Of a stretch of DNA of 64,000 nt, positions 1 to 64,000 are shown in pieces. This DNA comes from Acidobacteriota bacterium (GTDB taxonomy: Bacteria > Acidobacteriota > Thermoanaerobaculia > Gp7-AA8). The position numbers and the translations under genes were made by a program. Position 1 is the stretch's first letter. Each line of letters starts with the position of its first letter. The notes beneath the pieces are model-generated. The model searched no databases and had not been told where the DNA came from. It worked only from the letters and a program-made list of their open reading frames with translations. The DNA lies in NCBI GenBank assembly GCA_003223645.1, contig QHVT01000008.1, positions 248,001 to 312,000 on the forward strand, read 5' to 3'.

Positions 1-5
1 TCACC

Positions 6-836
6 GTGGGCAGCATTTCGACATTATGGAAAATACTGGACGCCGGCGAATTCGCCGAGGCGCCTATGTTTTTCTCATTCATTATGTGGCGGAATGCATT
101 GACCGCCTGTGTCATTGCGGCGAGCAGTTTCGCGGCCGGATTCGCGCGCGTGATGTTCGAGGCACGGGCGGGAGCGGCGCGAGCGAGAGAACAGCTCTTT
201 CACGCCGAGGCAAGGGAGCTGGAGGCGCGGTTCCACCCGCATTTTCTCTTCAATGCCCTCGGCTCGATTGCGGCGCTGATTCGCAGCGACGCGGCGGCGG
301 CGGCGACCATGTGCCGCCGTCTGGCCGGCCTCGTCTCGAAGACGATCGCCTGCGCCGGAGCGGACCGCTGGCGGCTCGAGGAAGAGCTCGACCTCGTGTC
401 CGACTACCTCTCGGTGCAGACCACGCGGTTCGGAGACCGGCTGCGGATCGTCAGCTGGAGCATCCACGGCGCGGCACGGCAGGAGGCGATTCCGCGGCTG
501 ATCCTCCAGCCGCTGATTGAAAACATTTTCAAACATGCCGTCGCCGTGACGAACCATTCCATAGACGCCGGCGTAAGTGTCCGCAGGCGCCGCCAGCGTC
601 TCGATATTCGTGTTTGGAACTCGACGAACGGCGTGAGTCCGCGATTGTCCCATGGACGCGGGTTGGCGTTCGTGTCGCGACGCGTCCGCGATGCCGGCGG
701 CGAAATTACAATCGCCTTCGACAATGGACAATTCAATGTCCACTGTTCGATTCCGGTCATTCGTCCCACAATCGAACAGACTGCCCACACTACAATCCCG
801 ATTCAGTCCGACTCACCACGTCCACAGTCCGTTTAG
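6..836 (+). CDS. LytS/YehU-type sensor histidine kinase (His_kinase family), possibly 5'-partial at window edge
   Basis: HPHFLFNALGSIAALI H-box, then YLSVQTTRFGDRL and RLILQPLIENIFKHAV N-box typical of LytS-like kinases. Confidence 0.85.
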   Translation: MGSISTLWKILDAGEFAEAPMFFSFIMWRNALTACVIAASSFAAGFARVMFEARAGAARAREQLFHAEARELEARFHPHFLFNALGSIAALIRSDAAAAATMCRRLAGLVSKTIACAGADRWRLEEELDLVSDYLSVQTTRFGDRLRIVSWSIHGAARQEAIPRLILQPLIENIFKHAVAVTNHSIDAGVSVRRRRQRLDIRVWNSTNGVSPRLSHGRGLAFVSRRVRDAGGEITIAFDNGQFNVHCSIPVIRPTIEQTAHTTIPIQSDSPRPQSV

Positions 837-885
837 CCACAATTCACATCCACTGACGATTGTGTCCGCGCACAATGCGCGCGTC

Positions 886-1749
886 ATGAGCTCGCTCCTC
901 TACGAAAGCGACGACGTCGTCATCGAGTCCACCCACAGTGACGCCGGCGGACATCTGTCCGCTTCGCAGACGCTGCTGGCACACGCCTTCGTCTTTTCGC
1001 GCACGATTTCCAAGCTCGAAGATGGAGAAGGCCGCTCCATTACCGCCAACCCGGCCGCGGTCCTGATGCTCAATCAGAACCAGCGTTACACCACGCGACC
1101 GACCGGCGAGGTCGACTCGTCGGTCCGCTATCTGGTCAGCGACACCGTTTTGTTACAGCTCCTTACGCCGTTCGAGAAAAATGTGTCCCTTTACAGACCG
1201 TTTCGATTTCTCGAGGCCGCGCCGCCCGCGGCGACGCTGATCGAAGAGCGCGTGCTGGCCGAGGGGTTGGCGTCGGGCGATCAGCTCGACGTCGAGGAGG
1301 CGGTGTTTCGGATCCTGGCGTCGGTGATTCGCGCCGCTTATGGACAGAAGCGCGGCCGCATGTCGACGCGGCGCGAGATCGACGGCGTCGAGGCCGTACG
1401 CGAATGGATTGCGCGCAATCCCGAAGCAAATCCCTCGCTCCCGGATTTGAGCTCCATCGCCGGCCTGACGCCGATGAAACTCTGCCGCGCGTTCCGCCAG
1501 CGCACGGGGCTGACGCTGACACGGTTTCGTCACGTACTGCGCGGCTGCCTCGCGCTGGACCTGATGACGAGCGGCGCGAAAGACCTGCTGGAGATCTCGT
1601 TGTCGCTCGGATATTCGAGCCACAGTCACTTCACATACGTGTTTCGCCGGATTTTCGGTGAGGCGCCCTCGGCTGTACGTCGCCGCCTGACCGCGCCCAT
1701 CGAGGCCGCGACCGCCGCCGCCCGGTCAGCAGCACACGCGAGCCGGTAG
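886..1749 (+). CDS. AraC-family transcriptional regulator
   Basis: C-terminal double HTH: LTPMKLCRAFRQRTGLTLTRFRHVLR...LLEISLSLGYSSHSHFTYVFRRIFGEAPSAVRRR; in-frame ATG at 886. Confidence 0.85.
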   Translation: MSSLLYESDDVVIESTHSDAGGHLSASQTLLAHAFVFSRTISKLEDGEGRSITANPAAVLMLNQNQRYTTRPTGEVDSSVRYLVSDTVLLQLLTPFEKNVSLYRPFRFLEAAPPAATLIEERVLAEGLASGDQLDVEEAVFRILASVIRAAYGQKRGRMSTRREIDGVEAVREWIARNPEANPSLPDLSSIAGLTPMKLCRAFRQRTGLTLTRFRHVLRGCLALDLMTSGAKDLLEISLSLGYSSHSHFTYVFRRIFGEAPSAVRRRLTAPIEAATAAARSAAHASR

Positions 1750-2119
1750 GTTCGTGTGCCGCGTACGGCGACGGCCGACAGCCATCACAGTTCATATTGA
1801 CGATGGAATTCGCGTTTGGTTATCACGAAATTCGCGCACTATCAGGATATTGCGGACAGTGTGCTGTCACGCTATTGCACCACGCTTCAATATCCCGCCC
1901 GCCTTTGTCCGACGCATTGAAAGCGCCGCGCGCGCTCAATCGCGCAACTCACACGAATTCCTACGCTTATACAAACAAACCGCATGGTGAATGCCGTGCA
2001 CGGGACAGTGGCAGTCGCTGCATTACGAGCGAAAATTCAGCCATTACGGAGGTGCAACAGTTCTCATAACGACATGTCAACACGTCTCAGGCCTTGATTC
2101 AACACTGAAAGGAGCAAAG

Positions 2120-5100
2120 ATGAAATCAAGACCCAGAATCCTCAGGGATGCTGGCCGGCTGCTGAGCATGATGCTCATCCTCCTGTTCATTACAGGAACG
2201 GCGGTCGCCCAGATCTCGACCGGATCGATCGCCGGTAAAGTCCTCGACCCGGACGGCAACCCGCAGGTGGGCGCCACAGTCACGCTCACCGGCGCCGGCG
2301 CGCCTAAGGTCGTCGTAACGGAAGCCGACGGAACGTTCCGCTATCCGAGCCTCCCGCCCGGCCAGTACAACCTCAAGGCCGAGCTCGAAGGAATCGGGAT
2401 TGCGACGACTCCGCTCGACGTCAATATCGGCCGTAATTCGAGCGTCACGATGAAGCTCGCGCCGACCCTGCAGCAGACCATTACGGTCACTGCGGAGACG
2501 CCGCTGCTCGACGTTCGGAAGACCGGCACGGGCGCAACGGTGACGAAGGTCGAGTTGGAGAGTATTCCGACCGCGCGCGATCCGTGGGTCATCCTGCAGC
2601 AGGTTCCCGGCGTTCTGACCGACCGCATCAACGTCGGCGGCAACGAATCCGGACAGCAGTCCTCGTTCGTCGGCAAGGGTGCGGGTGGCGACCAGGCGAC
2701 GTTCAACGTCGACGGCGTCAACATCACCGACATGTCGGCGCTCGGCTCGTCCCCGGCCTATTACGACTTCGATTCGTTCGAGGAAGTGCAAGTCGCCACG
2801 GGCGGCTCCGATCCGCGCATTCAAACCGCGGGCGTGCAGCTGAACATGGTGTACAAGCGCGGCACGAACGATTTTCGTGGTTCGGGCCGTTATTTCATGA
2901 CGCAGGGACGCGAGTCGACGGTCAGTGAGGAAGCGAAGCCGTATCTCAACTTCTTCAATGCCATCGACAGCGTCGACGACTACGGCCTCGAGCTCGGTGG
3001 CCCGGTCATCAAGGATCGTCTCTGGCTATGGGGCGCTTATGGCCACAACCAGATCGATCTCTTCGTTGCCCAGCCGACGACCAACAATCTCCCGCTTGGC
3101 GCCAACGATCCCAACGTCGGCATCCGTTTCACGGACAAGACCAAGCTCGAGACGCTCAACGGCAAGCTGAATGCTCAGATCACCACCAACAACAGCGCCG
3201 TCCTTCTGTATACGGACAGCGGCAAGACGAAGTTCGGCCGCAATGCGAGCCCGACCCGTCCTCCCGCCACGACGTACAACCAGGAGAATTACGGACCCAA
3301 GGGCAATTACAAGGTCGAAGACACGCACATTTTCTCGTCGAACTTCTACCTGACGGGCATGTTCTCGAAGACCAACGGCGGTTTCCAGCTCGTTCCCAAC
3401 AGCGGGCAGAACTGCACGACCTTCGAGTGCATCAACGGCTCCAGCACTCAGAACGCCTATCAGGACGCGGCAACCGCGGTGTGGGCCCGCTCGTTCGCGT
3501 ATGCGTTCATCAAACGTCCGCAGAGTCAGTATCGTGCCGACGGTTCCGCGTTCTTTGGAACGGGATCGCTCAATCACGAGCTGAAATTCGGCGCCGGCTT
3601 CCGTGAAGTCCAGCAGGAGACCCAGAGCAGCTGGGCCCACGATCAGTACTACATCGACTTCACGAACCTCGGCGCTCCGGACTGCTGCGGCGTGTATTTC
3701 CTGCGCCCCGGCAACAGCCACATCAAGGGCGACTACACCGATCTCTACGTCGGCGACACTCTGCTGCTCGGCAATCTCACGATCCAGGGCGGCCTCCGCT
3801 GGGATCAACAGAAAGGCCACTCCGGTCCCGCGAGCACCGTTGCCAACCCCGACGTTCCCAACCTCCTCCCGGCCGTTTCGCTCAATGTTCCGGACGAGAT
3901 CAAGTGGACCAGCATTTCCCCGCGTCTCGGATTCACCTACACGCTGGGCTCCACGCGCCGCACGGTTCTGCGCGGCGGCTACAACCGCTACGTCGACCAG
4001 CTCGGCACCGGCACCATGGGCGCGGCCAATCCGCTGAACGGCTATCAGTATCTCTACTACTACAACATCACCGACTCGAATCACGACCGGCACATCACCG
4101 GCGCCGAGCTCGCCGCGTCGCTCCTGAACGGCGCGTACTTCTACGGCAGCTACCACCTGGATCCGAACGATCCGCTGCATACCAAGCAGCTCACCCGCTT
4201 CGACAACGACATGAATCCGCCGCACACCGACGAATTCGTGCTCGGATTCGAGCATGAGCTGATGTCCGACTTCACGGTCGGCGCGAACTTCACGCATCGC
4301 AGCCTCAATGATTTCGTGGGAACGCGCTTCGAGAAGACCCAGGGACATGAAGACTGGTATTCGTCCGCGGATTACACGCTGCTCGGCAACACCACCGGCC
4401 ATCTGCCGCCGTGCCCCGTCAATCCGACGACCGGCAAGGTGCCGCGTCCTGACGGCTGCACGGGCGCCGCGTTCAGCGTCCCCGTGTACGTCCTCAAGGC
4501 CGGCATCTCCACGCCGACGTTCGGCGTCATCACCAACCTTCCCGATTACTCGCAGAAGTACGAAGGTGTCGAGCTGACGGCAACGAAGCGTATGTCGCAC
4601 CACTGGATGTTGCGCGGCAACGTCTCGTGGAACGACTGGACGCAGCAGGTCGGCCCCGACGCCATCACCGATCCGACGAACCTTCGCACGACCATCGGCT
4701 GCAACAACTGCGACGGCTCCACCGTCGTTCAGGGTTCCGGCACCGGCTCCGGCTCGAAGGGCGGCGTCTACATCAACTCGACCTGGTCGTACAACCTCAC
4801 CGGCGTCGTGCAGCTCCCGTGGCAGTTCAGCCTCGGCGCGAGCGCGATCGGCCGCGAGGGCTATCCGGTTCCGTACGTCTCCCGCGTCTTCACGGGAGCG
4901 AATACGATCGGCGGCGAAGGCTACAAGCAGGTGCTCGTCGCCGGTGTCGACGACTTCCGCCTGCCGGACGTCTTCAACCTCGACCTTCGCCTGGCGAAGG
5001 ATTTCCGTTTCAACCAGGTTGGTCTCACCCTGTCTGTCGACGCGTTCAACATCACGGACCAGCGCACCGTTCTGCAGCGCACCACGCGAGTCAACGATCG

Positions 5101-5188
5101 CCTGGCGCGTTCCTACACGGCCGCGAACCGTGTCGTCGAAGCGCAGGCCCCACGCGTGTTCCGCCTCGGCGCACGCCTCACGTTCTAA
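2120..5188 (+). CDS. TonB-dependent receptor with N-terminal carboxypeptidase-regulatory-like domain
   Basis: Signal peptide, GSIAGKVLDPDGNPQVGATVTLTG, plug-like region, long beta-barrel ending in aromatic residue (RLGARLTF); AAAGGAG RBS before ATG 2120. Confidence 0.9.
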   Translation: MKSRPRILRDAGRLLSMMLILLFITGTAVAQISTGSIAGKVLDPDGNPQVGATVTLTGAGAPKVVVTEADGTFRYPSLPPGQYNLKAELEGIGIATTPLDVNIGRNSSVTMKLAPTLQQTITVTAETPLLDVRKTGTGATVTKVELESIPTARDPWVILQQVPGVLTDRINVGGNESGQQSSFVGKGAGGDQATFNVDGVNITDMSALGSSPAYYDFDSFEEVQVATGGSDPRIQTAGVQLNMVYKRGTNDFRGSGRYFMTQGRESTVSEEAKPYLNFFNAIDSVDDYGLELGGPVIKDRLWLWGAYGHNQIDLFVAQPTTNNLPLGANDPNVGIRFTDKTKLETLNGKLNAQITTNNSAVLLYTDSGKTKFGRNASPTRPPATTYNQENYGPKGNYKVEDTHIFSSNFYLTGMFSKTNGGFQLVPNSGQNCTTFECINGSSTQNAYQDAATAVWARSFAYAFIKRPQSQYRADGSAFFGTGSLNHELKFGAGFREVQQETQSSWAHDQYYIDFTNLGAPDCCGVYFLRPGNSHIKGDYTDLYVGDTLLLGNLTIQGGLRWDQQKGHSGPASTVANPDVPNLLPAVSLNVPDEIKWTSISPRLGFTYTLGSTRRTVLRGGYNRYVDQLGTGTMGAANPLNGYQYLYYYNITDSNHDRHITGAELAASLLNGAYFYGSYHLDPNDPLHTKQLTRFDNDMNPPHTDEFVLGFEHELMSDFTVGANFTHRSLNDFVGTRFEKTQGHEDWYSSADYTLLGNTTGHLPPCPVNPTTGKVPRPDGCTGAAFSVPVYVLKAGISTPTFGVITNLPDYSQKYEGVELTATKRMSHHWMLRGNVSWNDWTQQVGPDAITDPTNLRTTIGCNNCDGSTVVQGSGTGSGSKGGVYINSTWSYNLTGVVQLPWQFSLGASAIGREGYPVPYVSRVFTGANTIGGEGYKQVLVAGVDDFRLPDVFNLDLRLAKDFRFNQVGLTLSVDAFNITDQRTVLQRTTRVNDRLARSYTAANRVVEAQAPRVFRLGARLTF

Positions 5189-5306
5189 CCCTCCGGGATG
5201 CGCGGGCGACGCAAGTCGCCCGCGCATGTTTCTCTCTCCGAGGGTTGCACCACTTTCTTCGCTGCTGCTGTGGAGACAGCGCTTCGTCGCGATAGCATCC
5301 GTTGCG

Positions 5307-5702
5307 ATGCGATTCCGCGATGCCGTCGCCGCAGAATTCGAGCGCAGACGAGCGCGCAACGCGCGTTACTCCATGCGCCGCTTCGCGCGCACCCTCGGCG
5401 TTCACCACAGCACCGTCTCGCGCATGATGCGCGGCTCGCGGCGCATGCCGTCGCGCACCATCGCCGGGATCGCGCGCCGGCTCGGAATGTCGCGTGCGCA
5501 GATCGACGAGTTCGTGATTCGCGAGGACGAGGCGGCCGTGCTTCAGGCGATCGCGCGTCCGTCCTTTCGTCCCGACTGCCGCTGGCTCGCGACCATCACC
5601 GGCATTTCCGTCGATCGCGTCAACATCGTCCTTCACACGCTGCTTCGCGCCGGCGCGCTGCGCATGCGCGCAATCCATCAGTGGGAGCTGACAAACGAAT
5701 GA
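5307..5702 (+). CDS. Small HTH DNA-binding protein
   Basis: YSMRRFARTLGVHHSTVSRMMRGSRRMPSRTIAGIARRLGMS helix-turn-helix; overlaps next gene by ATGA. Confidence 0.65.
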   Translation: MRFRDAVAAEFERRRARNARYSMRRFARTLGVHHSTVSRMMRGSRRMPSRTIAGIARRLGMSRAQIDEFVIREDEAAVLQAIARPSFRPDCRWLATITGISVDRVNIVLHTLLRAGALRMRAIHQWELTNE

Positions 5703-6064
5703 GCAATCCCGTCGTGCAATGGCAAATCGTCACGCCCGATCCCGAATCGGCCGCGACGTTCTACAAGAGTCTCTTCGGCTGGAAGATCACCGCGAACAAC
5801 GCCCTCGGCTATCGCGAAATCGAGACCGGCGGAACGAACGGCGGCATCTGGCCCGCGCCGCCCGACGCGCACAGCTTCGTGCAGCTGTTCATCGCGGTCG
5901 AAGACGTCGCGCGCTGCGTCGACGACGCGACGAAGCTCGGCGCAAAGGTCATTGTGCCGGTAACGTCGCTACCCGACGGCGACACGATGGCGATTCTTCA
6001 TGACCCGAACGGAATGAGCTTCGGCGTCATGCAGCGGAACGCCGGCGTCCCGCCGGCTGGCTAG
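5699..6064 (+). CDS. VOC/glyoxalase-family protein
   Basis: VVQWQIVTPDPESAATFYKSLFGWKI...HDPNGMSFGVMQ typical VOC fold motifs. Confidence 0.8.
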   Translation: MSNPVVQWQIVTPDPESAATFYKSLFGWKITANNALGYREIETGGTNGGIWPAPPDAHSFVQLFIAVEDVARCVDDATKLGAKVIVPVTSLPDGDTMAILHDPNGMSFGVMQRNAGVPPAG

Positions 6065-6124
6065 GAGCCTGCACGGCAGTAAAGCAGTAATACGGCGTAA
6101 GTCGCACGTTCCGAATCGGCAGTT

Positions 6125-6630
6125 TGCGCGCGCGGATCGCCGGTTCGCGCGTGCGGATCGTCATTTCGCGCGTGCGGATCGGCCAGTTGCAAATGAAAAC
6201 AGGCCCGTCGCAAATGAAAACAGGCCAGTTGCAAACGAAAACAGGCCAGTTGCAAACGAAAACAGGCCCGTCGCAAACGAAAACAGGTCGGTTGCAAATG
6301 AAAACAGGCCGGTTGCAAATGAAAACGGGCCGGTTGCAAATGAAAACAGGCCCGTTGCAAACGAAAACAGGCCGGTTGCAAATGAAAACAGGCCGGTTGC
6401 AAACGAAAACAGGCCCGTTGCAAATGAAAACAGGCCGGTTGCAAACGAAAACAGGCCGGTTGCAAACGAAAACAGGCCCGTCGCAAACGAAAACAGGCCC
6501 GTCGCAAACGAAAACAGGCCCGTCGCAAACGAAAACAGGCCCGTTGCAAATGAAAACAGGCCGGTTGCAAATCATTTCGCGCGTGCGGATTCGCCATTCC
6601 GCGCGTGCGGATCGCCAGTTTCCGGCATAT
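6125..6630. repeat. 21-bp-register minisatellite with unit switch (core GTTGCAAAYGAAAACAGGCCR, about 18 units; flanks TTCGCGCGTGCGGATCGYC)
   Basis: Direct reading; KTG repeats 18 times in ORF 6124..6651; flanking GCGGAT motifs at 6132/6153/6174 are 21 bp apart. Confidence 0.95.
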
Positions 6631-6731
6631 GGGCTGAAGCCGTGGGCGTGATTTAGGAGTTTGCGCACGTGCGCACCGGGGGTGCGACGCTGTGTGCTGT
6701 GGCGCGGCGGCCGCTTCACAACGCCGGGATG

Positions 6732-6756
6732 AAAAAAGGCCGCGAACGCGGCCTTT
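6732..6756 (-). terminator. Rho-independent terminator downstream of tRNA-Gly
   Basis: AAGGCCGCGTTCGCGGCCTTTTTT on minus strand. Confidence 0.75.
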
Positions 6757-6769
6757 GGATTCAGCTATT

Positions 6770-6845
<76 letters not shown>

Positions 6846-6928
6846 TGATCGGACGGCGAACTGTACGCAGGGCGCCAGTTGCTGTCAAGCAACGTGCGCT
6901 AACGGGTTGCGCCTGCGGGCTATTCCGT

Positions 6929-8272
6929 TTACGGCCGCTCGACGCGGATGCCGTAGGCGTGCAGTTTCCGGTACAGATTGCTGCGCTCGACTCGCAGCGC
7001 GTCGGCCGCGCGGCTCACGTTTCCGCCGTATTCGCGCAGGCGCGCGAGGATGTATTGCTTCTCGAATTCGTCGCGCGCTTCCTTTAATGTCAGATTCATC
7101 GCGATCTGCGCGGGCTCGTCCGCGCGTGCGCCGAGCTGGATGTCTTCCGGCTCGACGGTGTCGCCCTGCAGCAAAATCGCGAGGCGTTCCGCGACGTTGC
7201 GCAGCTCGCGGACGTTGCCGGGCCAGTGATAGGTCTTTAGCTTCGCCGCGGCGGCGGCGGCGAGTCTCTTCTTCGGCTGTCCTGTCTCCGCGGCGAAGCG
7301 GCGGAGGAAGTATTCGGCGAGCAGCACGACGTCGTTGCCGCGCGCGCGCAGCGGCGGGACTTCGATCGGGATGACGTTCAGTCGATAGTAGAGATCGGAG
7401 CGGAAGGTGTTGTTCGCGATCTCGCTGCCGAGGTCTTTGTTGGTGGCGGCGAGGACCCGCACGTCGACTCTGATCGTCTGCTGTCCGCCGACGCGCTGGA
7501 ACGTCTGCTCCTGCAGCACGCGCAGCACTTTCGCCTGCGTCTTCAGACTCATGTCGCCGACTTCATCGAGGAACAGCGTGCCGCCGTCCGCGAGCTCGAA
7601 CTTTCCCTTGCGGTCGTCGATCGCGCCGGTGAACGCGCCTTTTCGATGTCCGAACAATTCCGACTCGATCAGCTCCTCGGGGATCGCCGCGCAGTTGACG
7701 TCGACGAACGACTGCTCCGCGCGCGGCGACAAGCGATGCAGCGTGCGCGCGACGATTTCTTTTCCGCTGCCGTTCTCGCCGGTGATGAGCACGCGGCTGT
7801 GCGACGCGGCGGCGCTGCGGATCTGTTGCTCGAGATGCTTCATCGGCTCGCTCTCGCCGACGAGAATTTCCTCGAGCGCGAGACGGCGCAGATCGCGCAC
7901 CTGCTCGCGCAGTCTGCGATCGCTGATCGCGTGATTGACGGTGAGCAGCACGCGCTCCAGCGAGAGCGGCTTTTCGAGAAAGTCGTAGGCGCCGAGTCGC
8001 GTCGCGCGGACGGCGGAGTCGACGCTGCCGTGGCCGGAGATCACGATCACCGGCGTCCCGCCCGCGCCGCGCAAACGCTCGAGCACCGCGAGGCCGTCGA
8101 TGCCGGGGAGCCAGAGGTCGAGCAGCACGAGATCGAATTCTTCGCGCGCGAAGAGCGCGATCCCTTCTTCGCCCGACTCGCAGGCGCTGGTCTTGTGACC
8201 CTCGTCCTCGAGGATCGTGCCCAGCGTCTTCCGGATCGCCGGTTCGTCGTCGATGATGAGGATGCGCGGCAT
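6929..8272 (-). CDS. ntrX: Sigma-54-dependent response regulator, NtrC/NtrX-like
   Basis: REC (ILIIDDEPAIRKTL..VLLDLWLPGIDG), AAA+ GENGSGKE and GAFTGAIDDRKGKFELADGGTLFLDEVGDM, Fis-type HTH C-terminus. Confidence 0.9.
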   Translation of the reverse strand: MPRILIIDDEPAIRKTLGTILEDEGHKTSACESGEEGIALFAREEFDLVLLDLWLPGIDGLAVLERLRGAGGTPVIVISGHGSVDSAVRATRLGAYDFLEKPLSLERVLLTVNHAISDRRLREQVRDLRRLALEEILVGESEPMKHLEQQIRSAAASHSRVLITGENGSGKEIVARTLHRLSPRAEQSFVDVNCAAIPEELIESELFGHRKGAFTGAIDDRKGKFELADGGTLFLDEVGDMSLKTQAKVLRVLQEQTFQRVGGQQTIRVDVRVLAATNKDLGSEIANNTFRSDLYYRLNVIPIEVPPLRARGNDVVLLAEYFLRRFAAETGQPKKRLAAAAAAKLKTYHWPGNVRELRNVAERLAILLQGDTVEPEDIQLGARADEPAQIAMNLTLKEARDEFEKQYILARLREYGGNVSRAADALRVERSNLYRKLHAYGIRVERP

Positions 8273-8274
8273 TA

Positions 8275-8380
8275 GAGGCTCACGGGCTCATAGGCGCATG
8301 GGCGCATAGGCTCATAGGCGCATAGACCTAGAGGACGGTCCTCTATGAGCCTATGAGCCTGTGCGCCCATGAGCCTCCTC
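8275..8380. repeat. Tandem-repeat hairpin (8-bp units ATAGGCGC/ATAGGCTC and reverse complement)
   Basis: ctcataggcgcatgggcgcataggctcataggcgcatag ... ctatgagcctatgagcctgtgcgcccatgagcct. Confidence 0.9.
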
Positions 8381-10499
8381 ACGCCGGTAACTCGATTTCG
8401 AAGCGCGTTCCGCGCGGGTGGTTGTCGTGCACGTGGATCTGGCCGTCGTGGTCGCGCACGATGCGATGGACGATTGCGAGGCCGAGGCCGGTGCCGCGGG
8501 CTTTGGTGGAAAAGTATGGGAGGAACAACTTTTCTTTGTCGCTGTCGGGGACGCCGCGGCCGGGATCGGCGACTTCGATGACGACGCGGTGCGGCGCGCG
8601 GCGCGCGGAGACGCGGATCTCGCCGGACTCCGTCGCCTCGACCGCGTTCTTCAACAGATTGCCGACCGCGCGGCGGATTTGCTCGGGATCCATGAGCAGC
8701 TCGATGTCGGTCGCGACGTCGACACCGATCGTGACGTTCGGCTTCAGGTCACGATAGAGACTCGCGGCCTGCTGGAGAATCTCGGCGAGTTGCGCGTGGC
8801 GCAAATGGACGGCGGGCATGCGCGCGAATCGCGAGAACTCATCGACCATGCGCTTGAGCTGACTGACTTCGGAGACGATCGTCTGGCAGCCTTCGAGAAT
8901 CGCCGGCTCGCCCTCACCGAATTTTTTTGCGATGCGCTCGGCCGAGAGTTGAATCGGCGTCAGCGGATTCTTGATCTCGTGCGCGATGCGGCGCGCGGCT
9001 TCATTCCACGCCGCGAGCTTCTGCGCCTGTACGAGCTGCGTGGAGTCTTCCATCGCGAGGACCCAACCTGCGCCGCTGCCGAGGCGGGCGGCGGAGAGCT
9101 CGAGATAGCGGAGCTCGCCGCCGACGATGAGCGCGACTTCGCGTGAGCGCGCGCGGCGGCTGGTGAGCTCATTGAGTGCGAGCGCGACCGGCTCGAGATC
9201 GCCGCGCAAAATCTCGCGCAGTGTGTGGCGACCGCTGCCCTCAGCGGTCGCGGTGCCGCTGAGGGCAGCGGCACCCACAAACGGATCGAGGTGCAGCATC
9301 TGCAGCGCGGCGCGATTGATCGACAGCAGATGCAGGTCGTCGCTGAAGGCGATGATGCCGGTGCCGACGCTCTCCAGCACCGTGGCCATGAAGCGATTCG
9401 TCTCCGTCAGCTGCCGCCGTTGTTGCGCGAGCTGTCCGGACATGTCGTTGAACGAGTCGATCAAACGTCCGACTTCATCCGTCGCCTCCAGCTCGACGCG
9501 ATGTCCCACCTCTCCTTCCGCGAGCCGCGCCGTCGCCTCGGCCAGCGCCTTGATCGGAATCGTGATCCGCCGCGACGCATAGATCGACGTCCACAACGTC
9601 CCGAACAAAATCGCGAGCGTCACCGCGAGGAAGAGCATCGTCTGCGACGCCTTCAATCGCTGGCGCGCGGACGAGAGCTGCTGGAAGTTCTGGTGCGCGA
9701 TGATCGACTCGTCGATCATCCGCGACATCGTCGACGGAATGAACACGCCGGCGATCGCGACCTGGTCGCCGAACGGTATGCCGGTGCGAATCCACTTGCC
9801 GCTCAGCACGATGTCGATCTTCACCGCGCGTCCCTTGCGCGCGACTTCTTCGAAGAAGCGCGACGACGGATCGGCGACTTCGTGGATCGGCGCGCGCGGA
9901 TCCGCCTGCGCCTTGATCAGGATTCCGCCGCGATAGACGGAGACGAGATCGACGTTGTGAAACTGCCGCACGTGCGCGAGCACGGGATCGATCTTCGCGG
10001 CGTCGCGCGCATCCGTGCTCGATGCGATCTCGCGCGCCGCGCCCGCGGCCGTGTCGGCGGCCTGGTCCTGCGCCATCTGCGCGATCCGTTCGCTGTTGCG
10101 AAGAATGACCGCGACCGGAGTCGTGAACCAGCGATCGATCGAGACGCGCAGCAAATCCGTCGCGACGAGAAAGAGAATGACGACGGGGAAGAGCGACGTC
10201 GCGATGTACGTGAGCACGAGCTTCGTGCGAAAGCGCGAGCCGATGAGTCCGCGCTGCCGCTCCAGCACCAGCTTCACGATGCCGCGCAGCAGCACGAAGA
10301 GGATGCCGACGATGAGCAGCAGGTTGATGTTCGCGAGCACGAACAACAACAGCTGATTGTTCAGCGCCTCGGGGCTCAGCTCTTTCGCCTGCTCGATGAG
10401 GTAGTAGACGAGGCTCGTGACCGCGAGGATCACGAGAGGCACGCTGATGATGAAGCGCGGATCCTTGCGATAGCGGAGAACGAGCGCGCCGACTCTCAT
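8379..10499 (-). CDS. ntrY: NtrY-like sensor histidine kinase (TM, HAMP, PAS-like, HisKA, HATPase)
   Basis: WNEAARRIAHEIKNPLTPIQLSAERIAKKF, HAMP region, GRGVPDSDKEKLFLPYFSTKARGTGLGLAIVHRI. Confidence 0.9.
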   Translation of the reverse strand: MRVGALVLRYRKDPRFIISVPLVILAVTSLVYYLIEQAKELSPEALNNQLLLFVLANINLLLIVGILFVLLRGIVKLVLERQRGLIGSRFRTKLVLTYIATSLFPVVILFLVATDLLRVSIDRWFTTPVAVILRNSERIAQMAQDQAADTAAGAAREIASSTDARDAAKIDPVLAHVRQFHNVDLVSVYRGGILIKAQADPRAPIHEVADPSSRFFEEVARKGRAVKIDIVLSGKWIRTGIPFGDQVAIAGVFIPSTMSRMIDESIIAHQNFQQLSSARQRLKASQTMLFLAVTLAILFGTLWTSIYASRRITIPIKALAEATARLAEGEVGHRVELEATDEVGRLIDSFNDMSGQLAQQRRQLTETNRFMATVLESVGTGIIAFSDDLHLLSINRAALQMLHLDPFVGAAALSGTATAEGSGRHTLREILRGDLEPVALALNELTSRRARSREVALIVGGELRYLELSAARLGSGAGWVLAMEDSTQLVQAQKLAAWNEAARRIAHEIKNPLTPIQLSAERIAKKFGEGEPAILEGCQTIVSEVSQLKRMVDEFSRFARMPAVHLRHAQLAEILQQAASLYRDLKPNVTIGVDVATDIELLMDPEQIRRAVGNLLKNAVEATESGEIRVSARRAPHRVVIEVADPGRGVPDSDKEKLFLPYFSTKARGTGLGLAIVHRIVRDHDGQIHVHDNHPRGTRFEIELPA
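9225..9278 (-). repeat. PE-1 copy a: 54-bp palindromic element in frame inside ntrY-like gene
   Basis: GTGGCGACCGCTGCCCTCAGCGGTCGCGGTGCCGCTGAGGGCAGCGGCACCCAC; encodes VGAAALSGTATAEGSGRH on minus strand. Confidence 0.95.
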
Positions 10500-11056
10500 G
10501 GCTCGCTCGATTGCACCCGCACGTCACGCCAGTGCGTCGAGATCTCCCACGGGATCACGTACATCACCCAGCCGCGCATCAGGTCCGCCTTCACCCGCAC
10601 GCGCAGCTTGTACGGCTTGCGTTTGCCGATCTCGAACAGCGCCGGCTCGTCGATCGCGGTCATCCGCTTCACCAGCGGACCGAGCTCGCTGAACGTTTCG
10701 GAGCGGACGAGCTTCCGGTCGCGGCGATAGTTGAGGAGGTACTCGCGCGTGACGGAGTTGAACGTGCAGATCACTTCGACGTGTGAGCGCGCGACGTCTT
10801 CGTTGAACCAGTACGGGCGCGAGCGATAGATCTCGATGTTGTAGGTGAAGCTGGTCGGCAATCCGCTCTGCAGCGCCTCGACCATCTCGGGATTCTTGAA
10901 CGCGCCGTCGAGCGTGAAGCGTACCGCGACTTTGCCCTGCGACGCGACGGCAGTGAGGTTCTCGATCGCCGGACGCGGCGGCGCGGCCGAGGCGCTAAGA
11001 GCGAGAAGAAGAGAGACGATAGTCGCAGAAATGCGCACGTGTGGCTTTTTTACCAC
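10496..11056 (-). CDS. DUF4390-like exported protein
   Basis: Signal peptide, then about 160 aa beta-rich protein; 4-bp overlap with ntrY-like gene, a common context for DUF4390. Confidence 0.55.
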   Translation of the reverse strand: MVKKPHVRISATIVSLLLALSASAAPPRPAIENLTAVASQGKVAVRFTLDGAFKNPEMVEALQSGLPTSFTYNIEIYRSRPYWFNEDVARSHVEVICTFNSVTREYLLNYRRDRKLVRSETFSELGPLVKRMTAIDEPALFEIGKRKPYKLRVRVKADLMRGWVMYVIPWEISTHWRDVRVQSSEP

Positions 11057-11061
11057 ATCCT

Positions 11062-11133
11062 GTGGAGCGGCGGCCGCCCTCGGCCGCCGATTTCTCGCGA
11101 GAGGCCGGCGGCCGAGGGCGGCCGCCGCTCCAC
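11062..11133. repeat. PE-2 palindromic element (GTGGAGCGGCGGCCGCC...GGCGGCCGCCGCTCCAC), intergenic
   Basis: Inverted repeat read directly; abuts lpxC stop codon. Confidence 0.9.
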
Positions 11134-12020
11134 TAGCTCGCCGAGATCCGGTGGGCTGAAGCCCACTGCTCCACGGGAAGCGGTTCCGGCGCAGCCGCGG
11201 CCTTCAGAATCTTCGCCACGAACTGCGAGTGCAGTGCGTGGCCGGCTCGGTACGCGGTGATCTCGCCGGTGATCGGGCGTCCGATCAGTGCGAGGTCGCC
11301 GATGAGGTCGAGCACTTTGTGGCGCACGAATTCGTCGCGGAAGCGGAGCGGTCCGTTCATCACGCCTTGGTCGTCCAGCACGATCGCGTTCTCGACCGAG
11401 CCGCCGCGCGCGAGTCCCGCGGCGCGCATCTTCTCGACGTCGCGCGCGAATCCGAACGTGCGCGCCGGAGCGATCTTGCGCAGGAAGTTGTCGCTGCCGA
11501 AATCGAAGTGCAGCGACTGCCGTCCGATCACCGGATGATCGAAGTCGATACGGTATTTGATGATGAGGCGATTGGCCGGAACGATGCGGATGCTCTTGTC
11601 GCCGTCGACGACTTCGACCGGCTCGCGCAGACGCAGCACCGGGATGTCCGCGCCGAGCTCGCGCACGCCGGCGGCGTCGATGAGATGCATGAACGGAAGC
11701 GCGCTGCCGTCGATGATCGGAACTTCCGGACCATCGATGTGAATGTCGACGTCGGTGATGCCCCACGCCATGATCGCGGCGAGGAGATGCTCGACCGTGC
11801 CGACCTGCACGTCGTCCTTGCCGACGGTGGTCGCGTAATCGAGCGCCGTCGTCGACGCCTGCAACGCCGGGATGCGCAATCCGTCGAGGTCCGCACGCAC
11901 GAACGTGATGCCGCTGCCCGCGGGCGCGGGATGCAGTTCGACGGTGGTGTAGATGCCGGAGTGGAGACCGATGCCGGTGATGCTGACGTCGGTGTTGATG
12001 GTCTTTCGCTGCAAGTACAT
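11133..12020 (-). CDS. lpxC: UDP-3-O-acyl-N-acetylglucosamine deacetylase
   Basis: QRKTINTDVSITGIGLHSG, VGTVEHLLAAI, FIHKVLDLIGDLAL-like motif (FVRHKVLDLIGDLALIG), AGHALHSQFV. Confidence 0.95.
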   Translation of the reverse strand: MYLQRKTINTDVSITGIGLHSGIYTTVELHPAPAGSGITFVRADLDGLRIPALQASTTALDYATTVGKDDVQVGTVEHLLAAIMAWGITDVDIHIDGPEVPIIDGSALPFMHLIDAAGVRELGADIPVLRLREPVEVVDGDKSIRIVPANRLIIKYRIDFDHPVIGRQSLHFDFGSDNFLRKIAPARTFGFARDVEKMRAAGLARGGSVENAIVLDDQGVMNGPLRFRDEFVRHKVLDLIGDLALIGRPITGEITAYRAGHALHSQFVAKILKAAAAPEPLPVEQWASAHRISAS

Positions 12021-12180
12021 TCGCGCGGAGTGGGAGCGAGGAGTGAGCCAGGGGCGTGCTGGGTGCTGGGTGCAGGGTGCTGGGTGTTTAGAATCAGAGG
12101 GTTAGCGAGATTCGAGCCGGACCACCTTTCGAAGCATTGTGTCGCCTCTGAAGGTCACGGCTGTGGTTGCGCAGCCACAC

Positions 12181-12648
12181 TCACCGCTCTTTCATCGCCT
12201 GCGAGGCTTCGCGATCGAGCTCGCGCTTTCGCTCCGTCTCGCGCTTGTCGTACTGCTTTTTCCCGCGCACGACTGCGATCTCCGCTTTCACTTTGCTTCC
12301 TTTGAAATACAAACGCAGCGGAACGATCGTCAGTCCTTTCTCCGTCACTTCGACGTGCAGCTTCTCGAGCTCGCGGCGATGCAAGAGCAGTTTGCGCGTG
12401 CGCTCGGGCTCGTGGTTCTGCAGATTGCCGTGCGTGTACGGCGAAATATGCAGGCCGAAGAGAAAGGCCTCGCCGTCCTTGAACGTGACGTAGCTGTCTT
12501 TCAGATTCGCGCGCCCCGCGCGCAACGACTTCACTTCCGTCCCCATCAACGCGAGCCCGGCCTCGAACTTCTGCAGCACGAAGTAGTCGTGGAAGGCTTT
12601 CTTGTTGGAGGCGATCAGCTTCTCGCCGGAGTCGGACTTCGCGGCCAT
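12181..12648 (-). CDS. smpB: SsrA-binding protein
   Basis: ASNKKAFHDYFVLQKFEAGLALMGTEVKSLRAGRANLKDSYV; RKLLLHRREL. Confidence 0.97.
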   Translation of the reverse strand: MAAKSDSGEKLIASNKKAFHDYFVLQKFEAGLALMGTEVKSLRAGRANLKDSYVTFKDGEAFLFGLHISPYTHGNLQNHEPERTRKLLLHRRELEKLHVEVTEKGLTIVPLRLYFKGSKVKAEIAVVRGKKQYDKRETERKRELDREASQAMKER

Positions 12649-12667
12649 GGGGAGGGGGATTGTATTC

Positions 12668-12748
12668 GGTTGCGCGGTTGCGCGGTCGCGCGGTTACGGC
12701 GGAGCGAAGTTGCTGCGCAACCGCGAAACTGCGCGACCGAGCAACCGC
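12668..12748. repeat. Tandem-repeat hairpin (8-bp GGTTGCGC units and reverse complement)
   Basis: ggttgcgcggttgcgcggtcgcgcggttac ... gcgcaaccgcgaaactgcgcgaccgagcaaccgc. Confidence 0.8.
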
Positions 12749-12766
12749 ATATAATCCGCGCCCGAT

Positions 12767-13825
12767 ATGACGACGAAAAACATCGTGCACGTTGTCGGCA
12801 CGGGCACCATCGGCGAGCCGCTCATCGGTTTTTTCTCCGACTTCAAAGACAAGTGGGGCATCGACGAGGTCACGTTCCACAAACGGACTCCGGCGCCGAA
12901 CGACCGTCCGATGGTGAATCATCTGATTCAGCGCGGCGCGAAGTTGGTCGCCGACGATGAATCACGCGACGAATTCGCGCGGCTCGGACATCGCGTCGCG
13001 TTCACGACCGAGGAGGCGCTGGAGCGCGCGACGGTCGTCGTCGATTGCACGCCCGCGGGACTCGACAACAAGGCGAAGTATTACGAGCGGATCAAAGGAC
13101 CGAAGGGATTCCTCGCGCAGGGATCGGAGTTCGGCTTCGGCAAGCCGTACGCGCGCGGCATCAATGAAGAAGTGCAGAGCGTGGACGATCGCTTCGTGCA
13201 GATCGTCTCGTGCAACACGCACAACATCTCCGTCCTCATCAAGACCCTCGGCACGAGCGACGGCAAGATGAGCCTCGCCGCCGGCCGCTTCGTCTGCATG
13301 CGTCGCGCGAACGACGTGAGCGATACGAAGTCGTACATCGCCGCGCCGGAAGCGGGCAAGCACGACGATCCCGACTTCGGCACGCACCACGCGCGCGACG
13401 CGTACCACGTCTTCCAAACGCTCGGCGAGAAACTGGACCTCTTCTCCTCGGCGATCAAACTGCCGACGCAGTACATGCACACGCTCTGGTTCGATCTCGA
13501 CCTGAAGCACGACACGACGCTCGAGGAAGTGAAGGCCGCGCTGCGCAACAACCCGCGCGTCGCCTGCACGAACAAGCGCGCGGTCAACCAGATCTTCTCC
13601 TTCGGCCGCGACCACGGCTACTTCGGCCGCATCCTCTCGCAGACCGTCGTGCCGGTGTCGACACTGGCCGTGCCGAGCGCGCGCAAGATCGTCGGCTTCT
13701 GCTACACGCCGCAGGACGGCAACTCGCTGCTCTCCTCGATCGCCGCGACGCTGCGGTATCTGGACGCGACGAAGCTCGAAGAGCGGCTGGATGCGCTGCG
13801 GCCGTACATCTTCAGAGAGATCTAG
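12767..13825 (+). CDS. Archaeal-type (type II) glyceraldehyde-3-phosphate dehydrogenase-like protein
   Basis: N-terminal Rossmann VHVVGTGTIGEPL, VVDCTPAGLDNKAKYYE, SCNTHNI resembling the SCNT catalytic region of type II GAPDH. Confidence 0.6.
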   Translation: MTTKNIVHVVGTGTIGEPLIGFFSDFKDKWGIDEVTFHKRTPAPNDRPMVNHLIQRGAKLVADDESRDEFARLGHRVAFTTEEALERATVVVDCTPAGLDNKAKYYERIKGPKGFLAQGSEFGFGKPYARGINEEVQSVDDRFVQIVSCNTHNISVLIKTLGTSDGKMSLAAGRFVCMRRANDVSDTKSYIAAPEAGKHDDPDFGTHHARDAYHVFQTLGEKLDLFSSAIKLPTQYMHTLWFDLDLKHDTTLEEVKAALRNNPRVACTNKRAVNQIFSFGRDHGYFGRILSQTVVPVSTLAVPSARKIVGFCYTPQDGNSLLSSIAATLRYLDATKLEERLDALRPYIFREI

Positions 13826-13900
13826 GACGAATAGGACAGATAGGACAAATAGGACGTCCTAGAATGTCCTATTCGTCCTATCAGTCCTATTCGTCCTACC
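13822..13900. repeat. Tandem-repeat hairpin (9-bp ATAGGACRA units and reverse complement)
   Basis: taggacgaataggacagataggacaaataggacgtcctagaatgtcctattcgtcctatcagtcctattcgtccta. Confidence 0.95.
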
Positions 13901-13930
13901 ATCATCTACGCCGCCGCGGCGATTTTCGCG

Positions 13931-14257
13931 GTGGCGCTGGTGCGGCATTTCTACGGCCTCGGCGCGCCGTACTTTGCGATCCCGGAGACGATCCAGGACC
14001 ACGTCTCCGTCGAGCGCCCGATCAGCCGCGACACGATCGTGATGGCGCGCCGCGCGGCGCGACTGATTCCGCGCGGCGCGACGGTCACGGTCAACGGCGA
14101 TTGGACGCTCGCCAACATCGCGACCGGCCTCATGCCGAAGCACGCGATCGTCGACAAGAACGGACAGTACGTGATCACCGTTCGCGGCTCGCTCAATGAT
14201 CCCGCGTACGCGGTGCTGCACGAATTCGACGAAGGGAAGATCTACGTGCGGCGATGA
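13931..14257 (+). CDS. Hypothetical protein, start uncertain (upstream sequence is repeat)
   Basis: Open frame with plausible composition, 4-bp overlap with next gene. Confidence 0.5.
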   Translation: MALVRHFYGLGAPYFAIPETIQDHVSVERPISRDTIVMARRAARLIPRGATVTVNGDWTLANIATGLMPKHAIVDKNGQYVITVRGSLNDPAYAVLHEFDEGKIYVRR

Positions 14258-15540
14258 CCCACGTGCTCTTCGTCGCCGCGTTGTTGTCGCTGCCGCTGTT
14301 CGGCCTCTGGACGTGGCGTCTCGAAGCCGTGCGTCGCGCCGACCTCGCCGCGCGCGTCGCGGTGGCGGGGGCGGCCGGGGCGGTCACGGTGGCGGTGGTG
14401 ATGAGCGTGTTGTCGCTCGTGCATGTGCGGTGGACGCGCATCACGCTGCTCGTCATTTTCGGCGCGGTCCTGTGGAGCGGCGCCCGCTTCGGGCGCCGGA
14501 CTCTCGCGATTCGGCGGCCGAAGCGGCCGCCGCTCCACTGGATGACGATCGCTTTTGTTGCATTGACCTGCTACGGCATCCTCACCGCGCGCGAGAGCGC
14601 GGGCGACTTGCATTTCTTCTGGGGACCGAAGGCGATTCACTTCGCCGAGGCGCGCGGGATCGACGTCGCGTTTCTCGCGAACCACGCGCATCCGAATCCC
14701 GACTATCCGCCGCTCGTGCCGCTCGTCTACGCATTCGCGACGCTCGTCGCCGGCGGCTTCTCGTGGTGGGGCGCGCTCCTCGGCAGCGCGTTGTGCATGA
14801 TCGCCTGCATCGCCATCGTCCGCGGCTTCACCGGCGACGACTTCGGCGCGCTGCTTCTCGCCGCGATTTACGCGTGGACGTTCGCCGTCGGCTACGTTCC
14901 CGGCGGTGCGGACGCTCCGCTGCTCCTCTTCGAAACGCTCGCCCTCATCGCGCTCACGCGCAACGCCGACGCCCTCGCGGCGATCGGACTCGCCGGCGCC
15001 GTGTTCACGAAAGTCGAAGGCGCGACGTTCGTCATCGCCGTCGTCCTCGCGATCGTTCTCGTGCGTCGCGACTTCAAGCGCTCTTTCAGAGTCGCCGCGC
15101 CGGCGTTCGTCCTCTTCGCGGCGTGGCTCGCGTTTCTGCTCGTCAACCATCTGATTTTCGGCTACGGCGAAGCGCCCGCACCGATCCACTTCGACGTCAT
15201 CGCAAAGACGCTCACGCTCGTTGCGCAGTCCGCGCAATATCGGATCGCCGCGCTGCCGTGGATCGTGCCGATCGTGCTGCTCGTCTGGCGCCGCGATCCG
15301 CTGCCGCTGGTCGTCGCGGTGCTCACATTTGGCGTCGCGATCTTCTTCTACATCCACAACCAAAACCCCGACTGGTGGATCTCCGCGTCCGCGCTGCGGG
15401 TGCTCCTGACTCCGCTGACCGCGCTCTTGATCGCTGTGCTACAGTCCCGCGCCGATGGCGTGGTTCCGGAAGGAAAAGAAGCCGAAGGAAGCGGTCGAGA
15501 AATCGGTCGCGATGCCCGAGGGGCTGTGGGTCAAGTGTGA
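14254..15540 (+). CDS. Polytopic membrane protein, GT-C-like/hypothetical
   Basis: Many hydrophobic segments; HFFWGPKAIHFAEARG and DYPPLVPLVYA suggest GT39-like loop. Confidence 0.6.
   Translation: MTHVLFVAALLSLPLFGLWTWRLEAVRRADLAARVAVAGAAGAVTVAVVMSVLSLVHVRWTRITLLVIFGAVLWSGARFGRRTLAIRRPKRPPLHWMTIAFVALTCYGILTARESAGDLHFFWGPKAIHFAEARGIDVAFLANHAHPNPDYPPLVPLVYAFATLVAGGFSWWGALLGSALCMIACIAIVRGFTGDDFGALLLAAIYAWTFAVGYVPGGADAPLLLFETLALIALTRNADALAAIGLAGAVFTKVEGATFVIAVVLAIVLVRRDFKRSFRVAAPAFVLFAAWLAFLLVNHLIFGYGEAPAPIHFDVIAKTLTLVAQSAQYRIAALPWIVPIVLLVWRRDPLPLVVAVLTFGVAIFFYIHNQNPDWWISASALRVLLTPLTALLIAVLQSRADGVVPEGKEAEGSGREIGRDARGAVGQV
14472..14538. repeat. PE-2-type palindromic element inside membrane-protein ORF
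   Basis: gtggagcggcgcccgcttcgggcgccggactctcgcgattcggcggccgaagcggccgccgctccac. Confidence 0.85.
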
Positions 15541-16300
15541 CGACTGCAAGGAGATCGTCTACCGCAAGGAAGTAGAGGCAAACTTCAACACCTGCCCGAA
15601 GTGCGGGTTCCATTTCCGCCTCACCGCGAAGGAGCGCTTCGAGCTGCTCTTCGACGACAACAAGTACAAGGAGTTCGCCTCCGACATCCGCTCCAGCGAT
15701 CCCCTCGGCTTCCGCGACACGAAGAAGTACGCAGACCGCCTGAAGGTCTACCAGCAGCGCGTCGGCGGCGGCGACGCCGTCCTCTGCGCCGAGGGCAAGC
15801 TCGATGGTATGCCGGTCGTGATCTGCGCGATGGAGTACGCGTTCATGGGCGGCTCGATGGGCTCGGTCGTCGGCGAGAAGATCACGATCGCCGCCGAGCG
15901 CGCGCTCGAAAAGAAAGAGCCGCTGATCATCGTCTCGACGTCCGGCGGCGCGCGGATGCAGGAAGGGATCCTCTCGCTGATGCAGATGGCGAAGATCTCC
16001 GCGGCGCTGGCGCGGCTCGCGGCAGCGGGAATGCCGTACATCTCCGTCCTCTGCGATCCGACGACCGGCGGCGTGACGGCGTCGTACGCGATGCTCGGCG
16101 ATCTCAACATCGCCGAGCCGAAGGCGCTCATCGGCTTCGCCGGTCCGCGCGTGATCGAGCAGACGATCCGCCAGACCTTGCCCGAGGGATTCCAGACGTC
16201 GGAGTTCCTCGTCGAGCACGGCATGGTCGACCTCATCACGCCGCGCGCAGAGATGAAGAGCACCATCGCGCGGTTTCTGCGCATTTTCCGAGGACAGTAG
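15455..16300 (+). CDS. accD: Acetyl-CoA carboxylase carboxyltransferase subunit beta
   Basis: CDDCKEIVYRKEVEANFNTCPKCGFHFR zinc ribbon; STSGGARMQEGILSLMQMAK; GFAGPRVIEQTIRQ. Confidence 0.97.
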   Translation: MAWFRKEKKPKEAVEKSVAMPEGLWVKCDDCKEIVYRKEVEANFNTCPKCGFHFRLTAKERFELLFDDNKYKEFASDIRSSDPLGFRDTKKYADRLKVYQQRVGGGDAVLCAEGKLDGMPVVICAMEYAFMGGSMGSVVGEKITIAAERALEKKEPLIIVSTSGGARMQEGILSLMQMAKISAALARLAAAGMPYISVLCDPTTGGVTASYAMLGDLNIAEPKALIGFAGPRVIEQTIRQTLPEGFQTSEFLVEHGMVDLITPRAEMKSTIARFLRIFRGQ

Positions 16301-16379
16301 TGCTGAGTGCCTGGTGCTGCGTGCTGAGTCACGCCCGCCCTGAATTTCGCAGCACTCAGCACCCAGCACTCAGCACCTC
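16298..16379. repeat. Tandem-repeat hairpin (7-bp GTGCTGA/GTGCTGG-type units and reverse complement)
   Basis: gtgctgagtgcctggtgctgcgtgctgagt ... gcagcactcagcacccagcactcagcacctc. Confidence 0.9.
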
Positions 16380-17546
16380 ATGACGCCGCTCGAGTGGCTC
16401 GATTCGCTGCAAGGCTCCGGCATTCGTCCGGGACTCGATCGCATGCGCGCGCTGTTGCGCGCGCTGCATTCGCCGCATCGCAAGTACCGCTCGATCATCG
16501 TCGCGGGCACGAACGGCAAAGGCTCGACGTCGGCGATGCTGACTTCGATCCTGCACGCGGCCGGACATCGCGTCGGTCTCTACACCTCGCCGCATCTCGT
16601 CGATCTGCGCGAGCGGTGGCTGATCGCCGGCGAGACGATCGATCCCGCGCTGCTCGATGAATGCATCGTCGAGCTGCAGCGCGCGGCCGAAACGAGCGGC
16701 ATTCATCCGACGTACTTCGAAGCGCTCACGGTGATCGCGTTTCTCGCGTTCGCGCGTGTGCAGTGCGACATCGCGGTGCTCGAAGTCGGGATGGGCGGGC
16801 GGCTGGATGCGACGAACGTCGTGCGTCCGGTCGCCGCGCTGATCACGCCGATCGGCTTCGATCACATGGAGTTCCTCGGCAACACGATCCGCAGGATCGC
16901 GTTCGAGAAGGCGGGAGTGATTCATCGCAGCACGCTCGTGCTGACGACGAATGACGATCCGCTCGTGCTGAATGTCATGCGCAAACGCGCGGAGCAATTC
17001 GGCAATCGATTCATACACGTCACCGAAGAACACGACTCGCCGCTGGCCGGCGAGTTTCAGCGCCGCAACGCCGCGCTCGCGGTGCGCGCGGCGCGCGAGC
17101 TCGGCATCGATGAACGCGCGATCGAGCGCGGCGTGGCCGGGACGCGCTGGCGCGGACGGCTCGAGTGGATGCAGATCGGCGAGAAGGAGATCTGGATCGA
17201 CGGCGCGCACAACGCACACGCCGCCGCGCAGATCGCGCCGTTTCTCGACGCGCGCGTTCCGCGTCCGCGTCTCCTCGTGTTCGGGATGATGAACGACAAG
17301 CACATCGCGCCGGTGAAGGAACTGCTCTTTCCGCTCTTCGATCGCGTGATCACGACCGAGCCGTATCCGCCGCGCTCCGCGAAGGCGTCCGACCTCGGCG
17401 GCATCGCGATTCCGAATCCCGACGACGCGTTTCGCGCCGCGCTCGCGTCAGGCGAGCGCGCGATCGTCATCACCGGCTCGCTCTACCTCGCGGGCGCGGC
17501 GATCGCGTACTTCGATCGCCAGCGCGGCGAGCATCAGCACGACTGA
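16380..17546 (+). CDS. folC: Bifunctional folylpolyglutamate synthase/dihydrofolate synthase
   Basis: VAGTNGKGSTSAMLTSILHAAGHRVGLYTSPHLVDLRER; DGAHNAHAA. Confidence 0.95.
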   Translation: MTPLEWLDSLQGSGIRPGLDRMRALLRALHSPHRKYRSIIVAGTNGKGSTSAMLTSILHAAGHRVGLYTSPHLVDLRERWLIAGETIDPALLDECIVELQRAAETSGIHPTYFEALTVIAFLAFARVQCDIAVLEVGMGGRLDATNVVRPVAALITPIGFDHMEFLGNTIRRIAFEKAGVIHRSTLVLTTNDDPLVLNVMRKRAEQFGNRFIHVTEEHDSPLAGEFQRRNAALAVRAARELGIDERAIERGVAGTRWRGRLEWMQIGEKEIWIDGAHNAHAAAQIAPFLDARVPRPRLLVFGMMNDKHIAPVKELLFPLFDRVITTEPYPPRSAKASDLGGIAIPNPDDAFRAALASGERAIVITGSLYLAGAAIAYFDRQRGEHQHD

Positions 17547-19418
17547 CGCGCACCACGCGACGGCGACCGCGAGACGGCGGCGCCCGAAGTGCAGCGTGAC
17601 GAGCTTCGTGCCGGCGGGAACGAAGACACCGAGGCGATCGATGTCGACCGGGAACGTCTCGAGCGGCGTGTTCCACGCAGAAAAGTACGTCTGATTCACG
17701 AGCAACAGGACCGGACCATCGGCCGCGATGTCGATGAAGATCGTCTGCCCGTGCTCGCGATAGCGCAGATGCGACACGCGCGCGGATTGAAATCCGTGAA
17801 AGCGCTGCGGCGCAACGGCGAATCCGTACGGATTGAAACGCGGATCTTTCACGATGCGCACCGCCTCGCGAAGATCGCGCGCGCCGAGGGCGACGGGCAC
17901 GGCCATCACAGGCGGCAGCCGTTGGATCTCGACGGCGCGATCCCTTGCAAGCTCCAGCGCCGCGCGGCTGAGCAGCGAATGCATGTTGTCCGGCGACGGC
18001 AGGAGCGCGTAGCGGATGCCCGTCACCGCGCCGAACAGCGGCTCGCGCGCGGCGGCGCGTTTTCGATATTCGATGCGCGCGGACAGCACACCCGCGGGAA
18101 TCGTGGATTTTGCGTAGACGCGTTGCAGCGGCGCGTCTTCGCGAATGTCATACGGCGCGAACCAGTCGATCGGCAGCGCGCATACCGCGGTGATCGCGAG
18201 CGGCACGAGCGTGACGATCGCCCACACGAGTCGATAGCGCGTCTTGTCGAAGTAGCGCGCGACGAGAACGACGAGTGCGACAGAGAGGACGAGCACGAAT
18301 TTTTCGGGATAGCGGCCGATGCGCGGCGCTTGATCGACGAGCCAGAAGACGATCGGGTTATTGCGGCCGAGGGCAAAGAAGAGCATCAGCAGTGCTATCA
18401 GCGTGTAGCGGAGTGGTGCGCGCCTCTGGCGCGCCCCCGCCCGGAAGCGCGCTGGAAGCGCGCACCACTCGATGACGCCGTATACGAGCGCGATCAACGC
18501 GATCGGACCGAGGAAGATGGTGGAGAAGAGACGCTCGCGCAAAGCGCCGCCGCCGGGCTCGTTCAAGACGCCGGACAGCGGCCAGACGAAAATCTCCGCG
18601 ACGCGCTTCCAGGACAGCGACGTGTTGAGCGCCGTGCGCGTCGAGAAGCCGGCCACGCGTTCGACTTCGCGCGCGATTTCGGAGTAGGCGATCAACTGCG
18701 GAGAAGCGATCAGCAATGCGAGCAGCAGCGCGAGCGCAAGCTCGCGAATGGAAAGCCCCTCACCCGGCGCTTCGCGCCACCCTCTCCCCGCAAGCGGGGC
18801 GAGGGGCCACCACCCTGTTGCCCTTCTCCCCGCTTGCGGGGAGAAGGTGGCCGAAGGCCGGATGAGGGGCGGTGCCACAACGACGAGAATCGCAATCGCG
18901 GCCGCGAAGATCAGCACCGGCTCGGCGGCGAGTCCCATCAACCCGCAGGCGACGCCGAGAAGCCGCCATGAACGGCGCTCCGCCGCGTACAAAGCGAGCG
19001 GAATCAGCGCGGCGTAGACGATGAAGTTGTAGAAGGCGAAGGACGAGATCACGACGCCGCTCAGCACGTAAACGGTGGCGGCGAACGTCGACCGACAGAG
19101 CGCGCGCATCGCGAAGAAGGCGAGCGCGAGGTGCAGAAGAAAGTGGAGATTGAATGCGGTGTGTACAGGGAGAAAAAGATAGAGCAGATTGTCGGGATAA
19201 AACGTCTGTGCGCCGGGGTTGCCGGCGAGCGGCTGTCCGCCGGAGTCGTTGAAGTCCCAATACGGAATCTCGAACGTCCGAAAGCTCGCCGCGGAGAGCA
19301 CTTTCAGCGGGTAATGCGTGCTGAAATTGTCGCGATAGAAGAAGAATCCGAACTGCGCGACGAGTGCGAAAGCAATCGCGACCGCGACCCCGATCACCGG
19401 CCCTCGCACCTTCGACAT
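17448..19418 (-). CDS. YfhO-like polytopic membrane protein
   Basis: Hydrophobic segments; DFNDSGGQPLAGNPGAQTFYPDNLLYLFLP matches the loop in ORFs 23750 and 26051. 3' end overlaps folC antisense by 99 bp; start could be 19460. Confidence 0.75.
   Translation of the reverse strand: MSKVRGPVIGVAVAIAFALVAQFGFFFYRDNFSTHYPLKVLSAASFRTFEIPYWDFNDSGGQPLAGNPGAQTFYPDNLLYLFLPVHTAFNLHFLLHLALAFFAMRALCRSTFAATVYVLSGVVISSFAFYNFIVYAALIPLALYAAERRSWRLLGVACGLMGLAAEPVLIFAAAIAILVVVAPPLIRPSATFSPQAGRRATGWWPLAPLAGRGWREAPGEGLSIRELALALLLALLIASPQLIAYSEIAREVERVAGFSTRTALNTSLSWKRVAEIFVWPLSGVLNEPGGGALRERLFSTIFLGPIALIALVYGVIEWCALPARFRAGARQRRAPLRYTLIALLMLFFALGRNNPIVFWLVDQAPRIGRYPEKFVLVLSVALVVLVARYFDKTRYRLVWAIVTLVPLAITAVCALPIDWFAPYDIREDAPLQRVYAKSTIPAGVLSARIEYRKRAAAREPLFGAVTGIRYALLPSPDNMHSLLSRAALELARDRAVEIQRLPPVMAVPVALGARDLREAVRIVKDPRFNPYGFAVAPQRFHGFQSARVSHLRYREHGQTIFIDIAADGPVLLLVNQTYFSAWNTPLETFPVDIDRLGVFVPAGTKLVTLHFGRRRLAVAVAWCASVVLMLAALAIEVRDRRAREVERAGDDDRALA
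18411..18470. repeat. PE-3 palindromic element (GAGTGGTGCGCGCC...GCGCGCACCACTC) inside YfhO-like ORF
   Basis: Inverted repeat read directly; translated as EWCALPARFRAGARQRRAPL on minus strand. Confidence 0.85.
18755..18870. repeat. REP-like compound palindrome (CCCTCATCCGGCCTTCGGCCACCTTCTCCCCGCAAGCGGGGAGAAGG type) inside YfhO-like ORF
   Basis: Sequence read directly; translated as PLIRPSATFSPQAGRRATGWWPLAPLAGRGWREAPGEG. Confidence 0.95.
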
Positions 19419-19449
19419 CTCGCGCGGAATTATCGGGTAAGATCGCCCG

Positions 19450-20733
19450 ATGACCACCATTCACGAGGAAACTCTCGCCGCGACAGGCCACGATTTTCTC
19501 CACCGGCTGATCGCGGAAGTCGATCGCGAGATCGCGGATGCGATCCAGCTGGAAACGCAGCGGCAGAACGACACGCTGGAGCTGATTGCCTCGGAGAACC
19601 ACGTGTCGAAGGCTGTGCTGACTGCGATGGGATCGGTCTTCACGAACAAGTACGCCGAGGGCTATCCGGGCAAGCGTTACTACGGCGGCTGCGGCCCCAC
19701 CGACATCGTCGAGAACATCGCCATCGATCGCGCGAAGAGACTCTTCGGCGCCGAACACGCCAACGTCCAGCCGCACTCCGGCTCGCAGGCCAACATGTCG
19801 GTCTACTTCGCAATGCTCAAGCCCGGCGACACGATCATGGGCATGGACCTCTCGCACGGCGGACACCTCACGCACGGACATCCGCTGTCGTACAGCGGCC
19901 GCGATTTCAAAGTCGTCGCGTACGGCGTGCGCAAAGAGGATGAGCTGATCGACTACGACGAGATGGCGAAGATCGCCGAGGAGAACAAGCCGCGGATGAT
20001 CATCTGCGGAGCGTCGGCGTATTCGCGGGTGATCGACTTCAAGCGCATTCGCGAGATCGCGGACAGCGTCGGCGCGCTGATGATGGCCGACATCGCGCAC
20101 ATCGCGGGGCTCGTCGTCACGAACCATCATCCCTCGCCCGTTCCGTACGCGGACTTCGTCACGACGACGACGCATAAGACGCTGCGCGGACCGCGCGCGG
20201 GCCTCGTACTTTGCAAGGAAAAGTACGCGAAGGACCTGGACCGCGCCGTCTTCCCGGGCGTGCAGGGCGGGCCGCTCGTGCACATCATCGCGGCGAAGGC
20301 CGTCGCGTTCAAGGAAGCGCTCGCGCCGGAGTTCGCGGAGTATCAGGGACAGGTCGTGAAGAACGCGAAGGCGCTCGCGGCCGCGGTGAAAGACACCGGC
20401 TTCCGCATCGTCTCCGGCGGCACCGATAACCATCTCTTCATGACCGACGTCTTCTCGAAAGGCATCACCGGCAAAGACGGGCAGAACATGCTCGAGGCCG
20501 CGAACATCACCGTCAACAAGAACACGATCCCGTTCGATCAGAACAAGCCGATGGTCGCGTCCGGAGTGCGCATCGGCACGCCCGCCGTCACCACGCGCGG
20601 CCTGCGCGAAGCGGACATGAAAACGATCGCCACGCTCATCGCGCGCGTGCTCGACTCGAAAGGCGACGCCGGCGTGATCGACGCGGTGAAGAGCGAAGTG
20701 AAGCAGTTGTGCGATCGATATCCGATTTACTAG
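19450..20733 (+). CDS. glyA: Serine hydroxymethyltransferase
   Basis: [54 protein letters not shown]. Confidence 0.98.
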
Positions 20734-20806
20734 GACTGATAGGACGAATAGGACTTACAGGACAAGTCCTATCGGTCCTATTCGTCCTATCAGTCCTATT
20801 CGTCCT
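20731..20806. repeat. Tandem-repeat hairpin (9-bp ATAGGACGA units and reverse complement)
   Basis: taggactgataggacgaataggacttacaggacaagtcctatcggtcctattcgtcctatcagtcctattcgtcctat. Confidence 0.95.
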
Positions 20807-21493
20807 ATGAAACGCTATCCCTACTACCCCATCTATCTCGACATCGAAGACCACGCCGTCCTGATCATCGGCGGCGGAAACGTCTGCGCACGCAAGGCGG
20901 AGACGATGATGAAGTACGGTGCGCGCGTAACGATCGTCTCGCCGGAATTCACCGGCGAGATCGAAGCGTGGGCGCGCGACGGACAACTCGCGCTCAAACG
21001 CAAACGCTACGACGCGAGCGATCTGGAAGGCGCGACGATCGTGATCGCGTCGACGGACGACACGAGCGTGAACGAACAAATCGCCGCTGACTGCCGCGCG
21101 CGTCGCATCCCTGTCAACGTCGTCGACGTCACGCCGCTCTGCGAGTTCATCGTGCCGGCGATCATCGACAAAGGATCAGTGCACATCGCGATCTCGACCG
21201 GCGGCAAGTCGCCCGCGCTGGCGCGGACGCTGAAAGAAGACCTGCAGCGCCTCATCGGTCCGGAGTACGCCGAGGTGAACGATCTCCTCGGCACGCTGCG
21301 CGACAGTGCGAAGCGCGTGCTGCCGACCGACGTCGATCGCAAGCATTTTTTCGACGGCATCATCGCGCGCGGCATTCTCGAGATGTTGCGCGAAGGGCGG
21401 CGCGCGGACGTGCGCGACGCGATCATCGCCGCGTGCAGCGAGGCGGGCGTCGCCGTCAGCGATGCGGTGCGCACGATGAATGATGGCGAGTAA
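20807..21493 (+). CDS. Precorrin-2 dehydrogenase/sirohydrochlorin ferrochelatase (siroheme synthase N-terminal type)
   Basis: YLDIEDHAVLIIGGGNVCARKAETMMKYGARVTIVSPEF; CEFIVPAIIDKGSVHIAISTGGKSPALARTLKEDL. Confidence 0.93.
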   Translation: MKRYPYYPIYLDIEDHAVLIIGGGNVCARKAETMMKYGARVTIVSPEFTGEIEAWARDGQLALKRKRYDASDLEGATIVIASTDDTSVNEQIAADCRARRIPVNVVDVTPLCEFIVPAIIDKGSVHIAISTGGKSPALARTLKEDLQRLIGPEYAEVNDLLGTLRDSAKRVLPTDVDRKHFFDGIIARGILEMLREGRRADVRDAIIAACSEAGVAVSDAVRTMNDGE

Positions 21494-22964
21494 ACGCGCG
21501 CGCGCGATCATCCTCGCGGCGTTCTTCCTGATCACCGCCGTCGCTCCGCTGCGCCCTCTCCGCGATCCCGATTACTTCTGGCATCTCGCTACCGGCCGCT
21601 GGATCCATGAGCATGGCGCACTGCCGCGCACGGATCCCTTCGGCGCCGCGACCGATCGCGTGCCGTGGATCAATGGCGAGTGGCTGTTCCAGTTTCTCGT
21701 TTACCCGCTGCACGCGGCGTTCGGAGTCAACGGGATCGTCGTCGCGCGCGCGTTGCTTCTGGGCGCGCTGTTCACCGCGCTCCTCGCGTGGACCTCGCGC
21801 GAAACGAAGAGCCTCGGCCGCGCGCTCGGGCTCTGCACGATCAGCTGGTACGGCGCGAGTTGGGCGTTCAGCGAACGTCCCGCGACGTTTGCGGTGCTGT
21901 TCGTCGTCCTGGCCGTCGCGCTGACGCTGCGCGAGCCGACGGTGCGGCGAATCGTTTTGTATGCGCTCCTGACGATCGTCTGGATCAACTTCCATCCCTC
22001 GGCGTTGCTCGCGCCGGTGATTGCCGGAGTGGTGCGCGCCTCCGGCGCGCTTTTCGAAAGGCGCGCCGGAGGCGCGCGCCACTCCATCGCGATGGTCGCC
22101 GCAAGTGCGCTTGCGCTGCTCGTGAATCCATACGGCATCGAGGGCGTGCTCGCGCCGGCGCGGCTCACGCAGTGGGTGACGAGCGGTCCGTTCAAAAACA
22201 TCGAGTGGCAGCCGGCCTCGCCGGCCACGCATCCGGCGCTCTTCCTGATGATCGCGATCGCGCTTCTCGCGTTCGCGTTCGATCGCGACCGCCTCCGCCA
22301 TCTCCCGCACCTTCTTCTTCTCGCGCTCTTCTCCGCGCTGGCGATCCGCTTTCTCCGCAATCACGCGATGTTCTACAGCGTCTGGCCGCTCGTGGTCGCG
22401 CCGATGCTGCCGCCGCTCGCGAGCGAGCGGCTGAACAAGATTGCCGGCGGCGCCGCGTTCGCGTTCCTCTTCGTTTTCCTGACGACGCGCCGTCCATCCC
22501 TCGGCATCAACGAACAAGTCCTCCCCGTCCGCGCGGCCGCGCGTCTCGCCGCACTCCATCCGCCCGGAAACATTTTTTCCGCGAGTCACCTCGGCGGCTA
22601 TCTGATCTGGACGTTCTATCCGCAGCGGCGCGTCGTGAACGACGGACGCAACGAACTGCATCACGCGTTTCTCACCGAGTACGCCGCCGCGCGCCGCAAC
22701 AGCCGCGATTGGCGCCAGCTGCTCGACCGCTACGCGATCGCGACGGCGGTCGCCGACTACGAGCCGCCGATGCGTTTGAAGGACGCGCGCACGGGGCAAG
22801 TAGTCGCGATTCCGGCGAGCCGCGCCTTTTTTCCGCGCTCGCAATGGGCGCTCATCGCGTTCGACGATGCGGCGATGGTCTTCGCGCGCCGCGCCGCCTG
22901 GAAAGGCCGCGACCTTAGCGCAATCGAAATCCGCGGCGTCGATCCCGATGCGCGCGGCGAATGA
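21480..22964 (+). CDS. Polytopic membrane protein, hypothetical
   Basis: Multiple TM segments; DPDYFWHLATGRWIHEHGALPRTDPF motif of membrane-bound glycosyltransferase-like proteins. Confidence 0.7.
   Translation: MMASKRARAIILAAFFLITAVAPLRPLRDPDYFWHLATGRWIHEHGALPRTDPFGAATDRVPWINGEWLFQFLVYPLHAAFGVNGIVVARALLLGALFTALLAWTSRETKSLGRALGLCTISWYGASWAFSERPATFAVLFVVLAVALTLREPTVRRIVLYALLTIVWINFHPSALLAPVIAGVVRASGALFERRAGGARHSIAMVAASALALLVNPYGIEGVLAPARLTQWVTSGPFKNIEWQPASPATHPALFLMIAIALLAFAFDRDRLRHLPHLLLLALFSALAIRFLRNHAMFYSVWPLVVAPMLPPLASERLNKIAGGAAFAFLFVFLTTRRPSLGINEQVLPVRAAARLAALHPPGNIFSASHLGGYLIWTFYPQRRVVNDGRNELHHAFLTEYAAARRNSRDWRQLLDRYAIATAVADYEPPMRLKDARTGQVVAIPASRAFFPRSQWALIAFDDAAMVFARRAAWKGRDLSAIEIRGVDPDARGE
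22026..22085. repeat. PE-3 palindromic element inside membrane-protein ORF
   Basis: GGAGTGGTGCGCGCCTCCGGCGCGCTTTTCGAAAGGCGCGCCGGAGGCGCGCGCCACTCC; near-perfect palindrome, encodes GVVRASGALFERRAGGARHS. Confidence 0.9.
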
Positions 22965-22983
22965 TGCTATCTTCCCCGCCCGA

Positions 22984-23742
22984 ATGCCTCTCCACGAGAA
23001 AAAAGTCATCGCCGTTCTGCCCGCATACAACGCGGAACGGACGCTGAAAGCGACGTACGACGACATCCCGCAGGACTGGGTCGACGAGATCCTGCTCGTC
23101 GACGACTGCTCGCGCGACCGCACCGTCGAGCTGTCGCGCGAGCTCGGCATCACCACGGTCGTCCATCAGAAAAATCGCGGCTATGGCGGCAATCAAAAGA
23201 CGTGCTATCGAACCTCAATGGACAAGATGGGCGGCGAGATCATGGTCATGGTCCACCCCGACCATCAATATGATCCGAAGATCATCCCCGAGCTGGTGAA
23301 GCCGCTCCTGCGCGGCGAAGCGGACGCGGTGTTCGGCTCGCGCATGCTCGGCGGAAGACCGATCGAAGGGGGGATGCCGAAGTGGAAGTACTTCGCGAAT
23401 CTCTTCCTGACGATGGTCGAGAACGCGACGTTCTACGTGTACCTCTCCGAGTATCACTCCGGCTTCCGCGCGTACTCGAAGCGCTTCCTCGACACGGTGA
23501 ACTTCGAGGCGAACTCCGACAACTTCGTGTTCGACACCGAGATCATCGCGCAGGCAGTGGCGAAGAAGCTGAAGATCATCGAGGTGCCGATTCAGACGCG
23601 CTACTTCGACGAGGCCTCGCAGGTCGGATTCATGCGCGGCGTGCGCTACGGACTCTCGATCCTGAAGACGATGTTCTATTACAAGCTGCACAAGAAGGGC
23701 ATTTACACGCATCGCATTTACCGCGATCGGGTGCAGACTTAG
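22984..23742 (+). CDS. Glycosyltransferase family 2 (dolichyl-phosphate mannose synthase-like)
   Basis: VIAVLPAYNAERTLKATYDDIP...EILLVDDCSRDRTVE; HPDHQYDPKIIPEL; YHSGFRAYSK. Confidence 0.92.
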   Translation: MPLHEKKVIAVLPAYNAERTLKATYDDIPQDWVDEILLVDDCSRDRTVELSRELGITTVVHQKNRGYGGNQKTCYRTSMDKMGGEIMVMVHPDHQYDPKIIPELVKPLLRGEADAVFGSRMLGGRPIEGGMPKWKYFANLFLTMVENATFYVYLSEYHSGFRAYSKRFLDTVNFEANSDNFVFDTEIIAQAVAKKLKIIEVPIQTRYFDEASQVGFMRGVRYGLSILKTMFYYKLHKKGIYTHRIYRDRVQT

Positions 23743-23749
23743 CGCGACT

Positions 23750-26029
23750 GTGCGCCGCCGTGCCGATCTCGTCGCCGTCGCGATCCTGCTGCTTCTTCCC
23801 ACGATTTATTTCTTCGACGTCATCTCGGGACGCAACGCGTTCTACTTCGCCGATCTCGTGCGCTTTCACCATCCCGGCAAGAAAGTGCTGCGCGACATCG
23901 TGCTCAGCGGCGAGTTTCCGTACTGGAATCCGACGATCTCCGCCGGACAGCCGCTCGCCGCGAATCCGCAGCACGAAGTGTTCTATCCGCTCAACTGGCT
24001 GATCTTTCTCCCCAACTTTGACACCGGCTTTCAGCTGCTGATCCTCGTGCACATCGCGCTCGCGCTCGTCGCGATGTTTGCGCTATTGCGATCAATGAAC
24101 CTCGAGCGTCCCGCGGCGATGCTCGGCGCGTTCTCGTACGGACTCGGCGGCGTCATTCTCTCGTTCCATCACATGCTGCCGCATCTTTTCTGCGCGGCCT
24201 GGCTTCCGCTCACGCTGCTCTTCGCGCGCCGCGCGCTCCTGCATCGCCGCCCGCGCGATTTCGCGCTCGCCTCGCTCCTCCTCGGCGTCGAGTTCCTGAT
24301 CGGCGAGCCGGCGATGCTGCTCGAGACCGCGCTGCTCGTCGGCGCATACGCGCTCATGCGCGGCATTCGCGAGCGGCGCGTCGTCGCTTCGCTCCTCCTC
24401 GCGCTCGCGATCGGCGTCGCGGGACTGTTCGCCGGCGCTGCGCAAACGCTGCCAGGCATTGATCACACGCGGGACTCCGTGCGCGGACGCGGCATCGCGT
24501 GGAGCGTCGCCAGCTACTGGAGCCTGCCGCCGCTGCGCATCGCCGAGCTGCTGTATCCGAACCTCTTCGGCCACATGTCGCGGGGCGATCGCATGTTGTT
24601 CTGGGGCACATCGCAGTATCCGCGCGAAGTCTCGCCGTATCTCTACAACCCTTATTCAGGACTGCTGATCGCGGTGCTTGCGATCGCCGGGTTCGCGACG
24701 CGCTCGCGCGGATGGAAACTCGCGGCCGCTCTTCTCCTCGCGTCGATCCTCCTCGCCCTCGGCGCGCACACACCGCTCCTGCGCATCCTCTACGACGCCG
24801 GATTCCAATTCATCCGCTACTTCGAGAAGTTCATGTTCTTCGGCATCGTCGCGCTGATCATCTTCGCGGCAACCGTGTTTCAGCGGCTTCTCGACGGCGA
24901 TCGCCGCGTGCGCAGTGCAGCGATGATGACCACCGGGATCGCGATGCTGGCTGCAGCCCTCCTCGCGCGGTTCGGTCCCATACCGGCAAACGAGGAGCTG
25001 CGCGCGATCGCGCGCAGCGACTGGAGCCTCGCCATATTGCGCGGCAGCCTATTGATGCTCCTGCTCGTCGCGATCACGCGCGTGCGGCGCCCGCTCTGGC
25101 TCGCGCTCGCCGCGCTCTTCGTCGTCGCCGACCTCACGCCGCGCATTCGCGAGCTCACGCCGCGCACCGATCGCTCGCTCTACGAATACACACCGCTCGC
25201 AGCGCAAAAACTCTCGCGCGTGCGCGCGCCGTTTCGCATCTTCCCCGAGGCGGACTGGTACGGCAACACGCCGCTCGCGCGGAGCTACGTCCGCACCTTC
25301 GGGCTTCGCCTCGAACCGGTGCGCAACGCGATGCTGCCGCCGATCCCGTCCGAGTTCCGATTGCAGACGGCGATGGAGTCGGACTTCGACTTCACGTCTC
25401 TCAACGTGACGGACGACTTCATCGCCGCGATGACGAAGATCGGATATCGCTCCGCGTCCGGCTGGCCGCAGCCGATGGCGGCGATGTCGAACGCGTGGAT
25501 CCGGACGCAGTACCGTCCACTCGAAGACGCGCTGGCGCGCGCGCAGGGCGACGTCCGAAAACTGCAGCCGGTCGCGTACTTACCGCTGCAGCCCCACCCG
25601 CGCTACTACTTCGCGAGCAGCGTCGTCTCGATTCGCAATCGCGACGACTTCGTGCGCTTGCTCAAGACACAGCGCTTCGACAACGACGTCGCATTCGCAT
25701 CGATCGCGTCATTCGCTCCCGCCCACGGAGTCGTACGTCGCACGTCCGAATCCGCGAATCGCATCCACATCGAAGCCGACAGCGAAGGGCGCGCGTTCCT
25801 CGTCATCAGCGTGACGCCGCACAAGTACTGGCACGTCCACGTCGACGGCCGCAACGCGCAACCGGTCATCACGAACCTCGGTTACCAGGGACTCGAGCTC
25901 CCGCGCGGACATCACATCATCGAGATGCAGTACCGGAATCCGCTGGTCGCGATCGGGGGGGGGATCTCGATCGTGACGATGCTGGTGTTGGTAGGGCTTA
26001 TAGGACGAATAGGACAAATAGGACGATAG
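23750..26029 (+). CDS. YfhO-like polytopic membrane protein
   Basis: PTISAGQPLAANPQHEVFYPLNWLIFLP; C-terminal VSVTPHKYWHVHVDGRNAQPVITNLGYQGLELPRGHHIIEMQYRNP. Confidence 0.85.
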   Translation: MRRRADLVAVAILLLLPTIYFFDVISGRNAFYFADLVRFHHPGKKVLRDIVLSGEFPYWNPTISAGQPLAANPQHEVFYPLNWLIFLPNFDTGFQLLILVHIALALVAMFALLRSMNLERPAAMLGAFSYGLGGVILSFHHMLPHLFCAAWLPLTLLFARRALLHRRPRDFALASLLLGVEFLIGEPAMLLETALLVGAYALMRGIRERRVVASLLLALAIGVAGLFAGAAQTLPGIDHTRDSVRGRGIAWSVASYWSLPPLRIAELLYPNLFGHMSRGDRMLFWGTSQYPREVSPYLYNPYSGLLIAVLAIAGFATRSRGWKLAAALLLASILLALGAHTPLLRILYDAGFQFIRYFEKFMFFGIVALIIFAATVFQRLLDGDRRVRSAAMMTTGIAMLAAALLARFGPIPANEELRAIARSDWSLAILRGSLLMLLLVAITRVRRPLWLALAALFVVADLTPRIRELTPRTDRSLYEYTPLAAQKLSRVRAPFRIFPEADWYGNTPLARSYVRTFGLRLEPVRNAMLPPIPSEFRLQTAMESDFDFTSLNVTDDFIAAMTKIGYRSASGWPQPMAAMSNAWIRTQYRPLEDALARAQGDVRKLQPVAYLPLQPHPRYYFASSVVSIRNRDDFVRLLKTQRFDNDVAFASIASFAPAHGVVRRTSESANRIHIEADSEGRAFLVISVTPHKYWHVHVDGRNAQPVITNLGYQGLELPRGHHIIEMQYRNPLVAIGGGISIVTMLVLVGLIGRIGQIGR

Positions 26030-26086
26030 GACATCGTAGGACGTCCTAGGATGTCCTATTCGTCCTATAAGTCCTATCAGTCCTAC
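25992..26086. repeat. Tandem-repeat hairpin (9-bp ATAGGACGA units and reverse complement), overlapping 3' end of ORF 23750..26029
   Basis: tataggacgaataggacaaataggacgataggacatcgtaggacgtcctaggatgtcctattcgtcctataagtcctatcagtcctac. Confidence 0.95.
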
Positions 26087-28483
26087 CCGCACTACAATGC
26101 GCGCGCCTTGAATGCACCACGCCGCCACGACATCCTCGCCGTCGCGCTGCTCGCGCTCCTTGGAACAGTCTTTTTCATCGACGTTCTCATCGGCAGCGGC
26201 GACTTCTACATGCGCGATCTGTCGCGCTACTACTACCCGACCAAGCAGGTGCTGCGCAGCATCGTGCAGAACGGCGAGTTTCCGTACTGGAACCGCCACT
26301 TCGGAGCGGGCCAGCCGATCGCCGCGAATCCCGAGCACGAGGTCTTCTATCCGCTGACGTGGCTCATTCTTCTTCCGAGCTACGACCTCGGCTATCGCCT
26401 GCACATCCTCGTGCACATCTACATCGGTCTCCTCGGCATGTACGCGCTGTTGCGATCGATGCAGCTCCGCGCAACGGCCGCGTTCTTCGGCGCGCTCGCG
26501 TTCGGGCTCGGCGGCATCTATCTCTCGTACATCAACCTCCTGCCGATCCTCTTCTGCGCCGCCTGGCTTCCGCTGACGTGTTTGTACGTGCGGAAGTTTC
26601 TACTCCAGCCGTCGCTGCGCGTTTTCGCGCTCGCATCGCTCTTTCTGGGATTGCAGTTTCTCGTCGGCGAGCCGACGACGGTGATGCAGACCGGCCTCCT
26701 CATCGGCATGTACGCGCTCTATCGCGGCTGGTACGCCGCGCGCGACGCGAATCTGTCGTGGAAGCACGCCATCGGCGAGATGCTGCCGCGCGTCGCGTTC
26801 ATCGGGCTCATCTCCATCGCCGCGTTCTTTGTCGGCGCGGCGCAGATGCTGCCCGCGCTCGATCACGTTGCCGACTCGGCGCGCTCGCGGCCGTTCGACT
26901 TCTCGCTCGTGTCCGCGTGGAGCATGCCGTGGGCAAAGTACGCGGAGCTGATCTATCCGAACTTCCTCGGCCACATCTCCATCGATCGCGTGATGTGGTA
27001 CTGGGGCGGCGGGCTCTATCCCGGAATGGGCTCGCCGTTCCTCTTCAACATCTACGCGGGACTGCTCGTCACCGCGCTGGCCGTCTGCGCGATTTTCGTC
27101 CGCCCGCGCGGCGGCCGCTTCGTGCTTCTCCTCTTCATCATTTCCTCGCTCCTCGCGCTCGGCGGACACACGCCGTTCATGCACCTCCTCTACAAGCTCC
27201 ACATCGCGCAGTCGATCCGCTATCCCGAGAAATTCATCCTCCTCGCGGTGTTCGCCGGGACGATCCTCGCCGCGCAGATGTTTCAGCGGCTGATCGACGG
27301 CGACGAAGGCGTGCGCGACGCGATGATGGGATTCGTCCTCGCGACCGCGATCGTCGCGGCCGTGATGGCGATCGCCGGCTTCACGCCGTACTACGGCAAG
27401 ACGTTCATGAAAGTGTGGGGCCTCACGAAGGGCGGCGCCGCGACGTACATGATCAAGCTGACGCGTCGCGACTGGATCATCGCCGCAATCCGGGGATTCG
27501 TTCTCTTCGGGCTGCTGCGGTTCGCGTTCGTGCTCAAGCGTCCGATCTGGATCGCGCTCCTCTTCCTCTTCTTCGCCGCCGACCTCGGGCCGGTCGCGAA
27601 TGAAACCAATCCGCGCATGCCGGCGCGCTTTTTTCTCGAAGAGCCGGCGGTCGTCAGTCAGCTGAATCCGAATCACTCCGCCTATCGCGTCTTTCACGAA
27701 GCCGACTGGTACGGACGCGAGCCGATCGCGCGCGATTACTTTTCGGCCGGCAACGCCGTCTACTGGATCGTGCGCAACGGCCTCATGCCGATGGTCCCCG
27801 CCGGCCACGGCCTGCAGATGGTCGTCGATCGCGACTACGACAAGACCGCGCTCCTTCCGACGCTCGACCTCATCGACTCGGTGTGGGACGTGAAGCGTTA
27901 CGGACGCAAAGACTGGTGGCGTCCGTTCGCGGCGATGTCGAACATCTGGTATCGCGGAAACTATCGCCACTTCGCGGACGAGAAGAAGCGGACGAAGGGC
28001 GATCTCACGAAGGCGGAGCCGATCGCGTTCGAAGAGATCAAAGAGCATTACCCGCGCTACTACTTCGCCGATCAGGTGGTCACGATTCGCGACCGCCGCG
28101 ACTTCGTCGACAAGCTCGTCAAACCGGATCAGTACTCGCTCACCGCCGCGTTCGTGCGCGCGCCGTCGTTCGTCCCCGCGCGCGGCGTCGTGCGCGGCGT
28201 CGCCGAGACGGCGAACAACGCGACGATCGACGTCGACGCGAGCGGAAAATCATTTCTCGTGATGAGCGTGACGCCGCACAAGTACTGGCACATCGCGATC
28301 GACGGGAAGCGCGCCGCCGCGATCGTCACGAACATCGGTTATCAGGGCATCGTCGTTCCTGCAGGACGCCATCGCGTGACGATGCGCTATCGCAATGATC
28401 TCGCCGCGAAGGCGCTGATCGTCTCGATCGTCACGACCATTCTTCTTCTTGCGGCGGCATTCCTGCCTAGACGTGCCTCATGA
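26051..28483 (+). CDS. YfhO-like polytopic membrane protein; true start may be TTG 26108
   Basis: Same architecture as previous gene (HFGAGQPIAANPEHEVFYPLTWLILLP; MSVTPHKYWHIAIDGKRA); first 19 codons lie in tandem repeat. Confidence 0.85.
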   Translation: MSYSSYKSYQSYPHYNARALNAPRRHDILAVALLALLGTVFFIDVLIGSGDFYMRDLSRYYYPTKQVLRSIVQNGEFPYWNRHFGAGQPIAANPEHEVFYPLTWLILLPSYDLGYRLHILVHIYIGLLGMYALLRSMQLRATAAFFGALAFGLGGIYLSYINLLPILFCAAWLPLTCLYVRKFLLQPSLRVFALASLFLGLQFLVGEPTTVMQTGLLIGMYALYRGWYAARDANLSWKHAIGEMLPRVAFIGLISIAAFFVGAAQMLPALDHVADSARSRPFDFSLVSAWSMPWAKYAELIYPNFLGHISIDRVMWYWGGGLYPGMGSPFLFNIYAGLLVTALAVCAIFVRPRGGRFVLLLFIISSLLALGGHTPFMHLLYKLHIAQSIRYPEKFILLAVFAGTILAAQMFQRLIDGDEGVRDAMMGFVLATAIVAAVMAIAGFTPYYGKTFMKVWGLTKGGAATYMIKLTRRDWIIAAIRGFVLFGLLRFAFVLKRPIWIALLFLFFAADLGPVANETNPRMPARFFLEEPAVVSQLNPNHSAYRVFHEADWYGREPIARDYFSAGNAVYWIVRNGLMPMVPAGHGLQMVVDRDYDKTALLPTLDLIDSVWDVKRYGRKDWWRPFAAMSNIWYRGNYRHFADEKKRTKGDLTKAEPIAFEEIKEHYPRYYFADQVVTIRDRRDFVDKLVKPDQYSLTAAFVRAPSFVPARGVVRGVAETANNATIDVDASGKSFLVMSVTPHKYWHIAIDGKRAAAIVTNIGYQGIVVPAGRHRVTMRYRNDLAAKALIVSIVTTILLLAAAFLPRRAS

Positions 28484-29874
28484 TCATCACCCGGCGCCAC
28501 CGCAACGAGCGCATCGCCGCGGCGATCTTCGTCGCGGTCGCGCTGGTCGCGGTCGTGGTCTTCATCCAATGGAACAAGTCCGAGGAAGAAGCGCTGCGGA
28601 GTGATTCGAGATACATCCCGAAAAGAGAAACGATCACGCCGCAGATCCTCCTCCTGCGCGACTACGTGCGCATCGACACGTCGAATGCCGAGGGCGTCGC
28701 GAAAGGCGCGCGTTGGCTCGCGGCGCAGCTCGAGCGCATCGGCGTCCACGCCGAACTGATCGAGTCGACACCCGGCCGCTGGAACGTCTACGCGCGCATT
28801 CGCGGCAAACAGCGCGGCGGCGGACTGCTCCTCGTCAACCACATCGACGTCGTCGGCGTGAAGCCCGCGGAATGGAAGCAGCCGCCGTTCGAAGGGAAGA
28901 TCCACCTCAATCAATTGTGGGGACGCGGCGCGCTGGACATGAAAGGCATCGCGCTCTGCGAGCTCTTCGCGATGGCCGCGGTGCAGCGCCGCGGCACGCC
29001 CGGGCACGACATCGCATTCCTCGCCACTGCCGAAGAAGAGCAGGGCAGCGAAAACGGGATGAAGTGGCTGCTCGCGCATCGGCCCGAACTCTTCGAGGGA
29101 CTCGAGTACGCGATCTCCGAGGGCGGGGTGACGGAGGTGATCGGCGAGAGGATGACCTACTTCGGAATCGAAGTGGGCTCGAAGCAGCGCATGCATCTCA
29201 CGCTGCTCGCGCCGCAGAAGCAAATGCTGCTCGACGCGCGGATGGCGCTCGAGCCGTACATGACCTCGCATGAACGCGCGCGCGTCCTTCCTGAAGTGCG
29301 GCAGTTCTTTCGCGACGTCGCGGCGACGCGCATCGCGTTTAAAGAGTCTCTCTCCGACATCGACCGCGCGATCGCCGAGGGAAAAGCGTGGGAGCTGCCG
29401 GCGTCGTATCGCGATCTGCTTCAGAACACGATGAACGTCGAGATGCCGCAGCGCGGAAGCGATCAGTGGTACATGGGCCTGCAGATGCTCAACCTGCCGG
29501 ACGAGCTTCCGAAAGAGCGGGCGAGCTGGCTTCAGCAATTCGTCGCGCCATACGGCGTCTCGGTGAGAGTCGACAGCGAGGAAGGACCCGTTCCGTCGTC
29601 GCGCATCGACACGCCGCTGATGCGAACGCTCGCCGGTGAGGCGCGCGCGTTCTACCAAGTCAACGCGGGATCGGAGATCCTCTACGCGTCGACGAGCGAC
29701 TGCCGCTTTCTGCGCGCTCACGGAATGCAGTGCTACGGCATTTCGCCCTATCTCGTCGACTTCTCGCAGTCGCTGACGATCCATCACGCCGACGAGCGCA
29801 TCCGCCTCGACTGGTTCATGAACGGAATCGATTATTTTGAGCGATCGATTTTGAGCTGGTCGCAGCGGCCCTGA
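28480..29874 (+). CDS. M20-family metallopeptidase
   Basis: LLLVNHIDVVGVKPAEWKQPPFEGKIHLNQLWGRGALDMKG; TAEEEQGSENG. Confidence 0.9.
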   Translation: MIITRRHRNERIAAAIFVAVALVAVVVFIQWNKSEEEALRSDSRYIPKRETITPQILLLRDYVRIDTSNAEGVAKGARWLAAQLERIGVHAELIESTPGRWNVYARIRGKQRGGGLLLVNHIDVVGVKPAEWKQPPFEGKIHLNQLWGRGALDMKGIALCELFAMAAVQRRGTPGHDIAFLATAEEEQGSENGMKWLLAHRPELFEGLEYAISEGGVTEVIGERMTYFGIEVGSKQRMHLTLLAPQKQMLLDARMALEPYMTSHERARVLPEVRQFFRDVAATRIAFKESLSDIDRAIAEGKAWELPASYRDLLQNTMNVEMPQRGSDQWYMGLQMLNLPDELPKERASWLQQFVAPYGVSVRVDSEEGPVPSSRIDTPLMRTLAGEARAFYQVNAGSEILYASTSDCRFLRAHGMQCYGISPYLVDFSQSLTIHHADERIRLDWFMNGIDYFERSILSWSQRP

Positions 29875-30029
29875 CAAAGTTTGTCACGAACCTCGCGGTT
29901 GTGACGTCAATTTTCGTCTTTACTGACGGGCCGGCGAATAGGTAAGTCGTTTCCCCGCAGTTGCTTGACCAGATGGTAGAACGAGGCACTCCGATTGCCT
30001 TAAGGACGTTTCGGAAAAGGAGGGTTTTG

Positions 30030-30512
30030 ATGACGAAGAAACAAAAAGGATTCACGCTCATCGAACTGCTCATCGTCGTCGCGATCATCGGCATCCTCGC
30101 CGCCATCGCGATTCCGAACCTGCTCACCGCCATGCAGCGGTCGAAGCAGAAACGGACGATGGCAGATATGCGCAGCATCGCAACCGCTTGGGAAGCGCGC
30201 GCGACGGACACGAACACGTACACGGCCGCCGGTACCACGATCAGCGGCGTGTCGTTCATCAATCCGGACGTCTCGATCTCCGGCGTTGCCGGATTCCTCT
30301 CGCCGACGTACATCAAGAAGTGCCCCACCGTCGACGCGTGGAACACGGGGTATAACGTCGGCTCGAATTCGACGCAGTACGCGATCGAGTCCGCCGGCAA
30401 GGACAAGACCATGAACGTCCCCGGCACGCTCACCACGACGAAGTTCGACTGCGACATCATTTTCGCGGACGGCACGTTCGTCGTGTATCCGGAAGGCGTG
30501 CAGTCGCAGTAA
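30030..30512 (+). CDS. Type IV pilin-like protein (prepilin N-terminal methylation motif)
   Basis: KKQKGFTLIELLIVVAIIGILAAIAIPNLL; AAAAGGAGGG RBS. Confidence 0.92.
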   Translation: MTKKQKGFTLIELLIVVAIIGILAAIAIPNLLTAMQRSKQKRTMADMRSIATAWEARATDTNTYTAAGTTISGVSFINPDVSISGVAGFLSPTYIKKCPTVDAWNTGYNVGSNSTQYAIESAGKDKTMNVPGTLTTTKFDCDIIFADGTFVVYPEGVQSQ

Positions 30513-30537
30513 CGCCCGTCCCCCGGGATCAAAATCG

Positions 30538-30572
30538 GGCGCACCCTCCCCTTGGTGGGGTGCGCCTTTTTT
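30538..30572 (+). terminator. Rho-independent terminator between two pilin genes
   Basis: GGCGCACCCTCCCCTTGGTGGGGTGCGCCTTTTTT. Confidence 0.85.
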
Positions 30573-30604
30573 CTGCAATCTCAAAATAGGACCGGAGCAC
30601 GCGA

Positions 30605-31093
30605 ATGCGGAGAGAGAGCGGCTTCACCCTCATCGAACTGCTGATCGTGGTGGCCATCATCGGAATCCTGGCAGCCATCGCGATCCCCAACCTGCTGACG
30701 GCGATCCAGCGCGCCAAGCAGAAGCGCACCATGGCCGACATGCGCGCCGTCGCGATGGCGTGGGAAGAGCGCGCCGCCGACTTCGGCCAGTTCAGCGCCG
30801 CGGGCGCCGGCGTCACCTGGCCCGCCACCACTGCCAACGGCATCGACTCGGTGAAAATCATCCTGCAGGGAACGTACATGCGCACCGTTCCGCTGGTCGA
30901 CGGCTGGGGCAACAAATTCGCCACCGGCACCGGCTGCGGTGGACATTGCTACGCGATCGAGTCGTACGGCAAAGACGGCTTCGACGAAACGGAAACGCAA
31001 GGCAACGCCATCACCACGACGAAGTTCGACTGCGACATCGTCTACTCCGACGGCAACTTCGTGAAGTACCCGGAAGGAGTGCAGACCCAGTAG
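30605..31093 (+). CDS. Type IV pilin-like protein, paralogue of 30030..30512
   Basis: RESGFTLIELLIVVAIIGILAAIAIPNLLTAIQRAKQKRTMADMRAVA. Confidence 0.92.
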   Translation: MRRESGFTLIELLIVVAIIGILAAIAIPNLLTAIQRAKQKRTMADMRAVAMAWEERAADFGQFSAAGAGVTWPATTANGIDSVKIILQGTYMRTVPLVDGWGNKFATGTGCGGHCYAIESYGKDGFDETETQGNAITTTKFDCDIVYSDGNFVKYPEGVQTQ

Positions 31094-31131
31094 CAGGAGC
31101 TCCGGGTGTGAGCGCATCGCGAGATACGTTA

Positions 31132-31218
31132 AAGATGAAGGGTGAAGGATGAGGGATGAAAGATGAATGGCTTGAGGACCACTCATCGATCATCCTTCAT
31201 CCTTCATCCTTCATCCTT
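31132..31218. repeat. Tandem-repeat hairpin (7-bp GATGAAG-type units and reverse complement)
   Basis: gatgaagggtgaaggatgagggatgaaagatgaatgg ... catccttcatccttcatccttcatccttg. Confidence 0.95.
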
Positions 31219-31251
31219 GCTCCGACTCGCGAAGCACTTTCCCAGCACTCC

Positions 31252-31855
31252 TCACGCGCTCTGCTTTTCCTTCAGCACCGCGTTCATCCCCGCGTAGAAG
31301 CGCTCGTGCGAGGCCATCGCCTCGCGATAGATCTGCGGGAACTGCGGCAGGTCTTTCTTCGCCACGACCAGGTTCACGCCGAAGAGAAATGCGGCGTTGC
31401 CGTCGAGCGTGCGCAAGCCGTCGCCGACGAGGATGAAGAACGACTTTCTTCGATCGGCGGGCATGAGCGAGATGATCGGGCTCATCCCATCGAGCGGCGG
31501 CTGGGTGAGCTGCGCGGGATGGATGACGACGAGCCGCGGGAACTCCTGATTGAAAAACTCGCGCGCGCGCGCCGCATCCGGCTGCAACACCGGCAGAAAT
31601 CCGACGAGCTTCACGGCCTGGCGCAACGCCGGATCGTCCGCGCTGACGATGAGCGCCTTTTCGCCGAACTCGTTCTCGTGGTCTTCGTGATGCTGCGGAG
31701 TCTCCGCCGCGGGCGCCGCGCTCTGCAGCTTGCTTCCGTCGACGACGATCTTCTCTTTGCACACGGGACACGGAAACTGCACTTCGCGCGGCGGCAGCTT
31801 GGTCTCGTCGAGCGAGAGCGGCTTGTGGCAGTTCGCGCAGGTGATCTTGATCATC
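31252..31855 (-). CDS. Zinc-ribbon protein, receiver-like C-terminus, co-oriented with pilT-like gene
   Basis: MIKITCANCHKPLSLDETKLPPREVQFPCPVCKEKI CxxC pairs. Confidence 0.65.
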
Positions 31856-31856
31856 G

Positions 31857-33002
31857 CTACTCCAGCATCGACAACATCGACTCGCCTTCCGACTCCGCCG
31901 GCCGCGCATCCGGCTCGTCGGTCATGCGCAACGCGAGATTGGTCGGGTTCGTCGCGTACGCCATGGCCGTCTCTTTCGAGACCACGCGCTGCTGCCACAG
32001 CTTCTCGATCTCGTCATCAAACGTCTGCATGCCGTCGACCGAGCCGTCGTGCATGGCGTCGATGAGCGAGCGCCCTTCCGACTCACCCTTCAGCACGTAG
32101 TCGCGCGTGCGCATCGTCGACTTCAGAATCTCCAGCGCGGCGATGCGGCCGCCGCCGATCTTCGGCAAGAGGCGCTGCGACACGACGTAGCGGAACGACT
32201 GCGAGAAGCGCGTGCGTACCTGCGGCTCCTGATCTTTCGGGAAGACGCCGACGATGCGGTCGATCGTCTTCGCCGCGTCGATCGTGTGCAGCGTCGAGAG
32301 CACGAGGTGCCCCGTCTCCGCCGCTTCCATCGCGATCTCGATCGTCTCCACGTCGCGCATCTCGCCGATGAGGATCACCTTCGGCGCTTGGCGGAGCGCG
32401 GCGCGCAGCGCCAGCGAGAACGACTTCGTGTCCGATCCCAGCTCGCGCTGATTCACCGTCGACTTGATGTGCTTGTGCATGTACTCGAGGGGATCTTCAA
32501 TCGTGATGATGTGGTACGCGTTCTCCTGGTTGATCTTGTGGATGATCGCCGCGAGCGTGGTCGATTTGCCGGAGCCGGTCGGACCCGTGACGAGCACGAT
32601 GCCGTTCTTCAGTTTGGAGACGTTATGAATCTCCCGCGGCATCTTCAGCGATTCCAGCGACGGCACTCCCTCGGGGATGACGCGCAGCACGATCGCGTAC
32701 GTGCCGCGCTGCGAGAAGACGTTCACGCGGAAGCGCGTCTTCTGCGGGATCGAATACGACAGGTCGACGCTGCCGTTCGCCAGCAGCGTGCGCGTCAGCT
32801 CGCGGTCGCCGCGCAGCATGTGCAGCGCGATCATCTCCGTCTGGAACGGCGTGAGACGCGGAAGACCGGGGAAATTGACCGGAACGAGTTGCCCGTCGAC
32901 TTCCACCTGCGGCGGACGCCCAACGGAGAAGTTCAGGTCCGACACGCGTTCGGAAATCTTCAGCATCGCCTCGAGGATCGCGTCGAGGTTGAAGTTCTTC
33001 AT
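31857..33002 (-). CDS. PilT/PilU-family twitching motility ATPase
   Basis: VTGPTGSGKSTTLAAIIHKIN; IEDPLEYMHKH; GEMRDVETIEIAMEAAETGHLVLSTLHT. Confidence 0.95.
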   Translation of the reverse strand: MKNFNLDAILEAMLKISERVSDLNFSVGRPPQVEVDGQLVPVNFPGLPRLTPFQTEMIALHMLRGDRELTRTLLANGSVDLSYSIPQKTRFRVNVFSQRGTYAIVLRVIPEGVPSLESLKMPREIHNVSKLKNGIVLVTGPTGSGKSTTLAAIIHKINQENAYHIITIEDPLEYMHKHIKSTVNQRELGSDTKSFSLALRAALRQAPKVILIGEMRDVETIEIAMEAAETGHLVLSTLHTIDAAKTIDRIVGVFPKDQEPQVRTRFSQSFRYVVSQRLLPKIGGGRIAALEILKSTMRTRDYVLKGESEGRSLIDAMHDGSVDGMQTFDDEIEKLWQQRVVSKETAMAYATNPTNLALRMTDEPDARPAESEGESMLSMLE

Positions 33003-33018
33003 GAGCGGGTCATTTTAG

Positions 33019-33098
33019 ATGCAGATGGCAGATGGCGGATGGCAGATGGCAGAAAATGCAACCGACTTCGCCATCCGCCGTCTGCCATCCGCCATCTC
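33019..33098. repeat. Tandem-repeat hairpin (7-bp GATGGCR units and reverse complement)
   Basis: gcagatggcagatggcggatggcagatggcag ... gccatccgccgtctgccatccgccatc. Confidence 0.95.
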
Positions 33099-33130
33099 TT
33101 CTTCGCACTACCCTCTCATACAATCCCCTC

Positions 33131-33553
33131 GTGTGCGTAATCGGCATCGACTTGGGCGCGCGCCGAATCGGCATCGCGGTCAGCGACTCCGGCATCCTGG
33201 CGACGCCGCATTCGGTGATGCGCAACGAGGGAGACGTGATCGCGAAGTTGGAAAATCTGGCGCGCGAGCTCGACGCGGACACGTTCGTCGTCGGCATTCC
33301 GAAGCGCGCGCACAGCAGCGCCGGCGAGGAAAAGTTCCGCGACTTCGCCGAACGGCTGCGGCAGAGAACCTGCAAACAGGTCGTGCTCTGGGATGAGAGT
33401 CTCTCCACCGTCGAAGCGATGGAACGGCTGCGCGCGGCCGGCCGCAACCGGCGCGACGCGCAGAAGGACATCGACATGTACGCGGCAGCGGTGATTCTTC
33501 AGTCGTATCTCGACCGAAGGGCGGACCAAGCCATGGCCGGGAGGCCGTCATAG
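33131..33553 (+). CDS. ruvX: Putative Holliday junction resolvase (YqgF/RuvX)
   Basis: VIGIDLGARRIGIAVSD; WDESLSTVEAMERL; KDIDMYAAAVILQSYLD; GTG start. Confidence 0.93.
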   Translation: MCVIGIDLGARRIGIAVSDSGILATPHSVMRNEGDVIAKLENLARELDADTFVVGIPKRAHSSAGEEKFRDFAERLRQRTCKQVVLWDESLSTVEAMERLRAAGRNRRDAQKDIDMYAAAVILQSYLDRRADQAMAGRPS

Positions 33554-33585
33554 CCGCGCGCCGCGAGAAACGCGGCTGCCGCAAA

Positions 33586-34608
33586 GTGGGGCAGTCGCTG
33601 TTGACGATCGCGATCTTCGCCGTGCTCATTGGCGCCGGCGCGACGTGGTTTTTCTGGCGCGCGCTCAACACGCCGTACAAGGGCTACACCGAAACCGCGA
33701 AGCGCGTCGAAGTGCGCCGCGGACAACGCACGTCGACGATCCTGCAGCAGCTGCAGAAAGCGGGCGTGCTGCGCGACGAATGGATCCCGCTCGTCTACAT
33801 GAAGCTCCTCCGCGCGCGCGACTCCGTGAAAGCGGGCGTGTACGAATTCGACAAAGCGATGTCGCCGATCGACGTGATCGACAAGATGGTCCGCGGCGAC
33901 GTCGTGCTGAAAACGATCACCATCCGCGAAGGACTCGATCGTTTCGCCATCGCGCGCCTCTTCGCCACCGAAGGACTCGGCACGGAGAAAGAGTGGAAGA
34001 AGGTCACCGACGAAGGGGACTTGATTCACGACATCGCACCCGAGGCGGATTCACTCGAGGGATATCTGTTTCCTGACACGTACAAGTTCGATCCCGGCAC
34101 GCCGGCGTCGACGATCGCGAAGGCGATGGTCGCGAACTTCCGCCAGCATTGGGGCGGCGAGATCGCGCTGATCAGCAACGGTCTCAACGTCCATCAGACC
34201 GTGACGCTCGCGTCGATCGTCGAGACGGAAGCGCAGCAGCCGCGCGAGCGCCCGATCGTCGCGTCGGTATACCTGAATCGCCTCAACCGCCACATGCTCC
34301 TCGGGGCCGATCCGACCGTGATCTACGCGCTGAAACTCGCGAATCGCTGGGACGGCAACATCCGCAAAAGCGACCTGCAGATCGACTCGCCGTACAACAC
34401 CTATCGCAAGCCCGGCCTCCCGCCCGGCCCGATCGCCAACCCCGGACTCGCATCGCTCCGCGCCGCCGCCGCCCCCGCGACCACGCCGTACCTGTACTTC
34501 GTCGCGCGCAACGACGGCTCGCACGTCTTCGCGACAAACATCAACGAGCACAACGCGAACGTGGAGAAGTATCAGCGGCAATACTTCCGCGATTTGCGCA
34601 GACGCTAG
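33586..34608 (+). CDS. mltG: Endolytic transglycosylase MltG
   Basis: ASIVETEAQQPRERPIVASVYLNRLNRHMLLGADPTVIYAL; YNTYRKPGLPPGPIANPG. Confidence 0.96.
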   Translation: MGQSLLTIAIFAVLIGAGATWFFWRALNTPYKGYTETAKRVEVRRGQRTSTILQQLQKAGVLRDEWIPLVYMKLLRARDSVKAGVYEFDKAMSPIDVIDKMVRGDVVLKTITIREGLDRFAIARLFATEGLGTEKEWKKVTDEGDLIHDIAPEADSLEGYLFPDTYKFDPGTPASTIAKAMVANFRQHWGGEIALISNGLNVHQTVTLASIVETEAQQPRERPIVASVYLNRLNRHMLLGADPTVIYALKLANRWDGNIRKSDLQIDSPYNTYRKPGLPPGPIANPGLASLRAAAAPATTPYLYFVARNDGSHVFATNINEHNANVEKYQRQYFRDLRRR

Positions 34609-34700
34609 TTTGCGAATTGAGAATTGTGAATTGTGAATTGTGAATTGTGGACGAGGCCGCCTCTAAATCCACAATTCCCAATTCACAATTCTCAATTCGC
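34609..34700. repeat. Tandem-repeat hairpin (7-bp GAATTGT units and reverse complement)
   Basis: gaattgagaattgtgaattgtgaattgtgaattgtgg ... ccacaattcccaattcacaattctcaattcgc. Confidence 0.95.
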
Positions 34701-34765
34701 TTCCCCCCTCCGCTCTCTCTGATATCCTTTCCCAAAACCAACACCACCTCCGGGGGTCCACCATC

Positions 34766-36679
34766 ATGGCTGCGCGGAACAAGCCGTACGATCAGTTCGG
34801 TCCGTACATTCTTTTCAAGAAACTCGAGACCGACTCGCTGGGAGATCTGTGGCGCGCGGGACGAGTCGACGGGACGCAGCTCGGCCCCACGGTCGCGGTG
34901 CGCCGTCTCCTCGGCGGCAACCGCGCGGCGATCAGCGCGAACGCGCAGTCGGTGGCGCAGCTCCTTCCGCAACTGAGCGGAACGTCGTTCGCGCGCGACC
35001 AGGTCGTCGGCGTGATCGACGGCGTTCCGTACATCGCGTACAGCTATGCGGGCGGACGCTCGCTGCGCCACATCATCGACCGCGCGCGCGGCGGCAACGG
35101 CGTCGCGCCGAATCCGCTGCCGATCGATCAGGCGATCATCATCGCGGAGAAAGTCGCGCTCTCGCTCGCGACCACCGCGGAGCTGCGCGACGGCGGCGGC
35201 CAGCGTCTCTCGCACGGCGCGCTCATCCCGCAGTTCATCTGGATCACCGACGACGGCGAGATCCGCGTCGCCGGCCAGCAGCTCGGCAGCGGTCTGATGG
35301 AATCCCTCGGCGATCAGAAAGTCAGCGCCGACATCGCGCGCTACTTCGCGCCGGAGTCGCGCAACGGCGCGATCATCAAAAACGCCGACGTCTATTCACT
35401 CGGCGCGATCCTGTTTCTCCTCGTCACCGGACAGGAGCCGCCCGACGCGGCGACGGCGAGCGCGTTCGGCGCGGCGGTGCGCGCGGCGAAGTCGATGACC
35501 GGGACGCCGGTATCGGACGACATCCGCGTGATTCTCGACAAGTCCTTCAACCTCGATCCGTCGATGCGCTACGGCTCGATCGGCGACATGAAGCAGGCCG
35601 TCTCCGCGCTCGCGCACAGCGGCAAGTACTCGGCGACCACGTTCAATCTCGCGTTCTATCTCAGCAACCTGCTGAAGAAAGAGATGGAGAGCGAAGCGCT
35701 CGATCGCGAGAAAGAAGCGAAGGTCAACGTCGCACCGTACGCCGACGTGCCGAAAGCCGCGCCGGCTCCGGTCGCTGCAGCCCCGGCGGTCGCTGCAGGA
35801 TCGATGTTCACTGCGATCGATTCGCCGAAGAAGAGTAAGGCGCCGCTCGCGATCGCGGCGGTCGTCGTGCTCGCGCTGATCGGCGCCGGTGCGTACTTCG
35901 CGATGAACAAAAAGTCCGCGCCGCTGCAGCCGCAGGCGAATGTCGCCGCGGCAGCGGCCGTGCCGCCGCCCGTGAAGCCGCGCGTGATCTCCGAGCCGGT
36001 CGCGGTTTCGGCGACGCCGGCAACCGGCACGATGAGCGACGAAGAACGGCGCAAGAAAGCGTTCGAAGACGCGGTCGAAGCGCAGGTGCGGTCGAAGAAA
36101 GACGCCGAGATGATGAAGCTTCAGGAAGTCTTCATCGCCGAACTGACGAAGAAGCAGTCGAAGAATGCGCCCGTCATTTCGACACCACCTTCGGCCGCGC
36201 CGCAGGAGGACGATCGCAACACGCCCAGCGCCGCGCAGCTCGATCAGCAGCGCCGCGAGACCACGCAGCCTGCCGAGGCCGCGGCCGTGCCGAATGCAGT
36301 GACGCAAACGCAGGCGCCCGCACCGGCGATCTCGCAGCCGGTCAACACGCCCGCGCCCGCGGCGCAAGTCGCCGGCCTCCGCGAAGGCGACGTGGTCGAT
36401 GTCGGCTCGCTCGACTCGATCCCGCGCCCGCTGCGCCCGATCGCGCCGGTGTATCCGACGATCGCGCGCCAGCAGCGCATCGCCGCGACGATCATCCTGA
36501 CCGCGTTCATCTCCGAGACCGGAACGGTGACGGACGTGCACGTGCTGCGCGGCGACCCGCGCTTCGGCCTCAACGACTCGGCCGTGCGCGCGATGCGCGG
36601 AACGAGATTCTCGCCGCCGCAGAAAGACGGCAAGCACGTGAAGACGTGGCTGCCGCAGACGATCGAATTCAAGCCGTAA
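34766..36679 (+). CDS. Protein kinase-like (probable pseudokinase) fused through a TM segment to a TonB C-terminal domain
   Basis: Kinase-like fold cues (DVYSLGAILFLLVTGQEPPD), no HRD/DFG; C-terminal RPIAPVYPTIARQQRIAATIILTAFISETGTVTDVHVLRGDPRFGLNDSAVRAMRGTRF. Confidence 0.75.
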   Translation: MAARNKPYDQFGPYILFKKLETDSLGDLWRAGRVDGTQLGPTVAVRRLLGGNRAAISANAQSVAQLLPQLSGTSFARDQVVGVIDGVPYIAYSYAGGRSLRHIIDRARGGNGVAPNPLPIDQAIIIAEKVALSLATTAELRDGGGQRLSHGALIPQFIWITDDGEIRVAGQQLGSGLMESLGDQKVSADIARYFAPESRNGAIIKNADVYSLGAILFLLVTGQEPPDAATASAFGAAVRAAKSMTGTPVSDDIRVILDKSFNLDPSMRYGSIGDMKQAVSALAHSGKYSATTFNLAFYLSNLLKKEMESEALDREKEAKVNVAPYADVPKAAPAPVAAAPAVAAGSMFTAIDSPKKSKAPLAIAAVVVLALIGAGAYFAMNKKSAPLQPQANVAAAAAVPPPVKPRVISEPVAVSATPATGTMSDEERRKKAFEDAVEAQVRSKKDAEMMKLQEVFIAELTKKQSKNAPVISTPPSAAPQEDDRNTPSAAQLDQQRRETTQPAEAAAVPNAVTQTQAPAPAISQPVNTPAPAAQVAGLREGDVVDVGSLDSIPRPLRPIAPVYPTIARQQRIAATIILTAFISETGTVTDVHVLRGDPRFGLNDSAVRAMRGTRFSPPQKDGKHVKTWLPQTIEFKP

Positions 36680-36696
36680 GCATGGCTCTCGCACGC

Positions 36697-36797
36697 CCGA
36701 GCCCGAGCCCGCTTCCGCGCCCGGGGTGGGGGGCGAGCGAAGCGAGGTAAACCCACCGCCCCGGGCGCGGGCTCGGGCTCGGGCTCGGGCGTAGGTG
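36697..36797. repeat. Tandem-repeat hairpin (6-bp CCCGAG units and reverse complement), convergent intergenic
   Basis: cgcccgagcccgagcccgcttccgcgcccgggg ... ccccgggcgcgggctcgggctcgggctcgggcg. Confidence 0.85.
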
Positions 36798-36835
36798 ATC
36801 AGCGCGGCGCCAGTGTCGTCCCAATGGCGGCAAAT

Positions 36836-36936
36836 GTCATCCTGAGCCGCGAAGACGGCGAAGGATCCCCCGCCGACGAAGCGAGCAACGTTCTTTGCGC
36901 GGGGGATTCCTCGCCGTCCACGCGGCTCGGAATGAC
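36836..36936. repeat. GTCATCCTGAGC...GGATCC...GCTCGGAATGAC palindromic element
   Basis: gtcatcctgagccgcgaagacggcgaaggatcccccgcc ... gcgggggattcctcgccgtccacgcggctcggaatgac. Confidence 0.9.
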
Positions 36937-36943
36937 ACGATGA

Positions 36944-38269
36944 TCACCGCGGCGCGACGGACACTTCGAAGTAGCGATCGCGCGCGATGCCGGCGAGGCG
37001 CGCGCGATCGCGCGCGAACGTAACCGCGCCGCGACCTTCGCGCACGATCACGCGCGCATTCGGATTCGACTCGCGACGGAGATACGCGGCGTGCGCGCCG
37101 AGGCGATCGTCGATGAGGGCGTTCGGCGCGAATTGCAGTGCAGCGATCGGCGGCGAGATCGTGCGATGCACGATCGTCAGCGCGGGCCACGTCCAGACGA
37201 TCAGCAACGCGATCAATGCAGCAAGCGCGATCGCGCGGAATCTGCGCAGCGCGTCGATCCCCTCGGCCGCGAAGATCGCGATGAGCGGCATGTAGGCGAT
37301 CGAGAAACGGCTCGTGCTGTGAAAGTCGAGGTAGAGCCACGCGAAGATCGCGAACGGGCCGAAGATCGCCAGCGCGAGCAGAACGTGCGCACGTCTTCGC
37401 GCGAGCGCGATGAGCGCGAGCAGCGCGAGGACGATGTTGATGGCGGGCGCGCGGAACGGACGGAGGAAGAAGTCGTCCGCGACTTTGATCAGCGACGGGC
37501 GGATCGGCGCGAGGAACGAGTCGGTCGTGCGGATGTAGTGCTCGTGCTCGCGTAATGCATCGCGATAAGAGGACCATCCTCCGCTCGCGATCGCGGCGCC
37601 GCCGTAGCTTGCGATCAGGATGATTGCGAGGAGAAGGACAGCTGCAATTCGTCGTTTGCTGTGCACCACTCCAAGAACGAATGGAACGAGTCCGATCAGC
37701 AGATTCTGCGGACGAAATCCTGCGGCGATGCCGAGGACGATTGCGCCGGCGAGAAGTGCGCGGGTGTCGCGGCGGCCGCGCAGGAGCAGCGCGCAGGCGA
37801 AGAGCGACAGCACGAGTGACGGCACGTCGCTGAAGGCGGTGCCGCCGTAGAACCAGACGTTGGGCATGAACGCGAGCACGAGCGCGGAGCCGAAGGCGAC
37901 GAAGAACGATGCGCCGAGCTCACGCGCTAAAAAATACGCGGCGGGAAAGACGAACAGCGAGGCGACGAACACGATCGCCTGCAAGGCGTGGAACTCGTCG
38001 TGAAACGGAACGAGCTTGACCATTGCTTTTGCAAGCGCGATGAAGAGCGGGAAGCCGGGCGGCTGCGGGTGATAGAGACGCACGTCGTAGTCGCGCACGG
38101 CGAGCGCGAAGAGCGCTTCGTCCCAGTCCCACAGCGTGCGTGAGAGCGCGGGCCAGCGCGTGATCGCCACGAGCGCGCTCGCGATCCAGACAATGTGGCG
38201 ACCGCTGCCCTCAGCGGTCGCGGTGCCGCTGAGGGCAGCGGCACCCACATTTACTGCTGCGGGTTCCAT
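36944..38269 (-). CDS. GT-C/GT39-like polytopic membrane protein; N-terminus carries PE-1 copy b
   Basis: LWDWDEALFALAVRDYDVRLYHPQPPGFPLFI; paralogous to next gene. Confidence 0.75.
   Translation of the reverse strand: MEPAAVNVGAAALSGTATAEGSGRHIVWIASALVAITRWPALSRTLWDWDEALFALAVRDYDVRLYHPQPPGFPLFIALAKAMVKLVPFHDEFHALQAIVFVASLFVFPAAYFLARELGASFFVAFGSALVLAFMPNVWFYGGTAFSDVPSLVLSLFACALLLRGRRDTRALLAGAIVLGIAAGFRPQNLLIGLVPFVLGVVHSKRRIAAVLLLAIILIASYGGAAIASGGWSSYRDALREHEHYIRTTDSFLAPIRPSLIKVADDFFLRPFRAPAINIVLALLALIALARRRAHVLLALAIFGPFAIFAWLYLDFHSTSRFSIAYMPLIAIFAAEGIDALRRFRAIALAALIALLIVWTWPALTIVHRTISPPIAALQFAPNALIDDRLGAHAAYLRRESNPNARVIVREGRGAVTFARDRARLAGIARDRYFEVSVAPR
38195..38248 (-). repeat. PE-1 copy b: 54-bp palindromic element, identical to copy a
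   Basis: Same 54-bp string as 9225..9278; encodes VGAAALSGTATAEGSGRH. Confidence 0.95.
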
Positions 38270-40041
38270 GAGAGCGCGTCCACGCGCAGGCCGAGGTCGC
38301 GCGCGTCGTCGGAGCCGCCGCGCGCTTTCGGATTCACCGTTCCGCTGGTGAGAATGCGCAGCTCGTTCGGCGCGTCCTTGCGCGACGGCACGGTCCACGT
38401 CTTGTCGATGTCCGACTTCGTCGCCGTGAATCGCTCGATCGTCGCGCCGTTCAGTTGCACTTCGATCGCCGGCGGCGCGTCGAGTCCGTCGAGTGGCGCG
38501 TACGCGCGCAGCCGCAGTTTCCCTTTGCCGCGCAGCACCGGCAGCTTCGTCGTCGACTCCGCGCCCATCCAGCGGAACGCGCCTTCATCGCCGTACCAGC
38601 CGTGGCCGAACACGACGACCGACGATGCGCGGCCGACCGATGCTTCGAAATTGCGGCGGCGCATCACGCGCCACAGCCTCTTGTGCGGCCAGACCCAGTT
38701 GTGCGCGCCGGGCACGACTTTCAGGTCGAGCACCCACGCGTCGCCGGACAGCAGCGAGATTTGATCGGGCTCGTCGTAGTACACCGTGTTCGGACGATCG
38801 CCGAGAAAAAAATGCGCCTGCGGCTCGATGCCGCCGTGCACGAACACGAGCTCGCCCGGCTTGGCGTTGCGCAGAATCCACTGCAATGCGGACACGAGCG
38901 GCGCGTCGCTCTTGCGCTGCAGCTGCAGCGCAGGCCACGTCCATACGACGAACAGGACCACGAAGAGCGCGCAGAGCGTCGCTTGCACGCGCGGACTACG
39001 GCGCGCGATCACGCCGAGTCCGTCGGCGGCGAGGACGGCATGCACGCACAAGTACGCGATCGAGTAGCGCGTCGCGGCGGCGAAGTCGAGCTGGAACAGC
39101 ACGAGGATCGCGAATGGAACGAACATCGCGAACAGCAGCAGCGGCGCGCGGCGGCGCGTCGCGATCGCGTGGATGAGCGAGACGAGCGCGAGGATCGCCA
39201 GCGCGACCGTCTGCTGCCGCTGCTGAATCGGCCAGAGGAAAAAGATCTTCGCGATCTGTCCGAGCGGCGGCCGATAAGGGTTGTGATACGAGTCGATGTC
39301 GTGCACCCACTTGCTCTGGATGCGCACGGCTTCGAGGTAGTCCTTCATTCCGCCCGACTCGATTGCGGCGCCGGCGTAGCTTCCGCCCGCAATCGCGCCG
39401 CCGATGAGAATTGCCAGCAGGACCGCGACGAACGAGCGGCGTCGGATCTGGTAGTACGTCGCGAGCAAGGCGGGCACGACGCCGATCAGCAGATTCGTCG
39501 GACGGATGCCGGCGGCGATGCCGAGCACCGCCGCGCCGAGGAGGTACGCGCGCGTGTCATCGCATCCGCGCAGAAGCAGCGCGCACGCGATGAAGCAGAC
39601 CGCAATCGCGGGGACATCGCTGTATCCGGTTCCGCCGTGCAGCCAGACATTCGGCAGAAACGCGAACAGCGCCGCGCCGCCGACCGACGTCGTGAAGTCG
39701 AAGCCGAGCTCGCGCGCGAAGAAGAAGAGCGCGGGAAACAGGCACATCGCGCCGAGGACCACCACGACCTGCAGCGAGCGGAACTCGGAGACGCCGAGGA
39801 AATGCACGACCTTGGCGGCGGCGACGAAGAGCGGATAGCCGGGCGGGTGCGGGTGATAGGCGGCGACGTTGAAGTCGCGCACGCCGAGGGAGAAGAGACC
39901 CTCGTCCCAATCAAACATCGAGTGCGCGAGCGCGAGGAGCCGCGTGAGCGCGATGACGACGGTCAGGATGAGGAGAACGTTCTTCTGCGCGCGAGACAAA
40001 CGGCACCATTCTCGCAAATTTGGCCCGGCGATGGCCGGCAC
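38251..40041 (-). CDS. GT-C/GT39-like polytopic membrane protein
   Basis: MFDWDEGLFSLGVRDFNVAAYHPHPPGYPLFVAAAK; many TM segments. Confidence 0.8.
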   Translation of the reverse strand: MPAIAGPNLREWCRLSRAQKNVLLILTVVIALTRLLALAHSMFDWDEGLFSLGVRDFNVAAYHPHPPGYPLFVAAAKVVHFLGVSEFRSLQVVVVLGAMCLFPALFFFARELGFDFTTSVGGAALFAFLPNVWLHGGTGYSDVPAIAVCFIACALLLRGCDDTRAYLLGAAVLGIAAGIRPTNLLIGVVPALLATYYQIRRRSFVAVLLAILIGGAIAGGSYAGAAIESGGMKDYLEAVRIQSKWVHDIDSYHNPYRPPLGQIAKIFFLWPIQQRQQTVALAILALVSLIHAIATRRRAPLLLFAMFVPFAILVLFQLDFAAATRYSIAYLCVHAVLAADGLGVIARRSPRVQATLCALFVVLFVVWTWPALQLQRKSDAPLVSALQWILRNAKPGELVFVHGGIEPQAHFFLGDRPNTVYYDEPDQISLLSGDAWVLDLKVVPGAHNWVWPHKRLWRVMRRRNFEASVGRASSVVVFGHGWYGDEGAFRWMGAESTTKLPVLRGKGKLRLRAYAPLDGLDAPPAIEVQLNGATIERFTATKSDIDKTWTVPSRKDAPNELRILTSGTVNPKARGGSDDARDLGLRVDALSWNPQQ

Positions 40042-40092
40042 GGCCGGCAGCGCCGGTTGGCCAGGCCTTCCTGGGACGTTGTCGCAAATGGC

Positions 40093-41184
40093 ATGATCTC
40101 CGCGGAAAATTCTCGAAAGGGCGTGCGACGCCGCTGGTACCTCGATCTACACGGCATCCGGCGCGAAGGCACGAAAGAGTCCGGCTTTTCGTATCGTCTT
40201 CCGAACGGCTCGATCGTCAGCGATGACAAGGTGCTGGCCCGGATCCGCAAGCTGCGCATTCCGCCGGCGTGGCGGGACGTGCGCATCGCCCGCGGCGACG
40301 CCGCGCCGCTCCAGGCCGTCGGCGTCGACAAGAAAGGACGGACGCAGTATCTCTACCACTCGCGCTTCCGCGCGCAGCGCGAGGAAGCGAAGTTCAAGCG
40401 CGTGGTGGAGTTCGGCGAGTCGCTGCCCGCGCTGCGCCGCCGCGTGCGCGCGGACTTGAACCGTGGAAAGCACGCCTCCCGGCGTGACGACGCCCTGCAG
40501 CGCGAGCGCGTGCTGGCGTCGATGGTGCGCCTCATCGATCAGGGATTCTTCCGCATCGGCAACGACAAGAGTGCGAAGTCGGAGTCGACGTTCGGCCTCT
40601 CGACGATCCGCGGCTCGCATGTGAAAGTCGATCGCGACGTCGTGCTGTTCGAGTACGTCGGCAAGTGGCGGAAGAAACAGAAGCGCGCGGTTCGCGACCA
40701 CGACGTCGCGACGATCATCGAGCAGCTCAAGAAAAAGCGCGGCGCGGAGCTGTTCAAGTTCCAGCAGAACGGCAAAGTGTGCGACGTGAAAGACCGGCAC
40801 GTGAACGAGTACATCCAGTCGATCATCGGCCGCGACTTCACCGCAAAAGACTTCCGCACCTGGGCCGGCACGTTGTTGTGCTCGATCGCGCTCGCATTGC
40901 AGGAGCAGGGCGCGAGCAAAGCGGAGCGCAAACGACGCCTGCGCAAAGCGATCACCGCCACGGCGGAGCAGCTCGGCAACACGCCCGCGGTCTGCCGCTC
41001 GTCCTACATCTGCCCCCGGCTCATCGACGAATACACGAGCGGACGGCCATTCGAGATGCTGCGCAAAACGCGGCGGGGAAACCCGGTTTCGCGAACGGGG
41101 CTGTCCATCGAGGAGAAGGCGCTGTTGAAGTTTCTGCGAGAGACCATCGCGGATCGGCGGCGTGCGCCTCGGGCCGCCGCGTGA
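40093..41184 (+). CDS. DNA topoisomerase IB (poxvirus/bacterial type)
   Basis: IPPAWRDVRIA; GLSTIRGSHVKVDRDVVLFEYVGKW; DFRTWAGTLLCSIAL; CRSSYICPRLIDEY. Confidence 0.93.
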   Translation: MISAENSRKGVRRRWYLDLHGIRREGTKESGFSYRLPNGSIVSDDKVLARIRKLRIPPAWRDVRIARGDAAPLQAVGVDKKGRTQYLYHSRFRAQREEAKFKRVVEFGESLPALRRRVRADLNRGKHASRRDDALQRERVLASMVRLIDQGFFRIGNDKSAKSESTFGLSTIRGSHVKVDRDVVLFEYVGKWRKKQKRAVRDHDVATIIEQLKKKRGAELFKFQQNGKVCDVKDRHVNEYIQSIIGRDFTAKDFRTWAGTLLCSIALALQEQGASKAERKRRLRKAITATAEQLGNTPAVCRSSYICPRLIDEYTSGRPFEMLRKTRRGNPVSRTGLSIEEKALLKFLRETIADRRRAPRAAA

Positions 41185-41312
41185 GGCGCAGAGGCTCAGA
41201 GGCTCAAAGGCTCAGAGAACCCCTATGAGCCCCTGCGCCTCTGAGCCTCTGCGCCCCTGCGCCTCTGCGCCCCTGCGCCTATGAGCCTATGAGCCTGTGA
41301 GCCTCTGCTCCT
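41185..41312. repeat. Tandem-repeat hairpin (8-bp AGGCTCAG/AGGCGCAG units; longer reverse-complement arm)
   Basis: gaggcgcagaggctcagaggctcaaaggctcagag ... ctatgagcccctgcgcctctgagcctctgcgcccctgcgcctctgcgcccctgcgcctatgagcc. Confidence 0.95.
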
Positions 41313-44256
41313 AGAACGTCTCCCCAATCCAGAAGCTCGTCCTGAACCCTCCCTCGGTGGTCTTGCCGTCGTAGCGCTTGGCGAAGTCCCAGTTGAGCTG
41401 GAGGCCGCCCCAGAACTGGAAGGAGAAGCCCCAGCCGACGGCGGCTTTCGCGTCGGCGAGGCGGCCGTCGCGGGCGAAGCGGAACGGCTGGCCGTCGAAG
41501 TGCGCGGCGCCGACGTCGAGGAAGATCGTTCCGCGAATCTGCTGCAGCGTCACAATCGGCGTGGCGAGAACGTCGACGAGCGGGAAGCGGAACTCGATGT
41601 TCGCGAAGCCCGCGTGCTGCCCGATCAGCGTGCGGAAGTCGTAACCGCGCACGGTGTTCAGGCCACCGAAGTAATAGATGTCCGGCGCGTTGCCGTCCGA
41701 CCACGCGGCGTACAGACGCGCGGCGATGAGGGTGCGGGCGCTGATCGGAATGTACTGCCGGTAGTCGATCGACACGTCGGACGTCAGCGTGCCGCCTGCG
41801 TTGGTTCCGCCCTTCGTGTCCGGCGCGTACGACGCGCTCAGCTCGTAGCGGTGGCCGGAGATCGGTCCGAAGAATTTCCAGATCGCGGTATCGCCGGTGA
41901 ACGTTCCGCTCACGAGCGGGAAGTTGTCGCGGCGATGCACGTACTCGCCGATGCGGAAGTCGGGATAGAAGTAGTCGCGGCTCATGTAGCCCGCGCCGGC
42001 GTCGAAGCGGTGGTAGCGCGAGAGCGGATAGCTGGCCAGGCCGAGGAAGCCGGTCTGACGGTAAGCCTGCCGGCGATCGAGGCGCAGCGTGTCGGGGTCC
42101 TGCGTGAAGTAGAACGAGCGGTTGTCGAACAGCCGCGCGCCGTAGTTCCAGCGCTTGCGCATGTTCATGTAGATGAAGTCGAAGTTGGAGAACGTCGACA
42201 CCGAGTCGAGCGACGCGATGAAGCGGCGATCGCCGAGGAGATCGCTCATGAAGATCGTCGAGCGCGAGACGAACAGCTGATCGGAGGTCACGCCGGCGTT
42301 GACCTGCACGTCCTCGATGAACAGCTTGAAGCCGCGCGTCTTCTCGATCTTCTCCTCGTCGATGAAGAACTCCGACGTCGACTTGAAGATGGAGCGTTGC
42401 TCGGCCGCGATCGGCGCGGACGGCAGCGTGGTCTTCTCCGCCACGTGCAGCGGCTTGTCGGTCTGCGTCGAGTACAGCCGCCACTGTCCTTTGTAGTACG
42501 ACGAGAACACCATGCGCTCGCGGTTGTTTTGTCCGGTGAAGACGACCGGCGTGAAGCAGCCGCCGATGACGTCCGTGTACTGCATCAGGTCGCCGCTCGC
42601 GAGATCGAGCGAGTAGATGTTGTACGCGGCGAAGTTGGTCTTGTCGGGCGGCGGCGTGTCGCCTTCCTTGCGCGCGGCGTTCTCCGCGTTCTCGAGGATG
42701 TCCGACGCCACGCCGACGTTGCGGCCGGTCTGCTTGTCCGACGCGAAGAAAATCTTCTTGCCGTCCGGACTGAAGTACGCGTCGATGTCGTTCCACTCGC
42801 CGCTCGTCAGCTGATAGCGCTCTTTCGGGTTCGCGAGATTGAGCTTGTACAGCTTCGCGTACTGCTCGCCGACCGATGAGTACACGAGCCACTTGCCGTC
42901 GGGCGAGAACACCGGCGCGCTGTCATAGAACGCGTCGCTGGTGACGTTGTTGATCGTGCCGTCGTCGACGTTGTAAAAGAAGATGTCGCTCTGATTGCCC
43001 ATGATGCCGGCGAAGGCGATCTTCTTTCCATCCGGCGAGTACGACGGCGCGAGCTGCTGCTCGACCGGCATCGGGATCGACTTGATGATCTGGCCGGTGA
43101 GCGTATTGAGCAGGAGCAGGTTGCGGCCGCGCTCTTTGCGGACGAAGAACGCGATCTGGTCGCCGTCCGGCGAGAACGCGACGTCGCGTCCCGCCACCGC
43201 CGCGGTCGTGAACGACTGCACGATGGGATACTCGTAGCGCCGCGTGTAGCCGGCCGTGAGATTCTTGAGCAGGCGCCGCTCGGGAATGTTGAACAGCACG
43301 ACGTCCGCGTCTTCTTTGTAGTCGGTGAACGCGACGAGGAGATCGCCCGACGGCGACGCCGCGGGCCCGAGCTCGTCGCTCGGGCGCTCGGGATCGATCT
43401 TGAACGGCTCGCCATACTCCTGCGGCTCGCCTTTGGCGATGAGCGCCGGCAGATACTGCTTGCGCAGCCAGCTGCGGAACTTCGTATCGAATTCATCCGG
43501 CGTCAGATTGAACGCGCGCTTGAGCGCGCGATCGACGCTGCTGCCGAGCGTGTTGCGATATTCGTAAATGAAATCGCGCAGCCCTTCCCATCCGTACGTC
43601 TGCTGCATGAAGACGAACACGGCGTGGCCGAAGCGGTACGCGAAGTAGCCCTGCGGATCGAAGCGGATGCGCGGGATGCGATCGTTGACGACGGCGTCGC
43701 GCAGCACCATGCGGTCGCGCGAGTCTTCATCCTCGCCCATGAACGACGCCAGGCCTTCCATCAGCCACGTCGGCGGATTGGCGGTGATGTTCTTGCCGAA
43801 TTTCCCCTGGAAGAGGATCTCGTATTCGAAGACGTGCGTCAGCTCGTGGCGAATGAGCTCGAGCAGTTTTTCATCCGGTATGTCGATCGGCAGCACCATC
43901 CGGTTCTTCACCGGCTCCGCGAACGCGCCCACGCCCTCGGGGATGAAGTTGAGCATGACGTTGGTCTGCTCGAACGACGAATGCGTGTGGTAGAAGATCA
44001 TCGGGATCTTCTTCGAGATCTGGAAGTTGAATTTCTGCGAGAGATCGAGGTACGCGCTCTCCGCCGCGTCGACGACGCGCTGCAGCTGGTTGCGCTCCTC
44101 CTCGTAGAAGTAGAAATCGAAGTGCGTGGAGTGATAGACGCTCCACTTGAAGGTGTCGTAGACGATCTTGTTCTGCCCGAACGGATACGCCGGCGCGGCG
44201 GCGACGAGTAAGACGAGGAGCGCGATGACTCGCTTCATGAGGGCAGCCTCCTTCAT
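41311..44256 (-). CDS. Metalloprotease (HELTH) + TolB/WD40-like propeller + Omp85/BamA-like C-terminal barrel
   Basis: ELIRHELTHVFEYE; repeated SPDGK(K/W) blades; C-terminal FGGLNTVRGYDFRTLIGQHAGFANIEFRFPLVD and terminal SFWIGETF. Confidence 0.85.
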   Translation of the reverse strand: MKEAALMKRVIALLVLLVAAAPAYPFGQNKIVYDTFKWSVYHSTHFDFYFYEEERNQLQRVVDAAESAYLDLSQKFNFQISKKIPMIFYHTHSSFEQTNVMLNFIPEGVGAFAEPVKNRMVLPIDIPDEKLLELIRHELTHVFEYEILFQGKFGKNITANPPTWLMEGLASFMGEDEDSRDRMVLRDAVVNDRIPRIRFDPQGYFAYRFGHAVFVFMQQTYGWEGLRDFIYEYRNTLGSSVDRALKRAFNLTPDEFDTKFRSWLRKQYLPALIAKGEPQEYGEPFKIDPERPSDELGPAASPSGDLLVAFTDYKEDADVVLFNIPERRLLKNLTAGYTRRYEYPIVQSFTTAAVAGRDVAFSPDGDQIAFFVRKERGRNLLLLNTLTGQIIKSIPMPVEQQLAPSYSPDGKKIAFAGIMGNQSDIFFYNVDDGTINNVTSDAFYDSAPVFSPDGKWLVYSSVGEQYAKLYKLNLANPKERYQLTSGEWNDIDAYFSPDGKKIFFASDKQTGRNVGVASDILENAENAARKEGDTPPPDKTNFAAYNIYSLDLASGDLMQYTDVIGGCFTPVVFTGQNNRERMVFSSYYKGQWRLYSTQTDKPLHVAEKTTLPSAPIAAEQRSIFKSTSEFFIDEEKIEKTRGFKLFIEDVQVNAGVTSDQLFVSRSTIFMSDLLGDRRFIASLDSVSTFSNFDFIYMNMRKRWNYGARLFDNRSFYFTQDPDTLRLDRRQAYRQTGFLGLASYPLSRYHRFDAGAGYMSRDYFYPDFRIGEYVHRRDNFPLVSGTFTGDTAIWKFFGPISGHRYELSASYAPDTKGGTNAGGTLTSDVSIDYRQYIPISARTLIAARLYAAWSDGNAPDIYYFGGLNTVRGYDFRTLIGQHAGFANIEFRFPLVDVLATPIVTLQQIRGTIFLDVGAAHFDGQPFRFARDGRLADAKAAVGWGFSFQFWGGLQLNWDFAKRYDGKTTEGGFRTSFWIGETF

Positions 44257-44939
44257 TCCGTGAACATGTACCGCGCGGCCGAGGTCTCCTGCGAGACGAA
44301 AATGCCGACGAGCTGGGTCTCCAGCGCGCGCAGGTTTTCGAAGAGTCCGAGAATCTCGTCGTAGTTGCGCTGGTCGAATTCCTTGAAGTCGCGGAAATTC
44401 TCTTCCAGCACCATCTCGCCGGTGTCGGCGTTGAACACCGCGAGATCGATGTCGAACACGAATCCGGTCGACTCGACGAGCACCTGCCGATAAAACGTTC
44501 GTCCATCCGCAGGCGACGTGTACTCCTCGGTGCGATATCCCGACTTGTCATTGATGTCGAAGTCGACGATGCCGGTGACGATGAAGTCCGCGCCGGTGCG
44601 CGCGCCGAGGTCCTTCCAGTAGTCGCGCGCGCCTTCGAGCGACTTCATGTCCGTGCCCGGAAGGCGCGTCTGCGGGACGTCGACGATCTTCAGCTTCGTC
44701 GACTTGTTGAGCTGCTTGCGGAGATAGCGGTTGAACTCCGACTGCACGTCGACCTTCGCCGCGCGGTCGCTCTTCTTCTCGCCTTTCGACGCGATGATGA
44801 ACGGCGCGATGGCGATGCGCTCGTCGCCGGTGATCTTCAGCTTCGGCTTCACCGGCAGCTTCAACTTCACTTCCATGACTCCGGCGAATGCGGAGACGGC
44901 GATGGCGAGCAGCGCGAGAATCGTTGCGAAGCGTTTCAT
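44253..44939 (-). CDS. Secreted hypothetical protein (CsgG/curli-assembly-like fold possible)
   Basis: Signal peptide MKRFATILALLAIAVSAFA; IAIAPF...GADFIVTGIVDFDI pattern. Confidence 0.55.
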   Translation of the reverse strand: MKRFATILALLAIAVSAFAGVMEVKLKLPVKPKLKITGDERIAIAPFIIASKGEKKSDRAAKVDVQSEFNRYLRKQLNKSTKLKIVDVPQTRLPGTDMKSLEGARDYWKDLGARTGADFIVTGIVDFDINDKSGYRTEEYTSPADGRTFYRQVLVESTGFVFDIDLAVFNADTGEMVLEENFRDFKEFDQRNYDEILGLFENLRALETQLVGIFVSQETSAARYMFTE

Positions 44940-45469
44940 GGCAAGTCTCCCGGTGGTGGAGGTGCGGTAACGGCGGTGTCGGTCGGACCGGACGGGATCA
45001 GCGGCTCCGGCGTGCGCGTGTCGACCGGCTGCGTCGGCGGAGCGCCGGGCAGCGGATTGCGGTTCGGCTGCGGCGCGGCGGTCGTCGTGTCCGCGGGCGT
45101 TCCCGGCGCGCGCGGACCTTTCTTCGCGCGCGTCGTGAACTCGACCAGGCGGCTGTAGTTTTTCTGAATGTACTGATTGGTGCGATCGAGACGCAGCGCC
45201 TCGCGATACTCCTTCAAGGCGTTCTCGAAGTCGCCGTTCGCCTCGTACGCGACGGCGAGATTGTTGTGCGCCGTCGCGTCTTCCGGCTTCATATCGACGG
45301 CGCGCTTGAATCGGAACATCGCCTCGCGCCAGAGATTCATCTTCGCCATGCGGACGCCGAACTGCTTCTGCGTCTCGGGCTTGGAGGTGTCGACTCCGGA
45401 ACGGCATCCGAAGACGATCACCATGAAGAGAAGGATCGACAACGTCGTCGCGGTAAAAGCCCGCTTCAT
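44936..45469 (-). CDS. TPR-repeat lipoprotein
   Basis: Lipobox-like VIVFGC; LWREAMFRFKRAVDMKPEDATAHNNLAVAYEANGDFENALKEYREALRLD. Confidence 0.85.
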   Translation of the reverse strand: MKRAFTATTLSILLFMVIVFGCRSGVDTSKPETQKQFGVRMAKMNLWREAMFRFKRAVDMKPEDATAHNNLAVAYEANGDFENALKEYREALRLDRTNQYIQKNYSRLVEFTTRAKKGPRAPGTPADTTTAAPQPNRNPLPGAPPTQPVDTRTPEPLIPSGPTDTAVTAPPPPGDLP

Positions 45470-45589
45470 TTCATCTCCTTATTCGGATCGGAAACGTTGG
45501 CTGACGAGAGCGCGGCGATTATACTGCGCGCGTTCCCACCGTCCGTGGACGCTCGTCCGCGCGCTGCAATCCCCGGCACCAACCCATGC

Positions 45590-46651
45590 ATGAATGACTC
45601 GCCTGCCCGCGATCTTTTGATCGCGCTGTCGCTGCTTCCGTTCCTTACCCCGAATCGCACCCGCTTGCTGCTCGAGACCTTCGAGCCCATCGAGACCGTG
45701 TTGGCTGCTTCTTCCGATCTACTGCAAGGGCTCCTGAGCGTAAACCCGGAGCAGGCGATGAAAGTAAAACATCCGTTACGAGAACCACAGCGTGTTGCCG
45801 AACTGCGAACAAGCGTCGTCGCGTATTGCGATGCGGAGTATCCGCCGATGCTGCGCGAGATCGCCGGCCCGCCGCTCGCGCTGCACGTGCGCGGCGACGT
45901 CTCCCTGCTCGCGAAGCCGAGCGTGGCGATCGTCGGCTCGCGCCGCGCCTCGCCCTACGCGATCAACGTCGCGCAGCATCTCGCCGGCAAGCTCGCGTCG
46001 ATCGGCATCGTCGTCGTATCGGGACTCGCGCGCGGCATCGACGGCGCATCGCACACCGCCGCTCTCGAGGCCCGCGGCAAAACAATCGCCGTCCTCGGCA
46101 CCGGCATCGACGTCGTCTATCCGCGCAATCACGTGCGGCTCTTCAAGCGCATCGAGCACGAAGGACTGATCGTCACCGAGTTCCCGCCCGGCTCACCGCC
46201 GAGACCCGAGCACTTCCCCGTCCGCAACCGCGTGATCTCCGGCCTCACCCTCGGCACGATCATCGTCGAGGCCACGAGCAAGAGCGGATCGCTGATCACC
46301 GCGCGCATGGCCGCGGAACAGGGACGCGAAGTGTTCGCCGTCCCAGGATCGGTCTTTTCCGCCGGCTCCGAAGGAACCCATCGCCTCATCCAATACGGCG
46401 CGAAGCTCGTCCACGACGTCAACGACATCCTCGAAGAGCTCCCCGGCCATTTGCGCCTGACGCTAACCGCGCCCGAAGAACCGGAGCCGCCGCTGCGCGA
46501 CCTGCTCGCGCTGGTCAGCCGCGAAGAACCGACGCACATCGACACGCTGGCCGCGAAAAGCGGATGCGCGATCGCGGAGGGGCTGCTGGCGTTGGAGCTG
46601 GAAGGATGGATACGCGCGTTGCCGGGGGCACGGTATGTGCGGGTTCGGTAG
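45590..46651 (+). CDS. dprA: DNA-processing protein DprA
   Basis: VAIVGSRRASPYAINVAQHLAGKLASIGIVVVSGLARGIDGASHTAAL; VIVEATSKSGSLITARMAAEQGREVFAVPGS. Confidence 0.96.
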   Translation: MNDSPARDLLIALSLLPFLTPNRTRLLLETFEPIETVLAASSDLLQGLLSVNPEQAMKVKHPLREPQRVAELRTSVVAYCDAEYPPMLREIAGPPLALHVRGDVSLLAKPSVAIVGSRRASPYAINVAQHLAGKLASIGIVVVSGLARGIDGASHTAALEARGKTIAVLGTGIDVVYPRNHVRLFKRIEHEGLIVTEFPPGSPPRPEHFPVRNRVISGLTLGTIIVEATSKSGSLITARMAAEQGREVFAVPGSVFSAGSEGTHRLIQYGAKLVHDVNDILEELPGHLRLTLTAPEEPEPPLRDLLALVSREEPTHIDTLAAKSGCAIAEGLLALELEGWIRALPGARYVRVR

Positions 46652-46684
46652 AGGGGAACCGCGGCCTTCGGGGTGACCCCCTGG

Positions 46685-47131
46685 TCAGGACCATGGCGCG
46701 AGATCGAAGGTGGGGAGCAGGGGGTTGAGAAACTGCACTCCTTCCACGCGGCGCGCGTGCTCGAAGTCTTCCGTGAAAATCGTAGGGATCTGATTCAAAC
46801 GAGCGGTCGCCCAGATTTGAGCGTCGTAATAGCTCATCCCGTGCCGGAGAGCTCCGCGGCCCGCCTCCAGGACGATCAGATGGGTGGTGTCGAGCACCGG
46901 GATCGCCTCGGCGAGGCGAGTTACCTGATCGAGAGCTTCTTTGATCGTCAGGATCGGGTTGCGGCCACGGGTAGTGGCGCTGACAAACTCACCCAGGATC
47001 TGAGCGCTCAGACGACCCGACCCGCTTTCCAGCAGGTGTTCGAGAGTGCGGACCGCCGCCGTGTATTTGGCGTTTTCGGCGGGCTGATGCGCGTAAACGA
47101 GGATGTTGGTATCGATCAAGACTTCGGCCAT
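46685..47131 (-). CDS. vapC: PIN-domain ribonuclease toxin, VapC family
   Basis: LIDTNILVYAHQP; SYYDAQIWATA; TEDFEHAR. Confidence 0.88.
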   Translation of the reverse strand: MAEVLIDTNILVYAHQPAENAKYTAAVRTLEHLLESGSGRLSAQILGEFVSATTRGRNPILTIKEALDQVTRLAEAIPVLDTTHLIVLEAGRGALRHGMSYYDAQIWATARLNQIPTIFTEDFEHARRVEGVQFLNPLLPTFDLAPWS

Positions 47132-47397
47132 CGAGCCATCCGCTCGTCATAGAGCGACTCCCGAGTCCAGCCGCGACCGGCCGGAGCTTTGCGGTGTCGC
47201 CTGGCCAGGGATCGCATGAACGTGATGGCTTTGCGGCCGGCCACGGGGTCGCTGAGATGACCGGCACGACTGCCACCAACATCAGCGCGATCCAGCGCCT
47301 CTCGAATGATCTCCGCTTCGGTGACCCCGCGCTGCCTCGCCCGATGCTTGAGCAACCGGTCGTGGCGCTCTTCGATGTAGACCTGTTTGCGGATCAT
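47116..47397 (-). CDS. Ribbon-helix-helix antitoxin partner of VapC
   Basis: MIRKQVYIEERHDRLLKHRARQRGVTEAEIIREALD; 16-bp overlap with toxin. Confidence 0.8.
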   Translation of the reverse strand: MIRKQVYIEERHDRLLKHRARQRGVTEAEIIREALDRADVGGSRAGHLSDPVAGRKAITFMRSLARRHRKAPAGRGWTRESLYDERMARWPKS

Positions 47398-47419
47398 ACA
47401 TCGCAGTATACATCGCCCA

Positions 47420-47503
47420 GTCAAAGGCGCAGAGGCGCAAAGGCGCAGGGGCTCAGAGAAGCTGTGAGCCCATGCGCCTCTGAGCCTCTGCGCCTGCAAG
47501 CGC
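47420..47503. repeat. Tandem-repeat hairpin (8-bp AGGCGCAA/AGGCGCAG units and reverse complement)
   Basis: caaaggcgcagaggcgcaaaggcgcaggggctcagag ... gtgagcccatgcgcctctgagcctctgcgcctg. Confidence 0.9.
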
Positions 47504-48187
47504 TCACCACGCAACGCGCTTGCGATCGTGAAAGAACCCTCCCGTCGGACCGTTGTCGGGCAGCGTTGCGAGCCACACGATCGAGTCCGCGCCCTGCTGC
47601 ACTGAACGCGGCGCGTGCGATCCGCCCATATCGGTGCGCACCCATCCGGGATCGACGCAATTCACGCGCGCGAACGGCATCGCCGAAGCGAGCATCACCG
47701 TAATCGCATTCAGCGTCGCCTTCGAGATCGAATACGCCGGCGCGTAGCCCGACATCGACGAGATCTGTCCCGCTCCGGACGAAACGTTCACCACCCGCGC
47801 GGCCTGACTCCGCCGCAGCAGCGGCGCGACCGCCTGCGCCATCAGCAGCGGCCCGAGAGCATTCGTCCGCATCGTCGCCTCGAACGTCTCCACGGACGTC
47901 TGCAGAATGCTCTCGCCCTCATCGAGCAGAATCGCCGCATTGTTCACGAGCACATCGAGCTGCCCCACTTCTTTCGCAATCCACTCCGCGATCGCACGAA
48001 TCGACGCTGCATCCGACGTATCGAGCGCATGCGCCATCGTGCTGCCGGCAATCGATCGCGCTGCCTTCTCCGCCGCGTCCTGCCTCCGCCCCGTGATGAT
48101 GACGGCGTGCTCGCGCGCCGCAAGCTGACGCGCGACCTCGAATCCGATTCCGCGAGTGGATCCGGTGATGAGAGCGAGTTTGGTCAT
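47504..48187 (-). CDS. SDR-family oxidoreductase
   Basis: LITGSTRGIGFEVARQLA; LVNNAAIL; YSISKATLNA. Confidence 0.92.
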   Translation of the reverse strand: MTKLALITGSTRGIGFEVARQLAAREHAVIITGRRQDAAEKAARSIAGSTMAHALDTSDAASIRAIAEWIAKEVGQLDVLVNNAAILLDEGESILQTSVETFEATMRTNALGPLLMAQAVAPLLRRSQAARVVNVSSGAGQISSMSGYAPAYSISKATLNAITVMLASAMPFARVNCVDPGWVRTDMGGSHAPRSVQQGADSIVWLATLPDNGPTGGFFHDRKRVAW

Positions 48188-48435
48188 GGGAGACGGTCGT
48201 CGGAGGGGGGTGGCGGAGGGATTTGGGAGGTCGTCATATGCGCTACAGTTGCAATAGATGCGAGAAACTCAGATTCGTTAAAAACGTAGCTCCAATATTC
48301 GCACCGCGAAGAAAAATCCGCGAGCATCACAACCGCTTGGAAAGGCTGCATTGGGCCGCCACCCCTCCCCAGAAATACGCTCCGTATAGAAGCTCCAGTA
48401 GTCGCCGGGCGGCCGACGGTGCCTCGCCTGCTGCG

Positions 48436-48999
48436 TCACTCGGGATCCGGATCCTTCTGCGTCTGCTGCTTTTTCCTCTTTGCCGTCGAGCCGTTCGAGC
48501 GGTCGAGGTGGCGGCCGATGGTGGCGACGTGCGGGGCGAGGTCGGCGTAGCGCCGCTGTTTGGAGTACCTCTTGGCCATCATGTAGGCATTCATCGCCGT
48601 GGAGGCGACCTCGGCCCATCGCGCCTCGACGGTGTAGCGGACCTGGCGCCGGAGGCGCTCGAGCCGTTCGTCGAGCAGCCGGTAGCCGTCGTCGAGCTCG
48701 ACGACCTCGCGGGCGTGCTCGGGATCGAACAGGTGCGTCGACCGCATCATGTCCGAGAACTCGACCATCGCGATGATGGCAAGGACCGCCTCGCGCGGAA
48801 CCGTCCGCGCCCCGCGCACCTTCTTCTCCGTCTGCGGATGCGGCGTGCGCAGGTCCGGGATGAGGGATGCGATCAGGTCGATCGCGGCCACGATCTTCGT
48901 CGACACTTCGTCGACGGCCACCGGAACGAGCGTGGACGTCTCTCCGTCCGTGAGTGCACCCGTGACCTGCGCCGGCACGAGCCGGGTCTCCTGACTCAT
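48436..48999 (-). CDS. Uncharacterised alpha-helical protein downstream of the hairpin array
   Basis: Coherent 187-aa ORF, helical; no family recognised. Confidence 0.55.
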   Translation of the reverse strand: MSQETRLVPAQVTGALTDGETSTLVPVAVDEVSTKIVAAIDLIASLIPDLRTPHPQTEKKVRGARTVPREAVLAIIAMVEFSDMMRSTHLFDPEHAREVVELDDGYRLLDERLERLRRQVRYTVEARWAEVASTAMNAYMMAKRYSKQRRYADLAPHVATIGRHLDRSNGSTAKRKKQQTQKDPDPE

Positions 49000-49060
49000 G
49001 ACTTCCTCCCAGTTGAAGCGTTCGTGTCGAGATTGGAGCCTGCGACATCAGAATACGCTC

Positions 49061-49760
49061 GCGGCTCTGAAATGTCAGAGATGCCGGGGATGCAGGTGGA
49101 GATCGATGACATGCAGCGATGCGCGCGGCTCTGAGCGGTCAGAGCCGGGTGAGGTCGGCGAAGTGATCGATGACTTGCGGCGTCGTGATGCATGACGTCG
49201 CCTCGAGGATGCAGCTCTGAGAGGTCAGAGCCGGATTGGGTCGGCGACGTGATCGATGACGTTTGGCGAAGTGGAAATGACTTGCGGCGACGTGAGTGAT
49301 GACATGCGGCGTAGTGATCCACGGTGTAGCGTTGAGAACGCGGCTCTGAAGTGTCAGAGCCGCTATAGATACAATGAGGAGAGCGATGACGTACAGCGAT
49401 GCACGCGGCTCTGAGCGGTCAGAGCCGCATGAGGTCCGGCCAAGTGACGATGACTTCCGGCGTCGTGATGCATGACATCACGTTGGGGATGCGGCTCTCA
49501 GAGTTCAGAGCCGGATTGGTTCGGCGAAGTGGTCGATGACTTTCGGCGAAGTGACGATCACTTGCGGCGAAGTGGTGATGACATGCGGCGTAGCGATCTA
49601 CGGTATCGCGCCGAGGACGCGGCTCTGAAGTGTCAGAGCCGCAATGCCGCTACGAAGCGATGGATCACGTGCCGTGACCGGCGCGGCTCTGGAATGCTAG
49701 AGCCGCATTGGTTCTGCCGTAGGATCGATGCATTCGGCGTAAGGGGTCGATGACCACGAA
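49061..49760. repeat. About 279-bp higher-order tandem repeat (about 2.5 copies) with eight 24-bp hairpins
   Basis: GCGGCTCTGAnnnGTCAGAGCCGC-type hairpins start at 49061, 49125, 49211, 49340, 49405, 49491, 49619, 49683. Confidence 0.95.
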
Positions 49761-49842
49761 CTGAGTGCGCGGCCGGAACTCGCCACAGACGAGCAACATG
49801 CGGCCTGCTTGAATCCTCTAGTGAGCCTTCAACGACGAATCA

Positions 49843-49913
49843 GTGGAGCGGCGGCCGCTCTCGGCCGCCGGTTTCTCGCGAGAGGTCGGCGGCCGAGGGC
49901 GGCCGCCGCTCCA
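49843..49913. repeat. PE-2 palindromic element, intergenic
   Basis: gtggagcggcggccgctctcggccgccggtttctcgcgagaggtcggcggccgagggcggccgccgctcca. Confidence 0.9.
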
Positions 49914-49921
49914 GTCGGAGG

Positions 49922-50227
49922 CTAGGAGGCCAGGAGGCCGGGAGGCTGCTCGCCGTTCCGCCGGTTCTTCACCGCGACCGCGACCAGCGCGATCGGGACG
50001 CCCCAGACGATCATGCGGCGGAAGACCTTCGGCACGCCGAAGCCGATGATGAGGCCGAGGACGGCGCCGCCGGCGATGATCTGCGGGGCGTAGCTCTGCG
50101 CCAGCGTCTTCGGGTTGAGGTTCGTGCGCAGATGGTGATCGAGCTCGTCGATGCGGTCGCCCACGCCGTCTCGCGCGCGAACGATTGCGCGCTCGATCGA
50201 TTGTTTCTCCTGTTCTTCCTCGGCCAT
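49922..50227 (-). CDS. Small DUF3618-like membrane protein
   Basis: Amphipathic N-terminus plus two hydrophobic stretches; translationally coupled to next gene. Confidence 0.6.
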   Translation of the reverse strand: MAEEEQEKQSIERAIVRARDGVGDRIDELDHHLRTNLNPKTLAQSYAPQIIAGGAVLGLIIGFGVPKVFRRMIVWGVPIALVAVAVKNRRNGEQPPGLLAS

Positions 50228-50643
50228 CACTTGCTCCCCGCCGCGCGAGCGACGTCGGCTTTCAATGTATCGATGTCCTGCTTGATGTGCTCGATCGATG
50301 CGCTGGGAACGAAGTTCACTTTTTCCAGCTTCTTCTTTCCCAACATCGCCAGCAAACCCGCGGCGGCGAACAGGACGATCGTCACGATCAGCGCGGACAG
50401 CCACGCCGGCACGCCGAGCGCGACCAAGCCGAGGGTGATGGTGACGAAGAGAAAGGCGATGCCGATCAGCGCGCACGTCAAAGCGCCGGCCATCAGCCCC
50501 GCGCCGGTGCCGAACTTCTTCGCGGCGTCGGTGATCTCGAATTTGAGCAGCGCGATCTCGCTGCGGAACAGCATCGAGAGATCGGCGGTGAGCTCTTTGA
50601 TGATGGTGCCGAGCGAACGCTCGGAGTCGGTGTACGTCGTCAT
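50227..50643 (-). CDS. Phage holin superfamily III/DUF1469-like membrane protein
   Basis: LGTIIKELTADLSMLFRSEIALLKFEI; two TM segments. Confidence 0.7.
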   Translation of the reverse strand: MTTYTDSERSLGTIIKELTADLSMLFRSEIALLKFEITDAAKKFGTGAGLMAGALTCALIGIAFLFVTITLGLVALGVPAWLSALIVTIVLFAAAGLLAMLGKKKLEKVNFVPSASIEHIKQDIDTLKADVARAAGSK

Positions 50644-50678
50644 AACGGCACTTCCTACAGCAAGACGTTTACCAGCGC

Positions 50679-50790
50679 AGTTTATCCCGCGCGCAGACGC
50701 GGGATCTCGGGTGATCCCGGAGCGACCGTCGCCGTAGGCAATCGATCGGCGGTGCAACCGGAGATCCCGCGTCTACGCGCGGGATAAACT
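50679..50790. repeat. 112-bp inverted-repeat element (AGTTTATCCCGCGCG...CGCGCGGGATAAACT)
   Basis: Arms agtttatcccgcgcgcagacgcgggatctc and gagatcccgcgtctacgcgcgggataaact. Confidence 0.9.
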
Positions 50791-50820
50791 CAGGACCGCA
50801 GTCCAAAGTACACTGAAGTC

Positions 50821-51186
50821 GTGACCGAAGTCGTCGAGCTCGTAAAAGATTTTCGCTTCGAGGCCGCGCACTGGCTGCCGAACGTGCCGGAGGCGCACAA
50901 GTGCCGCCGCATTCACGGACATTCGTTTCGCGGAGAGGTCGCGGTGCGCGGGCCGCTCGATCCGAAGCTCGGCTGGGTGATGGACTTCGCCGATCTCAAG
51001 CGCGCGGTCGATCCGCTGGTGAAGCAGCTCGATCACTACATGCTCAACGACATCGAAGGACTCGAGAACCCGACGTCGGAGAACCTCGCCGTCTGGATCT
51101 GGCGCGACCTCGCGCCGCTGTTGCCAAACCTCGTGCGCGTGACGATCGAGGAAACGTGTACGTCGCGATGTCATTACTTCGGGTGA
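50821..51186 (+). CDS. queD: 6-carboxytetrahydropterin synthase / 6-pyruvoyl-tetrahydropterin synthase
   Basis: FRFEAAHWLPNVPEAHKCRRIHGHSFRGEVAVRG; LDHYMLNDI; TSENLAVWIW. Confidence 0.92.
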   Translation: MTEVVELVKDFRFEAAHWLPNVPEAHKCRRIHGHSFRGEVAVRGPLDPKLGWVMDFADLKRAVDPLVKQLDHYMLNDIEGLENPTSENLAVWIWRDLAPLLPNLVRVTIEETCTSRCHYFG

Positions 51187-51304
51187 GAAAAGCCTGAAGA
51201 CGTTGATCGGCTCGTGAAGCGTGTCTTCTGCATTCCGAGGCCGTGTGCGTAGAACTCGCCACCGGCTAAGACCCACGTCGAGCATGCCTTCGCGCCCTCA
51301 CGAA

Positions 51305-51937
51305 CTACGGTTCATGCGCCTTCTCCCGCAACGGAACGAACCTCACCGCGTCCAGCCGCTCCCGCGTTACGCGTCCGTCGGTTCGCCGGAGCAGCCAGAG
51401 ATGCTGTACGTCCGCGGCGCCGACCGGGATGATGCAGCGGCCGCCTTCGGCGAGTTGGTCGACCAGTTCTTCCGGCAACACTTCCGGCGCGGCGGCGGAC
51501 AGGATGGCGTCGAATGGCGCGTGGTCGCGGAAGATCTCCACGCCGTTGCCCACGGCGAGGACGACGTTGGTGATGCCGAGCTGCGCGAGGCGGCCGGCGA
51601 CGACGCGCGAGAGCTCGGGCTCGACTTCGGCGCTGTAGACGATCTTCGCCAGCCGCGCGAGGATCGCGGTCTGGTATCCCGATCCCGTTCCGATCTCCAA
51701 TACTTTTTCGTCGCCGCGAAGCTCCAGCATCTCGGTCATCAGCGCGACGATGAACGGCTGGGAGATGGTCTGGCCGCAGACGAGCGGCAGCGGGGAGTCT
51801 TCGTAGGCGGCGTAGCGGAGGTGCTCGGGCACAAACAGTTCGCGCGTGACCGAGCGGAAGGCTTCGATCACGCGCGGGTCGCGGACTCCGCGAGCGAGGA
51901 TCTGCTCGCGGATCATGCGTTCATTCGAAGTGTTCAC
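51305..51937 (-). CDS. pcm: Protein-L-isoaspartate O-methyltransferase
   Basis: PLVCGQTISQPFIVALMTEMLELRGDEKVLEIGTGSGYQTAILARL. Confidence 0.93.
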   Translation of the reverse strand: MNTSNERMIREQILARGVRDPRVIEAFRSVTRELFVPEHLRYAAYEDSPLPLVCGQTISQPFIVALMTEMLELRGDEKVLEIGTGSGYQTAILARLAKIVYSAEVEPELSRVVAGRLAQLGITNVVLAVGNGVEIFRDHAPFDAILSAAAPEVLPEELVDQLAEGGRCIIPVGAADVQHLWLLRRTDGRVTRERLDAVRFVPLREKAHEP

Positions 51938-52122
51938 TTCGTCGGTTGATAGGGCGTGAAAAACGCCTTGGTCTCCCCGTCTCTCCGCAGTTCCGCCGCC
52001 GTCTTCGGCCGGCGCGCCTCGCGCACTTTGTACGCGAAGTACGACGCGACTGCCAGAATCAGCGTCACCACAATCGAAACAAAAATGATCGTCGTCAATA
52101 TGTTCATCCAATCGAATCTCAT
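51934..52122 (-). CDS. Small single-TM protein
   Basis: WMNILTTIIFVSIVVTLILAVASYFAYKVRE; 4-bp overlap with pcm. Confidence 0.55.
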   Translation of the reverse strand: MRFDWMNILTTIIFVSIVVTLILAVASYFAYKVREARRPKTAAELRRDGETKAFFTPYQPTK

Positions 52123-52123
52123 C

Positions 52124-53437
52124 TCAGATCCGTCCCTTTCTGGCAACTTTGCCCCACTGCATGTCCAGTCCCACCAGCTCTTCGAGCGCGGCAAAGACTT
52201 TCGTGACGTCGATGGTCAGGATGTAAAAGAAGCGGTAGAAGATGGAGTAGGCGGCGAGCTTCATGTCCTCCCCCTCCATCAGAATCGAATGCACCGCGAT
52301 GAGGACGTCCAGCACGGTGAGCAGCAGCCACCACATCACCAGCAGCTTGGTCATGCCGAAGATCAAGGCGATGTAGACGAAGAAGACGTTGGCGAAGATG
52401 TTCATCGCCGGCCACACCAGCCCTTCGAAGATCATGTACCAGAGCGACAGCGGAGTCGTGACGGTTCCGGATGACCGCGTGAGCAGATGTTTCTGTTTGC
52501 GCAGCGCCTGCAGGATGCCGCGGCTCCACCGATAGCGCTGTTTGATGATGTCGAGCAGTTCCTCCGGCGCCTCGGTGAACGCCACCGCCTTCGGCTCGTA
52601 GTGAATCTTCCAGCCCTCGGCCAGCATCTTCACCGTCATGTCGAAGTCTTCGGCGAAGGTGTCGCTGTCGTAGCCGCCCGTTCCTTCGATGGCCGCGCGG
52701 CGGAAGATGCCGATCGGACCGGGAATCACGTTGACCGAGCGGAAGAACGCCTGCGCCTTGCGGACGATGTTGAGTCCCTCGATGTATTCGAGCGCCTGCA
52801 GCTTCGTCCAGATGTTGTGGCGGTTGATGACCTTCACGTTGCCGGCGACCGCACCGACGTGCGGGTCGCGGAAGTGCCGCACCGCGTAGCGCAGCGCGTC
52901 GGGCGTGAGGCGCGAGTCGGAGTCCATGCAGACCACGATCGGCGCGCGCGCGCGGCGGATGCCGTAGTTCAGCGCGTCGGCCTTGCCGGAGTTTTCCTTG
53001 CGGAAGACCTGCACCTGCACCCCGTAGTGATTCCCTTCGAACACGCGCATCTTCTCGAACGTGCCGTCCGTCGATCCGTCGTCAACGGCAATGATCTCGT
53101 AATACGGGTAGCGCAGCTCGAGCAGCGATCCGAGCGACGACTGGATCACTTCGGCTTCGTTGAACGCCGGCACGATGATCGACACGAACGGATAGCCGTC
53201 GGGCGGCGCGTCATTCGCGAGCTCGCGCTGATGGAGGTAGCTGAACCACACCAGCACGAAGTGCCGCAGGATGAGCAGCGTGAGGAACGAGGCGAGCGTG
53301 ATGACGAGAGTCGCGATCGCGATCGGACCGAGGCGGTCCGGCGAGCGGAAGATGAAGAGCGTGAAGATCACGACCGCCGCGATGAGGGCGATCGAGATCG
53401 CGAGTTGCGCGAATGGATGGAGCGGTTTATTGGCCAT
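52124..53437 (-). CDS. Membrane glycosyltransferase family 2 (PgaC/BcsA-like)
   Basis: VSIIVPAFNEAEVIQSSLGSLLELRYPYYEIIAVDDGSTDGT; KADALNYG; CMDSDSRL; QRYRWSRG. Confidence 0.92.
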   Translation of the reverse strand: MANKPLHPFAQLAISIALIAAVVIFTLFIFRSPDRLGPIAIATLVITLASFLTLLILRHFVLVWFSYLHQRELANDAPPDGYPFVSIIVPAFNEAEVIQSSLGSLLELRYPYYEIIAVDDGSTDGTFEKMRVFEGNHYGVQVQVFRKENSGKADALNYGIRRARAPIVVCMDSDSRLTPDALRYAVRHFRDPHVGAVAGNVKVINRHNIWTKLQALEYIEGLNIVRKAQAFFRSVNVIPGPIGIFRRAAIEGTGGYDSDTFAEDFDMTVKMLAEGWKIHYEPKAVAFTEAPEELLDIIKQRYRWSRGILQALRKQKHLLTRSSGTVTTPLSLWYMIFEGLVWPAMNIFANVFFVYIALIFGMTKLLVMWWLLLTVLDVLIAVHSILMEGEDMKLAAYSIFYRFFYILTIDVTKVFAALEELVGLDMQWGKVARKGRI

Positions 53438-53440
53438 GGT

Positions 53441-56032
53441 TTACCGCACCTCCGGCGGGATGATGTCCGAGCCGAGGACGCTGTTGTCGAAGTAATAACG
53501 GTCGTTTGCGCGGCGGTCGCCGGACGCGAAGAGGCGTTTGAGCCGGACGCCGACATACCACGTGCGCTGCCAGTAGTTGGTGAACTCCGGATCGCCGACG
53601 ATCGACTCGAAGCGTCCGGAACGTCCGTAGTTGTAGGAGCCGACGACGTCGAAGGCCTCGCCGACCGGCACTGTCACGTTCGCGCCCCACGCGCGGATGT
53701 CGGAGTCGCGATCGCCTTCCCACGCGCGGCCGGCCTTGAACTCGGCCGACCAGAACACGCGGTCATTGAAGTTCTGCCCGACCTGCACGACGCCGGCGAG
53801 CGAGTTGTAATCGTTGGGCGACCAGTAGCGGTTCGAGCGGAAGTCGTACGACAGCCACCGCCCGTCCGCCTTCAGCGCGACCCATGGTTTCTTGAGGACT
53901 TTGAAGGCGACGAGTCCGTGCGCGGCGGCGCGGCGGTTGTCGTCGGAGATGAATCCGTATGACGCATCGCCGAGGAGCGACCAGAAACCGCCGGAGTCAT
54001 AGTCATAGTGGCCGCGCACGTCGTTGATGGAGATCGGACTGTTCACGACGCTGGCGAGATTCGAGACGTCGTAGATGAGATCGTAGTGATTGATGTCGAG
54101 TGCCGCGCGGCTCTGAATGCTCGGCAGCCAGGTCGCGCCGGCTCCCAGGAACGGACGCGTGCCGAGTCCGCGATCCCAGAACGTCATGCCGACGCGCCCG
54201 CGGAACGTGAGCTGATCGGTTTGACGATACGCGGCGCCGGCGCTGGCGACGTTCGCGTCCGCGCTCGTGCCGCCCTGCTCGAAGCTGTGGCGACCGACCG
54301 CGCCCTGCACCGCGAGGCGCGGATTCAGCCAGTGCTCTCCTTCGAGATCGCCGAGGCGCGCGGTGAAATCATTCGAGTTCGTTTCCATCGTGTAGCGCGC
54401 CTGCAGTTGCGTTCCGGGATGTCCGAAGCGCGCGCGCTCCAACTCGTGATGCGCGTCGGTGAACGTCGAGTCCATCGACAGCGCGCTGTTCTGCTCCGTG
54501 ATCGCGTGATCGCGCCAGCCGTACCAGCGATAGATCTGTCCCTGATGGAAGTGCGCGCGCGCCGGAACGTCGGGATAGAGCTCCGCGCGCGGTGAGCTGG
54601 AGAGATCGGTGAGCAGATTGAATTCGTGCAGCGCGGGGATGTAGTCCTCGCCGTACTCCAGCGTCTGCGCGTATTCGAGGCGCAGGTCGGGGCGATCGGG
54701 AAGATCGCGCAGCACCATTTGATATTGCTTTTGCGATTCGTCGTAGCGGCGATCCCAGCTGAGCACGCGCGCGTAATTGAGTCGCGCGTTCGTGTCCTTC
54801 GGCATCATCGTCAGATAGTCGGCGTACAGCTCGGCGGCCTGGCGATTCGCGCCGAGGCCCGTGTAGCCTTTGGCGAGATCGAGGAGCTGCATTTGGCGGC
54901 CGCTGCCCTCGGCGGTCGCGGTGCCGCTGAGGGCAGCGGCACCCACATCGGAGGACGACGTCATTGGATTTTGCAGGGGATTTTGCAGGGGATTTTGCAG
55001 GGGCCCCTGTGCGTACAACGCGCGGCGGCGCTCGTCGAGCTTCGCGATTTCTTCCTTCTGCTTCGCGAGCGCGTTCTTTTCGACATCGGAGAGATCGGGA
55101 ACGTCGCGGCCGTTCGCGTGCGTGCGGACGAAGGCGATGTCCTTGAGTGCCCGGCTGTACTGGCCGGAGTCGTAGTAGAGCCGCGCGCGCTCGACGCGAA
55201 GTGCGAGATTGAAATCGTCGTCCGCGATCTGCTGGTCGAGCTTCTCGATGCGGATCAGCGGCGACGCTTCGAGATCGCGGAGCATCGCGCGCGCTTCGTA
55301 CGCGTTCGGATGGCTGTTCGTGAAGTCGCGCAGCACGACGACGGCACCGGCGCGGTTGCCGCTCCACGTCTGCGCGTTCGCCAAGGCGATCGCCGTCTCC
55401 TCGGAATTCGCTGACTGGTGCGCGCGCTCGAGCCGCGTCACGGCCGCGCGCTCCGCGCCCATCCAGGAGAGCAGTCGCCCGTATTCGAGCTCCAGCTCCG
55501 GCGTCGATTTCTCGGCGAGCAATTTCGAGTAGCGGCGCTCCGCTTCGTCGTGTTGTCCGCTCCATGCGAGCGCGCGCGCCTGCCGCAGCCGCACGTCGTA
55601 GCTCGGATCCGACAGCGCGCCGTAAATCGGGAGCGCGTCGTTGTAGCGGCCCGCGGCAAAGTACGCGTCGGCGAGCTCCTGGCGGTCCGCTTCCGTCGCT
55701 CCTTCGCGTTTTGCCGCCGCTTGCGCGTCGTCGATGCGCTGCTTCGCGATCAAATCGAGCTGCGCCGTGGAGCGGTCGCGCAGATCGATGGCCGCGGCGT
55801 CATTCGGATTCTCGACGAGCAGCCGGGACGCGAGCTTCTTCGCTTCGTAATAGCGTCCGACGCCCGCGTACAACTGCGCGAGCTCCAGCTGTTCCTCGTG
55901 TGTCGCCGTTCCCGCGTTGAACGACGACTCCAGGTTCGCGATTCGATTCGGTGCGTTGTCGTCATTGGCGAAGGCCGCGAACGAACACACCATCACCACA
56001 CACATCACAACTATTGTTCTGCTGAGCCTCAT
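53441..56032 (-). CDS. TPR protein with C-terminal outer-membrane beta-barrel (PgaA/YaiO-like); contains PE-1 copy c
   Basis: N-terminal signal and TPR units (AQLYAGVGRYYEAKKLASRLL), C-terminal alternating beta-strand pattern. Confidence 0.75.
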   Translation of the reverse strand: MRLSRTIVVMCVVMVCSFAAFANDDNAPNRIANLESSFNAGTATHEEQLELAQLYAGVGRYYEAKKLASRLLVENPNDAAAIDLRDRSTAQLDLIAKQRIDDAQAAAKREGATEADRQELADAYFAAGRYNDALPIYGALSDPSYDVRLRQARALAWSGQHDEAERRYSKLLAEKSTPELELEYGRLLSWMGAERAAVTRLERAHQSANSEETAIALANAQTWSGNRAGAVVVLRDFTNSHPNAYEARAMLRDLEASPLIRIEKLDQQIADDDFNLALRVERARLYYDSGQYSRALKDIAFVRTHANGRDVPDLSDVEKNALAKQKEEIAKLDERRRALYAQGPLQNPLQNPLQNPMTSSSDVGAAALSGTATAEGSGRQMQLLDLAKGYTGLGANRQAAELYADYLTMMPKDTNARLNYARVLSWDRRYDESQKQYQMVLRDLPDRPDLRLEYAQTLEYGEDYIPALHEFNLLTDLSSSPRAELYPDVPARAHFHQGQIYRWYGWRDHAITEQNSALSMDSTFTDAHHELERARFGHPGTQLQARYTMETNSNDFTARLGDLEGEHWLNPRLAVQGAVGRHSFEQGGTSADANVASAGAAYRQTDQLTFRGRVGMTFWDRGLGTRPFLGAGATWLPSIQSRAALDINHYDLIYDVSNLASVVNSPISINDVRGHYDYDSGGFWSLLGDASYGFISDDNRRAAAHGLVAFKVLKKPWVALKADGRWLSYDFRSNRYWSPNDYNSLAGVVQVGQNFNDRVFWSAEFKAGRAWEGDRDSDIRAWGANVTVPVGEAFDVVGSYNYGRSGRFESIVGDPEFTNYWQRTWYVGVRLKRLFASGDRRANDRYYFDNSVLGSDIIPPEVR
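54893..54946 (-). repeat. PE-1 copy c: 54-bp palindromic element, three differences from copies a and b
   Basis: ttggcggccgctgccctcggcggtcgcggtgccgctgagggcagcggcacccac; encodes VGAAALSGTATAEGSGRQ. Confidence 0.95.
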
Positions 56033-56073
56033 GCGATCCCCCGTAGGTGTGGAGCCGGATCGCTACAGCTAAC

Positions 56074-56922
56074 TTATCTCTGCCGGTTCCCAGGCGCGGG
56101 CATTTGCAATGGTGATTCCAAAGTTTTTCGTTCCGTGCATCCGGCGAAGTCAGACGCGCGCACGACGGCGATGTGATTCGCCACTTCGCGCTCCACGCCG
56201 TCGCTAGGACGATTGACGATGTGATCGCCGATCCACATCGCGCTCGATCCGCCGCCATCGAGGTTGATCGCCGAACAGACGCCGAGCTCGTCGGACATGA
56301 ACCGCGCGAGCCGCGCCAGCGTCAATCCGGGAACTCCGTCGCGCCGTCCTTCCGCAACCACTAAATACATGGTCTTCCCATCCTTCGACACGCCGGCGGC
56401 GGTGCGCGGATGCGGCGCTCGCGTGAATCCGTCGCTCCCCGGAAGCTGCGTCGCGGTAAGCGCCGCGCACGATTTCACGAGCATCGGCCAGCCCGAAACG
56501 ATCGTCTCCATCCACGGCTCGGGCTGCTCGAGGACTTCCCGTTGCGGAAAGATCTGCGCGTGTCCGTCGCCGACTGCAACGACGCCTTCGCGCTCCGTGT
56601 CTTTCGATCCCGGCCACACGCCGCAAGGACCGGCCACGAGTCCGATCGGTTGAAATTCTTTCGTGAAGTAGTCGGCGTTGACGGCAACGATTGCCTTGTT
56701 CTTCTTCGCGAAGTCGCTGACTCTCAGTCGCCGCTGCGACTGCGGCGTGGCGATCACGCGCACCGCATCGCTGGTCAGATCGATACGCGCGACATGCACG
56801 TTCATCGAGTCCTGCACGTAGTTGCGATAGTCCACGCCATCGGCAACGCGCGTCCAGTCTTGAGCAAAAAGAGGAAGAGAGAGAAAAAGGAGAAGTACGC
56901 AACGGCGAAGAGTGCCAGTCAT
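56074..56922 (-). CDS. Phosphodiester glycosidase (NAGPA) family protein
   Basis: VAVNADYFTKEFQPIGLVAG; RTAAGVSKDGKTMYLVVAEGRR; SAINLDGGGSSAMWI. Confidence 0.88.
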   Translation of the reverse strand: MTGTLRRCVLLLFLSLPLFAQDWTRVADGVDYRNYVQDSMNVHVARIDLTSDAVRVIATPQSQRRLRVSDFAKKNKAIVAVNADYFTKEFQPIGLVAGPCGVWPGSKDTEREGVVAVGDGHAQIFPQREVLEQPEPWMETIVSGWPMLVKSCAALTATQLPGSDGFTRAPHPRTAAGVSKDGKTMYLVVAEGRRDGVPGLTLARLARFMSDELGVCSAINLDGGGSSAMWIGDHIVNRPSDGVEREVANHIAVVRASDFAGCTERKTLESPLQMPAPGNRQR

Positions 56923-56949
56923 GCGCGCGGTGTCAGCAAACGCGAAACC

Positions 56950-57189
56950 AAAAGCAGAAAGCAGAAAGCAAAAAGCAAAAAGCAGAAAGGCAACTCGCCC
57001 GGGCGCGGGCTCGGGCGCGGGGAGGCACGGTTAATGTTCGTTGCCCTCACCCCGATCCTGTGGAGCGGCGGCCGCTTCGGCCGCCGATTGTCGCGAGAGC
57101 CCGGCGCCCGAAGCGGGCGCCGCTCCACAAGAACCATGCGGGGCCTCGACGACGAACCATTTCTGCTTTCTGCTTTCTGCTTTTTTCGC
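56950..57189. repeat. Composite: arms of 7-bp AAAGCAG repeat and its reverse complement enclosing a PE-2 element (57060..57128)
   Basis: aaagcagaaagcagaaagcaaaaagcaaaaagcagaaagg ... gtggagcggcggccgcttcgg..gcgccgctccac ... tttctgctttctgctttctgctttttt. Confidence 0.9.
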
Positions 57190-57219
57190 TGGCACCTCGA
57201 ATGCAGAAATGAGCACACG

Positions 57220-58224
57220 ATGAGCGTCGACGCCGATTCGTCGTACAGCCGCATCACCCTCGCCAACCTCCAGCGCGCTCCCAAAATGCTGCCCAAGCCC
57301 ACAGGGATCCAGAAAGCGCTCGAATGGACGCTCTTCCTCGTGTTCGGTCTCACGATCGCACTCGCGGGAGTCGCGCTTTACGCCGTCAATCGCCCCGAAC
57401 ATCGCGCGATTCCGAATCGCGTGAGCGAAGGGATCACCGCCGATCGCGTGAACATCCTTCTCATCGGATCGTCGCTGCGCACGCAGCAGATGGGAGACGC
57501 GGCCGTGCGGATCGAATCGCTGATGCTGCTTTCGATTCAACCGTCGACGGGACGCGCGGCGCTGATGTCGATCCCGGTCGACCTCTGGGTACCGATCGGA
57601 CGACACGGAAAGCGGCCTCTGCGCGCCGCGCACAGCGTCGGCGACGCGAACGGTTATCCCGGCGGCGGCACCGGCCTCACCGTCGACACGGTCGAGCAGA
57701 TCATCGATGTTCCGATTCACGCTTACGCCCGCTTCAGCATCGGCGACGTGCAGCGCCTCGTCGACTCCCTCGGCGGCGTCGACGTCGACGTCAAGCGCGG
57801 CGTCTATGAATATCGCTCGAAGCTGCGCTTCCGCCCGGGCTCGCAACATCTGAGCGGCGCGCGCGCGACGCGCTACGCCTACTCCGGCGCCATCGCCGGC
57901 CTCGCGGCCTCGAACCGCTTCGCGCGGGAAGAGCGGCAGCAGGACGTCATCGTCGCCGCGCTGTCGAAAGCGATCGAGACGCACAGCGACGTCGCGTCGC
58001 TGCAATCCGTCTTCGGCGCGCTCACCGCGACGAACCTCTCGCCGTCCAACATCGAGCTGCTCGCGCGCGCGCTGCGCCGCGACGACCGCGTCCGCCGCAT
58101 CAGCTTCGAGCCGTATCTCGACACCTTCGACGTGACGAGCGTCGCCTATCAGGGTGAAGCCGTTCGTCCGCGCAGCGGAAACTTCGCCGCGCTGCACATC
58201 GTCGCGGACGCCGCGCTGCAATGA
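57220..58224 (+). CDS. LytR-CpsA-Psr (LCP) family protein
   Basis: ADRVNILLIGSSLRTQQMGDAAVRIESLMLLSIQPSTGRAALMSIPVDLWVPIG; VDSLGGVDVDVKRG. Confidence 0.9.
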   Translation: MSVDADSSYSRITLANLQRAPKMLPKPTGIQKALEWTLFLVFGLTIALAGVALYAVNRPEHRAIPNRVSEGITADRVNILLIGSSLRTQQMGDAAVRIESLMLLSIQPSTGRAALMSIPVDLWVPIGRHGKRPLRAAHSVGDANGYPGGGTGLTVDTVEQIIDVPIHAYARFSIGDVQRLVDSLGGVDVDVKRGVYEYRSKLRFRPGSQHLSGARATRYAYSGAIAGLAASNRFAREERQQDVIVAALSKAIETHSDVASLQSVFGALTATNLSPSNIELLARALRRDDRVRRISFEPYLDTFDVTSVAYQGEAVRPRSGNFAALHIVADAALQ

Positions 58225-59222
58225 ACAAAACGCCACGTCGTCGACGAGGTATCGCCGACTACCTCATGTTCGGCTTCCTCGCGCTCGTGCTCGTCGTCGC
58301 CTGCATCGCCGCCTACGCGTACTACTCGCCGAAATGGCAGTCCGTTCCGAATCACGTCGCGGACGGATTCAAGCAGGACCGCATCAACATCGTGCTCATC
58401 GGCGTCGGCGGCGACACGCATCCCGGCGAAGGAAAAGATCTCGCCGACGCGATCATGCTCGTCAGTCTCAAGCCGTCGACGCGTCGCGTCGCGCTGATGT
58501 CGCTGCCGCGCGATCTCTATATCGACATGCACGAGCACGGCATGCATCGCATCAACGCCGCGAACAAATTCGGCGGACCTGCCTATCTGATGAAGATCGT
58601 CGAAGAGGTGACCGGCGAGCCCGTCCACGCGTACGCGCGCATCGACTTCCGCGCGTTTCGCGAAGTGATCGACGCCGTCGGCGGAGTCGACATCTACGTC
58701 TATCGTCCTTTCTACGACTACCTCTTCAAGGACGGCTTCACGCAGGGCTGGCACCACATGGACGGCACGCGCGCGCTGCGCTACGCGCGCTATCGCTACA
58801 TCCGCTTGTCGGCCGAGGGCAACGTGTTCGGACGCGAGCTGCGGCAGCAGCAGGTGCTCGAGGCGGTGAAAGAAAAAATTGCGAAGCTGCCAGCGACCGA
58901 AGTGCTCAAGCTCGTCAGCGTCGCGCGCGCGGTCGGCAATCACACCGACACGAACCTCACCGCGACGCAGATCGCCGACCTCTACTCGGTCTTTCGAAAC
59001 ACCGCGCGCCGCGACATCCGCAACGTCTCGCTCAAGAAGTACATGGAAGTCTTCATGGTCAACGTCCCCGGCGACACCGGCGAAGCGGTGCGCCCCCTCG
59101 GCAACAACTTCGCGCTGCTTCACGGCATCGCCGATGGCGTATTCGAAAGCCGCGAGCCGGTCGTCGCGCACGACGAGATTCCGATGACGGATGTGGGGCA
59201 GCGGGCAGCAGCGACGCGTTGA
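58221..59222 (+). CDS. LytR-CpsA-Psr (LCP) family protein
   Basis: DRINIVLIGVGGDTHPGEGKDLADAIMLVSLKPSTRRVALMSLPRDLYI; HRINAANKFGG; VIDAVGGVDIYV; RALRYARYR. Confidence 0.95.
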   Translation: MNKTPRRRRGIADYLMFGFLALVLVVACIAAYAYYSPKWQSVPNHVADGFKQDRINIVLIGVGGDTHPGEGKDLADAIMLVSLKPSTRRVALMSLPRDLYIDMHEHGMHRINAANKFGGPAYLMKIVEEVTGEPVHAYARIDFRAFREVIDAVGGVDIYVYRPFYDYLFKDGFTQGWHHMDGTRALRYARYRYIRLSAEGNVFGRELRQQQVLEAVKEKIAKLPATEVLKLVSVARAVGNHTDTNLTATQIADLYSVFRNTARRDIRNVSLKKYMEVFMVNVPGDTGEAVRPLGNNFALLHGIADGVFESREPVVAHDEIPMTDVGQRAAATR

Positions 59223-59241
59223 ATTTCTCCTGCCCGCTACC

Positions 59242-59332
59242 CGCCATCTGCCATCTGCCATCTGCCATCTGCCATCCGCCATCCGCCATCCGCCATCCGC
59301 CATCCACCATCCGCCATCCGCCATCTGCCATC
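59242..59332. repeat. 13 tandem heptamers (YGCCATC), single arm only
   Basis: Counted directly: 91 bp = 13 x 7. Confidence 0.95.
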
Positions 59333-59416
59333 CAGCTGGTGCGACTGTTGCTAGGCAGTGAGCCCGGCACGCTTCAGCTAAACGCGCCGCAGTCAAATCG
59401 CTGTCGAGGAGAGACC

Positions 59417-61096
59417 ATGAGCGGAACGATTGATTTGCGGACCGAAGACACCCCGCATCCAGCCCTCAAAACAGACACGCCGTTGCCCGTCGATCCGGCG
59501 TTGCTGCAACAGACCACAAGCGCCAACCGTCCCGGACGTCCCGCGTTAGGCGCGGACCGCCTGATCAGCGGCATCGACCTGATCGACTTCGGCGCCGGCG
59601 GACTCGCACCCGACCACGTCTACGTGATCAAAGGCGCGGGAGGCCTCGGCAAGACGACCCTCGGCTTGCAGTTCCTCGCGCGCGGGCTCGAGTTGCAGGA
59701 GCCGGGCGTGCTGATCACCGATCAGAAGCCGCAGAACGTGATCGAGCAGGCCGGCGGCGTCGGCTTCGCGATCGAGGACGCGGTGAAGCGCGGCCAGCTG
59801 CAGATTCTCAATCCGAGCGGACGCTACTTCGATCTCGTCGAGAGTCCGGCCGACGTGATGGCGATCGTCGAAGAGCTCGGCGACTACATCCGCGAGCTCG
59901 GCGCGAAGCGCGTGGTCATCGATCCGATCTACGCGCTCGTCAACACGCACTACTCCGGACACTTCGCGCTGACGCTCACGCAGTCGCTGATCAACTCGCT
60001 CGAAGATCTGCCGGTGACGATCCTCCTCGTCGCGGGCGACGAAGGAAATCCCGAGCAGAACGGCATCGTGCGCATGCTCGAGCAGAACGCGTTCGGCGTG
60101 ATCGGGCTGCATCACGACGCGTCGACCGGCGGACGGATCATGCGCCTCGAGCGGCTGCGCTACACCGACAGCGAGCACCTCTCGTCGCACTATCGCATCC
60201 TCAACGGACGCGGCCTGATCAACTATCGCGGCGAAGGCGAGCAGGTCGCCGACGTCACGCAGCCGTGGGAAGTGGCGGAGCACGCCAGCCGCACCGTCCT
60301 GATCCTCGGCTCGCAGCCCGAGACGATCCGCAAAGTCAAAGAAGCCCTCGGCGAGAACTACGATGTGCAGGCCGAGGCGGTCATCGAGCAGGGCGTGGAC
60401 CGGGTGAAACGCGAGCGGCCCGGACTCGTGCTCGTCACGCCGCATCGTTCCGCCGGCGCGATCCGCGCGATCCTCGACCTTGCGCGCAACACGTCGTCCT
60501 CAATCGCGTTCCTCTCCCCCGCCGCGAATCGCCGCACCGACCGCGTGCTCTACCTCCGCGCCGGCGCGGACGACTATTTCACCGAGCCGTTCACGCCCGC
60601 CGAATTGCGCGCGCGCGTCGATGCGCTCGTGCGCCGCAGCGGACGCCGTCTCAACTTCCGCGACAGCGCAATCGCCGGCATCTCCGCGGACGAACTATCC
60701 GCCCTCGGCGAAGCCGGCGACGACACGATCTCGCGCCGCAATCGCAAGATCCTGACGCCGGGCGACAACGACGTCGCCTACGATCCCGACTTCCACGATC
60801 GCCTGAAACGCAACATCTCGACGGTCTCGAAGTTCGACACCCCGTTCGCCGTCTACTGGATCAAGAGCGACGAGGACAAGGAGATCAACACCAACCTCGC
60901 GCAGCTGTGCCGCCAGGAAGACATCCTCTGCCACAACCGCAACGGCGAGTTCGTAGCGATCCTCACCGGCACCGACGAGAGCGGCCTCAAAGGCTTCGAA
61001 AGCCGCCTCGACGAGAAACTCGGCGGCAAACTCGCCAACGCGAAGCGGGGACACACGCTGTACCGGCCGGGGGAGATGACGGAAGGACACGCGTAG
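59417..61096 (+). CDS. KaiC-like RecA ATPase fused to degenerate receiver-like and GGDEF-like regions
   Basis: GIDLIDFGAGGLAPDHVYVIKGAGGLGKTTLGLQFL; later RAGADDYFTEPFTPAELRARVDALVRR; DILCHNRNGEFVAILTGTDESG. Confidence 0.8.
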   Translation: MSGTIDLRTEDTPHPALKTDTPLPVDPALLQQTTSANRPGRPALGADRLISGIDLIDFGAGGLAPDHVYVIKGAGGLGKTTLGLQFLARGLELQEPGVLITDQKPQNVIEQAGGVGFAIEDAVKRGQLQILNPSGRYFDLVESPADVMAIVEELGDYIRELGAKRVVIDPIYALVNTHYSGHFALTLTQSLINSLEDLPVTILLVAGDEGNPEQNGIVRMLEQNAFGVIGLHHDASTGGRIMRLERLRYTDSEHLSSHYRILNGRGLINYRGEGEQVADVTQPWEVAEHASRTVLILGSQPETIRKVKEALGENYDVQAEAVIEQGVDRVKRERPGLVLVTPHRSAGAIRAILDLARNTSSSIAFLSPAANRRTDRVLYLRAGADDYFTEPFTPAELRARVDALVRRSGRRLNFRDSAIAGISADELSALGEAGDDTISRRNRKILTPGDNDVAYDPDFHDRLKRNISTVSKFDTPFAVYWIKSDEDKEINTNLAQLCRQEDILCHNRNGEFVAILTGTDESGLKGFESRLDEKLGGKLANAKRGHTLYRPGEMTEGHA

Positions 61097-61119
61097 TTCG
61101 CGGTTGCGCGTTGCGCAGC

Positions 61120-61152
61120 GCGGCGGGCGAGTGCCCGCCGCTTTTGTTTTTT
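61120..61152 (+). terminator. Rho-independent terminator after KaiC-like gene
   Basis: GCGGCGGGCGAGTGCCCGCCGCTTTTGTTTTTT. Confidence 0.85.
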
Positions 61153-61437
61153 AAGACTCTTCGTCAAGAGCCTTTTCAAGATCACGCGCCCTGTGCATGA
61201 AGGCAACGATGTGGATTTCGTCCAGGACCTCTATTACGTGATAGAGCATGCGATAGCTGTAGAACACGAATAACTCGCGAATTGCGGGATTGTTCTCTTC
61301 AGGCACGCGCGGCCGCGCTTTGGAAACTGACGGAGAGATCTCGCCGCATCTCGCGCTGCTCGAATCAAGGTTGCTGCATAGCGAAGGTGCGCGTCGAGCG
61401 CCCAGGCTTGAGTCGCGGATTGCGGTAGAATCACCAC
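61151..61437 (-). pseudogene. ParE/RelE-family toxin remnant with an apparent frameshift near 61300-61312
   Basis: One frame reads ARSLRQFPKRGR, the other RVPEENNPAIRELFVFYSYRMLYHVIEVLDEIHIVAFMHRARDLEKAL; joining them restores a ParE-like sequence. Confidence 0.6.
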
Positions 61438-61449
61438 CGGAGCTAACCC

Positions 61450-61947
61450 ATGGGAAAGCCAAGTTCACAAACAACCTTCCAGGACGATCAAAGTGTAAGG
61501 TGGGATAGGAGTGCTCATTATGCGACCCGCCTTTCTGATGGCGCGCGGACTGTGGTCGCTCACGGCTCCACGCCGGAAGAGTCCAAACAGCGTGCTTCGC
61601 AGCTGTGGAAAACTCGCGAAAAGCAGATTGCGGAGGCGGCTGAACAGACGGTCGACGAAGGCCTAAAAGTAGCTTTCGAGGAGCTTGCGCTGGCTTGGTC
61701 GACCGAAACGGCTCACTTCTCGTCACCTATGAAGCTTATGGAACATCCGGCGTACCGCCAGATTATTGGTCTCGGATCTGCGGTCCTGCCCCTTCTCCTT
61801 CGCGACTTGGCCGAACACCAACGTTTTTGGTTTCCCGCGCTTACCGCGATTACGGGAGAGAACCCAGTGCCGCCAGACGCGGCAGGGAACATTGGGCGAA
61901 TGATAGACGCATGGGTCGAATGGGGCCGTGAGAAGAACCTGATCTAA
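61450..61947 (+). CDS. Hypothetical protein
   Basis: Coherent ORF (YRQIIGLGSAVLPLLLRDLAEHQRFWFPALTAITGENPVP); followed 2 nt later by next gene. Confidence 0.6.
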   Translation: MGKPSSQTTFQDDQSVRWDRSAHYATRLSDGARTVVAHGSTPEESKQRASQLWKTREKQIAEAAEQTVDEGLKVAFEELALAWSTETAHFSSPMKLMEHPAYRQIIGLGSAVLPLLLRDLAEHQRFWFPALTAITGENPVPPDAAGNIGRMIDAWVEWGREKNLI

Positions 61948-61949
61948 CG

Positions 61950-62396
61950 ATGCGGGAGATTATCGAGCAGCTGTTTCCGCGCCTTCGCGAAAGCGGATTC
62001 GAGATAACCAGCCCGCCTGATCCAACGTACAACTGCGTCGCTTGGGCTGCTGGCGACATAACACGATGGTGGTGGCCCGCAGAATCACCCTTCTCATATT
62101 GGCCTGCTGAGGTAAGACGCGACGAGTCCGTAGCGAGCTTCCTTGAGGCGTTCGCGACGATCGGATACGAGATCACCGACTCAGGCGATGTTGAGACGAC
62201 GTTTGAGAAAGTCGCTGTCTTCGCCTCAAGCGACGGTATCCCGACACATGTGGCACGCCAGCTTATCGATGGAACATGGACCAGCAAGCTTGGCAGGCTT
62301 GAGGATATCGGACACACTGTCGTCAACGGGGTTTCTGGAAGCGAGTACGGTAATGCTGTGCTGTTCTTAAAGCGGCGCATATTGACAACCGCCTAA
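61950..62396 (+). CDS. Hypothetical protein (DUF7689-like, YNCVAWAAGD motif)
   Basis: PTYNCVAWAAGDITRWWWPAESPFSYWPA; stop codon lies within GCCTAAC of the following repeat. Confidence 0.6.
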   Translation: MREIIEQLFPRLRESGFEITSPPDPTYNCVAWAAGDITRWWWPAESPFSYWPAEVRRDESVASFLEAFATIGYEITDSGDVETTFEKVAVFASSDGIPTHVARQLIDGTWTSKLGRLEDIGHTVVNGVSGSEYGNAVLFLKRRILTTA

Positions 62397-62550
62397 CGGT
62401 TTGAGCCTAAGCTGCACGGCCAGGGCCCACGCGCCGAAGCCGATGCGGCGCGACGGCCGCAGCGACTAACACGCAGTCGGCGGGAGCGAACTGCGGCCGG
62501 GTGCGCCGCACATTCTTGTATGTTGACTAGCCGGCACAGGGCTGCCGTGG
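62391..62550. repeat. attC-like repeat E1
   Basis: gcctaacggtttgagcctaagctgcacggccagggcccacgcgccgaagccgatgcgg ... tatgttgactag; near-identical start to E2. Confidence 0.6.
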
Positions 62551-62622
62551 CTTTCTGATGAACCCAGAATTGAAATGCCACGACACGACGGGCGTATTGC
62601 AGCGTCGAAGTCGTTTAAGTTT

Positions 62623-62832
62623 TCACCGAGCCAGAAGTTCGCGAGCTCGTTCTGCTTCGCCCGCTGGGACAGTGAGCTTGATTCCGCCTGACGCCCAGCC
62701 GATACCAGGTTGAAGTCGCGCTGCATTCGGGATGTCTAGTGCGGCGTGAAGGCCCTCGCCCTCGAGAAAAGCAAGAGCAACTTCTGCTTCGGAGGATTGG
62801 GTAAATGTGGCGACGCAGACAATATCGTTCAT
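62623..62832 (-). CDS. DUF2007-like putative signal-transducing protein
   Basis: VATFTQSSEAEVALAFLEGEGLHAALD...LTVPAGEAERARELL. Confidence 0.7.
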   Translation of the reverse strand: MNDIVCVATFTQSSEAEVALAFLEGEGLHAALDIPNAARLQPGIGWASGGIKLTVPAGEAERARELLAR

Positions 62833-62961
62833 GCTATTGATGCCTTGCACTTGTTCAGACTCGTGGTTTGTCTAGCGAGTTGCGTTGGAGCCCATTCTAC
62901 TCCATGCTCGCAGATTCGCAGTCGTGCTCTCTAAGCCAGATCGTACACGCAGCTTTCGCCC

Positions 62962-63142
62962 GCCTAACGACTTGAGCCTAAGCTGCACGGCCAGGGCCCA
63001 CGTGCCGAAGCCGACGCGGCACGGCGGTTGCCGCATGTAACTTAGCGCGCTGCGGACGGCGTGCCGCCGTGATTCTAGTATGTTGACTAGGCAGCTAGGC
63101 TGCCGGGCCAGCGTCGGGTCGTGTCAGTTTCTGGAGTTAGGC
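62962..63142. repeat. attC-like repeat E2 (GCCTAAC ... GTTAGGC)
   Basis: Starts gcctaacgacttgagcctaagctgcacggccagggcccacgtgccgaagccg; ends with GTTAGGC at 63136-63142. Confidence 0.6.
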
Positions 63143-64000
63143 GCCGCCCTTTGGATCTCGGCCAGTGATGGCGGCGAGCCGTTGCGTCAGGCTCTTGCGC
63201 AGCTGCGTCAAATTCTCATATTCCGGAACATTGTGGACTGATAGGTCAAAGTGAAGCGGCGTGCCAGCGCGACGGTAGAGGATAGGATGCTTGCTGAGGG
63301 CATGTGCGTATCCCACTTCGTAATATACGTTCGGTCGTTCGCCTGATAGGTCAGCGAAAAGAAATTGTGATTGCGCGATATGCGCCAAAACAACATCCGT
63401 GATCCGCTCTTGATGTTCGACCTCGTCGGCACGGTGCGCTGTGATACCGAATTGTGAGAATACGTCTTTTACGGTCTCATGCACGTCAACTAACTCCGGC
63501 CGATCTTTGTCCATCCACATGAGAATGAACGCCGTATTGCGTACGTGCCCGCTGATGAGCGATTGCGATGTGGCGACTGCACTATCGGCTGGAAGGGCAG
63601 TCCGGACCAAACGCAGCGCAGCGTTCATAGCATCCGAGGCCTCCTTCTTAGCCGCATCCAAATTCACTGGAACGTCGACGTTATGCTCGATCCGAGGCGG
63701 CGGCTGATTTCGGAGGCTGTAAGCGAAACCTGAGAAATGGTACTCCTCGTGGTATTTCGATGACGCGGTTGCAGCCGTAACCCGGCGAAGAAGACGATTC
63801 ACGTAATCTCGGTGAAAACTCGTGTATGGCAAAACGTGTAACGTAATAAGGTTAAACCAACGAAATAGCTGATCGCGTATTTCGTCACCTTTCACAATGA
63901 CCTTAGTATCAAGTTGCTCCGGCGCGGTGCGGTGACCGTTGCGCGTTGGCCACGCGCTTAGATATTCGTCAATCGTCTCTCGCAGGCACTCGCCTTCCCG
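63137..64000 (-). CDS. TIR/nucleoside-deoxyribosyltransferase-like protein, 5' end outside window
   Basis: RNTAFILMWMDKDRPELVDVHETVKDVFSQFGITAHRADEVEHQERITDVVLAHIAQSQFLFADLSGERPNVYYEVGYAHALSKHPILYRRA; frame stays open to 64000 (...RETIDEYLSAWPTRNGHRTAPEQLDTKVIVKGDEIRDQLF). Confidence 0.7.
   Translation of the reverse strand, partial: REGECLRETIDEYLSAWPTRNGHRTAPEQLDTKVIVKGDEIRDQLFRWFNLITLHVLPYTSFHRDYVNRLLRRVTAATASSKYHEEYHFSGFAYSLRNQPPPRIEHNVDVPVNLDAAKKEASDAMNAALRLVRTALPADSAVATSQSLISGHVRNTAFILMWMDKDRPELVDVHETVKDVFSQFGITAHRADEVEHQERITDVVLAHIAQSQFLFADLSGERPNVYYEVGYAHALSKHPILYRRAGTPLHFDLSVHNVPEYENLTQLRKSLTQRLAAITGRDPKGGA

Follow-up and report, generated by a model that had tools for sequence, protein, structure and literature searches.

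We report that a 54-bp palindromic sequence, repeated in unrelated genes of an Acidobacteriota bacterium, is a minimal REPIN-like element made of two inverted GTGG-headed REP hairpins. The complete explanation that we put forward, and regard as probable, is that this element derives from an 88-bp form, replaces host codons where it arrives and is tolerated there as a linker. The window analysed here is a stretch of 64,000 nucleotides (C4:248001-312000) of a 6.38-Mb draft genome in 51 contigs that is 96.7% complete. An earlier note on it had proposed that the palindrome is mobile, encodes a peptide and spreads through ORFs, and this proposal is supported by 42 near-identical copies in unrelated genes, by their single reading phase and by their absence from relatives.

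Three copies lie in the window, all on the minus strand. Copy a (9225..9278, or 9224-9279 with the constant flanking T and A) forms codons 408-425 of an NtrY-like sensor kinase (8379..10499, minus strand) with HAMP, weak PAS_7, HisKA and HATPase_c domains, and falls, as had been recognised before, in its PAS-like region. Copy b (38195..38248) is identical to copy a, an agreement that extends even over 56 nt, and copy c (54893..54946) differs from both at three positions, in line with the original description. All three copies had been placed inside genes; this is clear for copy a and for copy c, which resides in an 863-aa TPR-repeat protein (53441..56032, minus strand), whereas for copy b it depends on the choice of start codon. 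The longest ORF around copy b (36944..38398, minus strand) encodes a membrane protein that has no Pfam match and is a paralogue of the ORF at 38251-40041; the copy begins 2 bp past the stop of the upstream gene, spans codons 8-25 in the called version of the following ORF, and may be located at a gene start. Matches to the arms number six in the window, compared to 0.12 expected by chance.

The window is also home to repeats of other kinds. These include a 21-bp tandem repeat at 6181-6571 (18.6 copies, 92% matches, several frames open on both strands), arrays of 8-bp units at 8276-8383, 41184-41312 and 47426-47502 (CCTATGAG / CCTCTGAG / CCTCTGCG) that recur at other genome loci, and palindromic arrays of 9-bp units such as TAGGACGAA / TAGGACAGA at 13814-13900, 20722-20809 and 25983-26087. 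A hairpin array of the form GGCTCTGA..TCAGAGCC with spacings alternating between 86 and about 193 bp occupies 49098-49714, and a 7-bp unit, CCGCCAT, is repeated 13 times at 59241-59333, with related short tracts at 33021-33111.

A genome-wide search allowing at most three arm mismatches retrieved 42 copies of the 54-mer and none of a reversed control pattern. Eighteen of the copies are identical over the full 54 bp, and the gap between the 16-bp arms is always 8 nt, as a search with gaps of 6-12 nt uncovered no alternative spacing. Repeats are prone to misassembly and the draft comprises 51 contigs, which makes an assembly artefact, named from the outset as a way in which the proposal could fail, worth weighing. 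We consider it scarcely conceivable: each of the 42 copies has a flanking context of its own, together they are spread over more than 20 contigs and mostly well away from contig ends, and both flanks of a copy share one coding frame and are homologous to relatives. Outside this genome the element was not encountered; 119 relatives contain neither 54-bp copies nor longer copies with exact arms, and scanning GTDB genomes and viral contigs with the pattern yielded no 54-mer. Where relatives of the NtrY host gene carry a name, they come from metagenome bins of Acidobacteriota, several of which bear the label Thermoanaerobaculia.

The anatomy of the element is that of a REP doublet. The arms of 16 bp and the loop of 8 nt are present as first described, but a single inverted repeat is a poorer reading than two 26-nt hairpins in inverted orientation separated by a 2-nt spacer, namely GTGGGTGCCGCTG-CCCT-CAGCGGCAC followed by GTGGCGACCGCTG-CCCT-CAGCGGTCG. 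Read along the strand that encodes the peptide, the order is GTGG GTGCCGCTG CCCT CAGCGGCAC - CG - CGACCGCTG AGGG CAGCGGTCG CCAC. In copy a, sequence and fold assign the first REP hairpin (GTGGGTGCCGCTG-CCCT-CAGCGGCAC) to 9253..9278 and the second, inverted one (CGACCGCTG-AGGG-CAGCGGTCG-CCAC) to 9225..9250, both on the minus strand. The 56-nt unit, comprising the 54-mer and the flanking T and A, has a predicted fold of a two-hairpin clover (z = -7.2). GTGG, a GTAG-like 5' tetranucleotide of the kind that marks REP hairpins, heads both hairpins in most of the 42 copies, and the unit ends are GTGG..CCAC. A T precedes the element in 41 of 42 copies and an A follows it in all 42; beyond these the sole other clear bias is for A/T at positions -2 and +2. 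Across the 42 copies there is no target-site duplication, since the flanks read T..A rather than TA..TA and no direct repeat is found, and Rfam has no match to the element. Two inverted REPs recurring as one unit (26+2+26 nt) and integrating without target-site duplication are features that define REPINs.

The earlier note had called for a search for a RAYT or other transposase, and the Y1_Tnp family was searched. The genome contains one RAYT-like (Y1_Tnp) gene, at C4:53122-53433, whose sequence shows an HUH motif of the form HVH and a C-terminal tyrosine; the REPINs on either side of it, however, belong to a different family, GTGGAGCGGC, which has 232 units genome-wide, and the Y1_Tnp search of the draft genome recovered no RAYT gene flanked by the 54-mer's own REP. 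Members of this second family (GTGGAGCGGCG...) also occur in the window at 11062-11133, 14465-14543, 49843-49913 and 57053-57132. Merging the two families was considered and rejected because strict T..A flanks are not a feature of the RAYT-linked REPINs. That the sole RAYT-like gene carries a different REP family is a point against our explanation, in which a cognate transposase would be putative; this RAYT may act on the 54-mer in trans. A genome of the same genus has neither a Y1_Tnp gene nor copies of the 54-mer. We infer that the element moves through single-stranded DNA, by RAYT-like enzymology or by repair capture; in the latter case, single-stranded REPIN DNA captured during gap or end repair would fit both the lost host bases described below and the one- or two-base A/T joints.

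These observations also bear on a different origin of the element, namely as a MITE mobilised by a DDE transposase that prefers T/A targets, with a likeness to REPINs in shape only. The terminal inverted repeats and the T..A flanks, kept in all but one copy, would suit a MITE, as would the failure to find a cognate RAYT and the lack of strict T..A flanks in the RAYT-linked family. DDE-transposon MITEs, however, are recognised by a target-site duplication such as TA, which the 54-mer does not have, and neither the 26+2+26 REP-doublet anatomy nor the GTGG head, common to the RAYT-linked family and to reported REPs, is in keeping with such an origin; we regard it as unlikely, though with a real minority chance of being correct.

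The 54-mer also has longer relatives in the genome. In at least 51 units its arms are set 30-60 nt apart; these units keep the GTGG..CCAC ends and T..A flanks of the 54-mer, and one subfamily of 88 bp yields the 54-mer exactly when 34 bp are taken out. The two classes occupy different space: 45 of 49 longer units are intergenic, as is usual although not strictly defining for REPINs, whereas 38 of 42 copies of the 54-bp class are genic (Fisher p=3e-16; p=3e-12 with five doubtful copies discounted). In the scenario that we envisage an 88-bp intergenic REPIN would have lost its 34-bp spacer to give the 54-bp unit, the direction from 88 to 54 bp being our interpretation of the relationship. This would have changed the length from 3n+1 to 3n, and given the latter together with four of six open frames, a copy that lands in a gene need not destroy it. 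The 54-mer would then be a non-autonomous mobile element that has recently spread in both orientations. Two further observations concern the longer class. At positions 3068-3160 of locus L140 a 93-bp member is accommodated in frame (31 codons) inside a long gene. Elsewhere, a larger repeat (GTGAAAATTTCCAAGAGCTTT|GTGG..CCAC|ATTCTCAG) has a longer REPIN at a fixed point (L051, L053, L105, L109, L110, L111, L123 and L127); among the DNA of about nine loci examined there were no empty sites, every one containing the longer element, and its fixed position suggests that both spread together.

The genes that have received the 54-mer are unrelated in function. They encode the NtrY-like kinase, an ornithine cyclodeaminase family protein, an AMP-binding ligase, PurL, a poly(A)-polymerase/CCA-type enzyme, PanC, a TonB receptor, an ATP-dependent DNA ligase, a histidine kinase, a saccharopine dehydrogenase, an RlmI-like methyltransferase, a transaldolase/Pgi protein, an IspE-like GHMP kinase and a secretin, where names follow the Pfam domain and any detail beyond it is our reading of the sequence. 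The host domains are still recognised by Pfam, and several inserts lie within the domain envelopes. In the NtrY PAS-like region as modelled by AlphaFold2 (mean pLDDT 79.9), where the insert corresponds to residues 54-71 of the modelled piece, the core of the insert (residues 61-68, pLDDT below 50) is predicted to be a loop devoid of regular structure. In the gene at 3967-5661 (minus strand) of locus L096, which has a NuoM-like C terminus, a threefold tandem PYPSTVA.AAP lies immediately ahead of the 54-bp element and extends into it.

A gene caller based on codon usage, trained on the genome itself, places 38 of the 42 copies in genes, or 33 on a conservative count; gene starts are uncertain at copy b (L064), L067, L091 and L092. 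Thirty-seven of the 38 genic copies share a single phase, phase 0, 23 in one orientation and 14 in the other. The 18 residues that they encode read as a small-residue linker, VGAAALSGTATAEGSGRH or VATAALSGRGAAEGSGTH depending on orientation. Placement after codon position 3 gives this small-residue peptide, while placement after position 1 introduces a stop and after position 2 a peptide rich in Trp, Pro and Arg. Within coding DNA here, T^A falls most often at codon positions 1-2, with 2-3 and 3-1 about equal to one another, so that target availability alone would not produce 37 of 38; the surviving copies would be those whose codons are in phase and whose insert serves as a small-residue linker. 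Survival of this kind does not account for everything. The genic share of 79-90% exceeds the 60% predicted under tolerance of one in three genic placements and the 30% expected for WTAW sites in phase 0, and the excess of genic copies over random placement with loss of frame-breakers has a p-value between 0.01 and 1e-10 depending on the null. The genic excess is thus greater than simple tolerance explains.

The common phase of 37 of 38 genic copies and their excess over neutral nulls could also indicate that the peptide is a functional motif under selection, such as a shared domain, a tag or an interaction peptide, rather than a mobile passenger. The changes among in-frame copies speak against this, as 27 are nonsynonymous and nine synonymous, close to the 72% nonsynonymous expected by chance, which implies that the peptide is not conserved and is free of purifying selection. 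Furthermore, it takes two forms according to orientation, its hosts are unrelated, some copies lie between genes, and homologues of the host proteins lack it; a selected motif is accordingly very improbable, and we infer that the peptide is a tolerated passenger.

The homologues merit closer attention. When the joined flanks were used as queries in relatives, the homologues retrieved were devoid of the peptide, and the objection that it might be a conserved feature of these proteins does not hold. Alignment of the homologues with each host protein after removal of its 18 residues revealed that the host is too short at the junction. The available relatives are unanimous in 19 of 24 genes, each being at least two residues longer there, compared to 7.7% of control positions, which are other positions in the same alignments (p=2e-17), and among genes with at least four relatives the excess is seen in 9/11 versus 2.4% of controls; the all-relatives criterion was framed after the result of a plain sign test had been seen, and these p-values, like the one for indel-variable positions given below, were not pre-planned. 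The aligned NtrY homologues without the insert exemplify the effect, with all 12 named relatives longer by four to seven residues and ten of them by exactly four. In PanC the relatives are exactly six residues longer (6/6), in the RlmI-like protein likewise six (5/5), in Tal-Pgi two (5/5) and in PurL 11 to 13 (4/4). Five of the 24 genes display no consistent shortening (L062, L066, L083, L087 and L102). The proteins of the sister genome are about 45-86% identical to those of the host.

Since relatives are longer once the insert is taken out, we read the element as replacing about 6-40 bp of host DNA, so that its arrival in most of the genes tested would be a replacement and not a simple insertion. 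At four junctions a flanking codon that otherwise looks conserved now has A as its first base (E to K, D to N, H to N and L to M), which suggests that the A comes with the element. The T and A are flush at nearly every junction, making later trimming unlikely, and the host bases seem to have been lost in the same event that brought the element. The simpler course of events would be insertion at T^A, with the tolerated sites being length-variable loops and the missing residues reflecting ordinary shortening of loops in this lineage. Every junction tested is at a position where some relative has an indel, the loops of the host proteome tend to be shorter (positive values make up 78% of the nonzero control positions, and with 17/21 at the junctions the sign test is not significant), and at three other junctions the flanking A is ancestral. 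However, in PanC, the RlmI-like protein and Tal-Pgi the relatives all have one loop length from which this genome alone departs, exactly at the junction, the NtrY relatives agree on exactly four additional residues in ten of 12 cases, and at positions that are indel-variable the excess is still found in 8/9 compared to 13% of controls (p=7e-7). Simple insertion is for these reasons quite improbable. A more specific version of replacement, that the 54-mer is a coding-compatible REPIN integrating by exchange, with a host segment of ~6-40 bp swapped between T and A, is a serious candidate that we hold tentatively and somewhat short of an even chance.

Several known systems resemble the 54-mer in part. 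REPINs and GTAG-type REP dimers with RAYTs (Bertels and Rainey 2011, PMC3116915; Di Nocera 2013, PMC3733652) likewise consist of inverted REP hairpins with a GTRG-like head, a short spacer and a clover fold, and exist in many near-identical copies in genomes with a RAYT-like gene; the GTGG head itself is carried by most GTAG-20 repeats of O. terrae (PMC3733652). The 54-mer differs in its 2-nt spacer and 54-bp length, in being nearly all intragenic, in replacing host codons and in coexisting with a RAYT-like gene that belongs to another REP family. Intragenic REP dimers are already known from Opitutus terrae, Thauera, Rickettsia conorii and others, where they encode 20-30 residues within the ORFs of unrelated proteins, but most REPs of these organisms are intergenic (PMC3733652), whereas the 54-mer is ~90% intragenic and in a single phase. 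Loss of host residues is not described for intragenic REP dimers in the parts of that paper available to us, and in the portion of the literature examined we found no precedent for host-sequence replacement by REP, RPE or IS200/IS605 elements. Rickettsia palindromic elements (RPEs) are, like the 54-mer, palindromic, mobile, peptide-coding and inserted in frame in conserved proteins; they are described, however, as about 100-150 bp long and from Rickettsia and Wolbachia (PMC3767692, PMC2229807), in contrast to 54 bp and relatives within the Acidobacteriota rather than the Rickettsiales. The division between the 54-mer and the longer class is reminiscent of the Neisseria Correia/NEMIS elements of 107 and 155 bp, of which the short open form is genic and the long form with stops almost only intergenic (PMC2229807). 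NEMIS have TA ends and a target duplication, however, while the 54-mer is built as a REP doublet, is flanked by T..A and shows no duplication.

REPIN integration has been described as unresolved, and REPINs are usually located in intergenic DNA that cannot be aligned. With more than 30 recent copies in alignable genes, filled sites of the 54-mer can be compared with conserved homologues, and the loss of host DNA at the site constrains any integration mechanism. The copies also form a natural collection in which conserved proteins, such as PurL, the IspE-like kinase and PanC, have received an 18-residue linker. If the exchange reading were true, the genic excess would represent a real preference for coding DNA. 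The two length classes moreover provide a case in which a single internal deletion of a mobile element accompanies a move from intergenic to genic space.
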